DNA of 64,000 nucleotides from positions 241,539-305,538 of the forward strand of contig JAGTXO010000047.1 of NCBI GenBank assembly GCA_019448385.1, read 5' to 3'. The position numbers were made by a program, and so were the translations under genes. Source of the DNA: Diacronema lutheri. Taxonomy: Eukaryota; Haptophyta; Pavlovophyceae; Pavlovales; Pavlovaceae. Below the pieces are notes generated by a model. The model ran no database searches. It saw nothing but the letters and a program-made list of their open reading frames with translations, and had not been told where the DNA came from. Shown piece by piece: positions 1 to 64,000 of this stretch. Numbering within the stretch: the stretch's first letter is position 1; each line of letters opens with the position of its first letter.

Positions 1-170
1 GGAGGGCAAGGGTGGGGCCGTGGGCGAGGCGGACGGGCGGGCTTGCGAAACATGCGAGCGTGTTCTTTGGCCGTGACCGATGACGAAATACGAATTGCTC
101 GTTTTCTTTGCAAAAAAACAAAAGAAAAGAAGTAAACGAAAAGCGGACACACACGCGAGGTGCCTGAGAC

Positions 171-3100
171 TCACCCTCCGCCGCCCTGTGCCGCGCCCAC
201 CTCCTCCTCTTCCCGCCCAACGCCCGCCGTCTCCGCCTGCGCGACGCCTTGCTGCGTCCACGTCGTCCGCCCGCTCAGCTCGCGCACGTACTCGTCCGCC
301 GACGGCGAGTCGTCGCGCGGCAGCGCGGCGATGACAACCGTCGGCCGCTCCGTGGTGCGGTGCTGCAGCCCGGGCGTGTGGTGGTCGAGCATCTCGTCCC
401 ACGGCAGCGACTGCGGCGCACAAGGTGGGCGCGCGTTCGCCAAGCCCGACGGGCACGCGGGCGCGCGCGCGCGCGCGTCGGGGCGAGCGGGCGCGCGCGC
501 AGGGGCCGGGGCGGTGGGACGCAGGCCGCGCGCGCGCCACGGCGCGCGCCGCGCGTCTGCGCGCGCCTCTGAATATGTGTAGGGCGAGACGCCGTCGATC
601 TCGAGCAGGTCGACCCAGTAGACGTGGTAGCCGAGCTGGCGCACCTCGCGCACGTACCCCGACGCGTGGCAGTGCGCGTCGTGCACGTAGGTGCCGCCGC
701 CGGCGCGCTGCTCGCCAGCCGCCGCGACCGCGGCGGCGGCGGCGGCGGCGGCGGCGCCGTCTACGGTGCACCCGGCGGCGGTGGCGGGCGGCGCGGCGGC
801 GAGCGTGCAGCCGGCGTGCACGACGGCGATGCGCATGTGTGCGGCGAGGGCCTCCGCCTGCGCCTGGATCTGCGCGATCAGTTGCTCGCTCGACGCGGCG
901 GACGTGGACGAGGCGGAGACGAAGAGCGCGTCGCAATAGACGACCGGCTCGAGCGTGTCGGAGCGGAGGAGGAGGCGAATGAGCGAGCGCGCGAGCACGC
1001 GCTTGACTGAGTCAAAGACGACGAGTAGGCGCACATGTGACTGTAGGCAGTAACCCATGAGCGCTCGGTTGAATTTGTTCTTCAGCGTGCCGATCACGCG
1101 AAGGCACGAGCCGGCATCCTCGCCCACCATGAAGAGCGTCCGGATCGATGCGGTGCCCGGACAGTTCTCCTTGTCGTACCAGCGCGCGAGCACATCCGCC
1201 GGGATTGCGGACAGGTGGCGCACGTTGGCCGGGTCGCGCCTGCGGATGTCGCGCAGGCTCTCAGCTGACGCGCCGAAGATGGCGCGGAGCCACCGGATGA
1301 CGACGGGGCGCATCTCCTGCGAGGGGCAGGGCAGGCGGCGGGGGAGCGCGCGCGTCCTGCGAGGTTGGTTCGCTGCGGCGCGGCGCACACTCGGTGGCTG
1401 GGCGGTTGGCGCGTGGGAGCCAGCGCGGCTAGAAATGGCGGCGCAGCAGCCCGTCCGCCGGCGCCCCCAGCCGCGACGCGTAGCCAATACACGGCGGTGC
1501 GCGTCTAGCGTGCCGGACGAGGACGAGAACAAGGCAAAGCGCGGGGTGCGGCGTACCTCGTCGCCGAGGTTGTCCTCGTAGTAGCGGAAGAGGAGCTCGG
1601 GGTTGCGCCATTCGAGCATCGCCTCGTGCACCTGCACAGCGGCGAAGGCGGCGGGCAAGGGGCCCGATCCACGGCGGTGGGCGGATCGGTTGGCACGCAC
1701 GGCGCAAGGCGGTCGGCAACGTGGGGCGGGCGGTATGGGGGTATGCGCCGCGCAAAGGCGGTGCATGCACGAAGCGGAGAAAAAGGCGGGGAAAAAGGCG
1801 GGGAAAAAAGGCGGGGAAAAAAGGCGGGGAAAAAAGGCCGTGGGGCGGTTGCGCCGCGCAAGGGCGGTGCATGCACGAAGCGGAGAAAAAGGCGGGAAAA
1901 AGGGACGGGAGAAAAAGACCGTGGGGCGGAGCGCGCGCCTCGGCCCTGCGCGTGCGCAACGCGTCGACGGGCGTCTCGAGCAGCACGGAGAGCGCGCCAA
2001 AGCCAGCCGCCTCGACCATCGAGTAGGGCAGCGCGGGCACGCCCGACACCGCCGCGGCGGCGAGCGCGCAGTCGTACTCGATCATCAGGCTCTCGACGCG
2101 CGGCGCGAGCTGCGCGGACCAGCGACCGGCAGCGCCCGCATCGCGCAGCCCCTGCATGAGCGTCGTATGCGCCGCGACCACCTTTGCGAGCGCGAGCAGC
2201 TGCGGCCCCGTCGCGTCCCCGCGCGCCGCGCGCACGAGCGTACCCACGTGCCTGCCCACGTCGGCGAGCGACGCGAACATGTGCGCGCGCGAGGGGGCGC
2301 ATTCGAGCAAGAATTGGGTGCGTGGCAGCTGCAGCGCCTCGTGCGACGTGAGTGCGCGCTTGTAGAGCAGGTCCAAAACCCAGTACATGAGCGAGTTGAT
2401 CGTCTTCTCCTCGGGGTTCGCCTCCGTGATCAGACGGCGCAAGAGGAACGGCACGCCGTCCACGTCGTAGCCGCTGTCGATCTGCGCGCCGCCCGCGCCG
2501 TCGGGCGCGGCGCCGAGCGCGTGCAGCGCGCGAGCGAACACCGCGTCCAGGTCAGCGTCCGCGCCCGCGGGCGGCGTCGGCTGCGCGGCGACGTCGGCAG
2601 CGACGCCGCCGCCGCCGTCCGCGTCGGCGGCGTGCCGTGCGCCGCGCGCCTGCGCGGCCGCGACGGTTGAGCATGAGGCTGTGGGCAGCACGATCTGCCC
2701 GGCGGCGGGCACCTCCTGCGTCTGCGCCGCCAGGTAGCACAGCTGCAGCGGCCATGGCAGATGCAAGCAGGAGGACGGGCGCGGGCGGGAGAGGAAGGGG
2801 GGTGGGGTGGGGGTTGGGTTTAAAGGGAGGGGGTGGGTGGGGTGGGAAGGGGGGAAGGGGGGGGGGGGGGGGGATGGGGATATGCAAGGCACCTGCAGGA
2901 ACGGGAAGACCATTCGCATCCGCTCCCAACCCGTACGACCACGCGGGTCATCCGCCCACTCGGAAAAGCGGAGGGGCGCTCCCCCGGCGGGCACCGCCCC
3001 GCTCCCGCCACGCGCGCCCGTCACACCGCCGACCGCGCCGCCAACCGCCGCCGCGCGCCGGCCGACCGCGTAGCCACCGCCCGCCGACGCGACGCGCAGG

Positions 3101-4825
3101 GCGCCCGACGCGATCGCCGTGGCGGTCCGCCGCGCGCGCGCGGCGGCCGTCGCCGCCTCCTCCTCCTCCGCCATCGTGTCAAAGGCCTCCCGAAAGGATA
3201 AACATTCCACGGTCGGCCGGAGCGGCGAGAAGTGGGCAAAGGCGCCGACGCACAGCGTTTCGAGGGCGCGCGTGCGATGATCGGTTTTCACTTTCTCGAC
3301 AACGACACGCGCGCACCTTTGTCGCGTCAAGTGGCGGGATAAGGGAGGGAGGGGGGGGCGGGGGGGGGGGGGGTGGGTTGGGGGGGGGGGGGGGTTGGGG
3401 GGGGGGGGGATGGAGGGATGGGGGCGGGGTGGAGATAAGGCGTGGCGTGGTGCGAGGGGCTGGCCGCGTTGAGGCGCGCATGCGCGAACACACTGCGTCG
3501 GTGCGATGGCGGCGCAGCCAGCGCACCAGAGCATCTCATTGGCCAATTCGCGTGGCAGCGTCACATATGTGACGGTGAGGAGGAAGCACTGGTTGAATGC
3601 GCGCCGCACCTGCGGGCGGGAAACAAGGAAGAGGGGGAGGGGGGGGGGGGGGGGGGGAGAGGGGGGGAGAGGGGGGGAGAGGGGAGGGGCTTGCAGCGGT
3701 GGGAATCGGGCTGCAAGTTGCCCGCCGCGCAGGGGAGCGCGCGCCGTCCACGCCAAAGCAAAGAGAGCGAAGGGCAGAGCAGGGCAGGGCAGGGCAGGGC
3801 AGGGCAGGGCAGGGCGGGGCAGGGCGGGGCAGGGCGGGGCGGGGCGGGGCAGGGCATGGCAGGGCAGGGCAAGGCAGGGCAGGGCCTGGCCTGGCCAGCG
3901 CGGACATCTCGGTTGAGGCTCTCAAACTCGCGCGGCGCCATGCTGTCCAACCCGAGGTCAGTGTCGCCAGAGTCGAGCTTTGCAAGCAACGGGTTGAGCC
4001 CATTCTTCTTGGGGATGAATTTAATCACGGCGCCGAGCTTGGGGTAGCGCGCACGGCAGCCCGCCTGCAGCTGTGCGATCGCCGCGAGCGTCGCGCGCGT
4101 GCACTCGACGGACTGTGTCGATGCTGCAAGCGTGCACGAGCGCGCGCCGTCGGCTAAGGCGGAGCGGCGCGCGGCCGCGTCCTGCGTGGGGTGGAGGGGG
4201 GGCAGGGGGAGGGGGGGGTTGTGGGTAGTGGGATGGGGTAGAGAGGGGGGTTTGGGGGGGGGGGGGGGGGGGGGGGCGAAATGTGATGATGATTGGAGGC
4301 ATGACGAGGGGTGTGGCTCTGGCAAAGCACGCAGACGGCGTCAGCCGTACGCCCGCGCGCCACCCCTCGCGAACAGGGAGCTCACGGCGCAGGCGCAGGC
4401 GCATGCAGGGGCGCGTGTGGGGCGCGCGCCTGCTCGTCGTAGGGCGCAAGGATGGCGGAGGCGACAAAGGAGCGCCACGCCCACGCCGCCTCGCGCCACT
4501 TGACAAGGCCTGTGCTCACCTCGCCGTTGTTTAAAAAGTCGTAGCTGCGCAGGAAGGCGCGCGCGCGCGCCATCGGCGGCGTCGCGCGTGGCTTCGCGCG
4601 ACCGTGCGAGCCAGAGACGCGCGCGGCGCACGACCGCGCGCGCGCGCGCGCACGTCCGCTCGGCGCCCATCACGGGGACGGGGACGGAGAGCAGCATGGC
4701 TGACATCGTGCGCATCACGGCGCCCGGCTCCCACGGCTCGTCGGGCTCGGGGAGGGGCGGCCATTCCGGATAGACGCCGCACGAGCTAGGCGCGCCTTTC
4801 CCCTTTCCTTTCACCTTTGCCTTGC

Positions 4826-4877
<52 letters not shown>

Positions 4878-5096
4878 GTCGGCGGCGCCCGCGCGAGCGG
4901 CCGGCGCTTGCGGCGCGCGCGCGTCGCCCGCCGCCGGCGGCGCGGTCGCAGCGGCCGTGACGGAAAGGCGTGACGGATGGCGTGCAAGACGTCGCTGTGG
5001 CGCTGCGCCGCCCGCCCATGCCGCGGGACGCGGTGCGAGCGCGCGCGCTCCCGCGCCGGCGCAGAGCAACAGCGCCGCGCAGAGGCGCGCCATCAT
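171..5096 (-). CDS. Unidentified multi-exon protein with N-terminal signal/plastid-type leader
   Basis: I do not recognise the family. The start is set at the ATG at 5096-5094, which opens a leader MMARLCAALLLCAGAGARAL followed by APRP, resembling a signal peptide with the start of a plastid transit peptide. Exons that read as coding on the minus strand lie near 5096-4650, 4545-4430, 4170-3905, 3600-3510, 3300-2880, 2740-1950, 1640-1560, 1310-580 and 410-171. The first junction has donor GTGCGC and acceptor CTGCGCAG and joins ERT to YDFLNNG. Coding-like stretches include a helical region with NSLMYWVLDLLYKRAL and a C-terminal region with MVGEDAGSCLRV and VYWVDLLEIDGV. Introns carry sense poly-C tracts and repeats. 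The last exon reaches a TGA at 173-171, but a GTGAGT donor overlaps it and a pyrimidine-rich acceptor-like stretch follows at 100-135, so the gene may continue past the left edge. Exon borders are approximate. Confidence 0.5.
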
Positions 5097-5145
5097 CAAT
5101 GGCCGCCTTTGGACGGCTGCCGTTGGTTTGAAAAGCGAGCAGAGA
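5097..5145. promoter_or_regulatory. 49-bp divergent intergenic gap, likely bidirectional promoter
   Basis: The two start codons face away from each other with 49 bp between them. The gap contains TTTGAAAAG at about 5127-5135. Similar TTTGAAA/TTTCAAA-like strings lie just upstream of several other genes here (about 7945, 32385 and 33526). This is seen in the sequence; promoter function is inferred. Confidence 0.4.
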
Positions 5146-7907
5146 ATGAGTGATCGGAGACAGGAGGCGGAGCAGAGACGGATGGATGACGAGGCGAAGG
5201 CGGGCTACCTGAAGAAGAAGGCGGCTAAGGGCCTGCAGGGCTTCAAGCAGTGGAAGCGGCGGTGGATCGTGCTCGATGGCGCCAACCTCTCCTGGGCCGA
5301 CTCGGCCACGTCGCGCGAGAAGGGCCGCATCGACGTCGACGGTGCGTGGCTCGCGCGCCTGTCCGATCCGGCCGCGGCACGCTTCGAGGTGGGCGACGAC
5401 AAGGAGCTGCTCGCGCTGCAGGGGGCCGACGCGACGGAAGCGCGCGCGTGGACAGACGCGCTCATCGCCCGCCGCGCCCGCCGCACCTCGCGTTGGGACG
5501 ACCGGCTGCTGGGCAAGGTGGGCGCGTCCGCCGGCGACCGCGAGCGGTTGCGCGCCGTGTGCGAGACGTGGCAGGACGGGCACCTGACGGTGCTGCGCGA
5601 GCGCGCGCCCGAGCTGGGCGCGGCGCTCAACGATGGCGCCGCCGAAGCGGCCGCCGCGATCGCCGCGACCGCCGCCGCCGGCGCGGACGGCACGGCGGCC
5701 GGCTCGGCGGCGGCGACGCCCGGTCATCGGCTGTGGTGCGTGCTCGACCGCTCGACGCTGTGGATCTCGTCAGGGCCTCGCACGGCAGGCACACCCCTCG
5801 GCTATATTGCGCTCGACGCCGTCGAAGCCGTGCGCGCGCTGCCCGGCCAGCGTTGTGTCGTGCTCGCCAGTGAGCGCGGTGATACAGTCACACTGACTGC
5901 AGACACTCGCCGGCAGCTCCTCGACTGGAACGTGGCGCTCGCGCGCTCGCACTCGGCGGCACGGCAGCTGCTGCGCGCGCAGGTGCTCCGGCGCCTCGAC
6001 ACCGCCGCCGAGCGCGAGCCGCGCGCGCCGCCGCGCCCGCCGCCCGTCTCGGCGGCCGCGGCAATGACCGCAGAGCGTGACGCGCGCGCGCTCGCCGCCG
6101 GCGTGCCGTGCGGGCCGGACGGGCGGCCGCTGCCCGGCGCGGTGCCGGACGGCGGCGTGCTGCACGTCGGTGTTACACCGCCCGTCATCTCCGCGACGCG
6201 CGCCGGCGCAGCCTTTGGCGCGTGCGGCGTCGGGACCGGCTGTGGAGGGGGCGGCGCCCATTTTGAAATGCAGGCGCAGCGGATGGGGGGCGCCGTAGGC
6301 ATGGCGGGCGCGGGTGCGTGTGGCGCGGCAGGCGTGGGTGGCGCGGCGGACGGCGGTGAGAGCGTCGGCGCGATGGCGAGCGCGGCGCAGCGCGCGTCGG
6401 CGAGCGACGCGGCCGGGGCGGCCGCCGAGGCGGCGGAGGAAGCGGCCGCCTTTGCGGAGTGGGAGGCGGAGATGGCGTCGGTGAGGTCAGGCGCGCACGC
6501 GCAGGGCGTGGGCGTCGCGTGCGCCTTTTGGTGCGCGCGGCTGCCGAGGCTGCTGCTGCACGCGGCATGTCTCTTCTGCCCACGCCGCATGCGAACCCGC
6601 ACAAGGCGCACGTTGCGCACGGCGGACGCACAGGTGCGCACCGCCGGCCAGCGCGCGCTGCACTCAGCGGCAGAGGCGGCACAAGCCGTCGACGCCAAGC
6701 TGCTCGGTGGGAAGGGCGGGACGGGCGTCGCGGCGATCGGCTCGGCGATCCACTCGCTCTCCGAGGCCGCCGACGGCGCAGATGGCGGCGGCGCTGGCGG
6801 CGGCGGCGTGTCTGGCGCTGACCTGGTGTCGCGTGTCGTTCCCGTCATCGAGCGGCGCGGCGACGGCGCGGAGCTGACGATCGCGTCGGCGCGCGACGCG
6901 CTCGATCATCACGTGGGCCACCGTGCGTGGCTTCTCGTCTGCGCCCATCGTATCCCAATTTCGAATCGGTGGTCCAAAAAGGTGCGAAGCGCGTGCCGCG
7001 TGCCGCGCGCTCGGCGGTGGCGCCGGCGGCGCGTGCGCGGCGCGGCGCGGCGCGGCACAGCTCGGGCTGACGCGCGCGCGCACGCGCCCTCGCGCCCTCG
7101 CCCCCCCCTGGGACCCCCGTCTCTCCCCCTCCCCCCCACGCGGCGAACCCGAGCCTGGCGCAGGTTCTGGGGACGCGCATCTCCGCCGAGCTTGAGCACG
7201 AGCTGTGGGCCTACGCGCGCAACCTCGCGCGCCTCGGCGCGGCGCACGCGCGCGCGACGGGCCAGCCGATGGGCGGCGCGTGCGGCGCGCGCGTGCTGCG
7301 GCCGCCGCCGCGGCTCGCGAGCGCGGCGGGCGCGCACGCCGCCGGCCGGCCGCACGCGCACGTGCCCCTCGGCCACTTTTTAATGTTGGTGCACACGCTG
7401 CCGTTGGTGCTGCCCTCCGGGCAGTTCTTTGGCTTTGACGCGCTCGCGGCGGAGGTGGCGGCGGGCGGCGCGAGCGGCGACTTCGACGCGGGCGCGGGCG
7501 GCGCGGGCGGCGGCGGTGCAGGCGGTGCAGGCGGTGCAGGCGTGTGGGCCGGCGGGCGCGACACGTGCGCCGAGTTGCCACCCGGTGCGTCGGCGGCGTA
7601 CGCGCCGCCGGGCGCGCTGGGCGGTGCCGGCGGTGCGGGTGGCCATGGTTCGGATCTGGCGTTCGTGCAGCCGCTCATTGAGTGCGCCGACCCGACGGCG
7701 TGCAAGGACGCCTTCTTCAAGGCGGTCGGCGCGCTGCAGGCGGCACTCGCGCCCGTGCACCGCGCGCGGCTCGCCGAGCTCGACGAGGCGGAGGCGACGC
7801 GCATCGCCGCGTTCGTCGCGAACGCGTGGCAGCGCGTGCTCGACGCGGGCGCCGGCGCGCCGGCCGGCGGCACGCGCGTGAGCGTGGGCGTGCCGGATCG
7901 ACTGTGA
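5146..7907 (+). CDS. Protein with two pleckstrin-homology (PH) domains
   Basis: Three exons join in frame: 5146-6480 (donor GTGAGG), 6634-6912 (donor GTGGGC) and 7164-7907. They give about 785 residues, and both introns are phase 0. Residues about 15-110 form a PH domain (GYLKKKAAKGLQGFKQWKRR, ending at a W in the last helix). A second PH-like unit covers about residues 130-280 (LWCVLDRSTLWI to LLDWNVALARS). PH domains bind phosphoinositides or proteins at membranes. The middle is Gly/Ala-rich and probably disordered. The C-terminal exon holds a helical region (ELEHELWAYARNLARLG, then HVPLGHFLMLVHTLP) that I do not recognise. The ATG at 5146 is preferred over upstream in-frame codons because it is next to the PH domain and 49 bp from the divergent gene. 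The second intron has a sense poly-C tract before its acceptor. The stop is only 70 bp from the next gene. Confidence 0.82.
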
Positions 7908-7977
7908 AGGAAGAGCCCGCCGAGATTAAAACCATTGAATATTCCTTCAAAATTCCAGGCCGCCCGCCGGCTGGGCG

Positions 7978-9762
7978 ATGCGGAAGGACGCGAGCGCCAA
8001 CTCGCGCAAGCGTGCTGAGAGTAGCCGACTCGACACGCGGCTGCCCGTCACGCTGCTCTCGGGCTTCCTCGGCGCGGGCAAGACGACGCTTCTCCGCGCG
8101 ATCCTCAAGGCCGCCGGCCATCGCGGCCTCAAGGCCGCCGTGCTCGTGAACGACATGGCGGAGCTCAACATCGACGCACGCGACGTCGCCGCGCTCGTCC
8201 AGCGCGAGGAGTCGCTTGTGCGACTGCAGAACGGCTGCATTTGCTGCGACCTGCGCGCAGACCTCGTCGAGGAGGTTGGCCAGCTCGCGCGCGCCGGCCG
8301 CTTTGACTTCCTCGTCATTGAGAGCACGGGCATCTCGGAGCCGATGCAGGTCGCCGAGGCGTTTGCGGCCGACGTGCCGCCGAGCGCGCTCGCGGCCGAC
8401 CCGGCGGCGGGCGCGGCGCTCGGCCGGCTGGCCGACGTGGCGCGGCTCGACACGTGCGTCACCATCGTCGACTGCGCATCCTTCTGGGCCGACGCCTTCT
8501 CGCACCGCACAGTGCAGGACACGGCGGCCGTCGGCGCATCGCCTCGGCCCGACGACGAGCGCGCGCTGTCCAAATTGCTCGTCGATCAGGTGGAGTTTGC
8601 CGACGTAGTGCTGCTCAACAAGGTGGACCTTGCCACCCACGCCGACGTGCAGCGCACGCGCGCCGCCGTGCGCGCGCTCAATGACCGCTGCGCGATCGCG
8701 AAGACGACGCGCGCGTGTGTGCCATTCGACGCCATCGTGCGCACCGGGCGCTACGACGAGGAGGCGGCGAAGCGCGCGCGCGGCTGGATGAGCGGCGAGG
8801 CGCACGCGCCGGAGAGCGAGGCGCTCGGCGTCTCTTCGTGGGTCTACCGCCGCGCGCGCCCCTTCTCGTCGCTGCGGCTCTGCGACTGGGCGGCCGCGCG
8901 GTTCGCACTCAGCGCCGACGGCGGCGCGCTCGTCGAGGACGGAGGCGGCGACGGTGGCGGTGGTGGCGAGGCGGCAGCGGAGTCGAAGGACGAGAGCGCG
9001 CACGAGCACAACACGTCCGAGCGCAGCGCTGCGCACGACGCGGCCGCCGGCTGCGAGGGCGCGCACGCAACGCGCGCGAAGGCGATCGGCCGGCTGCAGC
9101 GCACGTGGCGCGCGCGGTACAGCGGCGGGCGGCTGCTGCGCTCCAAGGGCGCGCTGTGGCTCGCGGAGTATCACGGCTTTCAGGCGAGCTGGCAGCAGGC
9201 GGGGCACGACGCGCACCTCTGCCTCGCCGACGAGTGGGCGGAGGGCGGCGAGCGGCGCGCGGGCGGCGCGGGCGGCGCGGGCGGCGTGGGTGGCGCGGGC
9301 GGCGCGGGCGGCGTGGGCGGCGTGGGCGACGTGGAGGAGGGCGCGTGGGGCAATCGACGGACGGAGCTCGTGCTTATCGGTATTGGCTTGCCGCGCGCGC
9401 AGATCGAGGCAGAGCTTGACCTTTGCTTGCTCACCGACGGCGAAATGGCCCCAGGTCCCGTTGCGTGGGCAGCCATGGATGAGCCGTTGGAGATGCTTCC
9501 GCGCAAGCTCAAGCTCACGATGGCGCGGCCAGGCTTCCCGCACGCGCAGCCCGCGCGCAAGCGCATGGGCAGGGCGCGGCCGGAGAGCGGCGCACGGCCG
9601 ACCGCCATGGATCGGCCCAAGCGGCGAGAAGCGGATGTTACGTTGCCAAGGGGGGCGCGCGGTGCTGAGGCAAAGGCGGCGCGCGCACGCCGCGCGCGCA
9701 GGGCAGCGACGGCCGAGTCACACGGGGACGCGTTGCGCAGGCCGTCGACCCACCCTCTCTGA
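7978..9762 (+). CDS. CobW/COG0523 family G3E GTPase (putative zinc/metal chaperone)
   Basis: A single-exon, 594-residue protein. The N-terminal GTPase has a Walker A motif GFLGAGKTT, the diagnostic CxCC metal motif in GCICCDLR, the segment IESTGISEP, and the guanine-specificity motif NKVDL. The family loads metals, typically zinc or cobalt, onto client enzymes; eukaryotic ZNG1 members activate methionine aminopeptidase. The C-terminal CobW_C domain is recognisable (WVYRRARPFSSLRL, then ALWLAEYHGFQASW) but is split by a low-complexity insert of about 70 residues rich in Gly, Glu and Ser. A second Gly-Ala-Val-rich insert lies at about 9240-9340. The tail is basic (KRMGRAR, PKRREA). The start is the first ATG upstream of the GTPase core. 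It follows the PH gene by 70 bp and converges on PRPF38B with 56 bp between stop codons. The exact metal cannot be told from sequence. Confidence 0.93.
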   Translation: MRKDASANSRKRAESSRLDTRLPVTLLSGFLGAGKTTLLRAILKAAGHRGLKAAVLVNDMAELNIDARDVAALVQREESLVRLQNGCICCDLRADLVEEVGQLARAGRFDFLVIESTGISEPMQVAEAFAADVPPSALAADPAAGAALGRLADVARLDTCVTIVDCASFWADAFSHRTVQDTAAVGASPRPDDERALSKLLVDQVEFADVVLLNKVDLATHADVQRTRAAVRALNDRCAIAKTTRACVPFDAIVRTGRYDEEAAKRARGWMSGEAHAPESEALGVSSWVYRRARPFSSLRLCDWAAARFALSADGGALVEDGGGDGGGGGEAAAESKDESAHEHNTSERSAAHDAAAGCEGAHATRAKAIGRLQRTWRARYSGGRLLRSKGALWLAEYHGFQASWQQAGHDAHLCLADEWAEGGERRAGGAGGAGGVGGAGGAGGVGGVGDVEEGAWGNRRTELVLIGIGLPRAQIEAELDLCLLTDGEMAPGPVAWAAMDEPLEMLPRKLKLTMARPGFPHAQPARKRMGRARPESGARPTAMDRPKRREADVTLPRGARGAEAKAARARRARRAATAESHGDALRRPSTHPL

Positions 9763-9818
9763 CATTGACTGTGGAAATAACGGAGGGGGCCAAACACCGG
9801 CTCAGACTGGGGGCTCTC

Positions 9819-12800
9819 TCAGCACGGCTTGGTCGCATAATCGCCGCCAATAGCCGCCGAGCCGCCAACAGCGCCTGTCTTCTGTCCTAGCAGCGCGCGC
9901 AGCTGGGCGAGTCGCGCGCTCGCGCTCAGCCCACTCCCGCCCGCGCCCGGAGCGGCAGGCGTAGTGCCGGCAGCCGCGGCCGCGCTGGACGCACCACCGC
10001 CCGGCCGCGCATCGCCGACCGGCGCGCTGTCGTAGCGCGGCGGCGGCGGTCGTGCAGGCAGCCCCGCGCCTCCATCTCCGGGCACGCCGCCCGGCTCGCG
10101 CTCGCGTTCTGCGCGGTCCCGCACCCAGGCGCCGTCCGCGCGTCCGCGCGCGCCGCCGTCACGCGGGGCGTCCGACTCGCGCGCGCGCTCGTGCGCGTCG
10201 CCGCGGTCGGCGGCGCGGTCGGCGTACCCGCCCCGGCCGCGGTCGGCGTGACGGTCGGCGTGACGGTCGGCGTGACGGTCGGTGTAACGGTCGGTGTAAC
10301 GGTCGGTGTAACGGTCGGCGTGACGGTCGGCGTGACGGTCGGCGTAACGGTCGGCGCCGCCGCCATACTCGCGCTCGCGCTCGCGCGGCGGCGAGCGGCC
10401 TCGCTCGTCGCCCCGCCTCGCCTCGCCTTGCGTCCAGCGCGGCCTGTACCCGCCGTGCCCGCCGCCGTAACGGCCACCGTCCGTATCTGCGTAACGGCCG
10501 CCGTTTTCGTAACGGCCGCCGCCATACCCGCCGCCGTCCGCATCTGCGTAACGGCCGATGGGCGCGCGGTGCGCATCGACGGCTCGCGCCGAGCTCGCGC
10601 GCGGCTCGTCGGCCGCCCGCGAGCGCTCGACGCCGCGCTCCAGCCGTTCCACGTCACGGCCGGCCGCCGTGCCGCCCACGCCGCCCACGCCGCCCGCGCC
10701 GCCGCCGTCCGCGTCCGCGCCGCCCGCCGCGCCAACCTCCTCGCGGCGCGCGCGCTCGGACTCGGCGGCGTCGGCCTCCGCCCACGGCTCGAGCGCCTCG
10801 TCCACCTGCGCGTCACGTGGAGCGCATGCACGGGGTGAGCAGCGCATGCACGGGGGGTGAGCGGGGCGGGGCGGGGCGGGGCGGGGCGGGGCGGGGCGGG
10901 GCAGGGGAGGGGAGGGGCGGGGCAGGGGAGGGGAGGGGAGGGGAGGGGAGGGGAGGGGAGGGGAGGGGAGGGGAGGGGAGGGGAGGGGAGGGGAGGGGAG
11001 GGGAGGGGAGGGGAGGGGAGGGGAGGGGAGGGGAGGGGAGGGGAGGGGAGGGGAGGGGAGGGGAGGGGAGGGGAGGGGAGGGGAGGGGAGGGGAGGGGAG
11101 GGGAGGGGAAGGGGAAGGGGAAGGGGAAGGGGAAGGGGAAGGGGAAGGGGAAGGGGAAGGGGAAGGGGAAGGGGAAGGGGAAGGGGAAGGGGAAGGGGAA
11201 GGGGAAGGGGAAGGGGAAGGGGAAGGGGAAGGGGAAGGGGAAGGGGAAGGGGAAGGGGAAGGGAGGGAGGGGAGGGGAGGGGAGGGGAGGGGAGGGGAGG
11301 GGAGGGGAGGGGAGGGGAGGGGAGGGGAGGGGAGGGGAGGGGAGGGGAGGGGAGGGGAGGGGAGGGGAGGGGAGGGGAGGGGAGGGGAGGGGAGGGGAGG
11401 GGAGGGCGCGGCGCGGCTGGGCGGAGCAGGGCAGGGCAGGGCAGGGCATAGCGCGGCGCAAGACGGGGCGGTAGACCACGCCGCGTCGCGCTGCTCGCTG
11501 TGTGCGCTCGCCTGCTTCATCACGAGCACGGGCAGACGGGGCAGGCGCGTGCCGCAAAAGTCCAGGTCGCGCAGCAGCATGCGCGCAAGTCGGCCAATTG
11601 TGGTGGGCGGCGGCGGAGGTGCGCCACCCTCGAGTTGGACAGGCTCGTCGTCGTCGAGGTAGGCGCGGTACCTGGGAAAGTTAAGAGAGGGGGGGGGGGG
11701 GGGGGATGAGGTGTGTGTGTATATGTGTGAGAGAGGAGGGGGGGGGGGGAGGGATGGGAGGTGTGTGTGTATATGTGTGAGAGAGGAGGGGGGGGGGGAG
11801 GGAGTGGAGGTGTGTGTGTATATGTGTGAGAGAGGAGGGGGGGGGGATGGGAGGAGTGTGTGTATATGTGTGAGAGAGGAGGGGGGGGGGAGGGAGTGGA
11901 GGGCATGACAGGAGTGCATCCAAGGCAGCGACTTCGCCTCTCACCTCGCAAGCTGCCGTGTGCTGCTTGTCATGCATCCCGCCCCCCCCCTCCCCCCCCT
12001 CCCCCCATCTGCTGCTGCACGCACCAGTCGAGCAGCTCGCGCGGGTTGCAGATGTAGCGCAAGATGTACCTGCTCGCATCCGCAGCCAACGGGCGGAAGA
12101 GGAACGCCGCGCGGCTGAGCGCACGCGCACTTGCCCTGGCCAGGCGCGTGCACGGGGCGGCGAGAGGGAGGGAAGGGAAGGGAAGGGAAGGGAAGGGAAG
12201 GGAAGGGGGGGGGGGGGGGCGAGCCCCCTGCCCGCCCGTGTACCCAGCGATGCGCGCGCGCGCGCAGGCGCGCACAGGCCGATTGCTCGAATGAAAGCCG
12301 AGTCCGGGTGCTTGAGCATGTCGCGCACCTGTACGCGCGTCGGACGCATCGTGAGCGCCTTGAGGAGCAGGATGAACGCCGTCGTCGGCTTGCCCGCGTT
12401 CGCGACGCCGCGCAGACCGGAGCACATGCCGCCGGTCCGCTGCTGCTTGTGCGTGCCGCGCAGCCACGGCGTGCCTGCGGCCGAGCGGCGCCGACGCGCG
12501 CGCGCGCGCGCGCGTCGATCCGCGCCTCACCAGCCGCGATGACGGGAGGGGGGCGTGCGGTGGGGGGGAGAGCGGCCGCGGCCGAGCCACGCGCGCGTCT
12601 CCCCCTCAACGTGGCGCTTTGCGCGCTTTGCGCGCTTTGCGCGACGCACATCCATACTCGGGCTTGACGTCGTAGTAGATCAAATCGATGAGCTCGTCCC
12701 ACTGCCGCACCGCCGAGAGCGTCTTGAAGTAGTCGGCCGAGCGAATGTTCTCGAGGAGCATCGAGTTCAAATTGAACGAGCCCTCGCTCCCGTGGATTGG

Positions 12801-13115
12801 CAGGGCGTCGCGCCGGTGCGCGCCGGGCATGTCGTCGGCGGCCCACGCCTGCTCGATGTTGCCGCCGTTGGGCGAGATGAGCCGGTCCTCGTTCCGCCCG
12901 CTCGAGTAGTTGTTCCGCTGCCCGGACGTGACAGCGCGCGCGCGGACGCGGCCAACGCAGGCGCGTGCGCGATGCGCGCGCGTGAGCGCGTGGCGTGCGC
13001 GAGCGTGCAGCGCGGCATGCGTGACGCACCGCCGTCCTTGGTCGCCGCTGCTACGCGCCTGTCGCGCCGCGTGAGCGCACGAGGCGAGACGTGCGCGAGC
13101 GCGACTCACCACCAT
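9819..13115 (-). CDS. PRPF38B: Pre-mRNA-splicing factor PRPF38B-type (PRP38 family)
   Basis: Minus-strand, about six exons. PRP38-family proteins are spliceosome components needed for activation of the tri-snRNP-containing complex. The start is a two-codon exon, ATGGTG at 13115-13110, with donor GTGAGT and acceptor CGGGCAG at 12918, giving MVRNNYSS. The core follows in order: [84 protein letters not shown], then [13 protein letters not shown] and [11 protein letters not shown], all close to the human PRPF38B layout. The C-terminal exon (10815-9819) replaces the usual RS-rich tail with an Arg-rich region containing [11 protein letters not shown] and a tandem [H/Y]-[A/T]-D-R repeat. One intron is filled by a 550-bp polypurine satellite. 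Exon ends inside introns rich in G runs are approximate. Confidence 0.9.
10237..10352 (-). repeat. 12-bp coding minisatellite encoding [H/Y][A/T]DR tetrapeptides
   Basis: About nine to ten copies of a 12-bp unit of the form GGTCGGCGTGAC (plus strand) in the last exon of the PRPF38B-like gene. Read on the minus strand it gives alternating HADR, YADR and YTDR units. The repeat stays in frame, so length change would not disrupt the protein. Confidence 0.85.
10861..11406 (+). repeat. Intronic 546-bp polypurine satellite (GGGGC, GAGGG and GGGGAA blocks)
   Basis: One uninterrupted repeat array on the plus strand. It begins with GGGGC units to about 10905, continues as GAGGG pentamers to about 11105, changes to GGGGAA hexamers to about 11260, and returns to GAGGG. 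Almost all bases after 10910 are purine on one strand. It lies within an intron of the PRPF38B-like gene, where the sense strand reads as a continuous pyrimidine tract. Open frames across it are artefacts of the repeat. Confidence 0.97.
11690..11905. repeat. Intronic tandem repeat of about 60 bp, TG-rich plus poly-G
   Basis: Four imperfect copies of a unit holding GTGTGTGTATATGTGTGAGA followed by GAGG and a run of 8 to 11 G. It lies in an intron of the PRPF38B-like gene. In the sense direction each unit reads poly-C, then CTCTCACACATATACAC. Confidence 0.9.
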
Positions 13116-13175
13116 CGCTCTCAAAACCGTGGCTTTTCTTTCGACTTTCGACTTTTCCTTTTCCCCTTTTTTGTT

Positions 13176-13206
<31 letters not shown>

Positions 13207-13427
13207 CGCCCGTCTCTTTCGCCCCTCGCCACTCGACGCTCGCGCCCCGGGGGCTTCCCACCCTCCGCCACAGCAAGTACGCGTGTGTGACAGGGGTCTG
13301 CCACCCACGGCCTGCCCCGCCGCCCGGCCTGCCCCGCGCTGCGCGAGCCGCCGCCCGCCAACACGTCGGCAGCGTTGGCCAACCGACCACGCAGCCAATG
13401 GCCACGGCCCACGCCGCGCGTCCCGCC
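13116..13427. other. Intergenic, upstream of PRPF38B and downstream of the PX-TPS gene
   Basis: 312 bp without a supported gene. It contains GACTTTTCCTTTTCCCC at 13150-13166, similar to GACTTTTCACTTTTCCCG at 23105-23122 upstream of CEP164, and a plus-strand run of over 25 G at about 13177-13203. A promoter role for the pyrimidine element is inferred. Confidence 0.4.
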
Positions 13428-16400
13428 TCAACCAAAGTTGGTGCGCATACGCGAGCGTGCCAGCGAACCGCTGCGGCCACCGCCACTCGGCCCCACGGCC
13501 GCTGCGTTCACGCTGCTAGCCAGTTGGTCGTCGCCCGCCATCGCCGCCAGGTTGCTGCTCCGCGAGCCGCCGCCGCCGCCGCCGCAGCTGCCGCCGCCGC
13601 CGCAGCCGCCGCAGCCACCACCACCACCACCACCGCCACCACCGCTCGCAGCGCTCTCAAGCGCCATCCCAGCCAGGCCTCCCGCCACTGAGTGGAAGCG
13701 TGCCTTGCCCGCTGACTGGAGGCGCATGCTCATGAGCAGCTCGACCACCTTTTGAGCGCAGCGAGGGGGGGGGGGAGGGGGGGGGGGGGGGGGGGGCATT
13801 TGTGAAAAGGGGCGGCGGTGGTCACTTTTGAAAAGAGGCGGAGCACAAGGGGCTTGCAGGCACATGTGTGCGCGCGGCACGCGCAGGAGAGGGGCGAGGG
13901 CGAGGGCGAACGCACCCTCTCGTTATCGGGCAAGTAGAACTGCGCAGCCGAGGGCTTCCGCCCGACGGTACACGTGAAGAGCTGCGTGGCGCTGCCGCTG
14001 CCGCCGCCGCCGCCGTCCGCGCCGGCGGCGGCACCGCCGGCGGCGGCGTGGTGCGCGCCCGCGCCGTAGCGCGCATGCAGCGCGGCGAACATGAACTCGT
14101 CCGCCGAGTCATCGCCTGGCGGTTGGCGGTTGGCGGTTGGCGGTTGGCGGTTGGAGCGGGGCGGAGGGGGGCGGAGGGGGTCGCGCGCGTGCCCGGCGCG
14201 GGTCGCAACGGCGGGCAATGGCTGCGGCTGCTTGCCCGCTGCTGCGGCGACGGCTAGGAGCAGCCGCCACACCTCGCCCCACACCTCCACCGCCGCGCAC
14301 GATGGCGGAGAGCGCCCGGCTCGCCGCGTCAACGGCGGCGCGGCGCGGCGGGGCGCGGCGGGGCGCGGCGCAGCGCGCGATCTTCGCCCGCCGACGCGTG
14401 CACGGGCGGCCCCGCCCGCACCCCGCCCGCATTTCGCCCGCATTTCGCCCGCATTTCGCCCGCATTTCGCACGCACCGATGCACAGGACGAAGTCGGGCG
14501 GGCCGCCGCGCGCGGCCTCCTGCCTCTCGCAGATGTACGACACCATCGTGCCCTTGTTGATGTCGCGGGGGCCCACCTCGAGGTAGCCCTTGCCCGTGTG
14601 CACGGACACGTCATTCCACGCCGAGAGCACCTTGCAGTGGGCGGGAGAAAAGGGGCGGGAAAGAGGGGCGGGAAAGATGGTTAGGGAAGAGGGCGGGGAG
14701 GCGGGAAACAAGGGGCGGGAAACAAGAGGCGGGAAAGAGGGGCGGGAAAGACGGTTAGGGAAGAGGGCGGGGAGGCGGGAAACAAGGGGCGGAAAACAAG
14801 GGGCGGGAAAGATGGTTAGGGAAGAGGGCGGGGAGGCGGGAAACTAGGGGCGGAAAACAAGGGGCGGACGCTTGCCGCTGGCAGCCGGTGGCGGCAGCGG
14901 CAGCGGCAGCCGGTGGCGGCAGCGGCAGCGGCAGCGGCAGCGGCAGCGGCAGCGGCAGCGGCAGCGGCAGCGGCAGCGGCAGCGGCAGCGCGACGGCGGC
15001 AACCGCCGCCGCTGCCGCCGCGCGCCTCGCGCCCCTTGAGGCGGCGCGCGCGCGCAGCCGGGGCGGGCGGACGGCGGCACGGCGCACCTGCTCAAGCTGG
15101 TGGTGCAGCTCCTTGGCCTGCATCGCGCCGAACTCTGGGTCGGCATCATCATATTTCCACGTGATCGACGAACCCTTGCGCGTCGCGTATGAGCCGGCGG
15201 TGCGCGCGGTGTAGACGCTAAGGATGGCGTTCGCCACCTCGTACCTGCGCGGTGGGAGCAGGGCGCAGGGGCAAAGGCAGGGTCGGTGCGCGCGGTGTAG
15301 ACGCTGAGGATGGCGTTCGCCACCTCGTACCTGCGCGGTGGGAGCAGGGCGCAGGGGCAAAGGCAGGGTCAGGGGCAGGGCGCAGAGGCAAAGGCAGGGG
15401 CAGGGGCAGGGCGCAGGAGCAGAAGCGGGGGCAAAGGCAGGGGCAGGGGCAGGGCGCAGGAGCAGAAGCGGGGGCAAAGGCAGGGTCAGGGGCAGGGCGC
15501 AGGAGCAGAAGCGGGGGCAAAGGCAGGGCGCAGAAGCAGAAGCGGGGGCAAAGGCAGGGCGCAGGGGCAGGGCGCAGGAGCAGAAGCGGGGGCAAAGGCA
15601 GGGTCAGGGGCAGGGCGCAGGAGCAGAAGCGGGGAAAAGAGCAGGGCGCATGGGCAGAAGCAGCGGCACTGAGGAAGGGGAGACGGGACGGACAAGCGCA
15701 TTGAGGAGCGCGCAAGGCGCCGCCGCGTCGCCACGGCGCGCGACAGCCCCCGCCCAACGCCGCCATGCGCGCCCTGCGTCCCCGAGCAGCGATGGCTGCC
15801 GCACCATGTCATCTGCCTATCCGCGTAATTGGTCTGCCACCCGTCGCCATGCTTAAGCCGGTACCAGAAGCCGTGCTCAGCGGCGCATGCGACCGAGCGC
15901 GCCGACGCGAAAGCCATGTCCACCTGCGCCCGCCGCGTGGTGCATGCCGCCCGCGTGGGCCGGCAGGGGGTGACGCGTGACGGGGTGACGCGTGACGGGG
16001 TGACGCGTGACGGGGTGACGCGTGACGGGGTGACGCGTGACGGGGTGACGCGTGACGGGTTAACGCGTGACGGTGAGCGGCCGCGCGCCCGTCAGTGCGC
16101 GGCACCCGCGGCGCTCGTTGCCGCGCGGGGCTGCGGGGGGTGGGCACAGCCCGCTGGGGGGGGGGGGGGGTAGGCACAGCGGGCGCCGCGCGCGTGTCGC
16201 GGACGGCGCGGCGCTCGGCAGCGCAGTGCGCGCGGGGCGCGGCGCGCGCGGCGCAGTGCGCGCGGCGTGCCTTGTCGCGTGTGAGCCCCGAAAGGACCAT
16301 CAAAAAGTTGGCCTTGTCATCCGCCAGCTCGGAGAGCGTCTGCAACGTCGCCGCGGGCATCAGCGCGGGGCCACCGCCGCCGGCGGCAGCCGACGCGCCG

Positions 16401-18453
16401 GCGGCGGGCGCGCGGCCGGCCGGCGTAGCGGGCCCGCCCGCCGGCGCGTCGGTGCGCGCGTCGTAGAAGGGGAGGTCGAGTGGTATAAGGGTGCCACCCC
16501 AGTCAAGGAAGATGAGACGATGGTCAGAGGCGCGATATGCCTTCGTGACGGCAGCGGGGTTAAGCGGCTGGAAGTGGAGACCCATGCCCACCATGCGCAC
16601 GTTGAGGCCAAAGCCGACGGCCGTCCACGCGGCGGAGTCCGACCGCCGCGCCTTCTTCGCGTCGGCGCACACCTAAGGTCCGGTACGGTCCGGTACGGTC
16701 CGGTGGTGGGTGGGTGGGTGGGTGGGTGGGTGGGTGGGTGGGTGGGTGGGTGAGTGGGTGGGTGGGTGGGTGGGTGGGTGGGTGGGTGGGTGGGTGGGTG
16801 GGTGGGTGGGTGGGTGGGTGAGTGGGTGAGTGGGTGGGTGGATGGGTGGGTGGGTGGGTGGGTGGATGGGTGATGTTGTGCGCATGGCGTGCGACGCGTG
16901 AGCACGCGTGCAGCAGGTGGGCGGGTGGGTGGGTGGGCGGGTGTCCACCGCCCCGCCGCCCCACTGCCCTGCACTGCCCAACACCTGCCCGCCCCGCCGC
17001 CCCACTGCCCTGCACTGCCCAACACCTACCCGCCCCGCCGCCCCACAACCCTGCACTGCCCAACACCTGCCCGCCCCGCCGCCCCACAACCCTGCACTGC
17101 CCAACACCTGCCCGCCCCGCCGCCCCACAACCCTGCACTGCACGCCCCGCCACCCAGCGCCTACCCAACACCTGCCCGCCCATGGCACAGTCCGCGGCAC
17201 ACCTGCAGGCTCCACGTTTCCGCCGTCCGATCGGCGGCGTACGCCAAGTCCTTGGCCGCGCGCGCGTCGCGTTCGGCCGGGTCGGCGCGGAGCGCGCGGC
17301 CGATCGTCGCGGCGGCCTTGTCCTTGGACCACGGGTTGATGCGGAAAGAGCCGTTCAGTGTGAGAGCCGCCGGTGAGAACTCAGACAAGACGACAGCGCA
17401 TGGTGGTTGGGCCGCGCTGCCCGCTGGCCCTTTGCCCGCGCGGCGCAGGGCGCGCGCGGAGCCCGCGATGAAGGCCGCCTCGAGGGGCAGCAGGTTGAGC
17501 CCCTCGCGCAGCGCCGTGAAGAGGGCGACGTCACCCTCCGCCCAGAGCGGCGCGCGCTCGGCGGCGGTGAGGGAGCAACGCTCGGCGTACCTGCGCGGCA
17601 CGGGGACGGGAGGCGGGGGTGACGGGGAGGTGGGGGGGGGGGGTGGGGTAGGGAGAGGGGGGGGGGGTGGGCATGCGCGGCACGGCGCTGCGAGTGTGTG
17701 CGCTGCGCGCAAACGCCTGCACTGCCCCGCATGGCAGCAATCCCCACGCGTGCCGCAGGCCGCGCCCGCCGCCCGCCCGCACGCACGCGCGCAACGCAAC
17801 GCAACGCAACGCGCAGCGGCGGGGCAGCGGCGGGGCAGCGGCGGGGCAGCGGCGGGGCAGCGGCGGGGCAGCGGCGGGGCAGCGGCGGGGCAGCGGCGGG
17901 GCAGCGGCGGGGCGGCGGCGGGGCAGCGGCGGGGCTGCCGCCATGCTCACCAGACCGAATTTGGAAATTCGGCATTGATCGCGTCGACGAGCGCGCGCAC
18001 GTCATCGTGCACAGAGTCCGGGAGGTGCGCCACCGCCGATCCGGCCACCTCACTGCCGGACGGGCATTTCCCGCCCGCGCCCGAGCGGGCGCTGGGCGAC
18101 GTGGGTGGCGTGGGGCCGCCGTCGGCGGTGGTGGCCACGCCGGGCGGCGCGCACAGCGCCTCGTCGAGCGCGGCCTGCGTCGAGAGGGAGTGCACGCCGA
18201 CGGGCGAGCCGAGCTGCAGCAGGCCCACCTGGTTTTGAAAAGGGGCGGGGAAGAGGGGAAGAGGGGGCGGGGGCGGGACGCGGGGGCGCGTTTCAAAAGG
18301 GGCGGGTGGTCTCTGGTTGGTGTGACAAGGGTGGGCGTCCCCGTGGCGAGCCCTGGTGCGTGGGCGTCGCGACAAGGGTCGACCGCGTTCGTTTGAAAGC
18401 ACCACCCGCCCAACATGCACCCCTCTGCCTGCCCAGCACACCCCGTGCCCGCA

Positions 18454-18487
<34 letters not shown>

Positions 18488-21400
18488 CGCGCGCGGCGGG
18501 CGGCGAGCGGCGGGCGGCTGGCGGCGGGCGGCGGGCGGCGGGGGGCGGGGGGCGGGCACCTGCGCGAGGACAAGCCGACCCCGTAGCGCCGGGCTCTCGC
18601 GCAGCAGCTGGCGGAAGGCGTGCAGCTTGAGCGGCACGCCCTTCAATCGATCAACCTCGTCAATACCCACGACGAGCTGCACGCGACGCGAGCCGCCCGC
18701 GCCCCACCCGCCGCCCGCGCCGGACCCGCCGCCTGCGCCGGACCCGCCGCCCGCGCCGGACCCGCCGCCCGCGCCGGACGCGGGTGCGCCGGGCGCGGGC
18801 GGGAGCGCGGCCTCGGCGGCGTCGAGGTGTGCCTGCAGCTCGGGCCACAGCTCGCGCAAGCTGCCCTTCCCGCCCGGCACGAGCGCCCGCCCGTCGCCGA
18901 GCGTCGGCGCGAGGAGAGCGGGCTGCACGCCGGCGCAGCACACGGTCACCATCGTGTGCCGTCCTCCGGACTCGACGCCCAGGAATCCGCCGGGTTGGAA
19001 CTCGTATTCGAGGCCGAGCATGCGCTTGCAGCACGCGAGGAAGTTTCGCGCGTACCTACGCGCCACGCCACGCCACGCCACGCCACGCCGCGCCGCGCCG
19101 CGCGCCGCGGCGTGCCCGGCCGCGCGCGTGAGCGGCGCGGCCGGGGGGCGCGCGGCGCGCGGCGCGGGACGCGGGGTGCGGCGTGGCGCGCGGCGCGGCG
19201 CAGCGCGCGGCGCGCAGCGGCGTTGCGGCGATCACTCGAAGAGGTGGAAGTGGACGAGATCGGCGTTGAGCATCGCGCGCAGCAACTCGTCGCGCACGGC
19301 GAGCGCGCGGAAGGTGTCGGAGGAGGGGAAGGGCGTGTGCAGCGAGAGCGCCGTGTTCGCGACGGGCAGCTTGCGTATGAGGAAGGAGGGGAGGAGGAGG
19401 AGGTGGTAGTCGTGCACCCACACCATCGACTCCGACTCGGCCACCTCGAGGACCTTGTCCGTCATGCGCTTGTTGACGAGACAGTAACTGGGCGCGAAGG
19501 GGACGGAAAGGGACGGGAAGGGACGGGAAGGGACGGGAAGGGACGGGAAGGGACGGGAAGGGGACGGGAAGGGACGGGAAGGGGACGGGAAGGGACGGGA
19601 AGGGACGGGAAGGGACGGGAAGGGACGGGAAGGGACGGGAAGGGGACGGGAAGGGACGGGAAGGGGACGAGAAGGGGACGGGAGAAGGGGGGGTGGGTCA
19701 TTTGGGGAGGGTGGGCGGAGTGGGCGGGTGGGTTTGGCGGTTGGGCGATAAATTGGGGTTAGCGCGGCGCAGGGGAGGGGAAGGTGTCGGAGGAGGGCAA
19801 GGTGTCGGAGGAGGGGAGGGGGGGAGGGGAGGGTTGGCGCGGCGCGGAGGGCGCGGCACGGGGGGCGGGGCGGGGGGGGGGGGGGGGTTTAGCGTAGCAC
19901 GGGGGGGTGGGGGATGGAGGGGGGTAGCTGGGCGCGGCGGCGTGGCGGCGACGGCGGCCGCGCGGCGCGGCGCGCACGCGCGCCACTCGTCGTCGTCGTA
20001 GACCTCAGCGCGTCTCCCCGCCCAGTGGAAGGACTGGTTGTGCAGCAGCGGCCACAGAACGCGCGCGCAGAAGCGGAGGTGCGGCGCGCGCTGCGCGGGC
20101 GGCAGGTGGAGACACGTGCAGCCGACGGCCTCGAGCGCGGCGGTGAGAGACTCCTCCTCTGCCGCGGTGCTGCACGACCACGCAGGGCAGCCCACCCAGT
20201 GCACGGAGCTGCGAGGTCACACAGCGCGCGGTTGAAGGCGGGCGAGGGGAGGGTGAGGGTGAGGGGTGGGGTTAGGCAGGGGGGGGGGGGGGGGGGGCAC
20301 ACCGACGCAAGCGGACGCGCGTGCCGCGGCGTCGCAACGGTCGGGGCCTTCCCGTCTTCTCGAAGCGGCGGGGCCGCGCGCCCAACCTTCGCCCATTCCC
20401 ATCCAACCCCCTCGCAACCGCCCCTGCCGCACCCTCCCTCCTCTCCCCCGCAACCGCCCCTGCCGCACCCTCCCTTCCCCCTCATCGCCCCTGCCGCACC
20501 CACCCTCCCCTACCCCCACCGCCCATGCCGCACCCACCCTCCCCTCCCCCCATCGCCCATGCCGCACCCACCCACCCCTCCCCCCATCGCCCATGCCGCA
20601 CCCACCCACCCCTCCCCCCACCGCCCATGCCGCACCCACCCTCCCCTCCCCCTCATCACCCCTGCCGCACCCTCCCCTCCCCCCACCGCCCATGCCGCAC
20701 CCACCCTCCCCTCCCCCCATCGCCCCTGCCGCACCCACCCCTCCCCCCATCGCCCATGCCGCACCCACCCTCCCCTCCCCCTCATCGCCCCTGCCGCACC
20801 CACCCTCCCCCCCCCCCCCCCCCCCCATCGCCCATGCCGCACCCACCCTCCCCTCCCCCCATCGCCCCTGCCGCACCCACCCGACTGTGCGCAGCAGCGT
20901 GGCGAGCGCGGTGCGCCCGATTAACGACTCGTCGTGAAAGTCGATCTCCCACTCGAAGCTCTCCTCCTCCTCCTCCACCGAGCTGCCGCGCCGCGCGCCC
21001 ACGCCGTCCACGCCGCCCGAGGCCGCGCCGCCCGCGCCGCCGCCCGCGCCGCCGCCCGCGCCGCCGGCCGCGCCGCCGTCCGTCGGGCGGGCGCCGTCCG
21101 CGCGCGCCGGGCGCGCGCGGTCGACGCGCGCAATGCGCACGGGCAAAATCATCGAGACGATGACGAGCGAATCCGCCTTGTCCAGCTTCGCCTCCAGCGC
21201 CTCGGGTCGCACGAGCGCGCCGGTCCCGCAGCTCGCGCTGGCGGCCGCGCCGGCGGCCGCGCCGTGGTGGTGGGCCGCACCGCCGCCGCCGGCGCGGGCT
21301 GTGGGGCGCGTGATGTCGCCGAGCGAGCGGCGGGACGTTTCCGCGCGCGTCGCGCTGCCCCGCCCAACGCCACCGCCACCGCCACTGCCACCGCCACCGC

Positions 21401-21941
21401 CACCGGCCTCGCCGCCCCCGCCGCCCCCGCCGCCTGCGCTCGAGTTGGTGCCGGCGCCGCCAAAGTGGGGCACCCAGCCCTGCAGCGCGTGCGCGCGCGT
21501 GGCCGGCGCGCCGAGCGTGCCCGACGCGACCGGCGGCAGCGGCCCGTCACCGCCGGACCGGCCGCCGCCGGCCGGCGAGCGCGGCCCGCCGCACGGCTGG
21601 ATCAGCGCGGGCGGCAGCCCGAGGAAGCGGCCGAGCGGCTCGACGGCGCGCTGGTTGCACGCGCGGACGGCGTCGCGCAAGAACGCTTCGAGCTCCGCCC
21701 GCCGCCGCGCGATCAGCTCCTCGTCGAACCGCCCCCAGAAGGACTTGGTGCACGCAAAGGGGGCGTGGAACCCCGCCGCGTGCAGCTCGGCGGCGAGGCG
21801 CTCAAACTCGGAGAAGCGGCGCCACGCGACGTGCTCGTTGTTGTCAATGGTCACCGTGCACACCTCGTACCGCGTGTGCTTGGACGTCGAGCCCTCCGCC
21901 GCCGAGTCCTGCGCCTCGCCGATGATGACCTCGGCGATCAT
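13428..21941 (-). CDS. TPS: PX-domain trehalose-6-phosphate synthase / phosphatase-like protein (class II type)
   Basis: Minus-strand, about a dozen exons. The ATG at 21941 opens an exon of about 350 codons. It begins with a Phox (PX) domain (AWRRFSEFERLAAEL, FACTKSFWGRF, RRRAELEAFLRDAV) and continues in the same frame into the start of the TPS domain (SLVIVSMILPVRI, EWEIDFHDESLIGRT). Later exons give the glycosyltransferase-20 core in order: VHWVGCPAW, VLWPLLHN, YCLVNKRM, MVWVHDYHLLLLP, VVGIDEVDRLKGVPLKL, GLNLLPLEAAF and FRINPWSKDKA. They continue into a trehalose-phosphatase-like domain (FLDWGGTLIPLDLPFY, AEHGFWYRLK, ITWKYDDADPEFGAMQAKEL, GYLEVGPRDINKG). The sequence style matches plant-type class II TPS proteins, several of which are regulatory. 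The phosphatase motif I reads D-W-G-G-T, so the usual second Asp is missing. Introns hold most of the satellites listed here. The stop is at 13428. Confidence 0.9.
14640..14875. repeat. Intronic repeat of GGGCGGGAAA-type units
   Basis: Purine-rich imperfect repeat in an intron of the PX-TPS gene, built from GGGCGGGAAAG, AAGAGGGCGGGGAGG and GGAAACAAGG motifs. A roughly 60-bp higher-order unit (AAGATGGTTAGGGAAGAGGG) recurs three times. Confidence 0.85.
14880..14992. repeat. GGCAGC hexamer array in a TPS intron
   Basis: About 17 copies of GGCAGC, interrupted early by GGTGGC variants, next to the exon that ends with KELHHQLEQV. Frames through it read as Gly-Ser, Ala or Arg-Cys runs, so open frames here are not evidence of coding. 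Confidence 0.9.
15203..15374 (-). repeat. 86-bp tandem duplication carrying an exon start and its 3' splice site
   Basis: The segment 15203-15288 is repeated at 15289-15374 with at most a few mismatches (for example A at 15220 against G at 15306). Each copy includes, on the minus strand, an acceptor GCGCAG followed by the exon start encoding YEVANAILSVYTA. The copy at 15203-15288 is contiguous with the rest of the phosphatase-like exon (TAGSYATRKG), so it is the functional one. The other provides a duplicate acceptor 86 bp upstream in the transcript. Confidence 0.85.
15330..15640. repeat. Intronic AGGGGCAGGGCGCAGGAGCAGAAGCGGGGGCAAAGGC-type repeat
   Basis: Irregular tandem repeat of about 36-54 bp units built from AGGGGCAGGGCGCAG and AGCAGAAGCGGGGGCAAAGG. 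It lies inside an intron of the PX-TPS gene, beside the 86-bp duplication. Confidence 0.85.
15969..16073. repeat. 15-bp tandem repeat GTGACGCGTGACGGG
   Basis: Seven nearly perfect copies, the last with GTTAACG in place of GGTGACG. It lies in the TPS intron between the exons encoding AEHGFWYRLK and NFLMVLSGLT. Each copy contains ACGCGT and two GTGACG half-units. Confidence 0.95.
16704..16868. repeat. GGGT tetramer array (G-quadruplex-prone) in a TPS intron
   Basis: About 40 copies of GGGT, with a few GAGT or GGAT variants, following three copies of GGTCCGGTAC. It lies in the intron just upstream (in the transcript) of the exon encoding the phosphatase motif. Four or more consecutive G3 tracts with short loops are the standard sequence pattern for G-quadruplexes; the G-rich strand is the plus strand. 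Confidence 0.95.
16950..17150. repeat. About 44-bp minisatellite, CCCCACAACCCTGCACTGCCCAACACCTGCCCGCC-type
   Basis: Four to five copies of a unit containing CCCTGCACTGCCCAACACC and TGCCCGCCCCGCCGCCCC. It lies in the same TPS intron as the GGGT array. Confidence 0.9.
17814..17940. repeat. 11-bp minisatellite GGCGGGGCAGC
   Basis: About 11 copies, nearly perfect, in a TPS intron between the exon encoding AERCSLTAAERAPLW and the exon ending NAEFPNSVW. Confidence 0.92.
19498..19684. repeat. GGGACGGGAA repeat array in a TPS intron
   Basis: About 18 copies of a 10-11 bp unit (GGGACGGGAAG, with an extra G in some copies). It fills the intron directly upstream of the exon encoding YCLVNKRMTDKV, and the acceptor is CGCCCAG at about 19487. 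Confidence 0.92.
20390..20882. repeat. 29-bp minisatellite with CCTGCCGCACCCACCCTCCCC core
   Basis: About 16 copies, alternating CATCGCCCATGCCGCACCC and CATCGCCCCTGCCGCACCC variants. The array makes up most of the first TPS intron. The intron starts at a GTGGGT donor at about 20883 and ends at CTCGCAG before the exon encoding VHWVGCPAW. Confidence 0.92.
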
Positions 21942-22215
21942 CACCCGCGGCTGCCCAAGTATGGCACAGTTGGCGCGAGCATTAATTGCTGACTCCAGTG
22001 TGATGCAGACCTCAGTGTGAATTCCCGCGGCGATGGCGGCTCAGACTCGCGGCACGCGTGCGCGCGCCTCCGTGAGCGCGCGCGCCCGCGGCGGAGGCCG
22101 GCCGGTCGCGCCCCGCGAAACGCGCACTTCGGCCGCCCCCAGCCCCCGCCGCCACCGCCCACCGCCCGCGCGCGCCCCTCTCGGCCCTCGGGGCGGTGCC
22201 CGGTGCGCGCGGGCG

Positions 22216-22623
22216 TCACATGAGTGAGCAGAAGGTGATGTTGCCCTCGCACTCCTCGCACCGGTACCACTGCGCCGTGTTCGGCCGCACACCCGGCCGC
22301 CGCACGAACTGGCGGCCGCAGCCGCGGCACGGGTCCGGCGGCGTCCCAAACGGCGTCGGCCCGGCGAAGGCGCCGTTGGGCGGGCCGTGGGCGGGCTGGC
22401 CGAGCACCACGCCCGCCGGCATGCCGCCCGCGCCGCCCTCGCCGTACCCGGGCGGCGGCGCCGCCGGCGGGGGCGCGACGGGCACGGCGACGATGAAATC
22501 ATCGCCGGGCGCGAGGCCGGGCGGGACGGTCACGTTGAAAAGATGGCCGGCGTGCTCGACCTGCATCTTGTCGCCGCCGGCCAGCCCTTTGGGCACCTTG
22601 ACCGTCAGCTGCGTCGCGGACAT
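22216..22623 (-). CDS. Small C4 zinc-ribbon-like protein with two VPPG-type repeats
   Basis: A 135-residue single-exon protein starting at the ATG at 22623 (MSATQLTVKVPKG). The first half has two copies of a beta-strand motif: VKVPKGLAGGDKMQVEHAGH and VTVPPGLAPGDDFIVAVP. Comparable VPPG-GD repeats occur in many algal and oomycete proteins of unknown role. A Pro/Gly-rich linker follows. The C-terminus has two CxxC pairs, CRGCG and CEEC, spaced about 24 residues apart around WYRCEECEGNITFCSLM, consistent with a zinc ribbon. It lies 275 bp downstream of the PX-TPS start on the same strand and is divergent from CEP164. Function unknown; a nucleic-acid or protein-binding role is only a guess. Confidence 0.75.
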   Translation of the reverse strand: MSATQLTVKVPKGLAGGDKMQVEHAGHLFNVTVPPGLAPGDDFIVAVPVAPPPAAPPPGYGEGGAGGMPAGVVLGQPAHGPPNGAFAGPTPFGTPPDPCRGCGRQFVRRPGVRPNTAQWYRCEECEGNITFCSLM

Positions 22624-23163
22624 TCTGTCACCTCGTGCGCTGTGGTGCGCGCGCGCGGAGCGGCGAAAAATGGAAGGGGCCCGGGGGGGGGGGAGGAGGG
22701 AGCGCGCGGCGCGCGCACGATGCGCGTCAGATCGGGGTGTGGGCGCGGGCGTGGGCCGCAGGGCCTGAGCGAGGTGCACGAGCGGCGTGTGCGGCGCGTG
22801 CACGCCGCGACATGCGCGCCGCTGGCCGCGCACCGCGACGGGCAGCCGCGCCGCCAAGCGGCGGGCGGGGCGCCGCCGGCGCGCGCGACCAGCGGCGCGC
22901 GCGGGCTGCGGGCATCGAGGGCACCGCATGCAGGTGAGCACTGCGCACGGCGCGAGCCATGCACGTGCCGGCGCGCACCACCCGCGTGGCGCGGGCGCCA
23001 TGAAGCGAGCGGGCGCGGGCTCACCCTGCAGGGTCTGGAGGAATGGAGTTGGAAGGCGGGCCCGGCGTGACTTTTCAGTGCTTTCACTATGGGTACATAC
23101 TGTTGACTTTTCACTTTTCCCGTTCGATTTAGAAAAGCAGCGGAATTCGAACGGGCGGGGGCG
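22624..23163. promoter_or_regulatory. 540-bp divergent intergenic region between zinc-ribbon gene and CEP164
   Basis: No gene supported. The CEP164-proximal part is AT-richer and carries GTTGACTTTTCACTTTTCCC (about 23103-23121) and a TTTAGAAAAGC stretch before the ATG. The middle is very rich in GC dinucleotides and gives only spurious frames. A promoter role is inferred from position. Confidence 0.4.
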
Positions 23164-25541
23164 ATGGCGTCGGCCGCCGAGTCGCAGATGGAGTCCGTCG
23201 TGCTCGAGGAGGACATCGACGAGAATTACGAGCCCACCGAGGACGGTGCGCGCAGCACGCGCGTGTGCGCGCGCAAACTGCCGTACACCGTGACGGCCGC
23301 GCCGCGCCGTGCGCGCCTGCGCTGTTGGCGCACACGCTCCGCGCGACCGACGCGCGGCTCGCGGTCCGGACCCTGCGGCGGCGGCGCGATGTGGCGCTGT
23401 GCCGTGCGGCGCGCGCGCAGAGGTGATTGAGTACGCAAAGTGGCTAGGCATGGATCTCGAGAAGGACAAGGCGCTCTTCTGGATCGCGACCGAGGGCCTC
23501 AAGGCGCCGCTGCCCGAGCACTGGAAGCCGTGGTGCGCACGCAGCGCGAGGCGCCGCTCGCGCGCACGCCGCCGCCGGCGCAGCCGAGCGGCGCGCCTGA
23601 ATGCCGCCGGCGCTGCGCATGCGCGCTCACGCGCGCCGCTCGCGCCGCGCGCCGCTCGCGCGCAGCAAGACGGCTGACGGCGATATTTATTATTTCAACT
23701 TTCAGTCGGGCGAGTCGGTGTGGGACCACCCGTGCGACGAGTACTACAAGAAGCTCTACGCCGACGAGCAGCGCAAGCTCGCCAGCGGCGGCGCGTCCGC
23801 GTCCGCAGGCCGCGCGCCCAAGGCGGCGGGCGGAGCAGGCGGCGCGGCCGGCGGCAAGGGCGGCACGTCCGTCGGCGGCACGATGGGCGGCGCGGCCGCG
23901 CTGAAGAAGGGCGCCGTCGCCGGCGGCGCGCGCAAAGGCCCGCCGCTCGGCTCGCTCGGCGGCGGCGGGCTCGGCGGGCCGGGCGGAGGCGGTGGCGACG
24001 ACGCGCCGCGTCCGTCCAAGCTCGCGCCACTCGGCGGCGGTGGGCTGGGCGGCGGTGGGCTGGGCGGCGGTGGGCTGTCCAAGGGAGGCAAGGGCGGGCT
24101 CCTTGCCCTCGGGGACGCGCAGCCCGCGCTTGCGCACGCGACGCGCGGCGCGGGCGCCGATGCGTTGTCGGCGGCGGGTGGTGGCGCGGCGGGCACCGGT
24201 GCGCCGCTGCCGGGCCGACGGGCGATTACAGCGCTCGCGATGGGTGGCGGCGCGGCAGCCGACCCGCTGCTCGCCGCCGCGCGCGCGTCCAACGCCGCAC
24301 GCGACGGCGCCGCCGCCGCGCGGCCGGCAACGGCGGGCGCGCCGGCGGCGGGCGGCGCGGCGGCTGCGTCCGCCGCTGCCGGCGCGCGGCCCAAGACGGC
24401 GGGAGGCGGCACGCCGAGCCCGGCCGCCGCCATCGCCACCGACGCGCATCCGGCCACGGCCGCGGCCGCCGGCGCGGGCGCGGCCGCGGCCGCGGGCGAC
24501 GTCTCGGACGTGCGCCAGCGTGAGGTGCGCGTTGAGCTCGCGGCCGAGTGGGAGGCGTGGGAGGCGAAGCAGCGCGCGGCGCACGCGGCGGCGCGGCGCG
24601 AGCTCGAGGAGGAGCTCGACGCGAAGCTCGCGCGAATCCGCGCCGACGCGCGCGACGCGACCGACGCGGCCGAGCGCGCGCGCGCCGACGCGCGCGCCGA
24701 CGCGGACGGCGCAGCCGCGCGCGCGGCGCGCGCGCGGCGCGAGGCGGAGGCGGCGGAGGCGGAGGGGGCGGAGCGCGCGCTGCGTGAGCTGCGCGCGCGG
24801 CACGCGGCCGAGCTCGCGCAGCTCGACGCGCGCCTCTCCGCCGAGACCGAGGCCGCTGCCGGCGCGAAGGCGGACGCGGCCGCGACCGCGCGGCGCGAGC
24901 TCGAGCGCGAGGTGGCCAACGCGCTTGGCATTGAGCGGATACAGATGCTTGAGGCGGGCCGCGCGGCGCTGCGTGCAAGCGTGCGTGAGCAGATTGACGG
25001 CGAGGCTGACGCGATGCGCGACGCCGCGCGCGCCGACGCCGCCGCCGCGGTCGAGGGCGAGGTTGCGCGCTACCGAGAGGACGCGCTCGCCGCCGCGCGC
25101 GCGCGCGTCGACAGCGAGGTTGCGCGCTACCGCGAGGACGCGCTCGCCGCCGCGCGCGCGCGCGTCGACGGCGAGGTTGCGGCGAGCGGCGGCGCGGGCG
25201 GCGCGCGCGAGGGCAGCGCGGCCGAGGCGGACGCCGAGGCGCGCCGCGCCGCCCTCGCCGCCGACGCGGAGCGGCGCGTGCGCGCCGAGGTCGACGCCGA
25301 GGCGGAGGCGAAGCGCGCGCAGTGGCGCGCGGCGCTCGCCGCGGAGGAGGTCGATGCGATCGCGGCGGCGCGAGGCGCGGCGAGCGCGCGGCGCGAGGCG
25401 GCGGTGCGGCAGGCGGAGGCGGAGGCGGAGCGTGAGGTCTTGCGCGCGCGCGAGCAGGCCGCTGAGCGTGTCGCCGCGCTCCGACAGCGCGCGGACGCGG
25501 AGGAGGCGGCGGCACGCGCGCGCCTCGACGCGGCCGCGGCT

Positions 25542-25574
<33 letters not shown>

Positions 25575-27709
25575 AGCGCTGACGGCGGCGTAGCGGCGGA
25601 GGCGATCGCGGCGGCGCAGCGGGAGGCCGCCGAGGCGCGCGTCGCCCGACTCGACGCCGAGCGCGCGCTCGACGCCGAGCGCGCGCGCGCCGAGGCCGCG
25701 GACGCCGCCGCGGCGCGCGCCGCGCGCGCCGCGGCGGACGCGGCGGCGGCGGAGCTCGCGACGGCGCGCGCGGCGACGCGCGCGGCCGAGCGGCGCGCAG
25801 CGGACGCGGAGGGCGCGCTTGCGAGCGGCCGCGGCGCCGCGCTCGCCGCGGGCGCGGCGGCGGACGCGGCGCTCGCGTCCGCGTCGGCGAGCGGCGTGGC
25901 CGACGGCGGCGACGGTGGCGATGGTGGCGAGGCGTGGGCGCGCGCCGCGCGGCCGGGCGGCGCGGTGCATTTTGCCGCGTCGCCCGCGCGCGCGCCCGCC
26001 GGCGGCGCCGCCGCCGCGCCGCCCGGCGGCGAAGCCGCGGCTGAGCTGCGCGCGCGCGCGGCGGCAGACGCGGCACAGCTGCGTCGCGCGCGCGCGCTCG
26101 TCTCTCAGCAGGTGCGGTACGTCAAGGCGCGGCAGCGGCAGCTGGTCGCAACGCAGGACGAGTGGAAGCGTGATATGCGCGCGCTGATCAAGACGGGCTC
26201 GATCACGCACGCGCAGGCGATGGCCGCGCGCGCGCGCGCGGCCGGCGGCGCGGACGCGCGCGCTGACGGCGGCGAGGGTGGCGGCGAGGGAGGCGTCGCC
26301 GATATGATGGAGCACGTGCGCACAATGATCGAGGCGCAGGCGCGCGCCGATCCGCCGCGCGCCGCCGCGCGCCGTGGCCGCGCCGTCGCCGCCGCGCCGC
26401 TGCCGCCGCGCCGCCGCGCCGCCGCCGCCGCCGCGCCGCCGCGCCGCCGCCGCTCATGTTGCCCGCGGCCGTCGCCCAGCTGCTCTCGCCACCACCCGGC
26501 TGCTCTCGCCGTCGTTTCGAGCAGCGCTCACGCGCCGTCCTTGGGCCCTCCGCCCGCCCGCCCGCGCCCGCCCGCCGCAGGCCGTCCGTTTGAACGAGGA
26601 CGCAGCACAGGTCGCAGGCATGGCCTCGTGGCTCAAGGCGGGCGATGCGAGGCTGCGCAGCTTTGGCGTCGCGCTCGGCGATGCGCTGCACCGCTCGCAT
26701 TCAGATAGTACGATGGACGCAGCGCGCGCGCGCGCCCCGCCCACACGCGCGCGCGCGGCGCGGCGCGCGCGCGCCGCTCACGCGCGCCGCTCACGCGCGC
26801 CGCGCCGTCGCCGCGGCCGCAGGCGAGTTGTCTGCGCTCCCGTCGCCATCGTCGGATGGTGGCGGGGCCGAGTCGGACTCCATCGCGTCACTCGGCTCGC
26901 GCGCGTCTTCTGGCAGGTCTCACACTGGCCGTGCACGCAGCGCCAACCGGCGGCGACGCGGCGCCGGCGGTGGTGGCGGCGGCGCGGCGCGGCAGGGCCG
27001 CCTCGACGCAACGCTGCGCGGCATCGAGGAGGAGCTCGCTGAGATCGTCGGATACATCCGCACCGTCGGGTACGTCGGCCACGCCGCCGCAGCCGCTCGT
27101 GTCGGCCTCGGCGCTCTCGGCGCCGGCGGCCGGCCCGCCCTCGGGTTTGGCGCCGTGCCGCTGCTCGCGCCGCACGGCGTCGAGCGCTACGGCGGCGGTG
27201 CGTACGCAGCCGGCCTAGGTGGCGGGCACGGCGGCGGCGGCGGCGGCGGCAAGTTTGGCGCCGCGCGCGCGCACGCCGCGCTCAACGCCGCCGCCGCCGC
27301 GCGCGCCGCCGCACCCGGCGCGCTGCACGCCGGGCGCAAGTGGACGGACTACCTCGCCGTCGCCGCCGCGCCGCCCGCGCAGCTTGCGAGCGGCGCGCGC
27401 GCGGGCGTCGAGCGCGCCGTGGTCGAGGCGCACGAGGCGTGGCTGCGCGATTTTGCCACCGCGGGCGCGCCGGTGGGCGCGGGCGCCGGTCCCGGCGGGC
27501 ACGGCGGCGGCGGCGGCAGGCGTGGAGCGGGCGGCGCGCACGTCGGCGGTGGCGGAGCGCCTGCCGGCGGCGCGGGCGCGCCGCTCTACGAGGTCGGCGC
27601 GACGGCGCCGGGCGCGGCGGGCAGCGCGGAGGCCATCTCCAACGCCGATTTCGTCATCTATGTGACGGCGAACCGGAGCAAGCTCGCCTCGCCCGCAGCC
27701 GCACGATAA
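23164..27709 (+). CDS. CEP164: CEP164-like centriolar distal-appendage protein (WW domain, coiled coil)
   Basis: CEP164 anchors the mother centriole to membrane and is needed for ciliogenesis. Exon 1 encodes [19 protein letters not shown] (its last codon completed across the junction with donor GTGCGC). Exon 2 gives [20 protein letters not shown] and [15 protein letters not shown] second GTGCGC donor leads to exon 3 with the WW domain ([20 protein letters not shown]). The order and wording match the N-terminus of animal CEP164 closely. A Gly/Ala-rich linker with four LGGGGLGG-like units follows. Then comes a very long Ala/Arg/Glu coiled coil (about 24,500-26,250) ending in [20 protein letters not shown]. 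Later exons give [20 protein letters not shown] and, from about 26,822, a C-terminal region with [15 protein letters not shown] and a conserved-looking end ([11 protein letters not shown]). The stop lies 64 bp from the convergent LRR gene. The host is therefore expected to build cilia or flagella. Confidence 0.9.
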
Positions 27710-27773
27710 CGGCGGCGCATGGTGCGGCGCCATTTTTTTAAAGGGGACCTTGGGTACAGGGTAATCGCGGGCA

Positions 27774-29510
27774 TTACGAAAGCAGGGATTTGGGGTTGGG
27801 CCTCAGTTTCTTCGCTGTTTCACAAGCCTTCTCAGCGCGCTGCGAGTGCCGCACACGCGCGCGCTCGAGCAGACCAACGTCGATCACAAGGATTACGTCG
27901 ACGTCGTGTGGCCCGGCGAAACGCGCGCGCGCGCGCTGCGATCGCCGCACGGCGGATGGCAACGGCCAGCAGACATGGTTGCCCTCGACGGAGGCCGCCT
28001 GCGCACGCGAGAAGTCCGCGCGCAGCCGCTCGCCGCGCGCCTCGAGCTCGGCCATCTCGCGGTTGAATTTGGCCTCGCGCGCGTTGAGCTGCTGCTGCAC
28101 CGCGGAGTGCGCGTGCGTGACGATCTCGTCGGCCGTCCGACCCGCGATCAGCCGCTGCGCGTGTGCGCGCACGCGGTGCGTTGCTGGCATTTCGTCAATT
28201 GAGAGGAGCGCCGGCAGTTGGGCGAGCAGGGCGGGCACGTACTCTGACGGAGCGAGGTCGTTGTCGTGCAGGCAGAGGTGGAGCAGCGCGGGAAGCGCCG
28301 CGCACGCGTGCGCGACCTCGTGCAGCGATTGCAGCTCGCAGCACGAGACGTCGAGCCGCGCGAGCGCGCCCGCGCCTACGACGCCATCGAGCGAGCGGAG
28401 GCCACTGTTGTGATGCGCGCTGCACGCCTGCAGGCGCGGCAGGCGGCCGAGCGGATCGAGCGAGGCGAGCTGGTTGCCCTCGACGCTGAGCACCTCGAGC
28501 TGCTGCAGCGCGTCGAGACCACTCAGTCGCACGATGGCGTTGTAGCTCAGATCCAGCTCGACGAGGCGGTTGCACCGACCGATCCCGTCGATGTGCGTGA
28601 GGCAATTTGTGCAAAGCTGCAGCTTGCGCAGCCCAGGGATGGGCGGGCCGGCTACGTCGAGGCTGGCGAGGTGGTTGAGCGACAGATCGAGCGCGCGCAG
28701 CTGCGGCAGCGCATAGAAGAACTCGGCGCGCGGCAGCAGCTGCAGCCCGTTGAGCGACAGGTCGATCGAGACGCACACGGCACGCGCTCGCTGCCGCGCG
28801 GCACGGCCGGTGCCGGTGCCGGTGCCGGTGCCGGTGCCACTGCGGCTGCGGCTGCGGCTGCCGCTGCGGCTGCCGCTTCCGCTTCCGCCTCCGCTTCCGC
28901 CTCCGCTTCTGCTTCCGCCTCCGCTTCCGCTTCCGCTTCCGCTTCCGCTTCCGCTTCCGCTTCCGCTTCCGCTTCCGCTTCCGCTTCCGCTTCCGCTTCC
29001 GCTTCCGCTTCCGCTTCCACTGCGGCTGCCGCTGCGGCTGCGGCTGCGGCTGCGGCTGCGGCTGCGGCTGCCGCTGCGGCTGCGGCTGCGGCTGCGGCTG
29101 GCGCTGGCGCTGGCGCTGGCGCTGGCGCTGGCGCTGGCGCTGGCGCTGGCGCTGGCGCTGGTGCTTGCGCTTGCGCTGGCGCTGGCGCTCGTCGACCCGC
29201 GCGCGGACCGAGAAGGCCGGGCGCGAACACCCGCCGCGCTCGAGCCGCCGTTGCCGGCGCCCAACCCGCGCACCATGCGCGCAACGTATCTTCGCGCGAG
29301 GCGCCTGCGAACGGCCGCCTGGATCCGCACGGCGGAGGTACGCGTGAGCGCTTTGTGCGAGCGCCGCACGTCAGCGACGAGACGTGCCACGGCCGGCGGC
29401 TCGCGCAGCTGCATGCTGTGGTATTCGACCGCGAGCATGGCAGAATCTGCCGGCAGCTCGACTCGCCACGACGCCGGCGGCCACAGCCGTCGAACCCGTG
29501 GCTCCGCCAT
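27774..29510 (-). CDS. IQ-motif / leucine-rich-repeat protein with long Ser-X dipeptide linker
   Basis: A single open frame. The ATG at 29510 (MAEPRVRRLWPPASW) is used because the longer frame starts with GTG. An IQ calmodulin-binding motif (SAVRIQAAVRRRLARRY) is followed by a Ser-Ala, Ser-Arg and Ser-Gly dipeptide tract of about 140 residues. Six to seven SDS22-type leucine-rich repeats then follow, among them LPQLRALDLSLNHLASL, LRKLQLCTNCLTHIDGIG, LVELDLSYNAIVRLSGLD and LEVLSVEGNQLASLDPLG. A helical segment follows the repeats (EIVTHAHSAVQQQLNAREAK). SDS22-like LRR proteins with IQ motifs are often axonemal or phosphatase-regulatory. The last 60 or so codons are encoded by a patchwork of short copied segments, so the C-terminus is probably recent. 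It is downstream of the HST gene on the same strand, 240 bp away. Confidence 0.8.
   Translation of the reverse strand: MAEPRVRRLWPPASWRVELPADSAMLAVEYHSMQLREPPAVARLVADVRRSHKALTRTSAVRIQAAVRRRLARRYVARMVRGLGAGNGGSSAAGVRARPSRSARGSTSASASASASTSASASASASASASASASASASRSRSRSRSGSRSRSRSRSRSRSGSRSGSGSGSGSGSGSGSGSGSGSGSGSGSGSGSGSGGGSRSGGGSGGGSGSGSRSGSRSRSRSGTGTGTGTGTGRAARQRARAVCVSIDLSLNGLQLLPRAEFFYALPQLRALDLSLNHLASLDVAGPPIPGLRKLQLCTNCLTHIDGIGRCNRLVELDLSYNAIVRLSGLDALQQLEVLSVEGNQLASLDPLGRLPRLQACSAHHNSGLRSLDGVVGAGALARLDVSCCELQSLHEVAHACAALPALLHLCLHDNDLAPSEYVPALLAQLPALLSIDEMPATHRVRAHAQRLIAGRTADEIVTHAHSAVQQQLNAREAKFNREMAELEARGERLRADFSRAQAASVEGNHVCWPLPSAVRRSQRARARFAGPHDVDVILVIDVGLLERARVRHSQRAEKACETAKKLRPNPKSLLS
27861..27990. 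repeat. Patchwork of four short exact copies of nearby sequence
   Basis: 27861-27882 equals 36271-36292 (22 bp). 27885-27919 equals 33896-33930 (35 bp). Both sources lie in coding sequence of the Patched-type gene. 27957-27972 equals 29513-29528 (16 bp, just upstream of the LRR start). 27976-27990 equals 28471-28485 (15 bp, within the LRR). All copies are in direct orientation. The patch lies inside the 3' end of the LRR reading frame, antisense to the copied Patched codons. I compared these bases directly. Confidence 0.9.
28795..29195 (-). repeat. Hexanucleotide repeat array encoding Ser-Ala/Arg/Gly dipeptides
   Basis: Blocks of six-base units in register with codons: GGTGCC, GCGGCT or CGGCTG, CTTCCG (over 20 copies), CTGCGG and CTGGCG (about 14 copies, plus strand). 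In the LRR frame they read as alternating Gly-Thr, Ser-Gly, Ser-Arg and Ser-Ala. The dipeptide identity changes block by block, indicating several independent expansions. Confidence 0.93.
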
Positions 29511-29750
29511 TGTGGCAACGGCCAGCAGCAGGCCGAGTCGGACTTGTCGAGTCAAATCTTCGGGACTCGGGACTCGGGACGGTGTGCGCAGTGCGAACCG
29601 TCCCCGCGTCACGTGTCCTCCATCGCAACCGCTGCTGCCGCCCTCGTGTTCGGTCGCCCCAAGCTGGGGCTGCCACGCTTGACACCCTAACGCGCAGCCG
29701 TCCGCCTAACTGCCGCGCGCGGCGTGCGCTCCAAGCGCTCGGCCGCGCGC

Positions 29751-30908
29751 TCAGATGAACGGGTAGAGCGCATACTGCAGATAGAAGATCTGCCAGATGC
29801 CGCCGTAGAAGCGCTTGATCGAGCCGAGCGACGTCGCGTCGAGGCGGCGGTACGTGGCAAGCAGCTTCACGCCGAGCGCCGCATGGCCGACGGCCATCGG
29901 CAGCCGGCGGAAGACGCCGGCGGGTGCCAAGAGCGCAAGGAGCGTGGCCGCTGCGTACGCGCCACCGAGCGCCGAGCACGCGCCGCGCGCGACCGCGCGC
30001 ACGCCGTAGCGCGTCGCAAAGGTCTTCACCTTGTACGCCGCGTCACCGACGACGTCCGGCAGGTCCTTGGTGACGGCGATCACCGAGGCGAAGACGGTCA
30101 TGAAGGTGGCGATGAAGCACACGACCGGGTTCCACCGGAACGGCACGCCAATCGCCTCGCGCACCGCGTAGTAGACGCCAAAGTTGAGAAGGAAGCCGCG
30201 GACTGTCGAGATGACGAGGCCGGCGGCGATGGGGAAGCGCTTGAGCTGGATGGGCGGGAGGGAGTAGAGGCCGCCAATCGAGAGCCCCAGCGCGTACAAC
30301 CCGAAGATGAGCTGCGAGAAGCACAGCCGCACCGTGAGCAGCCCGCCGCACAGCGAGCCGAGCACGAGTGCCCATGCGACCTGCGGCGAGATCTCGCCGG
30401 CGGCGATGGGGAGGAATGGCTTGTTGATCTTGTCCACCTCGACGTCGTAGATCTGGTTGATCCCCACGATGAACGCGTTGCCGAGCAGCAGCGCGAGCAG
30501 CCCGCGCAGCGCCTGCGGCACGAGCTGCAGGGAGATTGCGCTCGGGTGCTCGATCAGCGCGCGCGCGACGCCGGCAAACGAGGCGAGGATCGTGCCGCGG
30601 ATCGTGTGCGGCCGGGTGAATTTATACAGCGCGTTCGCCACCCCCGTGCGCGCCGTGCTCTCCACCGCGCTCCCCAGCTCACCGTCGCCGTCGTCCCGCA
30701 CGGGCGAGACAAATGGCTCGCGCTGAGCGCCAATCGCGTCGCCGCTGCTGCTCGACGCCGCCGCGAGCGCGCGCGAGCGCTGCGCGATGCGTGGCGCTCG
30801 TCCGAGCTGCGGCAGCGCGCGCGCGTATTGCGCGACGCGCCCGCTCGCGCCCGCGACCGACGCGAGCGCGAGCACACGCCATAATTGCGTGCACATACGA
30901 GAAGCCAT
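29751..30908 (-). CDS. Homogentisate prenyltransferase (UbiA family; solanesyl/phytyl transferase)
   Basis: A single-exon, 385-residue UbiA-superfamily membrane protein with an ATG at 30908. It transfers a prenyl diphosphate to homogentisate in plastid plastoquinone (solanesyl) or tocopherol (phytyl) synthesis. The first Asp-rich motif, NQIYDVEVDKINKPFLPIAA, and the second, KDLPDVVGDAAY, are both intact, and about eight hydrophobic segments are visible. TRPHTIRGTILASF near residue 95 is typical of the HST/HPT group. The first 90 residues are a leader rich in Ala, Ser and Arg (MASRMCTQLWRVLALASVAG), consistent with signal plus transit peptide to a complex plastid. The C-terminus ends GIWQIFYLQYALYPFI. 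It sits 260 bp downstream of hemB on the same strand. HST versus HPT cannot be decided by eye. Confidence 0.93.
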   Translation of the reverse strand: MASRMCTQLWRVLALASVAGASGRVAQYARALPQLGRAPRIAQRSRALAAASSSSGDAIGAQREPFVSPVRDDGDGELGSAVESTARTGVANALYKFTRPHTIRGTILASFAGVARALIEHPSAISLQLVPQALRGLLALLLGNAFIVGINQIYDVEVDKINKPFLPIAAGEISPQVAWALVLGSLCGGLLTVRLCFSQLIFGLYALGLSIGGLYSLPPIQLKRFPIAAGLVISTVRGFLLNFGVYYAVREAIGVPFRWNPVVCFIATFMTVFASVIAVTKDLPDVVGDAAYKVKTFATRYGVRAVARGACSALGGAYAAATLLALLAPAGVFRRLPMAVGHAALGVKLLATYRRLDATSLGSIKRFYGGIWQIFYLQYALYPFI

Positions 30909-31169
30909 CGCTCGGGCGACGTTGGCTGAGGCTGAGTCAGTCGTTTGGGCGCACGTTCACTCCAACTCACAAGTCTGGCTTCGACGAGTCGCAGCCTCGC
31001 CGGTCAACGGCTGCGCCAACCGGCTTCCCGCTGGCTTCGGCCTGGGCGGCGGCAGCAGACGCGAGGCGCCGCGCGCCGCGCGCCTGCGCCAGGCGCGCGC
31101 GGCGGCGGCGGCGGCGGCGGCGGCGGCACCAACTCCGCGCGGAGCGCACGCCGGCCCGGGCACCGCGGC

Positions 31170-32345
31170 TCAGAGCGGCTCCTCCTGCAGCCAGATGGCC
31201 GCCTGCTTGGCGTAGTAGGTGAGGATCACGTCGGCGCCCGCGCGCTTGAAGCAGAGGAGCGCCTCGAGCGCCGCCTTGCGCTCGTCGAGCCAGCCCCTCT
31301 CCGCCGCCGCTTTGAGCATGGCGTACTCGCCCGAGACGTGGTACGCGGCGACGGGGAGCTGCGTGTTGTCCTTGAGCCGGCGGATCACGTCAAGGTAGGG
31401 CATGCCCGGCTTGACCATCACCATGTCCGCGCCCTCCGCCTCGTCGAGCGCCAGCTCGATGAGCGCCTCGCGCCCGTTCGCCGGGTCCTGCTGGTACGTC
31501 TTCTTGTCGCCAAAGCCGGGGTGCGAGTCGAGCGCGTCGCGGAAGGGGCCGTAGAAGGCGGACGCGTACTTGGCCGTGTACGCGAGGATGCCCACCTTCT
31601 GGAAGCCGTGCGAGTCGAGCGCGTCTCGGATCGCTCCGACGCGCCCGTCCATCATGTCCGACGGCGCGACAAAGTCGGTGCCCGCGCGCGCCTGGCAGAG
31701 CGCCTGCTTGCACAGCTGCTCGATCGTCTCGTCGTTGACGATCTCGCCGCCGCGCACGACGCCGTCGTGCCCCTCGGACGAGTACGGGTCGAGCGCGACG
31801 TCGGTGAACACGACCGACTCGGGCAGCGCGGCCTTGAGCATGCGGACGGCGGTGGGCACGATGCCCGCCGGGTTGTACGCCTCCTCGCCGCGGTTCGTCT
31901 TCAGCGCGTCGTCCACTTTCGGGAACAGGACGAACGCCTTGACGCCGACGGCGTACGCGGCCTTGGCCTCGGCGACCATCGACGGGAGCGAGTGGCGCTC
32001 GCAGCCGGGCATCGAGGCGATCGGGTCGTTGCGGTCGGCGGAGTGGATGAAGAGCGGGTAAATAAAATCGGCGGCTGTCACCGCATTCTCCCTCACCATC
32101 CGTCGCACAGACTCGGACTGCCGATTGCGGCGCGGGCGCGCGCGCTGCGGGAGCCACGGCTCGCCCTGCGTGTCGCGCTGCATGAACGGGTTGGGGACCG
32201 GGTCGACCTCGACGGCCGCGGACGCGGGCGCGCTCGTCGCGCGCACGCCCTGCAGCGCAGCGCGCGTGGACGCCGGCGCGCCCGCGCCCGCCCGCGCCCC
32301 TGGCCTAGCCATGCCGGCCACCAGCAGCACGCTGAGCGCGAGCAT
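31170..32345 (-). CDS. hemB: Delta-aminolevulinic acid dehydratase (porphobilinogen synthase)
   Basis: A single-exon, 391-residue enzyme that condenses two 5-aminolevulinate molecules to porphobilinogen for heme and chlorophyll. The start is the ATG at 32345 (MLALSVLLVAGMARPG); the longer frame opens with TTG. The leader looks like a signal/transit peptide. The two active-site lysines are in AYTAKYASAFYGPFRDA and MVMVKPGMPYLDVI. The metal-site segment reads DVALDPYSSEGHDG, the Asp-containing Mg-type seen in plants and algae and not the Cys-rich zinc type. DFVAPSDMMDGRVGAIR and YQQDPANGREAL are also typical. The C-terminus is complete. It is divergent from the PTPMT1-like gene with 62 bp between starts. 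Confidence 0.96.
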   Translation of the reverse strand: MLALSVLLVAGMARPGARAGAGAPASTRAALQGVRATSAPASAAVEVDPVPNPFMQRDTQGEPWLPQRARPRRNRQSESVRRMVRENAVTAADFIYPLFIHSADRNDPIASMPGCERHSLPSMVAEAKAAYAVGVKAFVLFPKVDDALKTNRGEEAYNPAGIVPTAVRMLKAALPESVVFTDVALDPYSSEGHDGVVRGGEIVNDETIEQLCKQALCQARAGTDFVAPSDMMDGRVGAIRDALDSHGFQKVGILAYTAKYASAFYGPFRDALDSHPGFGDKKTYQQDPANGREALIELALDEAEGADMVMVKPGMPYLDVIRRLKDNTQLPVAAYHVSGEYAMLKAAAERGWLDERKAALEALLCFKRAGADVILTYYAKQAAIWLQEEPL

Positions 32346-32407
32346 CGTGGTGCCGTACAAAATAATGAAGAATTAAAAATCCGTTTCAAACTTCCACAAG
32401 CCGCGGG
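32346..32407. promoter_or_regulatory. 62-bp bidirectional promoter region, AT-rich
   Basis: The only sequence between the divergent hemB and PTPMT1-like start codons. It contains AAAATAATGAAGAATTAAAA and TTTCAAACTTCC, a marked AT-rich island in this GC-rich window. Both 5' leaders and the shared promoter must lie here or overlap coding sequence. Confidence 0.5.
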
Positions 32408-33469
32408 ATGGCCGACCGGACGGCGGTCGCGGTGGCGTGCGCGCTGGGGGCGACGGGCGCGCTGGCGGTCGTGATTGTTGCGATATATCTGACGGGCTGG
32501 GCGCCGCGCTGGTTGCTTAGCCTTGAGGCCCGCCTCTTTCGCTCGGTCAAGCGCCGCAAGCAGTGGAGCTGGGACCGTGTCGACGAGCGCGTCTTCATCG
32601 GAAGCCTGCCTCGCTGGCCCGAGCAGCTCGCCGAGCTGCGCGCGCACGGCGTGGGCGCGGTGCTCTCGCTCAACGAGACATGGGAGCTCGCCGTTTCCGC
32701 CGCGTGTGTGCGTGACGACTGTGGCATGGCCATGCGCCAGCTGCCGACCGCCGACTTCTTCGCGCCGAGCCAGCGCGACCTCGTCGAGGCCGTCGCGTTC
32801 ATCGACCGGCATGCGCGCGCGGGCACGGGCGTGTACGTGCACTGCAACGGCGGCCGTGGGCGCAGCGCCGTCGCGGTGATCTGCTACCTCATCTACGCGC
32901 GCGGCGAGACCGCCGACTCGGCCTTTGCACTCGTGCGCGCCGCTCGCCGCATAGCCAACCTGCGCGCGCTTTGCGGGCTGCGCACGCAGTGGCGCGCGGT
33001 GCGCACCTTTGAGCGCGAGCTCAGGGCAGCGCGGGCCGAGCTTGCGCGGCGTGGCGTCGATGGGCACGGCCTCGACGAGCTCTTCGCACCGCCGCGCGGC
33101 GCGGAGCGCGGCGTGGGCGGTGCCGTGCGGCCGAAGACGTCGCAGGTCGTCCCGGCCGCGGACGAGGGTCCGGCAGGCGCGGGCGCGGCGGGCGTCGCAC
33201 AGCCGGGCGTCGCCGCCGCACCGGCCGTGCCGGCTGGAGCGTGCGTCGGCTCGCTCGCACCGGTCGTCGAGCGGCAGCGCGCGCGCTCTCCTCTGCCGCG
33301 CTCGCCGCCGCACCTCGGCGGCTGCACGCCGCCGGCGGGTGCGTCGGAGGAGCCGATGCCGACGGCAGGCGCGTCGACGGGCAGCCGCGGACGCATGCAC
33401 GGCGGCGGCACTTTGGAGGCCGTGCAGCGAGCCGTCCCGCCGGTCGCGATGGCGATGGCCGCCGCGTAG
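32408..33469 (+). CDS. PTPMT1-like dual-specificity phosphatase with N-terminal membrane segment
   Basis: A single-exon, 353-residue protein. Residues about 7-31 are a hydrophobic segment. The phosphatase domain then follows (WDRVDERVFIGSLPRWPEQL, GVGAVLSLNETWEL) with the cysteine P-loop VHCNGGRGRSAVAV near residue 143 (HCx5R intact) and a candidate general acid in PTADFFAPSQ. The layout matches PTPMT1/PGP phosphatases, which dephosphorylate phosphatidylglycerophosphate in the cardiolipin and phosphatidylglycerol pathway at mitochondrial or plastid membranes. The last 140 residues are Ala/Pro/Gly-rich and probably disordered. An atypical dual-specificity phosphatase acting on another lipid or protein is the alternative. 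It stops 147 bp before the Patched-type start. Confidence 0.85.
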   Translation: MADRTAVAVACALGATGALAVVIVAIYLTGWAPRWLLSLEARLFRSVKRRKQWSWDRVDERVFIGSLPRWPEQLAELRAHGVGAVLSLNETWELAVSAACVRDDCGMAMRQLPTADFFAPSQRDLVEAVAFIDRHARAGTGVYVHCNGGRGRSAVAVICYLIYARGETADSAFALVRAARRIANLRALCGLRTQWRAVRTFERELRAARAELARRGVDGHGLDELFAPPRGAERGVGGAVRPKTSQVVPAADEGPAGAGAAGVAQPGVAAAPAVPAGACVGSLAPVVERQRARSPLPRSPPHLGGCTPPAGASEEPMPTAGASTGSRGRMHGGGTLEAVQRAVPPVAMAMAAA

Positions 33470-33616
33470 CAACTAGCATCGTCTCCGGGCCGACGTTCTT
33501 CGAAAGACGATGAAGAAGCCGAGCCGTTTTTGAAAATCCAAGAAGCCGAAAGAAACTATCGACCCTTCCAGCAGCTTTGCACCACCCTCTCAAGATTCCT
33601 CGCCGAGTGCGGGTAC

Positions 33617-36600
33617 ATGACCAGTGCCAACGCTGCGCCGTCCATCGGCGCGACGCCGCCCACGGATATGCTCGCGACGGACGCGCAGCCGGCGTCGTTC
33701 ACGGCGCGCCTGAAGCGCGCGTTTGATCTTGAGCACCACTTCGAGAAGATCGCGCGCGCCATCGTGGTGCGGCCGTACAAGTTCCTCGCCGCGTCGCTCG
33801 TGCTCACGCTGCTGCTCGGCGGCGGCTGGTCGTTTCAGTTCAACGAGACGCGGCCGGAGAAGCAGTGGGTGCCGCGCACGGCGATCGCTCTCGAGCACAA
33901 GGATTACGTCGACGTCGTGTGGCCCGGCGAGCTCAGCTTCTCCGCGTGGATCGCGACGCCCGCGGTCGAGGGCGGCAACATGCTCGATGCCAAGGTCCTC
34001 AAGGAGCTGCGCGCGATCGAGGAGAAGGTGAAGACGCTCAGCGTCGACGGCGGCGCGGCGGCGGTCGCGCAATTCCCAAACATCGACGCCGCGACGCTCG
34101 CCAAGGTCGAGGGCGACTGGTCGTACGAGGGCACGGGCCGCACGGAGCGCAAGTGCTTTCGCTTCGGGCCGACGTGCGGCCAGACGTCCATCCTCGCGAT
34201 CTTCAACGACGACCGCGACGTGATCTCGCGGCTGAACAACGAGGCGGTGCTACGTGCCGTCAACTTTTGGGAGGACCAGAAGCAAAAGTGCGTCGTCTCG
34301 ATCGCCGCGGCCGACTCGCCGTGCGCGGACCCGTCCGCGTGGGTGAGCGGCGCATCCAAAAAGGCGTGCCAGGCGTACGACACGGCGAAGGAGCGCGCCG
34401 ACTGCCGCGAGGCGGCCGAGCTGTATTGCGACGAATACTGCTCCGACCCCGACGACGACGCGTGCGAGGACGGCGGCTGCAAGGACGTCCTCTTCTTCAA
34501 GTCGGTCGCGAACAGCTCGATGGCCGGCGCGCAGCTCGCCTTTTTGGGCGATGGCTCCGACTTTGAGCCCTTCGCGCTCAAGACGGTTGCGTCGTCGGGC
34601 AACGGGCCCAAAAAGGATGCGGACGGCGACTACACGCGCGCCGACGCGCTGCGCGGCGCCTTCTTCCTCGAGAGCAGCCAAATCACCGTCGGCGGCGATG
34701 CGGTCGACGTGGTGGGCGACGCGTGGGAGAAGGAGGCGCTCTGCGCGGTCGGCATCCCGGCGGGCGGGTACACGACGGAGGAGTGCCCGCTGCCCGAGCA
34801 CGTGCGCTTCACCGCGCTCTTCTCGCGCTCCTTCTCTGACGAGTTTGGCGGCGCGATCAACAGCGATCTCGTCCGGCTCGGCGCGGCCGTCGTCGGCATC
34901 GCCGCGTACAGTGCGCGCGGGGCGGGGCGCGGCGCGCGCGATGCGCGCCGCCGCGGCCAACGTCGCCTTCCTCCCCTCCCCCTCCCCTCCTCCCCCTCGC
35001 TGCAACAGTGATACTTATGATCTCGCCGTGCGACCCGGTGCACTCAAAGATCGGCCTCTCGTTGGCCACGGTGCTCATCACGCTGCTCTCGTACGTGTGC
35101 ACCACGGGGCTCGGCTCGTACGTGGGCATCTTCACCTCTCAATTGTCCAATCTGGTCCCTTTCTTGCTCCTAGGTTTGGGCGTTGACGATGCGTTCGTGT
35201 TGGTGACTGAGCGCAGCGCTCGCCGTGCAGCGCGCCGTCTCACCCGGGCGGCAGATGGCCCGCCGCCTTCCTCACCACACCCGGCTGCCGTTCGCCGCCC
35301 ACCGTCCAACGCGCGCCGTGCGGCGCAGGTGGGCGAGTACAACCGGGCGACGCTGATCAACCCGACGGCGAGCGCGGAGGAGCGGTGCATCGCCGCGACC
35401 AAGCACGGCGGCGTCTCGATCCTCATCACGTCGCTCACCGATGCGCTCGCCTTCCTCGTCGGCTCGAGTACGGTGCTGCCCGCACTGGAGTCGTTCTGCC
35501 TCTACGCAGGGATGGGCATCGTGTTTTGCTTCGCCTTCCAGCTGACCATCTTCTTGCCCGTCCTCCTCCTCGATGCGCGCCGCGTTGAGCGCAAGCGGTA
35601 CGACATGCTCTGCTGCCTGAGCTCGAGCAAGGAGCACCCGTTCGACGACCCGCGCGGCGGCTGCTGCGTGGCCGCGGCGACGGGCGTCAAGTTCCCCAAC
35701 AACACGCTCGAGCGCGGCTTTGGCGCGTTCGCGCGCACGATCATCACGCGTCCGGGCAAGGCCTTGGTGCTCGCCGTCTTTGCCGCCATCTTTGCGATCG
35801 GCGCGACCGGCGCGAGCCGGATTTACGCCGACTTCCGCCTCGAGTGGTTCATCCCGGACAACTCGTACGTGCAAAGCTTCTTCACGCTCAACGACGCGCT
35901 CTTCGCGCAGGGCACGCCATTCTCCGTGTACACGGTCGAAGGCGACTACTTTGCACAGCAGCGCGGCTTCAAGTCGCTCTCGGCCTTCCTCAACTCGACC
36001 AAGTACGTCGATCAGAACGAGGACGTGTCCGACTGGAGCGCGGCGTTCCTCACGTACGCCAAGGAGACCGACTCGTCGTGGCTCGACCGGGACGGCCTCT
36101 TCAAGCGCGAGGACGTCTTCTACCGGCAGCTGCTCCAGTGGCTGCACGGCGCGGGCCGCGAGTTCTCGTCCGCGGTCAAGTGGGTCGACACCAAGTGCGA
36201 CGACGACGACGAGTACGGGCGCTGCCAGCAGGAGCTCGGGCTGCGAGCGACGCGCATCTCGGCCGTGACCGCGCTCGAGCAGACCAACGTCGGGCGCGAC
36301 CGGTACAACACGCTCGTCGCGCTGCGCGAGGCGATCGACGAGCGCGTGCCTGGTGCCTTCCCCTACTCGGGCACGTTCCTCTTCTGGGAGGAGACGGGCT
36401 CCATCGACCGCGAGCTCGTGCGCAACTTGCTCATCTGCGCCGCTGTGATCATCGTCGTGATCGGCCTGCTCATCCCGGAGAAGCGCTCGGCGGTCAGCGC
36501 ACCGCATGCGTCGCGCCGCGCCGCGTTGCGCTGCGCCGCGCTCACGCGCTCACGCGCTCACGCGCTCACGCGCCGCTGCGCCGCTGCGCCGCTGCGCCGC

Positions 36601-37108
36601 TGCGCAGGCGTTGGTGGTGATGGGCGTGTTGATGGCCGTGGTGGAGGTGGTGGGCTATCTGCACTGGTGGGGCGTGACCATCTCGGGCGTCTCGACCATC
36701 TACATCCTCATCTCGGTGGGGCTGACGGTCGACTACTCGGCGCACATCGCGCACATCTTTGTGCTCGAGACCGGCTCGGCGGACGAGCGCGCGATCAAGG
36801 CGCTCTCGCGCATCGGCCCGTCCGTCTTCAACGCGGTCGCGTCGACGCTCGTTGCGGTGCTCGCGCTCTCGACGTCCGCCTCGTACGTCTTCCGCGTCTT
36901 CTTTCAGGCCCTGTGCCTCACGGTCGTGCTCGGCGGCGCGCACGGCCTCGTGCTGCTGCCCGTTTTGCTCTCGCTCGTCGGCGGCAAGCTCGACGCGCCC
37001 GGCGTGCCTGCGCCGATCGGCAAGGTGAAGGTTGCCGAGGCGGACGCGGAGTCGGCCACCGAGTCGGCCGTCAAGCTGCCGCCGGCGAAGGCCGTCGGCG
37101 CGGCGTGA
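33617..37108 (+). CDS. Patched-type sterol-sensing-domain / RND transporter-like membrane protein
   Basis: Four exons join in frame: 33617-34910 (donor GTGCGC), 35009-35202, 35329-36492 and 36608-37108, about 1,050 residues. The ATG at 33617 (MTSANAAPSIG) is used because the longer frame opens with TTG. TM1 is FLAASLVLTLLLGGGW. A large luminal loop with many Cys pairs follows. The sterol-sensing domain has ATVLITLLSYVCTTGLGSY, then the RND signature GLGVDDAFVLV (GxxxDD) and SILITSLTDALAFLVGSST. A second half repeats the plan with IPDNSYVQSFFTLN in its loop and GLTVDYSAHIAH (GxxxD) before the final helices. Patched/PTCHD/NPC1 relatives move sterols or other lipids using an ion gradient, and the intramembrane acidic residues needed for that are present. 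The substrate is unknown. Confidence 0.92.
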
Positions 37109-37570
37109 AGTCTGGGGCCGTGATCGTCGTGATCGTCGTGATCGGTCGGCGCGGCGCGAAGTGAAGTATAGATGGTCAAGCCAAATCCGATCAGGGGCAC
37201 GATCGCGCCCCGAGTGCAGCGCGGGCCGTTCGGAAGGACGTCCTTGTGAGGGAGCTCTTCGCGTTTGGCGAGCGGGGGAGCACGACGCGCAGCGTTGCTG
37301 CGGCGGCGTGCGGGCGGCGAGCAGCGGTCGGGCTGCTCGCGACGAGGCCGGAGCAGACGGCGCCGTGGCCGCCGGCGCAGGTGACGCGCGCCGACGAGCC
37401 GTAGCGAGCGTCCGTGATCCGCACGGCGGTTGGAGCGGGCCGGCTGGTGCGGCGCGCTCGGCCACGGGTGGCGGCGTGCACGGTCGTGCCGCGCGCGGCA
37501 CGCGTCGCCAGCCGCGCGCGACCTGGGCAGAGCCCGCAAAGCGTCGACCGCTGCGCGGCTCGGCCGTGCG
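37109..37570. other. Gap between Patched-type gene and Fanzor 3' end; where a guide-RNA scaffold would be sought
   Basis: No protein gene supported. It begins with three copies of GTGATCGTC (37120-37142). It contains an imperfect hairpin GGGGCACGATCGCGCCCC at 37195-37212 and palindromic GCCGCGCGCGGCAC near 37489. In known Fanzor and TnpB loci the guide RNA overlaps or follows the 3' end of the nuclease gene, which here is this gap. That is an inference from family knowledge; no RNA is visible from sequence alone. Short minus-strand frames here (for example one ending TIYTSLRA) are not recognised. Confidence 0.3.
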
Positions 37571-37757
37571 TCAACGCCGGCCGCGCTTCGGCCCGCGCGC
37601 GCTGCCGCCGCCGGCACTGGCGCTGGCAGCTCCGCGGGCGGGGGTGCGGGCGCGAGAGCCGCCGCCGCCACCGCCGCCGCGCCCGCCGCCGTCGTCGCCA
37701 CCGCCGTCGCCGCCGCCGCCTCCCCCGCCGTCATCGTCGTCGTCGCCGCCGCCGCCT

Positions 37758-37790
<33 letters not shown>

Positions 37791-40330
37791 CCGCCGCCGT
37801 CGCCGCTGCCATCGTCGTCGTCGTCGTCGTCGCCCTCGTCGTCGCCCTCGTCGTCGCCGTCGCACTCGTCGTCGCAGTCGTCGCCCTCGCCGTGCACCAT
37901 GCGCTCCTCACGCTCCCACACCTCGCCGCGCGCCCACCAGGCGAGCACGAGGGCAAAGCGCTCAGGCGTCGACGTGGTGTCGCGCCCGGCCGCGTGCGCC
38001 GCCATGTCGTGCACGTCGTAGAAGATGTTGCGCGCGGCGTTGTAGTCGCGGTGCACGGGCTTCTTGCCGCCGTTGCACGCCGGGCAGATGACGAGCGCGT
38101 GCACCGTGCGCGTGCCGCCCTTTGCCACGGGCAGGCGCGGGTTCTGCGCGAGCTCCGCGCCGCAGCGCTGCAGCCTGCCGCCCTTGGCGAGCCGCGGCAT
38201 CGAGCAGTGCATCGACGTGTACGGCTCGGGCACGAAGACGGCCGCGACGCCGCGCCGCCGCAGCTCGCGCAGCAGCCCCACCTGGAAGGCGGGCGGCGCG
38301 CCCTTGGGCTGCGCGCCCTTGTGGTCGCGCAGCCACTTGCCCACGCACACGAGCAGCCGGTCGCGCGTCACGCCGTCGACACAGTGCGCCGCGATGAGCG
38401 CCTCGGCGACGCGCGCCGCGTTGGACCGCCCGCCGCTGTCGCGCCGCCAGCGCTCCTTCCGGCGCGCCGGCGCGTCGTACACGTGCTCGGCGGCGCGCTC
38501 GCGCACCCGCGCGCTCTCGCGGTGGAAGGCGATGTATTTGCCCGCGTCGAGCACCTTGGCGCTGTGCGCCTCGCCAAGCCGCGCCTCGTCCGCCTCCACG
38601 CTGAACTCCTCGCCGCGCCCGTCGGTGCGCACGCGCCGCCGCGCCGCGTTGGTCTTGGCCGTCTCGCGCGCAAAGCCCGCGGCGCGCGCGCGCGCGCGCT
38701 GCGTGAACTGCCGCCAGACGGCCGCCCGCCCGACGTGCGCAGAGTAGGTGGTGATGTTGCCCATGTTCGGGTCGGCCGCGACGACGACCGCCGCCTCGAC
38801 GTCGATCGCCCGCCGCAGCTCGGAGCCGAGCGCGACGGCGATGCGCCCGTCCGGCCGGCGCCAGCGGTGCAGGACGCCCGAGCCGCCGGCCGGCGCCTGC
38901 GCCTTCGGCACGAGGACGGTCCCGACGGCGTGCACGGCGACGCCATCTGTCACCACCGACTTGACGGGCTGCCGGCCCGGGAGCGGCACGCGCGGCAGCG
39001 GCGCGAGGCCAACCCACGAGCGCCGCGCGTGCCACGGCAGATCGGCCGGCGGCCGCTCGCGCCCGGCGTAGTCGAAGACGCGGTTGGAGATGTCGAAGCG
39101 CGTCGCAAAGACCGCGTACCTGACGCGCACGTCCGACATCGGCGGGGTGTTGCCGTTTGTGCCTGTCCACTTGATCGGCTCGCCATCGTGGTCGCGCAGG
39201 TCCAGCGCCTTGAGCCGCGCGCGCAGCTCCTTGCGCTCGTCATCCGAAAGCGTCACCCAGATGGCGCTCGCGGCGAGGCGCACGTTGCGCGGCACCTGCG
39301 CGCAGCGCGCGGCGCGCGAGCGCGCGGGCGCGTGACCAACCTGGCCGCGGGGCGGCGCGCACGGCGGCGGCGCGCGCGCTTGGGCGCTCGGCGGCGGCAG
39401 CGGCAGCCACGCCTCGCGCGCACATTGTGCGTGCGCAGCGGCGCCACATTGTACCGCGGCGGCCGTCCGGTCAGCTGCGTGTGGATGTGCGCGAGCCGGC
39501 AGAGCAGCGCCTGCCCCTCGGCCACGTGCTGCAGGGTGCGGATCTGCACGAGGAAGTAGCGCGTCGTGTGCCGGTCGTAGTTCCACCTTTTCGTGGGCGT
39601 GCACTTGTAGTCGATCTTGTGGAGGACCATGTCGGGCAGGTGGCGGTCGAGCGCGGCGGGGCAGCCGACGCGCGCACCCTCCACGTCGCCGCGCAGCAGC
39701 CGCTCGCACAGCTCGCGCACGCGCGCGTTTCGCTGCATCTCGGGCAGCGCGACGAGCGCCTCGTCGCGCTCGACTGCCGCGCGGACGACGTCGCGGAGCA
39801 GCCCGTTCACGACGCGCGATGGATGCATCAGGCACGCGGTGGACACCTGCGTCGCCTCCGCCTCGAGGATCTCCGTGAGGCCCACCGCGCAGACGGGCTG
39901 GACGCCCTCGGCCATCTCGCCGACGGCGCGCGCCGTCGCCGCCTTGGTCTGCGCGGCGGCTTGCTCGGCGGGCTTGCCTCGGGGCGCTGCACCGTACGTG
40001 CTCTCGTCCTTGTGCCAGCCGATGGCCGAGAAGATCGCACGGACGGTTCCCTTGTCCATCGTGGTCGACGTGTGCACGCTGGTCGACGGGCCGCCCGACG
40101 CCGCGCCGACGGCCTGCGCGCTCGCCACCGCAGCCTCGTCGCGCACCACCTTGTTGATGACGCGGTACGCCTGTGTCGTGAGCCTGTGCACGGCCGCCGC
40201 GATGCGCCGCAGCTCCTTCCGCGCACCGGGCTGCGCCGTCACCGCCTGCGGCCCCGCGTTGAGCGTCGAGCGCTTGACCACGAAGCCCGGGAGCACGCTG
40301 ACGCGCGTGCGCGCCGTCGCGCCGCCGGCG
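37571..40330 (-). CDS. Fanzor-type (eukaryotic TnpB-like) RNA-guided nuclease domain
   Basis: Fanzors are eukaryotic relatives of TnpB that cut DNA guided by an element-encoded RNA. The N-terminal part, in segment C, runs from about 40330 (VVKRSTLNAG) through HPSRVVNGLLRDVVRAAV, VLHKIDYKCTPTK and YNVAPLRTHN. An intron at 39423-39296 (GTGCGC donor, CTGCGCGCAG acceptor) joins this to VPRNVRLAASAIW, restoring the PLR-x-x-x-VP junction typical of the family. The RuvC pieces follow: AADPNMGNITTYS (first Asp, about 38752-38783), FVPEPYTSMHCSM (Glu, about 38202-38237), and VICPACNGGKKPVHRDYNAA with RNIF (final Asp, about 38022-38105). All three catalytic acids are present. The zinc site is partly unusual: after TSMHC the expected second Cys two residues on is missing. 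The C-terminus is an Asp/Gly-rich tract of about 90 residues and a basic end (RGPKRGRR). Confidence 0.8.
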
Positions 40331-43300
40331 GCGCGCGCGCTCGGCGCAGCGGGCTCGTCCACGCGCGCGCGCTCGACGCCGCGCGCGCGGGGAACGCTCG
40401 GCGCGCGCGCGCCCGCGGCGTCGCGCGCGCTCGCGGCGGCACCCGCCGCGGCGCGCTTGCCCGCGGCGCCCGACTCGCCGTGCGCGCGAAGCGGCGCCGA
40501 CGCCAATGCCGACGCCGCGCCCGCGCCGCCGCTGCCGCTGCCCGATACGCCCGCGCGCCGCTTCTGCTCGTCGCGCGTCTTGCGGAACTGGGCGACGAGG
40601 TCCCTGCTCACGTTGGCCTCAGGCTCCCACGTGTCGGCGCTCTCGTCGTAGCCCCGCCACCTGATCCGGAACTGGAACGTCACCTTCTTGCCCGCCTTGC
40701 GGCGCTCGTCGACGACCGCCTCGACCTCGTACGTGCGCGCCTCCTCGTCGACGCTCGCGCCCGCCGCGCTCGCGCCCGTGTCTGGCCACCCAGCGACCGT
40801 GCCGCCCAGCCTCTCGGCGGCCGCGCGCAGCTGCCGCTCGCGCTGGGCGGCCGCGGCGCCTCGCGCGACCAGCGCGGGCAGCATGCCCGCGCCGCCCGCG
40901 AGGCCGTGCGCGCCGACGCTGGCGGTCATCAGCGCGTCGAGGCACGCGAACGTTGCGAGCGCACGCGCGCCATCGTCGCCGCCGCGCGGCTGCGAGCGCA
41001 CGACGGGCGATGGCCGCGGCTCCCCCTCGGCCGCGAGCAGCGGCCAGATCGCACTGGCCAGCGCGACGGCATGCGCGCCGACCGCGACGGCCACGTCCGC
41101 GTCGAGCGGCGCAAAGTCGTAGCGCACGAGCGCGGCCGGGCGCGAGTCGTCCGTCGGCCGGTCGGCGACGAGCAGCCCGACCGGGCGCGGCGGCTCGCCG
41201 GACGGCGCGGCGACGGGCACGCAGAGGAGCACGACGAGCAGGCGCGGCGTGCCGCCGAGCAGCGCGCGCGCGGCATCCGCCCCGTCGGCTCCGCCGCGCG
41301 CGGCCGCGGCGAGCAGCTCGGCCGCGCGCGTCGGGCCCAGCGCCGTGCGCGCGTCCTTGCGCGCGCGTGCGCGGGCCGTGTACGCGGCGCAGGCGTCGTC
41401 GAGCACCGCCGCGCTGGGCGCGGTGCCAGTCGTCGCCCACGCGCGCAGCGCGTCGCGCACCCGCGTGACGATCGCCTGGTCGACCGCCGCCTCGCCGGCA
41501 GCGTGCGCCGGCGCGCACGCCGGCGGTGCGGCGGCAGGCGCGAGCGCGGGCGCGCCGTCGGCGCCGTCAACGCCGACGGCGCCGTCGGCGCGCCGCCACG
41601 CGAGCTTCGCCTCGATCTGCTGCCGGACGGCGTGGCAGTGCCGGTCGATGCCGCGCGCGTCGTCGAGCGCGGCCAGCGCGTCCTCAGCGGCGGGACGGCC
41701 GCTCGCGTCCGCGACGGCCTGCAGGCAGAGCAGCGCGGCCGCACGCGCGTTGCACGCGCTCTGCGGCTCGGGCGCGAGCGCGAGCTCGAGCTCGAGCGGC
41801 GACGCGCCTCGCGCCGCGGCGATCGCGTCCATCAGCACGTCCAACCGCTGCACCAGCGCCCTGTGCGCGTCGCGCGGCGCGCCCGTCGACGGCGCGCGCG
41901 AGCGCGTCGCCAGGAGCCCGAGCGCGCGCGCCGGCGCGCCCGCCGGCGTGTGCAGCACGAGCAGCGCCGCGCCCGCCAAGCTCGCGTTGCGCGTGACGAG
42001 CGCGAAGATGCGCGTCGCCTCGTGCGCGCCCACCGACGCCCAGATCGCAGCGCGATCGGCGTCCGTCTGCGCGTCGCACAGGTCGCGCACGTCGTCCGGC
42101 GCGAGCAGCGCGCCGCCGCCGGCGGAGCGCGCGACGATCGCCCGCGCCTCCGCCACGAAGACGGCCTGCGGCAGGTCGGCGTGGCGCGCGTCGACGATGG
42201 CGCGCGTCGCGTGCACGCCGAGCTCCACGCCGCGGTAGAAGGCGCGCGCGTTGGCCGCGCGCGCGTGCGCCGGCCGTCCGTCCGCGTTGCGCCTCGCGCG
42301 CGCCTGCTTGCTCGTGCGCGCGAGGCCGTCGCGTGGCGGTGGCGGCAGCGTGGCGAGGAAGCGCGCGGCGGGCGGCGGCGCGCGCACGCCGCGCTGCCGC
42401 CGTGCGATGGCCGCGAGCCGCCGGCCCGCCGCGCTGCCGCCCGCGCCGACGTGCTGCCAGCGGTTGAGCGCCGCCGGTGGCGGCGGCGGCGGCGGCGCGG
42501 CGGCGGGCGGCGGCGCGACGGCGGGCGGCGGCGCGGCGGCGGGCGGCGGCGCGGCGGTGGGCGGCGGCGCGGCGGCGGGCGGCAGCGGCGGCGGCGCGGC
42601 GGCGACGGCAGCACCAGTCGGCTTGTCCGCCCACGCACCCGAGACGCTGTCCCAGGCCTTGCCCGGTGGCGCGCGCCCACGCGGCCGCGGGTGGCGGGCT
42701 CGAGCGGCGGGGGGCGGGCGGCCGGCGCGCCAGTCGAAGACAGGTGCAACCGTGGCGGCAGGCGCCGAGTGCCGCGCGTCGGTCACAGAGCGCGTGGTGC
42801 GCGCGGCGACCGTAGCACGCCTGGCGGGCGGGCGGTGAGCAGCGCCCGCCGGCGCGCCGGCGGGCGCGGCAGCCGGCGCGCCGGCGGGCGCGGCCGCCTC
42901 GAGCCCGGCGGAGGCGCCGCGCTTGCGCTTGCGCGTGCCGCCGCGCGTGCGCCTGCGCGCGCGCCCGCCGCGCGCCGGTTCGGCCTGCGCGTCGCCAGCC
43001 GCGTCGCCGGCCGCGTCGCCGCGCCGCACGTAGACGACCGCGAACGCCTCCTCGCCGGTCCCGTCGACGCCGCCGCGCGCGCGGCGCAGGGCCGACCGCC
43101 ACTGCAGCCGCCGCGCGCGGCCGGGCTCGCACGCAAACCAGCGCCCACCGCGCCTGACGACGGCCACAAAGTCGTCGTCGCGCCGCCCGCGCCGGCGCGT
43201 GCGCAGCAGCACGCACTGCACGTCGAGCCAGCCCTCGTGCCATTTGGCCGTGCTGGGGGCGACGCGAATCGACTGCGGGAGCTCGACGCCAAAGCCGGCG

Positions 43301-46300
43301 AGGCGCACGATGTGCGCGACGATGACGCTCGAAATGGCGGGGGCGCTCGACGGGTCGCCCGCTGCAGCGAGCACCGCCCCGCCCCAGTGCTCACGCGTGA
43401 CGCAATCCGCGTCCTCGACGTGCACGTGCGCCACGCTCGCGCCGAGCTGGTGCAGCAACGCGCAGATGTCGGCGTCGACCGTCCTCTCCTCCTCGGCCGC
43501 CTCGGCCGTGCCGCGGGCGGCGGCGTCGCCCGCCGGCTGCCCGAGGTACGCGATCGCCCGCTCGACGGCCGCGCCCTCCGCACGCGCTGCGCTGGCGATC
43601 GCCGCATTGCCGACGGGCGCGCGCAGCGCCGCGATCGCGTCTTGCAACGCCGTCGCGCCGCCCGTCGCCGCCGCCGCCGTCACCGCCGCCGCGCTCGCGG
43701 TGCCGTGCGCGACGGCGTGCAGCGCGGCGGCGCGCGCGGCGGGGATGCGCCCGTCCAGCGCGAGCACGAGCGGCGGCCCGGCCGGCGTCTGCTGCCGCCG
43801 GTGCCGCCGGCTCGCAGCCGGGTGGTCGGCGCGCGCGCGCTCGAGCCGCGCGCGCCGCTCGACGACGCGCGCCCAGAAGGCCTGCACCCTCGGCTGCGCG
43901 AATGCAAGCCAGCCGGCGCCGCGCGTCACGACGTGCACGACGATCCGGTCCTCGTGCCTGAGGTACTGCACATAGAGCGCTTTGCTCACGCCGAGGACGT
44001 GCATGCCGAGCTGCAGCTGATCGCGGTGCGGCTGCGGCGGCCCGTCCTCGTGCGCCGTGGCGCCCGCCTTGGTGAGCGTCTTCACCTCGACGAGGACCTG
44101 CTCGTTGTTTTCGGGGAGGATGGCGAGCCCGTCCGGCGAGAAGGCGAACGGCGCGCTCTTGTCGTGCGGGTCCGCACGCACCATCGGCAGGTTGCACACG
44201 ACGGTGATGCCGTACGCGGCCGCCAGCTTGCGCAGCGCGACGGCCTCGCCGAGGATGCCCGCGGTCGTCGCCTTGGTCCGCACCTCGCGCCGCCGCCGGT
44301 GCACGTACTCGTCGGTGAGCGTCTCGTGCGCGACGCCGGCGTTGTCGTTCACGACGTCGCCAACCTTGCTGCCCGTGACCTCCTCCCATCGCTCGTCGTG
44401 CCAGCGCGGGCTGCGCTGCGCGGGCGCGCCCGCGCCGACGGCGTCGAGCACGCGGCGCAGCGCTGTGCCGTCGGGCGCAGCAGGCACGCGCGCGCGGTCC
44501 TGGGCCTCGCGAGCGTCGAGGACGCAGCCCGTAGTGGAATCTTGGGGTAGGTCGAGCTTGCTCGCCTCGCCGTAGCGGCTCTCCAGCTGGCGCGGTGCGT
44601 CGGCAGGGCCGCCGTCCGTGCGCGCACCCGACGCGCCCGCCAGTGCACGGGGCGCAGCGTCCGAGGCGCCCGCCGCGCCCGCGCCGCCGCCAATCGCGCC
44701 AGCGCACGCGCGCGCCGCGACCTGCGGACGGCCAGCCGCAGGGACCTCGTCCGCTCGGCCGGCCGCTGCGTCGGCCGTCCGCTTGGCCACCTCGCGCACG
44801 TCTCCGAGCGCGAGCGTGGCTGGCGCCGTCCAGCTCCCGTTGCGTTTGTCCCAAAATTTGAGCAGCCCGCCAAGGAAGGGCGTGCCCGTCGGGCGGTCCT
44901 CGGGCACCTCCGCCAGGATCGCGTCGACGCGCAGCGCGGCCGCCACATCGCAAAACGCGCGCGCGGCGCGCGCCATCCGCTCGGCGCGCGCGCCGCCGTC
45001 GTCCGCCGCGCGGCGGATGGCGTGGCTCACGTGCGCGACGCGGAGCGAGACGACGGCGTGCGCCGGCGCGCCGGCGCCCGTGCCGAGCGTGTGCCGCCGG
45101 ATGGCCAGCTGCCCATCGCCCATGCGCGGCGGCAGCGACGCGCACGCCGCGATGGTCGTCTTGCCGGCCGCGCTGTCGCACAGCCAGCTCGCCTCGCCGC
45201 CGCCCGCAAACTCAAAGGTCGCGAAGCCCTCGCGGCCGAAAAGCGCGACGAAGTGGTCGAGCACCGCCTTGTTGATCGCGCGCGCCGCCGGCCGCGTCGA
45301 TGCGCCGCGGGCAGCGCCACCCGCCGCGCCGCGCGCATCGCTGCACGTCGCAGGGCAGGTGCAGCCGGACGCGCGCACGCCGTCCGACCGCGTCCGCGGC
45401 AGCTCGAGCTCGCGCACCTTGGGGCAGAACCAGAGCGGGTTGGACGCCTCGAGGCACAGCACGACGAGCCGCCCGTCCGTGCCGGCCAGCGCGCGCGCGT
45501 CGCGCAGCAGCTCGACGGCGAGCTCGGACGTCGCCGCGTGCACCGCCGGCTCGCCCGTCGCGCGGTCGGGCGGGAAGAGGCCGCCGCCGACGAGCGGGCT
45601 GGGGCAGCGGCCGAGCATCACGAGCAGCGGCGGCGGCGGCGTCTGCGGCGCCTGCTGCCCGACCGCAGCCGCCGTCAGCCCGGCCAGGTCGGAGCTCGTG
45701 CGGAGGGCCTTGAGCGCGACGCGCGAGCCGGTGCCCGCCTGCTCGGAAAACGTTGCGAGCATGGCGCACGTGCTCGCCCTCGCGCCGCACTGCCAGCTGA
45801 CGCGCGCGAGGAGGCCTTCCAGCGTGTCGTTTTTGCGCGGCCGCGTGACCGCGTCGAGCGCCGCCGGGCCGAGCTGGAGGCTGCCGGGCGTGACGCACAG
45901 CACCGCCTCGTGGTAGGCGCGCAGCAGCTCCCTCGGCAGCTGCTCGGCGGGCGTCGCCGCCTGCCCGCCCACCCACCGCACACCGTGGCCGCCGTCGCCC
46001 GCGCCCGCGAGCCGCACCGCCGGCCCGCCCGTGATCGCCGAGGTCGGTGGCGTGCCGAGCGCGTCGACGAGCGCGCGCACGGGCGCGACACGCCTGCGCG
46101 CAGCGTCCGCGCCGACGGCGAGCGCGGCGATCTGAGCGCCCTCCCATGCGCGCTCCCTCGCGTCGTCCCGCGCGGCCGCCGGCGCGGCGCCCGGCCGCGC
46201 GCCGGGCGGCACCGCGCACGCCGCCGCGACGACCTCCGCGCGCGCGCCGGCGGCGTCGGGCGCGTGCAGCTGCGCGAGCGCGCCAAAGAGCGCGGCGGCC

Positions 46301-48113
46301 GAGCGGTAGCGGCCGTGCGCCGCGACGAGCGCGTAGAGCACGCGCAGCGCGGTCACGCCCGCCTGGTCGGGCGCGTCGTCAGCGATGCGCTCGACCTCCC
46401 ACGTGCGCGTGGGCGGCGGGCTGCCGTCGGCCGGGTCCGGACGCAGCGCCCACGCGCGCTCGACGATCGCGTTGAACACGTCGCGCGCGGCGCCCTCGTC
46501 AAACTCGGCGGCGCCCGCCGCGTGCGCGCACCACCCGTGCACGCGCGACGTGGGCGCGTCCACGGCGCGCTGCACGACGAGCACCGCCGGCCGGTCGACG
46601 CAGCCGAGGCTCACCGCCGCGTGCTTGCCCTCGAGCAGCGCCGCCGCCGCAGCCTCGACCAAGGCGTCATCAGGCGCGTCGCCGACGACGACGGCACAGC
46701 CGTCGCCGTACTCGGCCTGCATCGCGGCGACGCACGACGCGACAAAGTCGCCGCCCGCGGCCGCCGCGTGTCGCGCCGCCAGCATCCGGCGCGCGATGGC
46801 AAGCCAGACGTACTCGGCCGGCGCGCGCGCGGCGCGCGCGCGAGGCACGCCGGCCGCGCCGCGTGCGCCAGCGCGTGCGCCTCCAGCGGCCGCAACGGCC
46901 GAGGCGGCTGGAGCGGCGGTGAGCGTGCGCCGCGCGCGCTTCGCCGGCCGCGCGATGGGCGATGCACCCGCCGTCGCACCGCCCGCAGCAGCCGGTGCGG
47001 CCGCCACAGCGCCCGCCGCAACGCCACTCGTCACGACGCCCGTGGCGGGCGGCGCGGCGTCGGACGCGGCCGCCTCGACGGGCGTCGCGCAACTACCGCC
47101 AGCGGTCGCGGACGCGCCCGGCGACGCGTCGGCGAGGAGGTGGCGCAGCACGCCGCGCGCGAGCGCGACTCGCACGGCGAGCGTCAGCGCGCGCAGGCGG
47201 TCGGAAGGCGAGGCGTCGCGCTCGGCGTCGGCGGACGTGGCGGCTGCAGGCGGGGCGGCGGGCGGCACGGCGGCGGACTGGGCGGCCGCCGGCGCAATCT
47301 CGTCGGCCTTGGCCAGCCAGACGAGCCCGGCGACTGCGAGCACGACGCTGTACGCGCCGACATCGTCACCCGCAACGCGCGCCAGCCGGGCGTGGGCGTC
47401 GGCCTCGGACACGGCGACGTGGAAGAGCACGTCGTCGCGGGCAGCTTGCTCGGCAAACTGACGCAGCTGCTTGGCCATCGTCACGCCGGCGACGCACGCC
47501 TCGCCCGCCTCTGCCTCGACCTGCTCGTCCTGGCCGATGGCGGACGCGCCGGCCTCGGCGCCAGCGTCGAGCGTCCGGCGGCGCTCGAGGGCAAAGCCAC
47601 GCACACAGACGCTCTGGAGGCCGCCGAGCGCGCCCGCCTTCTCGTGCAGCGCGCACGACAGCTCGACCACCGAGTCCACGCGCCTCGCGGCGGCGCCCCC
47701 CCCGCTCGCCGCGCGTGGCCGCGCGCACGACGAACACCGTGAATTGCGCGCGCTTCGCCGCGCGCGCCGACGCGCACGCGTGCTTCAGGAGCCGGCAAAG
47801 CGCGGGCCTTTGCGCCGCTGCGCCCCGCGTGCACAGCAGCAGTTGGCCGCGCTCGTCGCCCAGCTCCTGCTCGACGGCGGCCTCGAGCGCGTCGTCCGTC
47901 AAATCGCCGTGCTCCGTCGAGGCGAGCGCGCGCGCAGCCGCGAGCGCCAGCTCGCCTGCGCCCGCGCGCCGCCGGCGGCGCGCACCGGCGGGCGCGTGCG
48001 GCGCCGACGCGTGTGACGACGCCGCCGCGTCCGCGCGCGCACACGCGGCGCGCAACGCCTCACGCGCCGAGGCGGCCGCGCGCGCCCTGGGCGCGAGCTT
48101 CAAGAATGTGCGC

Positions 48114-48203
<90 letters not shown>

Positions 48204-51200
48204 TCGCCCGCGTCGCCGGCCGGCGGCGGCGGTGGCGGCGGTGGCGGCGCGGCCACGGCGGCGGCAGCAGCGGCGGCGGCGGCGGTGGCGGCGGCGGCGG
48301 CGCCCAGCGCGGGCGGCGGCGGCGTGGCGGCGGCGGTGGCGGCGGCGGTGACGCCAGCGGCGGCCTTGGCGCCGCGCGTCTGCGGCGGCGTTTCGGCGCG
48401 ATCGGGGCTGCCCCCGCCACGCACTGCGCTCGTGCCCGCGCAGACGCCGCCCGGCGCACGATCGCTGGCCGCGCCGGTCAGCGCGACGCGGAGGCGCTCG
48501 CCGACAGCGTACATGTCCGCCACGCTGAACGTGCGCGGCGCGGACGAGCAGCCCGCCGCGGCGAGCGCGTCGTTGAGTGCGCCCACTATCGCGAGGCCGC
48601 ACGTCGCGCCACGCTGCGCCGCCTCGTCGAGCAGCCGCGCGCGGCGCACGCGCGAAATGTCGAGACCCGCCGCGTGCAGCGTGGCAGTTATCGCCGTGGC
48701 GAGCACGAGCGCCCGCCTGCAGGGCGACGCGAGCGTGTCGACGAGCACCGCGTCGTAGCGATGCTCGCCCGCGCGCGCGACGCGCACAAGGCGCAACGCG
48801 GTGAAATGGCCGGAGGCGAGCTGCGCGCCGTCGTCACCGCCCGCGCCGCCGCGCTCGTCCGACGGGCTCCACACGCCGATGACAGCCTGCGTCGTCGCCT
48901 CGCTGCGCAGGCGGTGCAGCAGCGCGGCGCGCTCGGCGCCGTCCTGAAACACCGCGGGTTGCGCGGCGAGCGGCACGTGGCAGACATGCCCGCCGCCGGC
49001 CTGCCCGTGCACGCGCAGCACGACCTCGCAGCACGCGTCGACGGTTGAGGCGAGCATGTCGCCGCTGGCGATGCGCTCCACCTCTGCCTGCGGGAGGCCG
49101 GCGCTCGCGGCGGCGGCGGCCAGCCGGCGCGCAGCCGCGTCGCCCGCCCACGCAAGCAGCGCCGAGTTGGCGGGTTGGAGGGGAAGCTCCAGGGCGGCTG
49201 GTTCGGTGGTGGTAGCCTCGTTGGCAACGGGCACGTTGGCGGTGCGCACGTTGGCGGCGGGCGCTGCGGCGATGGCTGGTGGGGCGGAAGACACGCCCGC
49301 GGCGGCAGGCGCGGACGCGACAGCGGGAGCGGCTAGTGGCGCGGGGAAAACGCCGTCGGTGGCAGGCGCGGAGGCGAATGCAGGAGCAACTAGTGGGGCG
49401 GGGAAAACGCTGTCGGAGGCGGCCTGGAGGGCGGCAGCGGCAGCGGCTAGTGGAGCGGGGAAAACGGCGTCGGAGGCGGCCTGGAGGGCGGCATCGGCAG
49501 CGGCTAGTGGGGCGGAAGACACGCCCGCGGCGGCAGGCGCGGACGCGACAGCGGGAGCGGCTAGTGGCGCGGGGAAAACGCCGTCGGTGGCAGGCGCGGA
49601 GGCGAATGCAGGAGCAACTAGTGGGGCGGGAAAAACGCTGTCGGAGGCGGCCTGGAGGGCGGCAGCGGCAGCGGCTAGTGGAGCGGGGAAAACGGCGTCG
49701 GAGGCGGCCTGGAGGGCGGCATCGGCAGCGGCTAGTGGGGCGGGGAAAACGCCGTCGGAGGCGGCCTGGAAGGCGGCAGCGGCAGCGACTAGTGGGGCGG
49801 AAGACACGCCCGCGGCGGCAGGCGCGGACGCGACAGCGGGAGCGGCTAGTGGCGCGGGGAAAACGCCGTCGGTGGCAGGCGCGGAGGCGAATGCAGGAGC
49901 AACTAGTGGGGCGGGAAAATCGGCGGCAGGCGCGAAGGCGGATGCAGGAGCGGCTAGTGCGGCGGGGAAAACACCGTCGGCGGCAGGCGCGAAGGCGGAT
50001 GCAGCAGCGCCCAGTGGGGCGCAGAACACACCGTCGACGGTAGGCGCCGAGACGGCAGCAGCAGCGGCTAGTGGGGCGCACAAAACACCGTCGGCGGCAG
50101 GCGCGAAGGCGACAGCAGCAGTGGCTAGTGGAGCGGAGGCGCAGGGCCACGCGCGCGCCAGCCGTGCAAGCCCAAGCCGCGCGCGAGCGACGCACGCGCC
50201 GATGGCCGAGGCGGCGGCGCAGGCCACGACGTGGCATGGCACCGGTGTGGCCAGCCGCTCGCGGGTGTGCACGTCGAGCCGCGCCCCACGCCAAGAGCGG
50301 CGGCGCGCTGAACGGAGGCGCACGACCCCGATCGATCCGCCCGCGCACGCGCGCGCCGGCTCAGTGTGGCCAACGCGCGCCGCTATGCGAGGCGCGCGCG
50401 CGATAACGGCGGCTGTCGGCCGTGGCGTGCGCGTGGCGGCGCCGTGGCGACGGGCGCGGCACACGAGCCGCTCGGGCGCGCCGCCGCCGCGCGGCACGAT
50501 GTCGAGCAGCACGGTCACGCCGCGCGCGCGCGCGACCGCCGTGCACGCGAGCCGCACGGGCAGCGGCGGCCCGTCCGGGCGCGCGAGCGCCGCCACCTCG
50601 GCGTCGGTGAGGCTGTGCAGCTCGCGGCGCGCGCGCGCGAACGCGGCTATGTCCGCGCGCAGCTCCGCGTCCGTGCCGAGCGCGGCGCGCGCGTGCACGG
50701 GGAGCGACGCGCGCAGCGCGTGGAGCACGCCGCCGCGCGCGCCGCGCGGCGCCGGCGCGCGCTCGCGCTCAGCGCGCGCGGCGCGCGTGAGCTCGCGCAC
50801 CGCGCGCGCGAGATTGCGCCGCGCGGCCGCGACGGGAGGGCTAGGTGCGCGCGCGCCGGTTGTAGCGCGGCCGCGCCGAGTTGAGGGGCGGCGGACGCGG
50901 TGCGTACGCCGCGGCGCGGCCCGCGCGCCAAAAGGCCGGCGGCGGGCGCAGCTCCGTCGCGTCGACCGCGGCCGCGAGCGCGCCGAGCGCGGCGTCGCTG
51001 TCGCCCGCCGCGTCGGCCGCGTCGACGAGCACGAAGAGCGCGCCGAGCGCGCGCGACGCGGCCGCCTGCGCGGCGGTGGGGCGGGCGCAGGCAGCGACGC
51101 ATGCGGCCGCCATGCCGCGCGCCGCGGCGAACACCGGTGACGTGACGGCCGCGCCGATGGCAACGGCGGCGGCGGCGACGGTGGAGGCGGTAGCGCCGGC

Positions 51201-54200
51201 GATGGAGGTGGCAGCGGCGGCGGCGCTTGCCATCGCGCGGCGCGCGAGACGCGAGGCGCCACCGACCGCCGCAGCCGCAGCGCGCGCTGCGCGCGCGCCG
51301 GTGGCGCGCATCGTCGCCGCGCCAGGCGCCGCCGCGCCGATGCCGCCGGCGCCCGCGCCGTCGCCCCTCTCGGCCGTGCAGGGCTCCGATGACGGGCCCG
51401 GCGTGCGCTGGCGCGTGATGCGCGCGCCGAGGCGCGCGCTCCGCGCCGCGCGGCCGGCGACGTCGAGGACGCGCCGTGCGCGCGCCGCGCAGAGGCCGCG
51501 CGCGCGCGGCGGCGCACCGACAGGCGCCGAGCGCCGCGGCGCGCACGCCGGCGCGTCGCTGTCGGGTTGCGCAGCGCGCGCGCGGGAACTCGGCGCGGCG
51601 TGTGCGGGCGGCGGGCGCGCGCCCGCGCGGCGCAGAGGCGCGAGGCGCCGGCCGCAGACGAGGCGTGTGCGCGGCCAGGACGGTGAGGGCCGCAGGGCGC
51701 CGTCGACGTCGCGCATCGGCGGGCCGCGAGCGCGCCGCGCAGCCGTGCGGCGCGCACAAGGCGCTCGGCGGCGCGCGCGCCGCACGGCGCGCGCGGCGGC
51801 GCGCACGCCAGCGACGGCTGCGGCCACGCCGCGCGCCAACACGGCCGCGGCGTGCGCCATCGCACCGAGCACGGCGCGTGGCGCGCCGAGCAAGCGCAGC
51901 AAGCGCGACGCCGTCGCGCGCGCCGGCGCACCGTGTGCAGGGGCCTCGCCAGCGCCAGCACCGACGCCGCCATCGCCGCAGCCGCAGGTGGCGTCGCCGC
52001 CGCCGCAGGCGTCGCGACGAACGCCGCCGCCGCCGAAACAATCGCCGCACACGTCGCCGCCGACGTTGCCACCCCAGCCGCCGTTGCGTGCGCAGGTGGC
52101 TGCGGCGCGTGCGTGCGGGAGGCGTGCCGTGCGGCGCGCTTCACACGGGCTGCGCGACGCGAGCGACGCCGCCGGGGTCCCCGCTGCGCCAGGCGCGCCG
52201 TGCGCGCCAGCCTCGCCGGCCTCGCCGGCGCGCGGTCGCGCGCTCGCCTCGACGTGGCCGCCTCCGCCGCCATCGCCGCCGTCGAACCGGGCGGCGGAGG
52301 GCTGCCGCTCGAACCGCTCGTCGGCGTCGGCCGCCACCGCCGCCTCGCGCTCCGCCGCCGCGGCGGCCGCACGGCGCGCGTGGCGGAGCGCGCGGCCGCC
52401 GTCCGCTGCGCGGCGTGGCGGCGCGGGCGCCGCCTTCGGCGCGCGCGGCCCCTCGGCGCGCTCGCGGAGCACGGCGAGCGGCGTGCCCGTGGCGACGCTC
52501 GCGCAGACGCGCCGCAAGGCGGCGCTTACGCACGCGTGGACGACGCGCGCCGTCCGCTTGTCGGCGGCGCGCGCGGCGCGGCGCGCGGCCTTGGCGGCGG
52601 CCTTTTTGGCGCGCCTCCGCTCCGCCTGCTCCGACAGCGCGCGCGCCTGGCGCTCGGCTGCGAGCGCGTCCTCGGGCGAAACGGTCGGCCTCGGCGGCCG
52701 CGCGCGCGCGCTGCGACGCTGCGCGCTGCGGCGGTCGGACGGCGGCTGCCGCGGCGGCGAGGACGGCGGGCGCGAGCTCGGCGTGGGCGACCAATCGCCG
52801 CTGACGGTTGCGAGCGGCGCAAACGGGTTGTCGTCCCCGCACCCCGCGGCGTGCGACAGTGCACGCGGCGTCGGGCGCCGGCCGACCGCTGGCGGGCCCC
52901 ACTCGGACGGCGGCTCCGAGGGCGAGCGCGCCGTCGGCGCCGCGCGTTGCGCGGCCGGCGGCGCCTCCCGGTCCAGCGCCGCCTGCTCTCTCGCCGCGGC
53001 CTGCTCGTCACCCTCCGGCACGCCACGCGGCGCGAGCACCGCGGTGGCGCAGCGCGTCGCGTTGAGCAACGCCGCCTCCATCTGCCGCACGCTGGCCTTG
53101 GCGCACGCCACACCCTGTCTCGCCCGGCGCAGCGCCTCGTGCGCGCGGCGCACTTCCGCGTCGGCATCTTCGCGCATGCCAAAGTGCGCCTGTTGCAGCC
53201 GCAGGTCCGCAGGGCGCCCCTGCGCGCGAGGGGCACGGGCGCGGCGGCGCGCAGGTGACGGAGCTGGCGCGCCGTTCTGCGCTGCGCGCACGCCAATCGA
53301 CGGGCGCGCGCGCGGCGGGGCGCGCGCGCGCGCGCGCGCGCGCGCTGCCTACCCAGCCGCCGGCCGGCTCGCGCGAGCGCGCCAGCTGCTCCGCCGCCTC
53401 GGCGTCGAGCACGCGCTGCTGCGCCTCCTCCTCGCCCAGTGCAGCGAGGTGCAGCCGGCGGGCTGCCTTGCGGCAGTTGCCCTCCGCCTTGCCCACGGCC
53501 TTGCGCGCCGCGTCGACGGGGTCGTCGTTGGCTCTGGCGCGCCTGCGCTTGCCCTTGTCGGCGGGCGGCGGCTCGGCGCGCTGCAGCGTGCCGAGCGCGT
53601 CGTCGGCTCCGCGCGCGGCCGCCCGCGGGCGGCGGGCCCCAAAAAGCGCACCGGTCGCCGTGCGCGCCGCGCAAGCAACGACCAGCGCTGACATGCCGGC
53701 GAAGACCGCACCGCCCAGCGCCACGGTTGCCACGATGCGCAGCGTCCCGTGCGCAGGCCGCGCTGCCTCCGCCGCTTTGGCGGCCTCGCGCGCGCGCGCA
53801 TCGGCGGCTCTCATCTCGTGCAGCAGCCCGGCCGCGCCGCTCGCGCCGTCGCGGCCGCGCGCGAGCTCGCACAGCACCGCCGCCGCGCGCCGCGTGGGCT
53901 CGCGCGCGAGCAGCTGCGCGCCGCCGTCGGGGCGCAGCTTCTCAACGAACTCGACAAACGTCGCGTCGCGCCAGAGGGACATGCGGAAGGCCCTGTGCAC
54001 CGCCCCCTCGTGCTCGCGCATCCGCCGTGCCGCCCGCCTGCCGTCGCGCGCGTGCGCGTGCGCGGCCGCGTCGACTCCCGCGACGCCGCGCTGCGCGTCG
54101 CGCGCGGCCGACGACGGCGCCGCCGCGCTGCCCGCCAAGGGCGCCGCAGCGGCGACGCGCGCGTGCGGAGCGACGGGATCGCCGGCGGCCGGCGGCTCGG

Positions 54201-57027
54201 CGCGCTGCGGCGTGCCGTTTGCTCCGCGCGCGGCCGTCCCGGGGGAGATGGCCGCGATGGCGCCGCCAGCCGCGCCGCGCGCCAGCCACGCGCATAGGCT
54301 GCCGACGAGCTCGCCGAGACCCCCGACGGTCGCCGCGGCGGCGAGTGCGCCGGGCTTGCCGGCCGACAGCGGCTCGCGAGCGTCGTCGTCGCAGCCGCCG
54401 GCACCCGTCTTGGCGAGTGCGTCGCGCTCGCCCTCGACGCCCGCCACGACCGCCGCCCCTCCGTCGTCCGCCGCGCCGGCCGCGCGCGCGGCCGGGCGCA
54501 GAGGAGGCGTGCCGGTGCAGCCGTCGCCGCTCGTCTTCGCCGTTTCCTCCACTTTGGTCACTTCGTCGCCACCTGCGCCATCTCCGACGCCGGGGCCCTT
54601 GGTCACGCTTGCCGCCATGCGCGCCGTGCCCGCCGGCCAGCCCGCCGACTGCTCGAGCGCGGCGGCGAGCGGCGCGACGCGCGTCGACTCGGGCGCGCTC
54701 TCGTCATCGGGCTCGAGCGCGTTGTGCAGGCGCGCGAGCGCGCGCTCGACGGCCGCGGCGCCACTGCCGGGGGCGCGGCTCGCCGCGCGCACCGCGCGCC
54801 GCCAGGCCGGCGCGAACATGAGCGCCGGCTCGAGCGCCGCGAGCGCGCGCGCCTCGCGCGCGTCGCTCGCGCCGAGGCGCGGCGGCACGCGCGCGGCTCC
54901 GCGCGGCGCGGTGCCTCGGAAGCGTGGGCTCAGCGTGTAGGCGAGGTGCTGCGGCACGCCGCGCGCCTCCGCGCGCGCGCGTCCGTCCTCGACCTCGCGC
55001 CGCGCCTTCGCGATCGCCGGCGTGGCGCGCGCGAGCCAGTCGGGGTCGGCGGGCAGGTGGATCACGACGAGAATCGGCGCCCAGTCCAGCCGCGGGTTCT
55101 TGTGACGGTCGGGCACGACCCACACGAGCAGCACCGTGCCCTCCGCGCCGCACGCCGCCTCGTAGATCCTGGGCTGCGAGCGCCAATCGGGCCTGACGCG
55201 CAGCGCCCGCGCGTGGTCGATGGCGGCGGCGCGGTCGCCATTGAAGTGAACCGTCGTCACCTCGCCGATGACGGACCGGCCGGACCGCCAGCAGAACACC
55301 GCGTCCGCCGACCCGCCGGCGATGGCCGCGAGCGATTCGGGCGCGGCGAGCCGCGGCAAGCCCTCGAAGGCGGCAAAGTCCTCGTGCGCATTGTACACGC
55401 CGCCCCAGCCGTCGTGCGCGTACGCGCGCGCGGCCGCTCGTACCGCGCGCGGCTGGTTCTCCACGCCCGACGTCATGTGCCATGTCGTCCCCGCGAAGCC
55501 GGGCTCGCCCAGCTCGGCCCGCACGACGGTACCGTACCCCGCGCCCTGCGTCGGGGCGGCGAGGTGGTGCATGCCCGCGCCGGTCACGCCCTCCGTGCGC
55601 TGCCGCGTGACGATCGTGCCCGTCGCGTGCGCGAAAAGCGTGTCGACCACGGCGGGCGCGCGCCCGCTGTTCGCCCGTAGCCGCGCCCTGCCCGCTTTTA
55701 GCTGCTCGGGGTCCTTGGCGTCGTACACGCGCGCGTCCGCGTCGCCCTCATCAGGCGCAGTGTAGACGCAGCGGCGTTCGAGCGGCGCCGAGCCACCGCC
55801 GTCCGCCGCCGCCGGCGAGGTTGGCGCCGCGCCCGCCGCCACCGCGCTCGTCGCCGCCGTGCCCGTCGCCACCGCCGCAGCCGCCGCGCCCGCGGGGTCG
55901 TCGTCCCCGTCCTCCGCGCCCTCCCCGTCGTCAGCGGTGGTGGCGTCGCCATCGTCCCCGTCGCCCTCGCCCCCGCCGAGGCTGCTGAATGGTCGGGGCC
56001 CCCACGCCGAGGCGGCGCGCCGCTGCGGCGCACGCGGCGGTGGCGCTCGCGACGGCGGCCTTGGCGCCGCCGCGCCGCGCGGCCTGGCCGCCGTCGACAG
56101 CGCGCGGCCTGCAGCGCCCGTGAGCGCGTCGAGCGCGGCCGTGCGTGCGATGCGGTCGTCGGGCGCGCGCAGCGCCGCCTCGACGGCCTGCAGCAGCCCG
56201 TCGGGCGCGGATCCGCCGACACTGGCATCGCACGCCTCGGCGAGCCGCGCGGCCTCGGCGAGCCGCGCGGCCTCGCGGGTGAACGGGCCGAAGCGCCTGG
56301 CGCGGTCGCCGAGCAGAGCGCCGATGGCGGCGCGGAGCGTGCGCGCGCGGGTCTCCTCGTACGCGGCCGTCGTGAGGCGCGCGAGGCGCGCGTCCAAAGC
56401 CTTCTTGATGTCGACAAGGACACTCGCGCGGCGGCCGTAGAGCGTCGATGCGCTCGCCACGACCTCGGCCGCGACTGTTGCCGCGGCGAAGCAACACGCG
56501 GCCCCACTCTGCGGGGGCGCCTTGAAGGCATCGATGGGCGGCGCTGTTCTGCCGATGCGCTGCGCAAGCTTCTTGATGAGCACGCCGGCCGCCGTGGCGT
56601 ACGCCGATTCGCCGTTGCCCAAGGTGCGCGAATCGGCGAGCAGGGCGAGCGCGGCGCCGGGCGGCGCGCCGCGCTGCGCGGGCGGCGCGAGGAGCAGGTA
56701 CGCCGCCGTCCAGTGCACGAGGCCGCTGGACGCGCGGAGGCAGAGCGGTAGCACGACCACGAGCACCTGCCCAAACCGGTCCGCATCCGCGCATGCTTTG
56801 CGCAGGTTGCGCAGCGCCACCTTGAGCGCATGCTGCGAGCACCCCGTGTCGCCCACCCTAACCCTGCTCGTGCCGAAATCCGCGTAACGCAGCAGGGCGA
56901 TGAGGCAAGTGGATGGGACCACGTGGGGGTGGGTATCTCCCGGCGACAGAATGGTGCTGAGGGCCAGCGAGAAACTGTCCGAGCCGCCCCGCCCGCCGGG
57001 CAAAGCGTCCTTCACGGAGTCCTCCAT
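37571..57027 (-). CDS. Giant mobile-element polyprotein-like gene: peptidases, nucleases, chromodomain, Fanzor
   Basis: Coding-like frames run without a convincing new start from the ATG at 57027 (MEDSVKDALPGG) to the TGA at 37571. Segment A covers about 57027-53353. A phase-0 intron at 53352-53220 (donor GTAGGC, acceptor GCGCAG) joins EPAGGW to GRPADLRLQQ of segment B1. B1 changes to B2 near 50,840-50,900, with a plausible GTACGC donor and CACCTAG acceptor. B2 changes to segment C at 47,690-47,760 beside a G8 tract. C is open from there to 39,424. A phase-0 intron at 39423-39296 joins C to the Fanzor catalytic part. The total is roughly 6,000 codons. Domains are listed separately. I see no DDE transposase, integrase, polymerase or capsid gene, so the transposition class is unknown. 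It may be several adjacent genes rather than one; transcript data would decide. Low-complexity Ala/Pro/Arg linkers separate the domains. Confidence 0.55.
40556..40733 (-). other. Chromodomain, in frame about 90 codons before the Fanzor region
   Basis: The segment reads YEVEAVVDERRKAGKKVTFQ, then FRIRWRGYDESADTWEPEAN and VSRDLVAQF. It has the aromatic cage positions (Tyr, Trp, Trp) and the WEPE-N signature of methyl-lysine-binding chromodomains. Some retrotransposons carry a chromodomain to steer integration to marked chromatin. It shares an uninterrupted frame with both the YqaJ domain and the N-terminal Fanzor region. Confidence 0.88.
43840..44412 (-). other. YqaJ/lambda-exonuclease-type nuclease domain
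   Basis: About 190 residues beginning near SPRWHDERWEEVTGS. Conserved elements appear in order: GILGEAVALRKLAAAYGI (Glu), FAFSPDGLAILPE (Asp), VLVEVKTLTKAG (E-x-K) and HRDQLQLGMHVLGVSKALYV (Q-x-x-G-M), the core of the PD-(D/E)XK YqaJ family. These are 5'-3' exonucleases of viral recombination systems that also occur in some large eukaryotic transposons. The catalytic residues look intact. Confidence 0.82.
47330..47900 (-). other. Degenerate XPG/FEN1-like region spanning the B2/C frame junction
   Basis: On the B2 side the frame reads LLKHACASARAAKRAQFTVF. On the C side it reads LQSVCVRGFALERRRTLDAG and later VLFHVAVSEADAHARLARVA. The EADAxLA-LA string matches the XPG-I region, and the preceding Arg-rich stretch fits the end of XPG-N. 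The acidic DSDLL motif expected next is absent (LAVAGLVWL), so activity is doubtful. The fold seems to continue across the frame change, which supports one protein. Confidence 0.35.
48113..48205 (-). repeat. GGC trinucleotide run (polyalanine in segment B2)
   Basis: About 31 consecutive GGC/GCG triplets, reading as a polyalanine run of about 30 residues on the minus strand between the Ulp1-like peptidase and TFLKLAPRARAA. The surrounding 150 bp is also GGC/GGT-rich. Confidence 0.9.
48520..48960 (-). other. Ulp1-like (C48/CE-clan) cysteine peptidase domain, segment B2
   Basis: The order of candidate catalytic residues fits the Ulp1/adenain fold: His in GHFTALRLVR (about 48793-48822), Asp in AVLVDTLASP (about 48722-48750), Gln and Cys in QRGATCGLAIVGALNDAL (about 48567-48620). 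Such peptidases process SUMO or viral polyproteins and are common in large eukaryotic DNA transposons. The assignment rests on motif order and spacing, not overall similarity. Confidence 0.55.
49262..50135 (-). repeat. In-frame coding minisatellite, about 13 units of 57-75 bp
   Basis: Tandem units each start with GCTAGTGG-G-GCGG-A and end in GCGGCAGGCGCG- or GCGGCCTGGAGG-type sequence. A higher-order block of about 240 bp (49,262-49,505 against 49,503-49,745) is repeated almost exactly. Read on the minus strand in the B2 frame they give PLAA/PLVAP-type Ala/Pro repeats such as ALQAASDSVFPAPL and ASAPATDGVFPAPLAAP. The reading frame is kept throughout. Confidence 0.9.
55000..55620 (-). other. 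Possible restriction-nuclease-like (PD-(D/E)XK) region, segment A
   Basis: A conserved-looking globular stretch: HMTSGVENQPRAVRAAA, VYNAHEDFAAFEGLP, SADAVFCWRSGRSVIGEVTT, VLLVWVVPDRHKNPRLDWAP. The D-x(10)-G-E-V-T spacing resembles the Asp and E-x-K of PD-(D/E)XK nucleases, but the Lys is Thr. I cannot exclude an unrelated fold. Confidence 0.25.
56390..56880 (-). other. Ulp1-like cysteine peptidase domain at the N-terminus of segment A
   Basis: Motif order His (GLVHWTAAYLLLAP, about 56687-56722), Asp (ALLADSRTL, about 56625-56650), Gln and Cys (APPQSGAACCFAAATVAAEV, about 56473-56520) fits the Ulp1/C48 catalytic set with all residues present. Upstream lies a Trp-poor globular lead-in (STCLIALLRYADFG). 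As in segment B2, the call rests on motifs and their spacing. Confidence 0.55.
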
Positions 57028-58390
57028 CTGCAGACTGTGGGCACGTCAGTGTCCGGATGGCGGCCCGGATGATACTTGGGAGAATTTACATGATGCCCTG
57101 GAGAATGCCCCGCTCTCCCACAACCAGGACCCGCCAGCGCGCCGAGCCTACTCGTTTGCCCGCGCCGCCTCTCTTTGCGCGCCCGAGCGCGGCCTCCGAG
57201 CGCGGCCAACGTCCTCCGGGGGCGTGCATCGTGGCTGCTCGGAGGGGCTGCGACGCGGCGAAAGCTCGCTGCGCGGCCGCAACGTGAGCGCGCGCGCGCG
57301 GCCGCGCGCCGGCCTGCGCTGCTCTGCACGGCCGCGCGCCGGCCTGCGCAGCCTCGTCGCGCAGCGTGAGCGCGAGCGCGCGCGAGGTGAGCTCGGCGGA
57401 TGGGTGCGCGGCGGCGTTGGCGGCGGGTGCGGCGGCAGGCTGGGCGGCGGGTTTGGACGGAGAGTGTCGGGGAAGAACGGGGCGCATCCTGGCTGGGAGT
57501 TGGACGGCGCCCACCACGCGCTGGCGGATCCTGGTTGCCACCACCACCCCCCCCCCCCCCCCGGAGACGAGGACCAGGGGCATGGCCGACTCGCTGCGCC
57601 GCACAGCGCGCGGCGCGCGGCATGCTGCGCGACCTCAAGCACATCCAGCCGCGCTCCGCCCACGCAACGCGCGCAATGCCGCGTTGCACTGCAGGTGTGC
57701 ACGTGCGGCTCTCACGCGCACTGTGTTGCACGAACGGCATCACGCCACCGAGCTGCGTCCGGACCACGCGCCGCGCGCAGGCGACCACACAGGGGCGCGC
57801 CGCGCCGCGCGTGCGCGCCCTCGCAACCGTTGCAGCACGCTCTGCCGTGCACTGCGCCGAGCCGCCGCGCGCTGTGCGCGTGCATGCAGGGCGCACGCGT
57901 GCGACGAAGCGCGCGCGCGGCGAGGCGCGCGGGCGGCTCGCTGCGCGGGCGGCAACGCGCCCAGCTGCGCCCAGGCCAGGCGCGCGCCCGCGAGTGCCAC
58001 CGGGACGCACTGCCCCCGCCGGGGTCGCCGCGCGCTCTGTGTGTGCGCTCGCGCGCTGCGAGCGCGGCGGAACGTTCGTGCATGGCGCGAAGAGCGCGGC
58101 ACCCGAAGACGGCTGCCCCGAGCCCGCGCCGGGTGGCAGCGAGCGGCGGCACCTCCTCGGCGAGCCCGCCCCGCGCCTTCCCCTCCACGTGGCGTTTTGA
58201 GGCAGACGGACACGCGCCCACACTGCGACTGGGCACGCTGCTCGAGGCAGACACGCACCCAACGCGCGCGCACCACGCGCCCGCGTCGGCGGGCCGGTGT
58301 GAACGAGCGAGAGCTCGGTGTCGCCAACGGGGGCACGGGCGCGACTTCGGTCCGCCTCTCGACGGACGCAGGCGACGCTGCCGGGAACTT
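57028..58390. other. No supported gene; GC-alternating sequence upstream of the giant gene
   Basis: This stretch holds the presumed 5' flank of the giant minus-strand gene. It is dominated by GCGC-rich sequence and a poly-C run at about 57548-57562. Long frames exist on both strands but are of Arg/Ala/Pro composition with no recognisable motif. A CTCGTCGCG/CGCGCCGGCCTGCGC pair is repeated at 57302-57360. Confidence 0.4.
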
Positions 58391-59742
58391 CCCCGACGCC
58401 TGCACATCCAGGGCTTCGAGGTACAGAGCTGGGCAACAGTGCCGCTCGTCACCGATGAGGCGGCCAAGCTCGCTATCCTTGCTGCCCTCGGCTCCACCAA
58501 ACAGCCGGGCGACCCAACGGTTCGTGATCGCCTGGCCGCCAGGTGCGAACCGCGCCCGTGCAAGCGCTTCACCCGCATTCTCCGCCCCGCTGCGGACGTC
58601 CGCCTGCCGGCCGCGAACACGGCCGGTGCGCGTTGCCGCCTGGCCCAACACGAAAACCCGCCCGCCCCCGAGGCCGCAGGTCCTACCTGCCCAAGCGCAG
58701 CCCAACGGCACGCAGACAGCCCGCCTTGGCAACCGACTCGTGCGCGAGCGCTCCGCCCTCCACAAGAGCCTGCCCCACGCCACCGCCGACGCGGAGCCAG
58801 CGCAGCCGACGCCCCTCCGCGACGCTCGCGCCGCAAGGCGCAAGGGCCCCGGCGAGACGGCGTCAACCAAGCCCGCCGCTGGCACAGCGCCGGCACCCGG
58901 AGCCCACCCCAAGCCCCCGCGCACGCCTCGCCCCCCCCCCCCCCCCCCCCCCCCCCCCGATCGGCGGACCGATTGCGTTTTGGTGCGCCAGGCTCAATGC
59001 GCCATCGCAGTGGCGGGCCCGCAGACGCAGACGCTGACATGCCCAACGCTGGGCACTGAGGCCGCAGGCCGGCCCTCCTGGACCTGGCGGGCGAGCTGCC
59101 CGCGCAGCGGCCACGCGAGCCTCGCACTGACCGTGGCGGTCGCTGCCACCGTGATAGCTGCGGGTGCGGCGGCCTTGGCCCCAACCCCATCATCCGTCTT
59201 CATCCCCGCCCTGCTCGCGCTCGCGGCCTACGTCGGCAATCCCTGCACCGGGATCCGCCCCGCGAAGTCCACACAAGACTTATCCGTGCTGCACGCCAGC
59301 CGCGCGCGCCGACGCGCGCCGCTCCCACACGCTCACCTCCGTTTCCGCGGGCGGCCCAACGCCCCCCCCCCCCCCCCCTCCCCCCCCCCCCCCCCCCCCC
59401 CGGCAGGCGGCCATCGAGCCGCATTAGCACACCCGCCCGGGGCCTCCCGCCGCACCCGCAGCGGCTCGGCGCCTTGAATCCTCCCGTCCCCCGGGGTGAG
59501 GCCTTCAACCCGGGCCCAGCGCGCTCCGACTGCCTCACGCGCGCCAGCGCCAACCTCGGCGGCATGGTAGACCCCGAGCGAAAAGCCGCACTTCTCGCCG
59601 TCCTCGTCAGGCGCAAGTACGTTATCCTGCTCCTACTGCCGACGCGGCTCCCGCGCGCGCGGACTACTACGCCGGGCAGATCGCCGCAGACGCACGTGAG
59701 TGCACACGTGCGGACAAGGCGCACACGCTCGACGTCCAGTTA
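58300..59742 (+). pseudogene. Possible LINE-type retroelement remnant (ORF1-like plus endonuclease start)
   Basis: On the plus strand a short globular stretch near 58410-58560 (QGFEVQSWATVPLVTDEAAK) is followed by Pro/Arg-rich low complexity. At 59474-59650 the frame reads GEAFNPGP, then SANLGGM and LLAVLVRRKYVILLLLPTRL. This resembles the start of a LINE endonuclease (N-x-x-G near the start, then hydrophobic strands ending in a QET-type motif), but the position of the catalytic Glu reads LP. A continuing DYYAGQIAAD-like string is in another frame. Sense-strand poly-C tracts at about 58930-58958 and 59361-59400 fit plus-strand orientation. Weakly supported. Confidence 0.3.
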
Positions 59743-59948
59743 GCGCACGTGCACGTGCGCGCCACTGGTCACATTTGAGCGTCCGTGCTCGCCCACAGCG
59801 TCGCCATCCACAAGATGCGCGCTGGAGCCATCCAAGCAGGGCTCTGCCTGCTCGGCTTCCGCAAGGCAATTTGGGCCGCGGACAGCGGACAGCGGACGGC
59901 GTGCGCGTGCGAGGTGCGAAAGGAGGAAGAAGGTAGGGAGAGTTGTGT

Positions 59949-59979
<31 letters not shown>

Positions 59980-60199
59980 GGGGGGCACAGCGGCCGCCGG
60001 AGACGAGGACGCACTCACCGCTGTTGGCAATGCGCGCGTCACGGAGACAACTTGGCGGGCCTCGCACGCAGCTGGGCCGATCGCCGCCGTAGAGATGTCT
60101 GCAGCCGTCTCCGCGATGCCGATCGTCGCATCTGTTGGCACCGCTGCCATCTGCCGCACCCGCGGCCAGGCTGCCGGCAAGGTCGGCGCGTCGGGCTCC

Positions 60200-61420
60200 G
60201 AGCTCGGCCACGCAGGCGATGCGGCCGACGGCGGTGACGCTGAGCCCAGCGCCGGGTCCAACGGCTCCACGTCGAGCCGGCTGTGAACGAGCATGCTCGC
60301 ACCACTTGCCCACGCCAGCGCGTCGGACTCAGGCACGTTGTAGATCTGCGCGGGCAACGCGCGTGCGTGCGGCAGGCGCGCGCGCGAGCTTTCAGGCCAC
60401 GCGCGCGTGCCGCGCGGGAGGACGGGGCGGTCGCGGCTGCGCTCGACCGCCGGTCGCGGCACCGAGCGACCGTGCGCGCCGCCGCACGTTGTAGTCGTCG
60501 CACGGAAACCAAGCCTCGTTGCGGAGCACGATGGCGACAAGGTGCCCGCTCATCGGCCCCTCGCCCACGTGCACCACGCCGGCGACGGGGAGGTGGTCGC
60601 GCCCGCCGAGCAGCAGCCGCGGCGCGCACACGAGCGCGCGGTTGTTCTTGCACTGCGAGCCATTGCCGCGCGTCGTGCGCGGCGCCTCGACAGCAATGCT
60701 GGCTGGCGTGAGCACGCCCGAGTGGCCCGCGTTCGTGTGGCGATCCCGCGGCGGCCCAGCGGCGCCCCCCAGAGCGTGTGCAAGCGCGCGCGCCGCATCG
60801 CCGCCGACGCTGACGAGTACGGCGATGCCCTCGCCGGCCTCTGAAGGCACGGCGATCTGCTCGAGCACTGGCCCGACGCGTGTGTCGGCTTCAAAAGGCC
60901 GCAGCGAGCCCGGGCACTCGGCCGAGCAGCAACCGGAAGAACTCAGCGGCATCCTGCGGCGTCCTTCGCGCGCCACGGCCCGAGATGACGTCGATGACGG
61001 ACACAAGACACAGCCGTGTCGGCGCCCTGGTGTCCTCGATCAGCGTGCCAAAGTCCCGAAAACGCGCCCTCTCGACGCTGTTGGCACGGCGCGAAGCGGA
61101 GCGAAGCATCGCACGGAGCATGTTCAGGGCGAAGAGCGATTGCATAAGGACGGTCGTGTAGCACGCGCTGCCCTCGTTTTTCGCGCCTGCGCCGCGCCGC
61201 GCAGCGCCGGGTGTGCGGGGTGCGCACGCACGGTTTGCGGCGGGATGGAGGGAGGCTGGCTGGGCGCGCGCCGAGCCCGGCAAGCCGTGCAGGGCGCTCA
61301 CCACGCGGCACGCCGGGCACTCTCACCGGCCACATCGGGCCGTCAAACGCGTCTTCCACAGGCTGCCGACCGACGACGTAAAACTTGCTCAAGGCGCCGC
61401 GCCGTGCACGCGCCATGCGC
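60200..61420 (-). pseudogene. Ubiquitin-specific protease (peptidase C19)-like gene, probably damaged
   Basis: Minus-strand pieces match the USP catalytic boxes. The Cys box is NEGSACYTTVLMQSLF (about 61130-61178). The QDA box is TPQDAAEFFRLLLG (about 60936-60965). The His box is VVHVGEGPMSGHLVAIVL with CDDYN (about 60488-60575). An intron at 60487-60346 (donor GTGCGG, acceptor CCGCGCAG) joins this to IYNVPESDALAWASGASM, the usual C-terminal strand. USPs remove ubiquitin. Between the QDA box and the next segment (PFEADTRVGPVLEQIAV) the frame changes near 60,900 with a stop in the first frame. Either a small intron is missed or the gene is frameshifted. Whether it belongs to the host or to a mobile element is unclear. 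Confidence 0.55.
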
Positions 61421-61424
61421 GCGC

Positions 61425-62332
61425 TGTTGCGGGCTGCGCAGCAGGGACGACGGGGGAATTGGCGAGCGAGGGTTGGGCGCAGATCAGCGTGGTGGCGCGG
61501 CAAGACGAGCGCGCGCCGGGCGCCTGGCGCGGAGGCGCCCCGCGCGAGGACGCGAGCCGCTTCTCGCACCGGACGGGCGCCCACGCGCAAGCCGGCTTTC
61601 GAGGGCTGGTGGATGGTGGCAGATGCCGAAACGGACACATGGAATGATGCGTCGGCGGCGCGAGCGCGGGACGATCTTGCCCGGGCAATTTTGCGCACGC
61701 TGCCAGCGCGCGTATGCGTGCGCATGCAGCGGGCGGCGCGCACGTTGCGCGTGACGGGGCGCCGAGCGGCACACCGGCGGGGACGCGCTCGCCGCTGCCG
61801 TGGCATCGTACGCTGCCTGCGTGCTGGCCCGCACGCACGTTGCCGGCGCGAGGGGACGGCGAGTGCGCCTCGGCCGAACAGGCGCGAACGTTACGCCCGA
61901 GCGCGTGGCCGGGCCCCGCCGACTGCACGCAGCGCCGGCCCAGGCGCGCATCCGCCCGACGCGGATTTGGACGACGCATCGACCGGCACGCCGAGCGTCT
62001 GCGCCCGCCTCGCGGCCGTCGCGCCGGCCCCTCTTCGGCCCGAGGCCGCACGTCCGCCGCGCGCCGCTTTGGCGCGCGGCGCGGCGCTCCCGGAACGCGC
62101 ATGGCACACGCGCGGTGCGCGGGGCACGCCCGCAACGCGCCATTCCAGCGCGAGCAGTTCGGCAAGCTTGCAGCGCGCGAAGCACCGGGCATGTGCCGCG
62201 GAAACACAGTTCGCTGTGTGCGCCGGCCGCGAACGACACGGCGTAGCGGCGCGAGCTGGCCGCCGGGGCCACGGGCGTACTGCCGTGGCGCGACGCCATG
62301 GTATGAGCATATAAATTCATCGGGGGTGGGGT

Positions 62333-62363
<31 letters not shown>

Positions 62364-62990
62364 GGTGTGGTGGGGGGGGGGGGGGGGGGCGCGTTGTGCG
62401 CACTTGGCGCGCGAGTAGTGCGAGTTGCGGGCGAGCCTCGTCGCCCACGGAGCCCGCCCCCGGCTCGGGCGGCGCGCCGCCTGCTCGCCGGGTCGCGCAC
62501 CGCCGTCGCCGCCGCTGCGCACGTTGCCCAGCTGCCGGCAGGCGGCAGGCGGCGGCGACGGGCGGCGGCGGCGGCTGCGGCTGCGGCGCGAGCGCGACGC
62601 CGGGCGGCGGCAGCGCCGACGGCACGCGCGTCAGCGGCGACCCACGCGGCGGCGGGCAGCGCGCCAGCGTGAGGCCCCTGCGCGCCGGCCGCATTGGGCG
62701 CCGCCCTGCGCCGCCCTAGAAGGGCGCGCAGGTACGCGGGCCGGTCGCGCGGCGCGCGGTGCTGGCGAGCACCCGAACGGCTGGCGCGTCCGGCGCGAGC
62801 GGCGCGGCGGGCGTCGCGCCGGCGGGTGCTGGCCAGCACCGCGCGCCGGCGGGCGCCCGCCGCCAGCCGCGCCGCCCGCCGCCGGCGCCGCGCGCGCCGT
62901 CCGCGCCCGCCGCCACCGCGCGCCGCTCGCCGCGCATTTCGCGCGCGGCGGCGACGGCGGGCCGCGGCGAGCGCCGCCGCCGCCGCCTCG
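61425..62990. other. No supported gene; contains TATA-like site and poly-G tracts
   Basis: Open frames on both strands are Arg/Ala-rich and lack motifs. An AT-rich site ATATAAATTCAT lies at about 62309-62320 beside two plus-strand G runs (62332-62361 and 62372-62389). From 62,440 to 62,990 the sequence is GCC/GCG-rich with no recognisable coding signal. Confidence 0.35.
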
Positions 62991-63004
62991 CCAACCGGCT
63001 GACC

Positions 63005-64000
63005 GCGCGGAGCACCTCTTTGAAGACGACGCTGCGCGTCACGAGGGTCCGGGCCGAGCGCAAGCGGACGCGCGACGTGTGCCCGACGCGCGAAGCGGCC
63101 ACGTGGACTGGCAGTAGCGTTAAGCACGGCTCGGCGAGCCACACGCCCGCGCACACCGAGCGCTTGCCCCTGCGCCTCGTTACGCCGGCCGCACCGGGAA
63201 CTGGCGGCGCATCCGCACAAGCGCGAACGTGCCGTCGTCGGGCGAGTGGTGGTCGACACGCGCGACGAGCACGGTGCTGTCGCGCCCGGCGGCCGCGCCG
63301 GGGCGTGCGCACTCGAGCAGCCCGGCCGCCGGCGCGCACGCCGCGCACGATCAGCCGCGTGCCGCCGCACAGCCCCTCGCCGGGCGAGAGGTTGCGCGGC
63401 AGCATCACCACCATCCCGGGCTTCAGGTCGAGGACGCGGTGCGGCATCTGCGCGTGCTCGAGCGAGTCGAGGAATTCGACCGACGCCAGCGCAATCTGCT
63501 TGCCCGCCCCGTCGTCGCGCCAGCTCGTCCGCCGACGCGCACCTCGCCGCCGCGCCCGGGAAGCGGCCGATCGCCAGCCAGTTGATCCGCGCCACGTCCG
63601 TCTGCTTGGCGCAGAGCACCGCGCGGTCGCACAGCGAGCCGTCGTCGGTCCAACACGTCGCGCCGTGGACAAAGTCGTCACGAGCTCCGTCGGGTAGGCC
63701 GAGCCCACGCGGATGGGGACGCCGCCGACGGCCTCGGGCAGCTGCACGGGATCGAGCGGGAATGCGCCGGGCATGGCCCCGGCCGCCGGCACCGCGCCGC
63801 GGAACGGCGCCGTCGCCGGGCCTGCGCAGCAGCTCCGCCCACTCGCCCGCCGCGCAGCGCGTCGCCCGTGTCGCGCGCCGCGCTCGAGGCGCGAACGTTC
63901 TCGACCAAGGCGTGCTGCCGATCGTGCTGCCACGGCGCCGAGTACTTGAGGCAGGAGCGCACGATCTGCGCGCGCGAGCCGCGCCGCACCACCGGCAAGC
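63005..64000 (-). pseudogene. Helitron-type Pif1 helicase, C-terminal half, broken by frameshifts and cut by window edge
   Basis: Motifs of Helitron/Pif1 helicases appear in the right order on the minus strand but in changing frames: LKYSAPWQHDRQHALVENVR (about 63900-63960), EWAELLRRPGDGAVP, LPEAVGGVPIRV and YPTELVTT, CAKQTDVARINWLAI, then VEFLDSLEHAQMPHRVLDL and LPRNLSPGEGLCGGTRLIV (63360-63480), MRRQFPVRPA (stop at 63182-63180), NEAQGQALG, GVWLAEPCL with VHVAASRV, and TRSVVFKEVL (about 63005-63035). The segment between RRQFPV and NEAQGQ lacks the usual hydrophobic residues, suggesting a small deletion. At least four frame changes are needed, so the copy is a pseudogene unless the assembly has indel errors. 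The N-terminal (Rep) part would lie past 64,000. Confidence 0.75.

Follow-up and report, generated by a model that had tools for sequence, protein, structure and literature searches.

Analysis of a 64,000-nucleotide stretch of the Diacronema lutheri genome (the window, hereafter) identified one open frame in which a RecE/YqaJ-type exonuclease, a chromodomain and the N-terminal half of a Fanzor are, on well-supported sequence grounds, fused, and which lies in a repeated element of ~31 kb whose mobility is likewise well supported by comparison of its copies. We consider it somewhat probable (roughly 55%) that the window holds the 3' portion of a high-copy DNA transposon, ~31 kb long, encoding a giant exonuclease-chromodomain-Fanzor1 protein, which would make guided cuts, resect them and promote copying. 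Chromatin and exonuclease modules have been added to RNA-guided nucleases by hand in engineering. Such a fusion appears natural here, in a recently mobile element with more than 100 copies, which makes two questions testable: whether histone marks steer RNA-guided nucleases in the transposons of eukaryotes, and whether cutting and resection are coupled. The preliminary description of this DNA had taken a 10-kb locus as the unit, which has to be replaced by the far larger element. If all 146 copies counted below were full length (some are shorter), it would make up ~10% of the genome; the D. lutheri genome paper gives repeats as 22.9%, and its main text contains no word starting with 'transpos'. 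The features are located in Table 1.

Table 1. Features of the element within the window, with positions counted from its first base.
Feature	Position	Strand	Remark
Mobile element, part inside window	37166-64000	minus (coding)	homology edge at 37166
3' terminus of element	37166-37175	minus	reads CCATCTATAC
Subterminal near-palindrome, hairpin near 3' end	37194-37211		GGGGCACGATCGCGCCCC on plus strand; folded
Fanzor exon 2	37571-39295	minus	RuvC/zinc finger, acidic/Gly-rich tail; stop 37571-37573
Last RuvC D	38045-38047	minus	located by script
Zinc-finger cysteines	38204-38206, 38162-38164, 38084-38086, 38075-38077	minus	located by script
RuvC E	38225-38227	minus	located by script
RuvC D	38771-38773	minus	located by script
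TDG motif, exon 2	38942-38950	minus	located by script
Long open frame: exonuclease, chromodomain, Fanzor N-terminus	39253-47784	minus	2,843 codons; shuffle control
Intron, GT-AG, phase 0, 128 nt	39296-39423	minus	GTGCGC...GCGCAG; joined peptide in KFE25_006464
Fanzor N-terminal half, VSVLPGFVVK... to PLRTHN	39424-40302	minus	continuous frame
Chromodomain	40579-40731	minus	PF00385; PDB CDYL and HP1 matches
RecE/YqaJ/lambda-exonuclease-like nuclease	43852-44427	minus	PHROG 434, TIGR03033; FSPDG, VEVKT, QLGM motifs
Long frame, upstream continuation	47366-53348	minus	coding-like GC pattern
Further frame, 1,345 codons	53008-57045	minus	coding-like GC pattern
PIF1-like helicase, C-terminal part	63345-64000	minus	approximate limits carried over from L031; rest beyond contig end

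The window ends where contig C97 (305,538 nt) ends, and the element extends beyond it. In all seven internal copies fetched, homology ends sharply at the 3' edge, with different flanks beyond; the 5' terminus was found in another locus (L031) and is common to two more (L029 and L027). Among aligned 3' ends ACCATCTATAC is exact in 25 of 27, the two deviants (C9a and C4m) having lost a single base or carrying two substitutions. In the stretches examined, the ends were identical in 20 of 22 at the 5' side, the other two (C69a and C30y) not being alignable, and in 27 of 27 at the 3' side, and TATA repeats stand at both element ends. Folding of the 3' end region was no more stable than that of shuffled sequences (z -0.79 to -1.46) and gave no clear sign of a structured guide RNA. 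The genome contains at least 146 copies of the chromodomain, counted after 4 of 150 hits with scores and frames unlike those of the element had been dropped. The spacing from PIF1 to chromodomain is 22,879-22,913 bp in 13 picked copies, a count made without minus-strand copies and without two differing pairs (C11, 24,078; C76, 17,980). Given that six of seven compared copies are at least 99.1% alike, the element was mobile recently. A PIF1-like helicase is encoded near its 5' end, with matches in L031 to PF05970 (E 1.8e-24) and Pif1_2B (E 5.3e-13); positions 7650-9999 of that locus align at 96.7% with positions 64000-61600 of the window, and the helicase frame is broken in the copy read. The further frame of 1,345 codons had no family match in profile searches.

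We favour a 4-bp TATA target duplication, to which the insertion points seem to testify. Unoccupied points beside another repeat (11 fetched loci, out of 40 scored and 279 candidates) carry GTTAGTA in 12 of 12 cases and GTTAGTAT in 10 of these, and the four occupied points read GTTAG+TATATA (C75 and C4v), GTTAGTG+TATATA (C75x) and GTTAC+TATATA (C3). Long target duplications were, by eye, absent from 17 copies with both flanks readable, except for C9c, whose flanks have GCGAGGACTATAT in common. An association with telomeres was considered and rejected: some contigs start at or near the 3' end of the element, but others start at a distance fitting its 5' end, and since contig starts fit both element ends, the assembly seems to have broken where repeats begin or end.

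The RuvC/zinc-finger protein is, judging from its motifs, probably a Fanzor1-type member of the eukaryotic TnpB family and hence a putative RNA-guided nuclease. It scores 27.3-28.3 bits against PF07282 (TNB/zinc ribbon; cut-off 26.3) and 14.4 bits against the NCBIfam TnpB model, far under the cut-off of 100; the N-terminal half by itself gave no match in a Pfam scan, and ~71 residues around its end match the D. lutheri gene model KFE25_006464. The RuvC D, E and D reported in the preliminary description are all present. The available text of PMC3627910 gives the Fanzor1 C-terminal motif as D-X(125,275)-[TS][TS]xx-[C4 zinc finger]-X(5,50)-RD, which is found here as D470, a gap of 184, TSMHC, four cysteines and RD, the first cysteine pair being C-x13-C rather than CxxC and the second CxxC. 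Hallmarks listed in passages of PMC10711439 are TDG and a rearranged RuvC2 glutamate (Ealt) six residues ahead of the first zinc cysteine; the glutamate is E652 and the cysteine C659 (spliced protein numbering), and TDG stands at residue 411, aligned with the TDG of the genome's second Fanzor family and, we infer, within the WED domain. The RuvC1 motif DPG, near exclusive in Fanzors, is replaced by ADPN (G to N, with D and P retained); the second family, 26% identical (E 5e-9), carries DPG.

The chromodomain is HP1/CDYL-like, matching PF00385 at 46.4 bits (E 3.6e-12) and, in the PDB, CDYL (4.4e-11) and HP1 (1.3e-9). Alignment to HP1 shows the aromatic residues Y, W and Y all retained (3/3), at what we take to be the cage positions. 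Of the Pfam models proposed for checking, PF00385 and PF07282 matched, and YqaJ PF09588 stayed under its cut-off of 22 (15.8 bits when the entire frame was scanned, 20.9 with the piece excised); the nuclease was placed instead by PHROG 434 (RecE-like exonuclease, E 4.7e-17), with TIGR03033 (lambda-exonuclease family, E 4.1e-7) at 30.2 bits under its cut-off of 68.05. A genome scan with PF09588 put 1 of 150 scored candidates above threshold, in copy C71, in which the YqaJ and chromodomain matches show equal open-frame length. The nuclease retains E, D, E-x-K and Q (GILGEAV, FSPDGL, LVEVKT, HRDQLQLG), presumably its catalytic residues, and the motif first read as Q-x-x-G-M is actually Q-x-G-M (QLGM). 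A structure prediction for this piece (pLDDT 38.5) was set aside. With cage and nuclease residues retained, neither chromodomain nor exonuclease is visibly dead.

In the reading that we prefer, a guide RNA transcribed across the 3' end of the element into its flank would lead the Fanzor to matching sites, for example empty ones; the chromodomain would tether the protein to methyl-lysine chromatin, a likely place of element copies; and the exonuclease would resect the cut ends, after which repair would copy an element-bearing template, maintaining and spreading the element. We infer the guide RNA and its role in cutting, the binding to chromatin, the resection, and the part played in retention or copying, and chromatin-targeted cutting with coupled end processing is suggested, as in the preliminary description, by the neighbourhood of the domains. 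The most serious alternative, which we think unlikely though worth weighing, is that an unrecognised transposase moves the element, that the chromodomain steers integration as in chromoviruses, and that Fanzor and exonuclease are accessory or inactive. The dN/dS ratio is ~0.92 among six young copies (C11 left out), 0.85 once the more diverged C11 is included and 1.02 against a second subfamily, the two shifted frames giving 1.04 and 1.13; substitutions among recent copies look near neutral, and no clear purifying selection on the fusion is seen. This pattern and the DPN in place of DPG would suit an accessory or inactive role, and according to parts of PMC3627910 and PMC12477816, respectively, DNA transposons often capture Fanzor1 and Gypsy integrases with chromodomains are known. 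Against it, the RuvC D-E-D, the zinc cysteines and the nuclease E-D-ExK-Q are all present, and no transposase was recognised in the profile searches run on element and genome: genome-wide, DDE_Tnp_4 gave 14 matches among 15 candidates and tyrosine recombinase (phage integrase; Crypton-type) PF00589 16 among 16, neither at element copy number, and the serine recombinase (resolvase) PF00239 (IS607-type, Fanzor2) gave 0, with a control positive in 10 of 14 genomes. It is improbable, in our estimate, that the element is a self-contained cut-resect-copy system without a conventional transposase, in which tethered Fanzor breaks, RecE-type resection and PIF1 copying would act at TATA sites.

The three domains, their order and their shared frame are borne out by the profile matches and by a continuous frame, 8.5 kb in length rather than about 8.3 kb. 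The phase-0 intron predicted to join PLRTHN to VPRNVRL has GT-AG signals, and the spliced peptide is included in KFE25_006464 (P0005). In copy C28 the long frame is intact at 4,513 codons; relative to it, two indels shift the frame in the upstream part of the window copy, which falls in two other frames (47366-52525 and 50841-53348). GC3 exceeds GC1 and GC1 exceeds GC2 across all windows of codons 1201-4513 of the intact frame, the pattern failing in two windows within codons 1001-1220. A polyprotein from which cleavage would release exonuclease, chromodomain and Fanzor as independent proteins is rather improbable: the great length, the low-complexity Ala/Gly/Pro linkers and cysteine-protease-like motifs upstream (GHFTAL...ATCGLA, read by eye) would fit it, but no protease family was found in the pieces scanned with Pfam, PHROGs and NCBIfam. 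Less credible still are separate genes lying end to end, with an apparent fusion arising from scarce stops at 79% GC. Internal introns are possible, and since an antisense frame in the window reaches 1,778 codons, openness by itself is weak evidence at this GC content. However, the 2,843-codon frame compares with at most 1,298 codons in 200 shuffles (976 in 100 mononucleotide and 1,298 in 100 first-order Markov shuffles of the window), 102 of the 146 chromodomain copies hold a frame of at least 4,000 codons, and the linker from chromodomain to Fanzor N-terminus has a continuous coding pattern and no start codon (P0001 residues 2301-2576 lack Met, with the chromodomain at 2350-2402 and the Fanzor N-terminus from near 2495).

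Relatives of the fused protein outside the D. lutheri genome were absent from the homologue searches, with one exception: the search with the Fanzor returned two proteins, the D. lutheri gene model and a 570-aa ENA protein (P0004), an exon 2 fragment that covers 61% of the query at 98% identity. Neither the exonuclease piece nor region 1080-2790 found a protein in homologue searches, and tblastn of the long frame against phages and plasmids gave no match. An endogenous virus in place of a transposon is very doubtful: YqaJ is mentioned in sections of the literature on large algal and giant viruses, and large DNA viruses carry Fanzors according to the text available from PMC3627910, but no capsid, polymerase or packaging family was found in ORFs scanned by Pfam, a PHROG 'virion structural protein' match (6.7e-8) lies on the exonuclease piece, the termini are constant with short TATA repeats, and none of six Fanzor exon 2 peptide patterns matched in IMG/VR.

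On the statement that no such element had been described, the sampled literature mentioning both Fanzor and chromodomain describes no fusion of the two; YqaJ proteins in a DNA transposon are already known from ISL2EU in the parts of PMC4482050 available. Exonuclease, chromodomain and Fanzor each have transposon precedent, and the searches run turned up no description of all three joined in a single gene. Fanzor-bearing elements such as Spizellomyces SpuFz1 (extracts of PMC10432273) likewise hold a Fanzor gene within a repeated element with defined ends, and share the C-terminal D-x-TSxxC4-RD motif with the D. lutheri Fanzor, whose position at the element's end resembles that of the family whose guide RNAs arise at the right end (extracts of PMC10711439). 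In the main texts of Fanzor papers including PMC10432273, 'chromodomain' and 'YqaJ' occur 0 times, whereas the D. lutheri Fanzor is fused to both in a ~31-kb element. ISL2EU (PHIS superfamily), in the sections of PMC4482050 describing it, is also a DNA transposon with a YqaJ exonuclease-domain protein, but is ~4.8 kb long and has a DDE/THAP transposase, AT target duplications and YqaJ in a separate ORF; with ~31 kb, TATA ends, YqaJ fused to chromodomain and Fanzor, and DDE transposase not at element copy number, the D. lutheri element was rejected as a member. A canonical Helitron was rejected as well: the PIF1-like helicase and subterminal palindromes recall Helitron/Helitron2, and Fanzor1 is known in a Chlamydomonas Helitron2 (PMC3627910, in part), but short TATA repeats stand at both ends, the ends are not TC...CTRR, and Rep (HUH) is absent despite PIF1, Helitron_like_N having a single match in a whole-genome scan, on contig C63. 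Giant algal transposons (KDZ and EnSpm of Ectocarpus, portions of PMC12477816) are similar in their ~30 kb length and notable genome share, the main text of that paper using 'Fanzor' 0 times. Chromodomain Gypsy elements (chromoviruses, and Ectocarpus Gypsy lineages in the same portions of PMC12477816) likewise join a chromodomain to a DNA-processing enzyme; among the ORFs of the D. lutheri element scanned no reverse transcriptase was matched, and the partner of the chromodomain, the Pol integrase in Gypsy, is here a putative RNA-guided nuclease.

The minus-strand frame that joins an exonuclease, a chromodomain and the N-terminus of a Fanzor nuclease comprises 2,843 open codons, against a longest frame of at most 1,298 codons in 200 shuffles of the window. 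Profile searches bore out the chromodomain of the preliminary description (Pfam, 46.4 bits, E 3.6e-12), which matches CDYL and HP1 in the PDB and keeps all three cage positions, and likewise placed a TNB/zinc-ribbon domain in the exon after the intron (28.3 bits; cut-off 26.3). The YqaJ-type nuclease proposed there stood as a member of the RecE/YqaJ/lambda-exonuclease group (PHROG 434, E 4.7e-17), but the Pfam YqaJ profile scored 20.9 bits, under its cut-off of 22, and TIGR03033 (E 4.1e-7) scored 30.2 bits, under its cut-off of 68.05.

The spliced protein carries D-x184-TSxxC4-RD, which conforms to a pattern from the abstract of PMC3627910, together with a glutamate (Ealt) exactly six residues ahead of the first zinc cysteine and a TDG motif, both listed as Fanzor features in excerpts of PMC10711439. 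It deviates in its RuvC1 motif, DPN instead of DPG, and in its first zinc-finger pair, C-x13-C. Direct comparison of the window exon with the PDB yielded no significant match (Cas12f1, E 0.25); comparison with a second Fanzor family of D. lutheri yielded 26% identity (E 5e-9), and that family matches PF07282 (38.2 bits) and, only marginally, SpuFz1 (E 0.18). By eye, five members of the second family (L001, L002, L003, L005 and L006) have DPG and Ealt, and the longer members have TDG; L007 is a fragment. Open frames in this family reach 1,779 codons, and Pfam gave no further domain in the 1,681-codon frame of L072.

Coordinates of the features discussed (positions without a prefix are those of the window; C and L names are contigs and fetched stretches of the same genome)
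Feature	Position	Strand	Remarks
Window in assembly	G000:C97:241539-305538	plus	window end is the end of C97
Porphobilinogen-synthase-like frame	31170-32372	minus	presumably a host frame near the insertion (by eye)
Patched/RND-transporter-like gene	33470-37164	plus	presumably a host gene, ending just before 37166 (by eye)
Element 3' edge	37166	minus	
Giant frame	39253-47784	minus	
Intron	39296-39423	minus	128 nt, GT-AG
Tandem repeat	49219-50253		57-bp period, within the upstream continuation of the giant frame; encodes Ala-rich repeats
Further frame	53008-57045		1,345 codons; no family match
Element copy on C3	C3:413833-444901		~31.07 kb
5-bp-period array	L031:547-981		long; adjoins the element on C3
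Internal deletion	L020:8733-8744 (L020 = C28:57762-67761)		joins window 44725 to 63731; 12 bases match both sides
Gene model KFE25_006464	C69:1672449-1675608		
Second Fanzor family	L001, L002, L003, L005, L006, L007; L072:138-5180 (C9:378500-386499)		separate from the element family

The phase-0, junction-restoring intron of the preliminary description found its counterpart in an annotated gene model, KFE25_006464, which contains the joined peptide PLRTHN-VPRNVRL. Because D. lutheri gene models were built with RNA-seq evidence (BRAKER2; PMC8379373), this model supports the intron, although it represents another locus and not a transcript from the window. Its exons map to C69, where residues 1-71 match an element copy and the later exons follow after ~2.3 kb in the same orientation; the pairing with this copy rests on position, since many copies match residues 1-71 equally or nearly so. 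The first exon appears to derive from the Fanzor of an element copy and the later exons encode SAM domains, so that the model is apparently either a host-gene capture of element sequence or a chimera.

Several observations bear on whether the domains form one protein. The frame lacks methionine between residues 2301 and 2576, a span that holds the chromodomain (residues 2350-2402) and the beginning of the Fanzor N-terminus (near 2495); a separate Fanzor start would therefore cut into that N-terminus, barring a hidden splice. In the intact frame of the C28 copy, all windows over codons 1201-4513, linker included, follow the coding order GC3 > GC1 > GC2; both windows at 1001-1220 fail it, and five of the ten preceding windows follow it only in part. 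Open frames of at least 4,000 codons hold 102 of the 146 chromodomain matches of the element, frames of 2,800-3,999 codons hold 16, and shorter frames the other 28. The window frame is limited to 2,843 codons by two frame-shifting indels upstream relative to C28, from which it also differs by in-frame changes. At the tandem repeat the window copy has 57 and 513 bases more than C28.

Homology among copies stops exactly at the 3' edge and gives way to differing flanks in all seven internal copies fetched. The 5' end was located in L031, a stretch on C3, and is common to L029 and L027; it sets the start of the C3 copy, whose end was placed at the contig end according to where its TNB domain lies. 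The 5' part codes for a PIF1-like helicase (PF05970, Pif1_2B), its frame being broken in the copy read, and PIF1-to-chromodomain spacing is 22,879-22,913 bp in 13 picked plus-strand copies, with pairs off that range on C11 (24,078) and C76 (17,980). Six copies, including the window, are 99.1-99.7% identical over ~19 kb and a seventh, on C11, ~95%; the long frame of an eighth (4,611 codons) is 98% identical as protein. There are at least 146 copies, from 150 scored chromodomain matches among 260 candidates, which would make up 10.4% of the assembly (43,492,796 bases, 103 contigs) were all full length; some are shorter, including one at C28:57762 with an internal deletion and one on C9 without the helicase segment. 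The genome of strain NIVA-4/92 is described, in excerpts of PMC8379373, as 103 contigs, the longest 3.042 Mb, with 73.25% GC and 22.9% repeats.

Twenty 5' ends read [C/G/T]TATATA, one variable base, then GGCGCGG, the outermost base being C in 16, G in three and T in one. The 3' ends read ACCATCTATAC in 25/27, followed by G in 19/27. In some cases the element sits at the end of a different, short repeat. This abundant repeat (L074-L084 and further places; at least 40, from 40 scored of 279 candidates) ends in GTAAGCGCCGTTAGTAT, a recurrent insertion point, and its unoccupied copies read GTTAGTA in 12/12 places. These ends, compared with non-allelic unoccupied points, favour a reading in which TATA is part of the target, which would imply a 4-bp TATA duplication and very short inverted repeats.

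No transposase emerged when the larger ORFs of the element were scanned with Pfam, and genome-wide matches to Helitron Rep (1), DDE_Tnp_4 (14), phage integrase (16) and resolvase (0) were below the element copy number. Young copies are near-neutral (dN/dS 0.92, versus 1.04 and 1.13 in shifted frames), with 1.02 against a second subfamily.

Chromodomains bind methyl-lysine histone tails, and RecE-type exonucleases resect ends in preparation for recombination by annealing. As the simplest joint reading we infer, for every functional step, that the nuclease would be held on marked chromatin, that the breaks it makes would be resected, and that their repair would copy the element. RNA stability at the element 3' end is not unusual. 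In TnpB/Fanzor systems, according to excerpts of PMC10711439, the nuclease cuts beside a motif, directed by a right-end RNA whose guide comes from the flank; the Fanzor described here, at the element 3' end, lies in the place expected of such systems. The fusion was not found described in the literature covered on Fanzor, chromodomain, YqaJ and transposons, which is drawn mostly from outside subscription journals. Every part already has precedent in transposons, and the new points are their combination within one gene, the size and the copy number.
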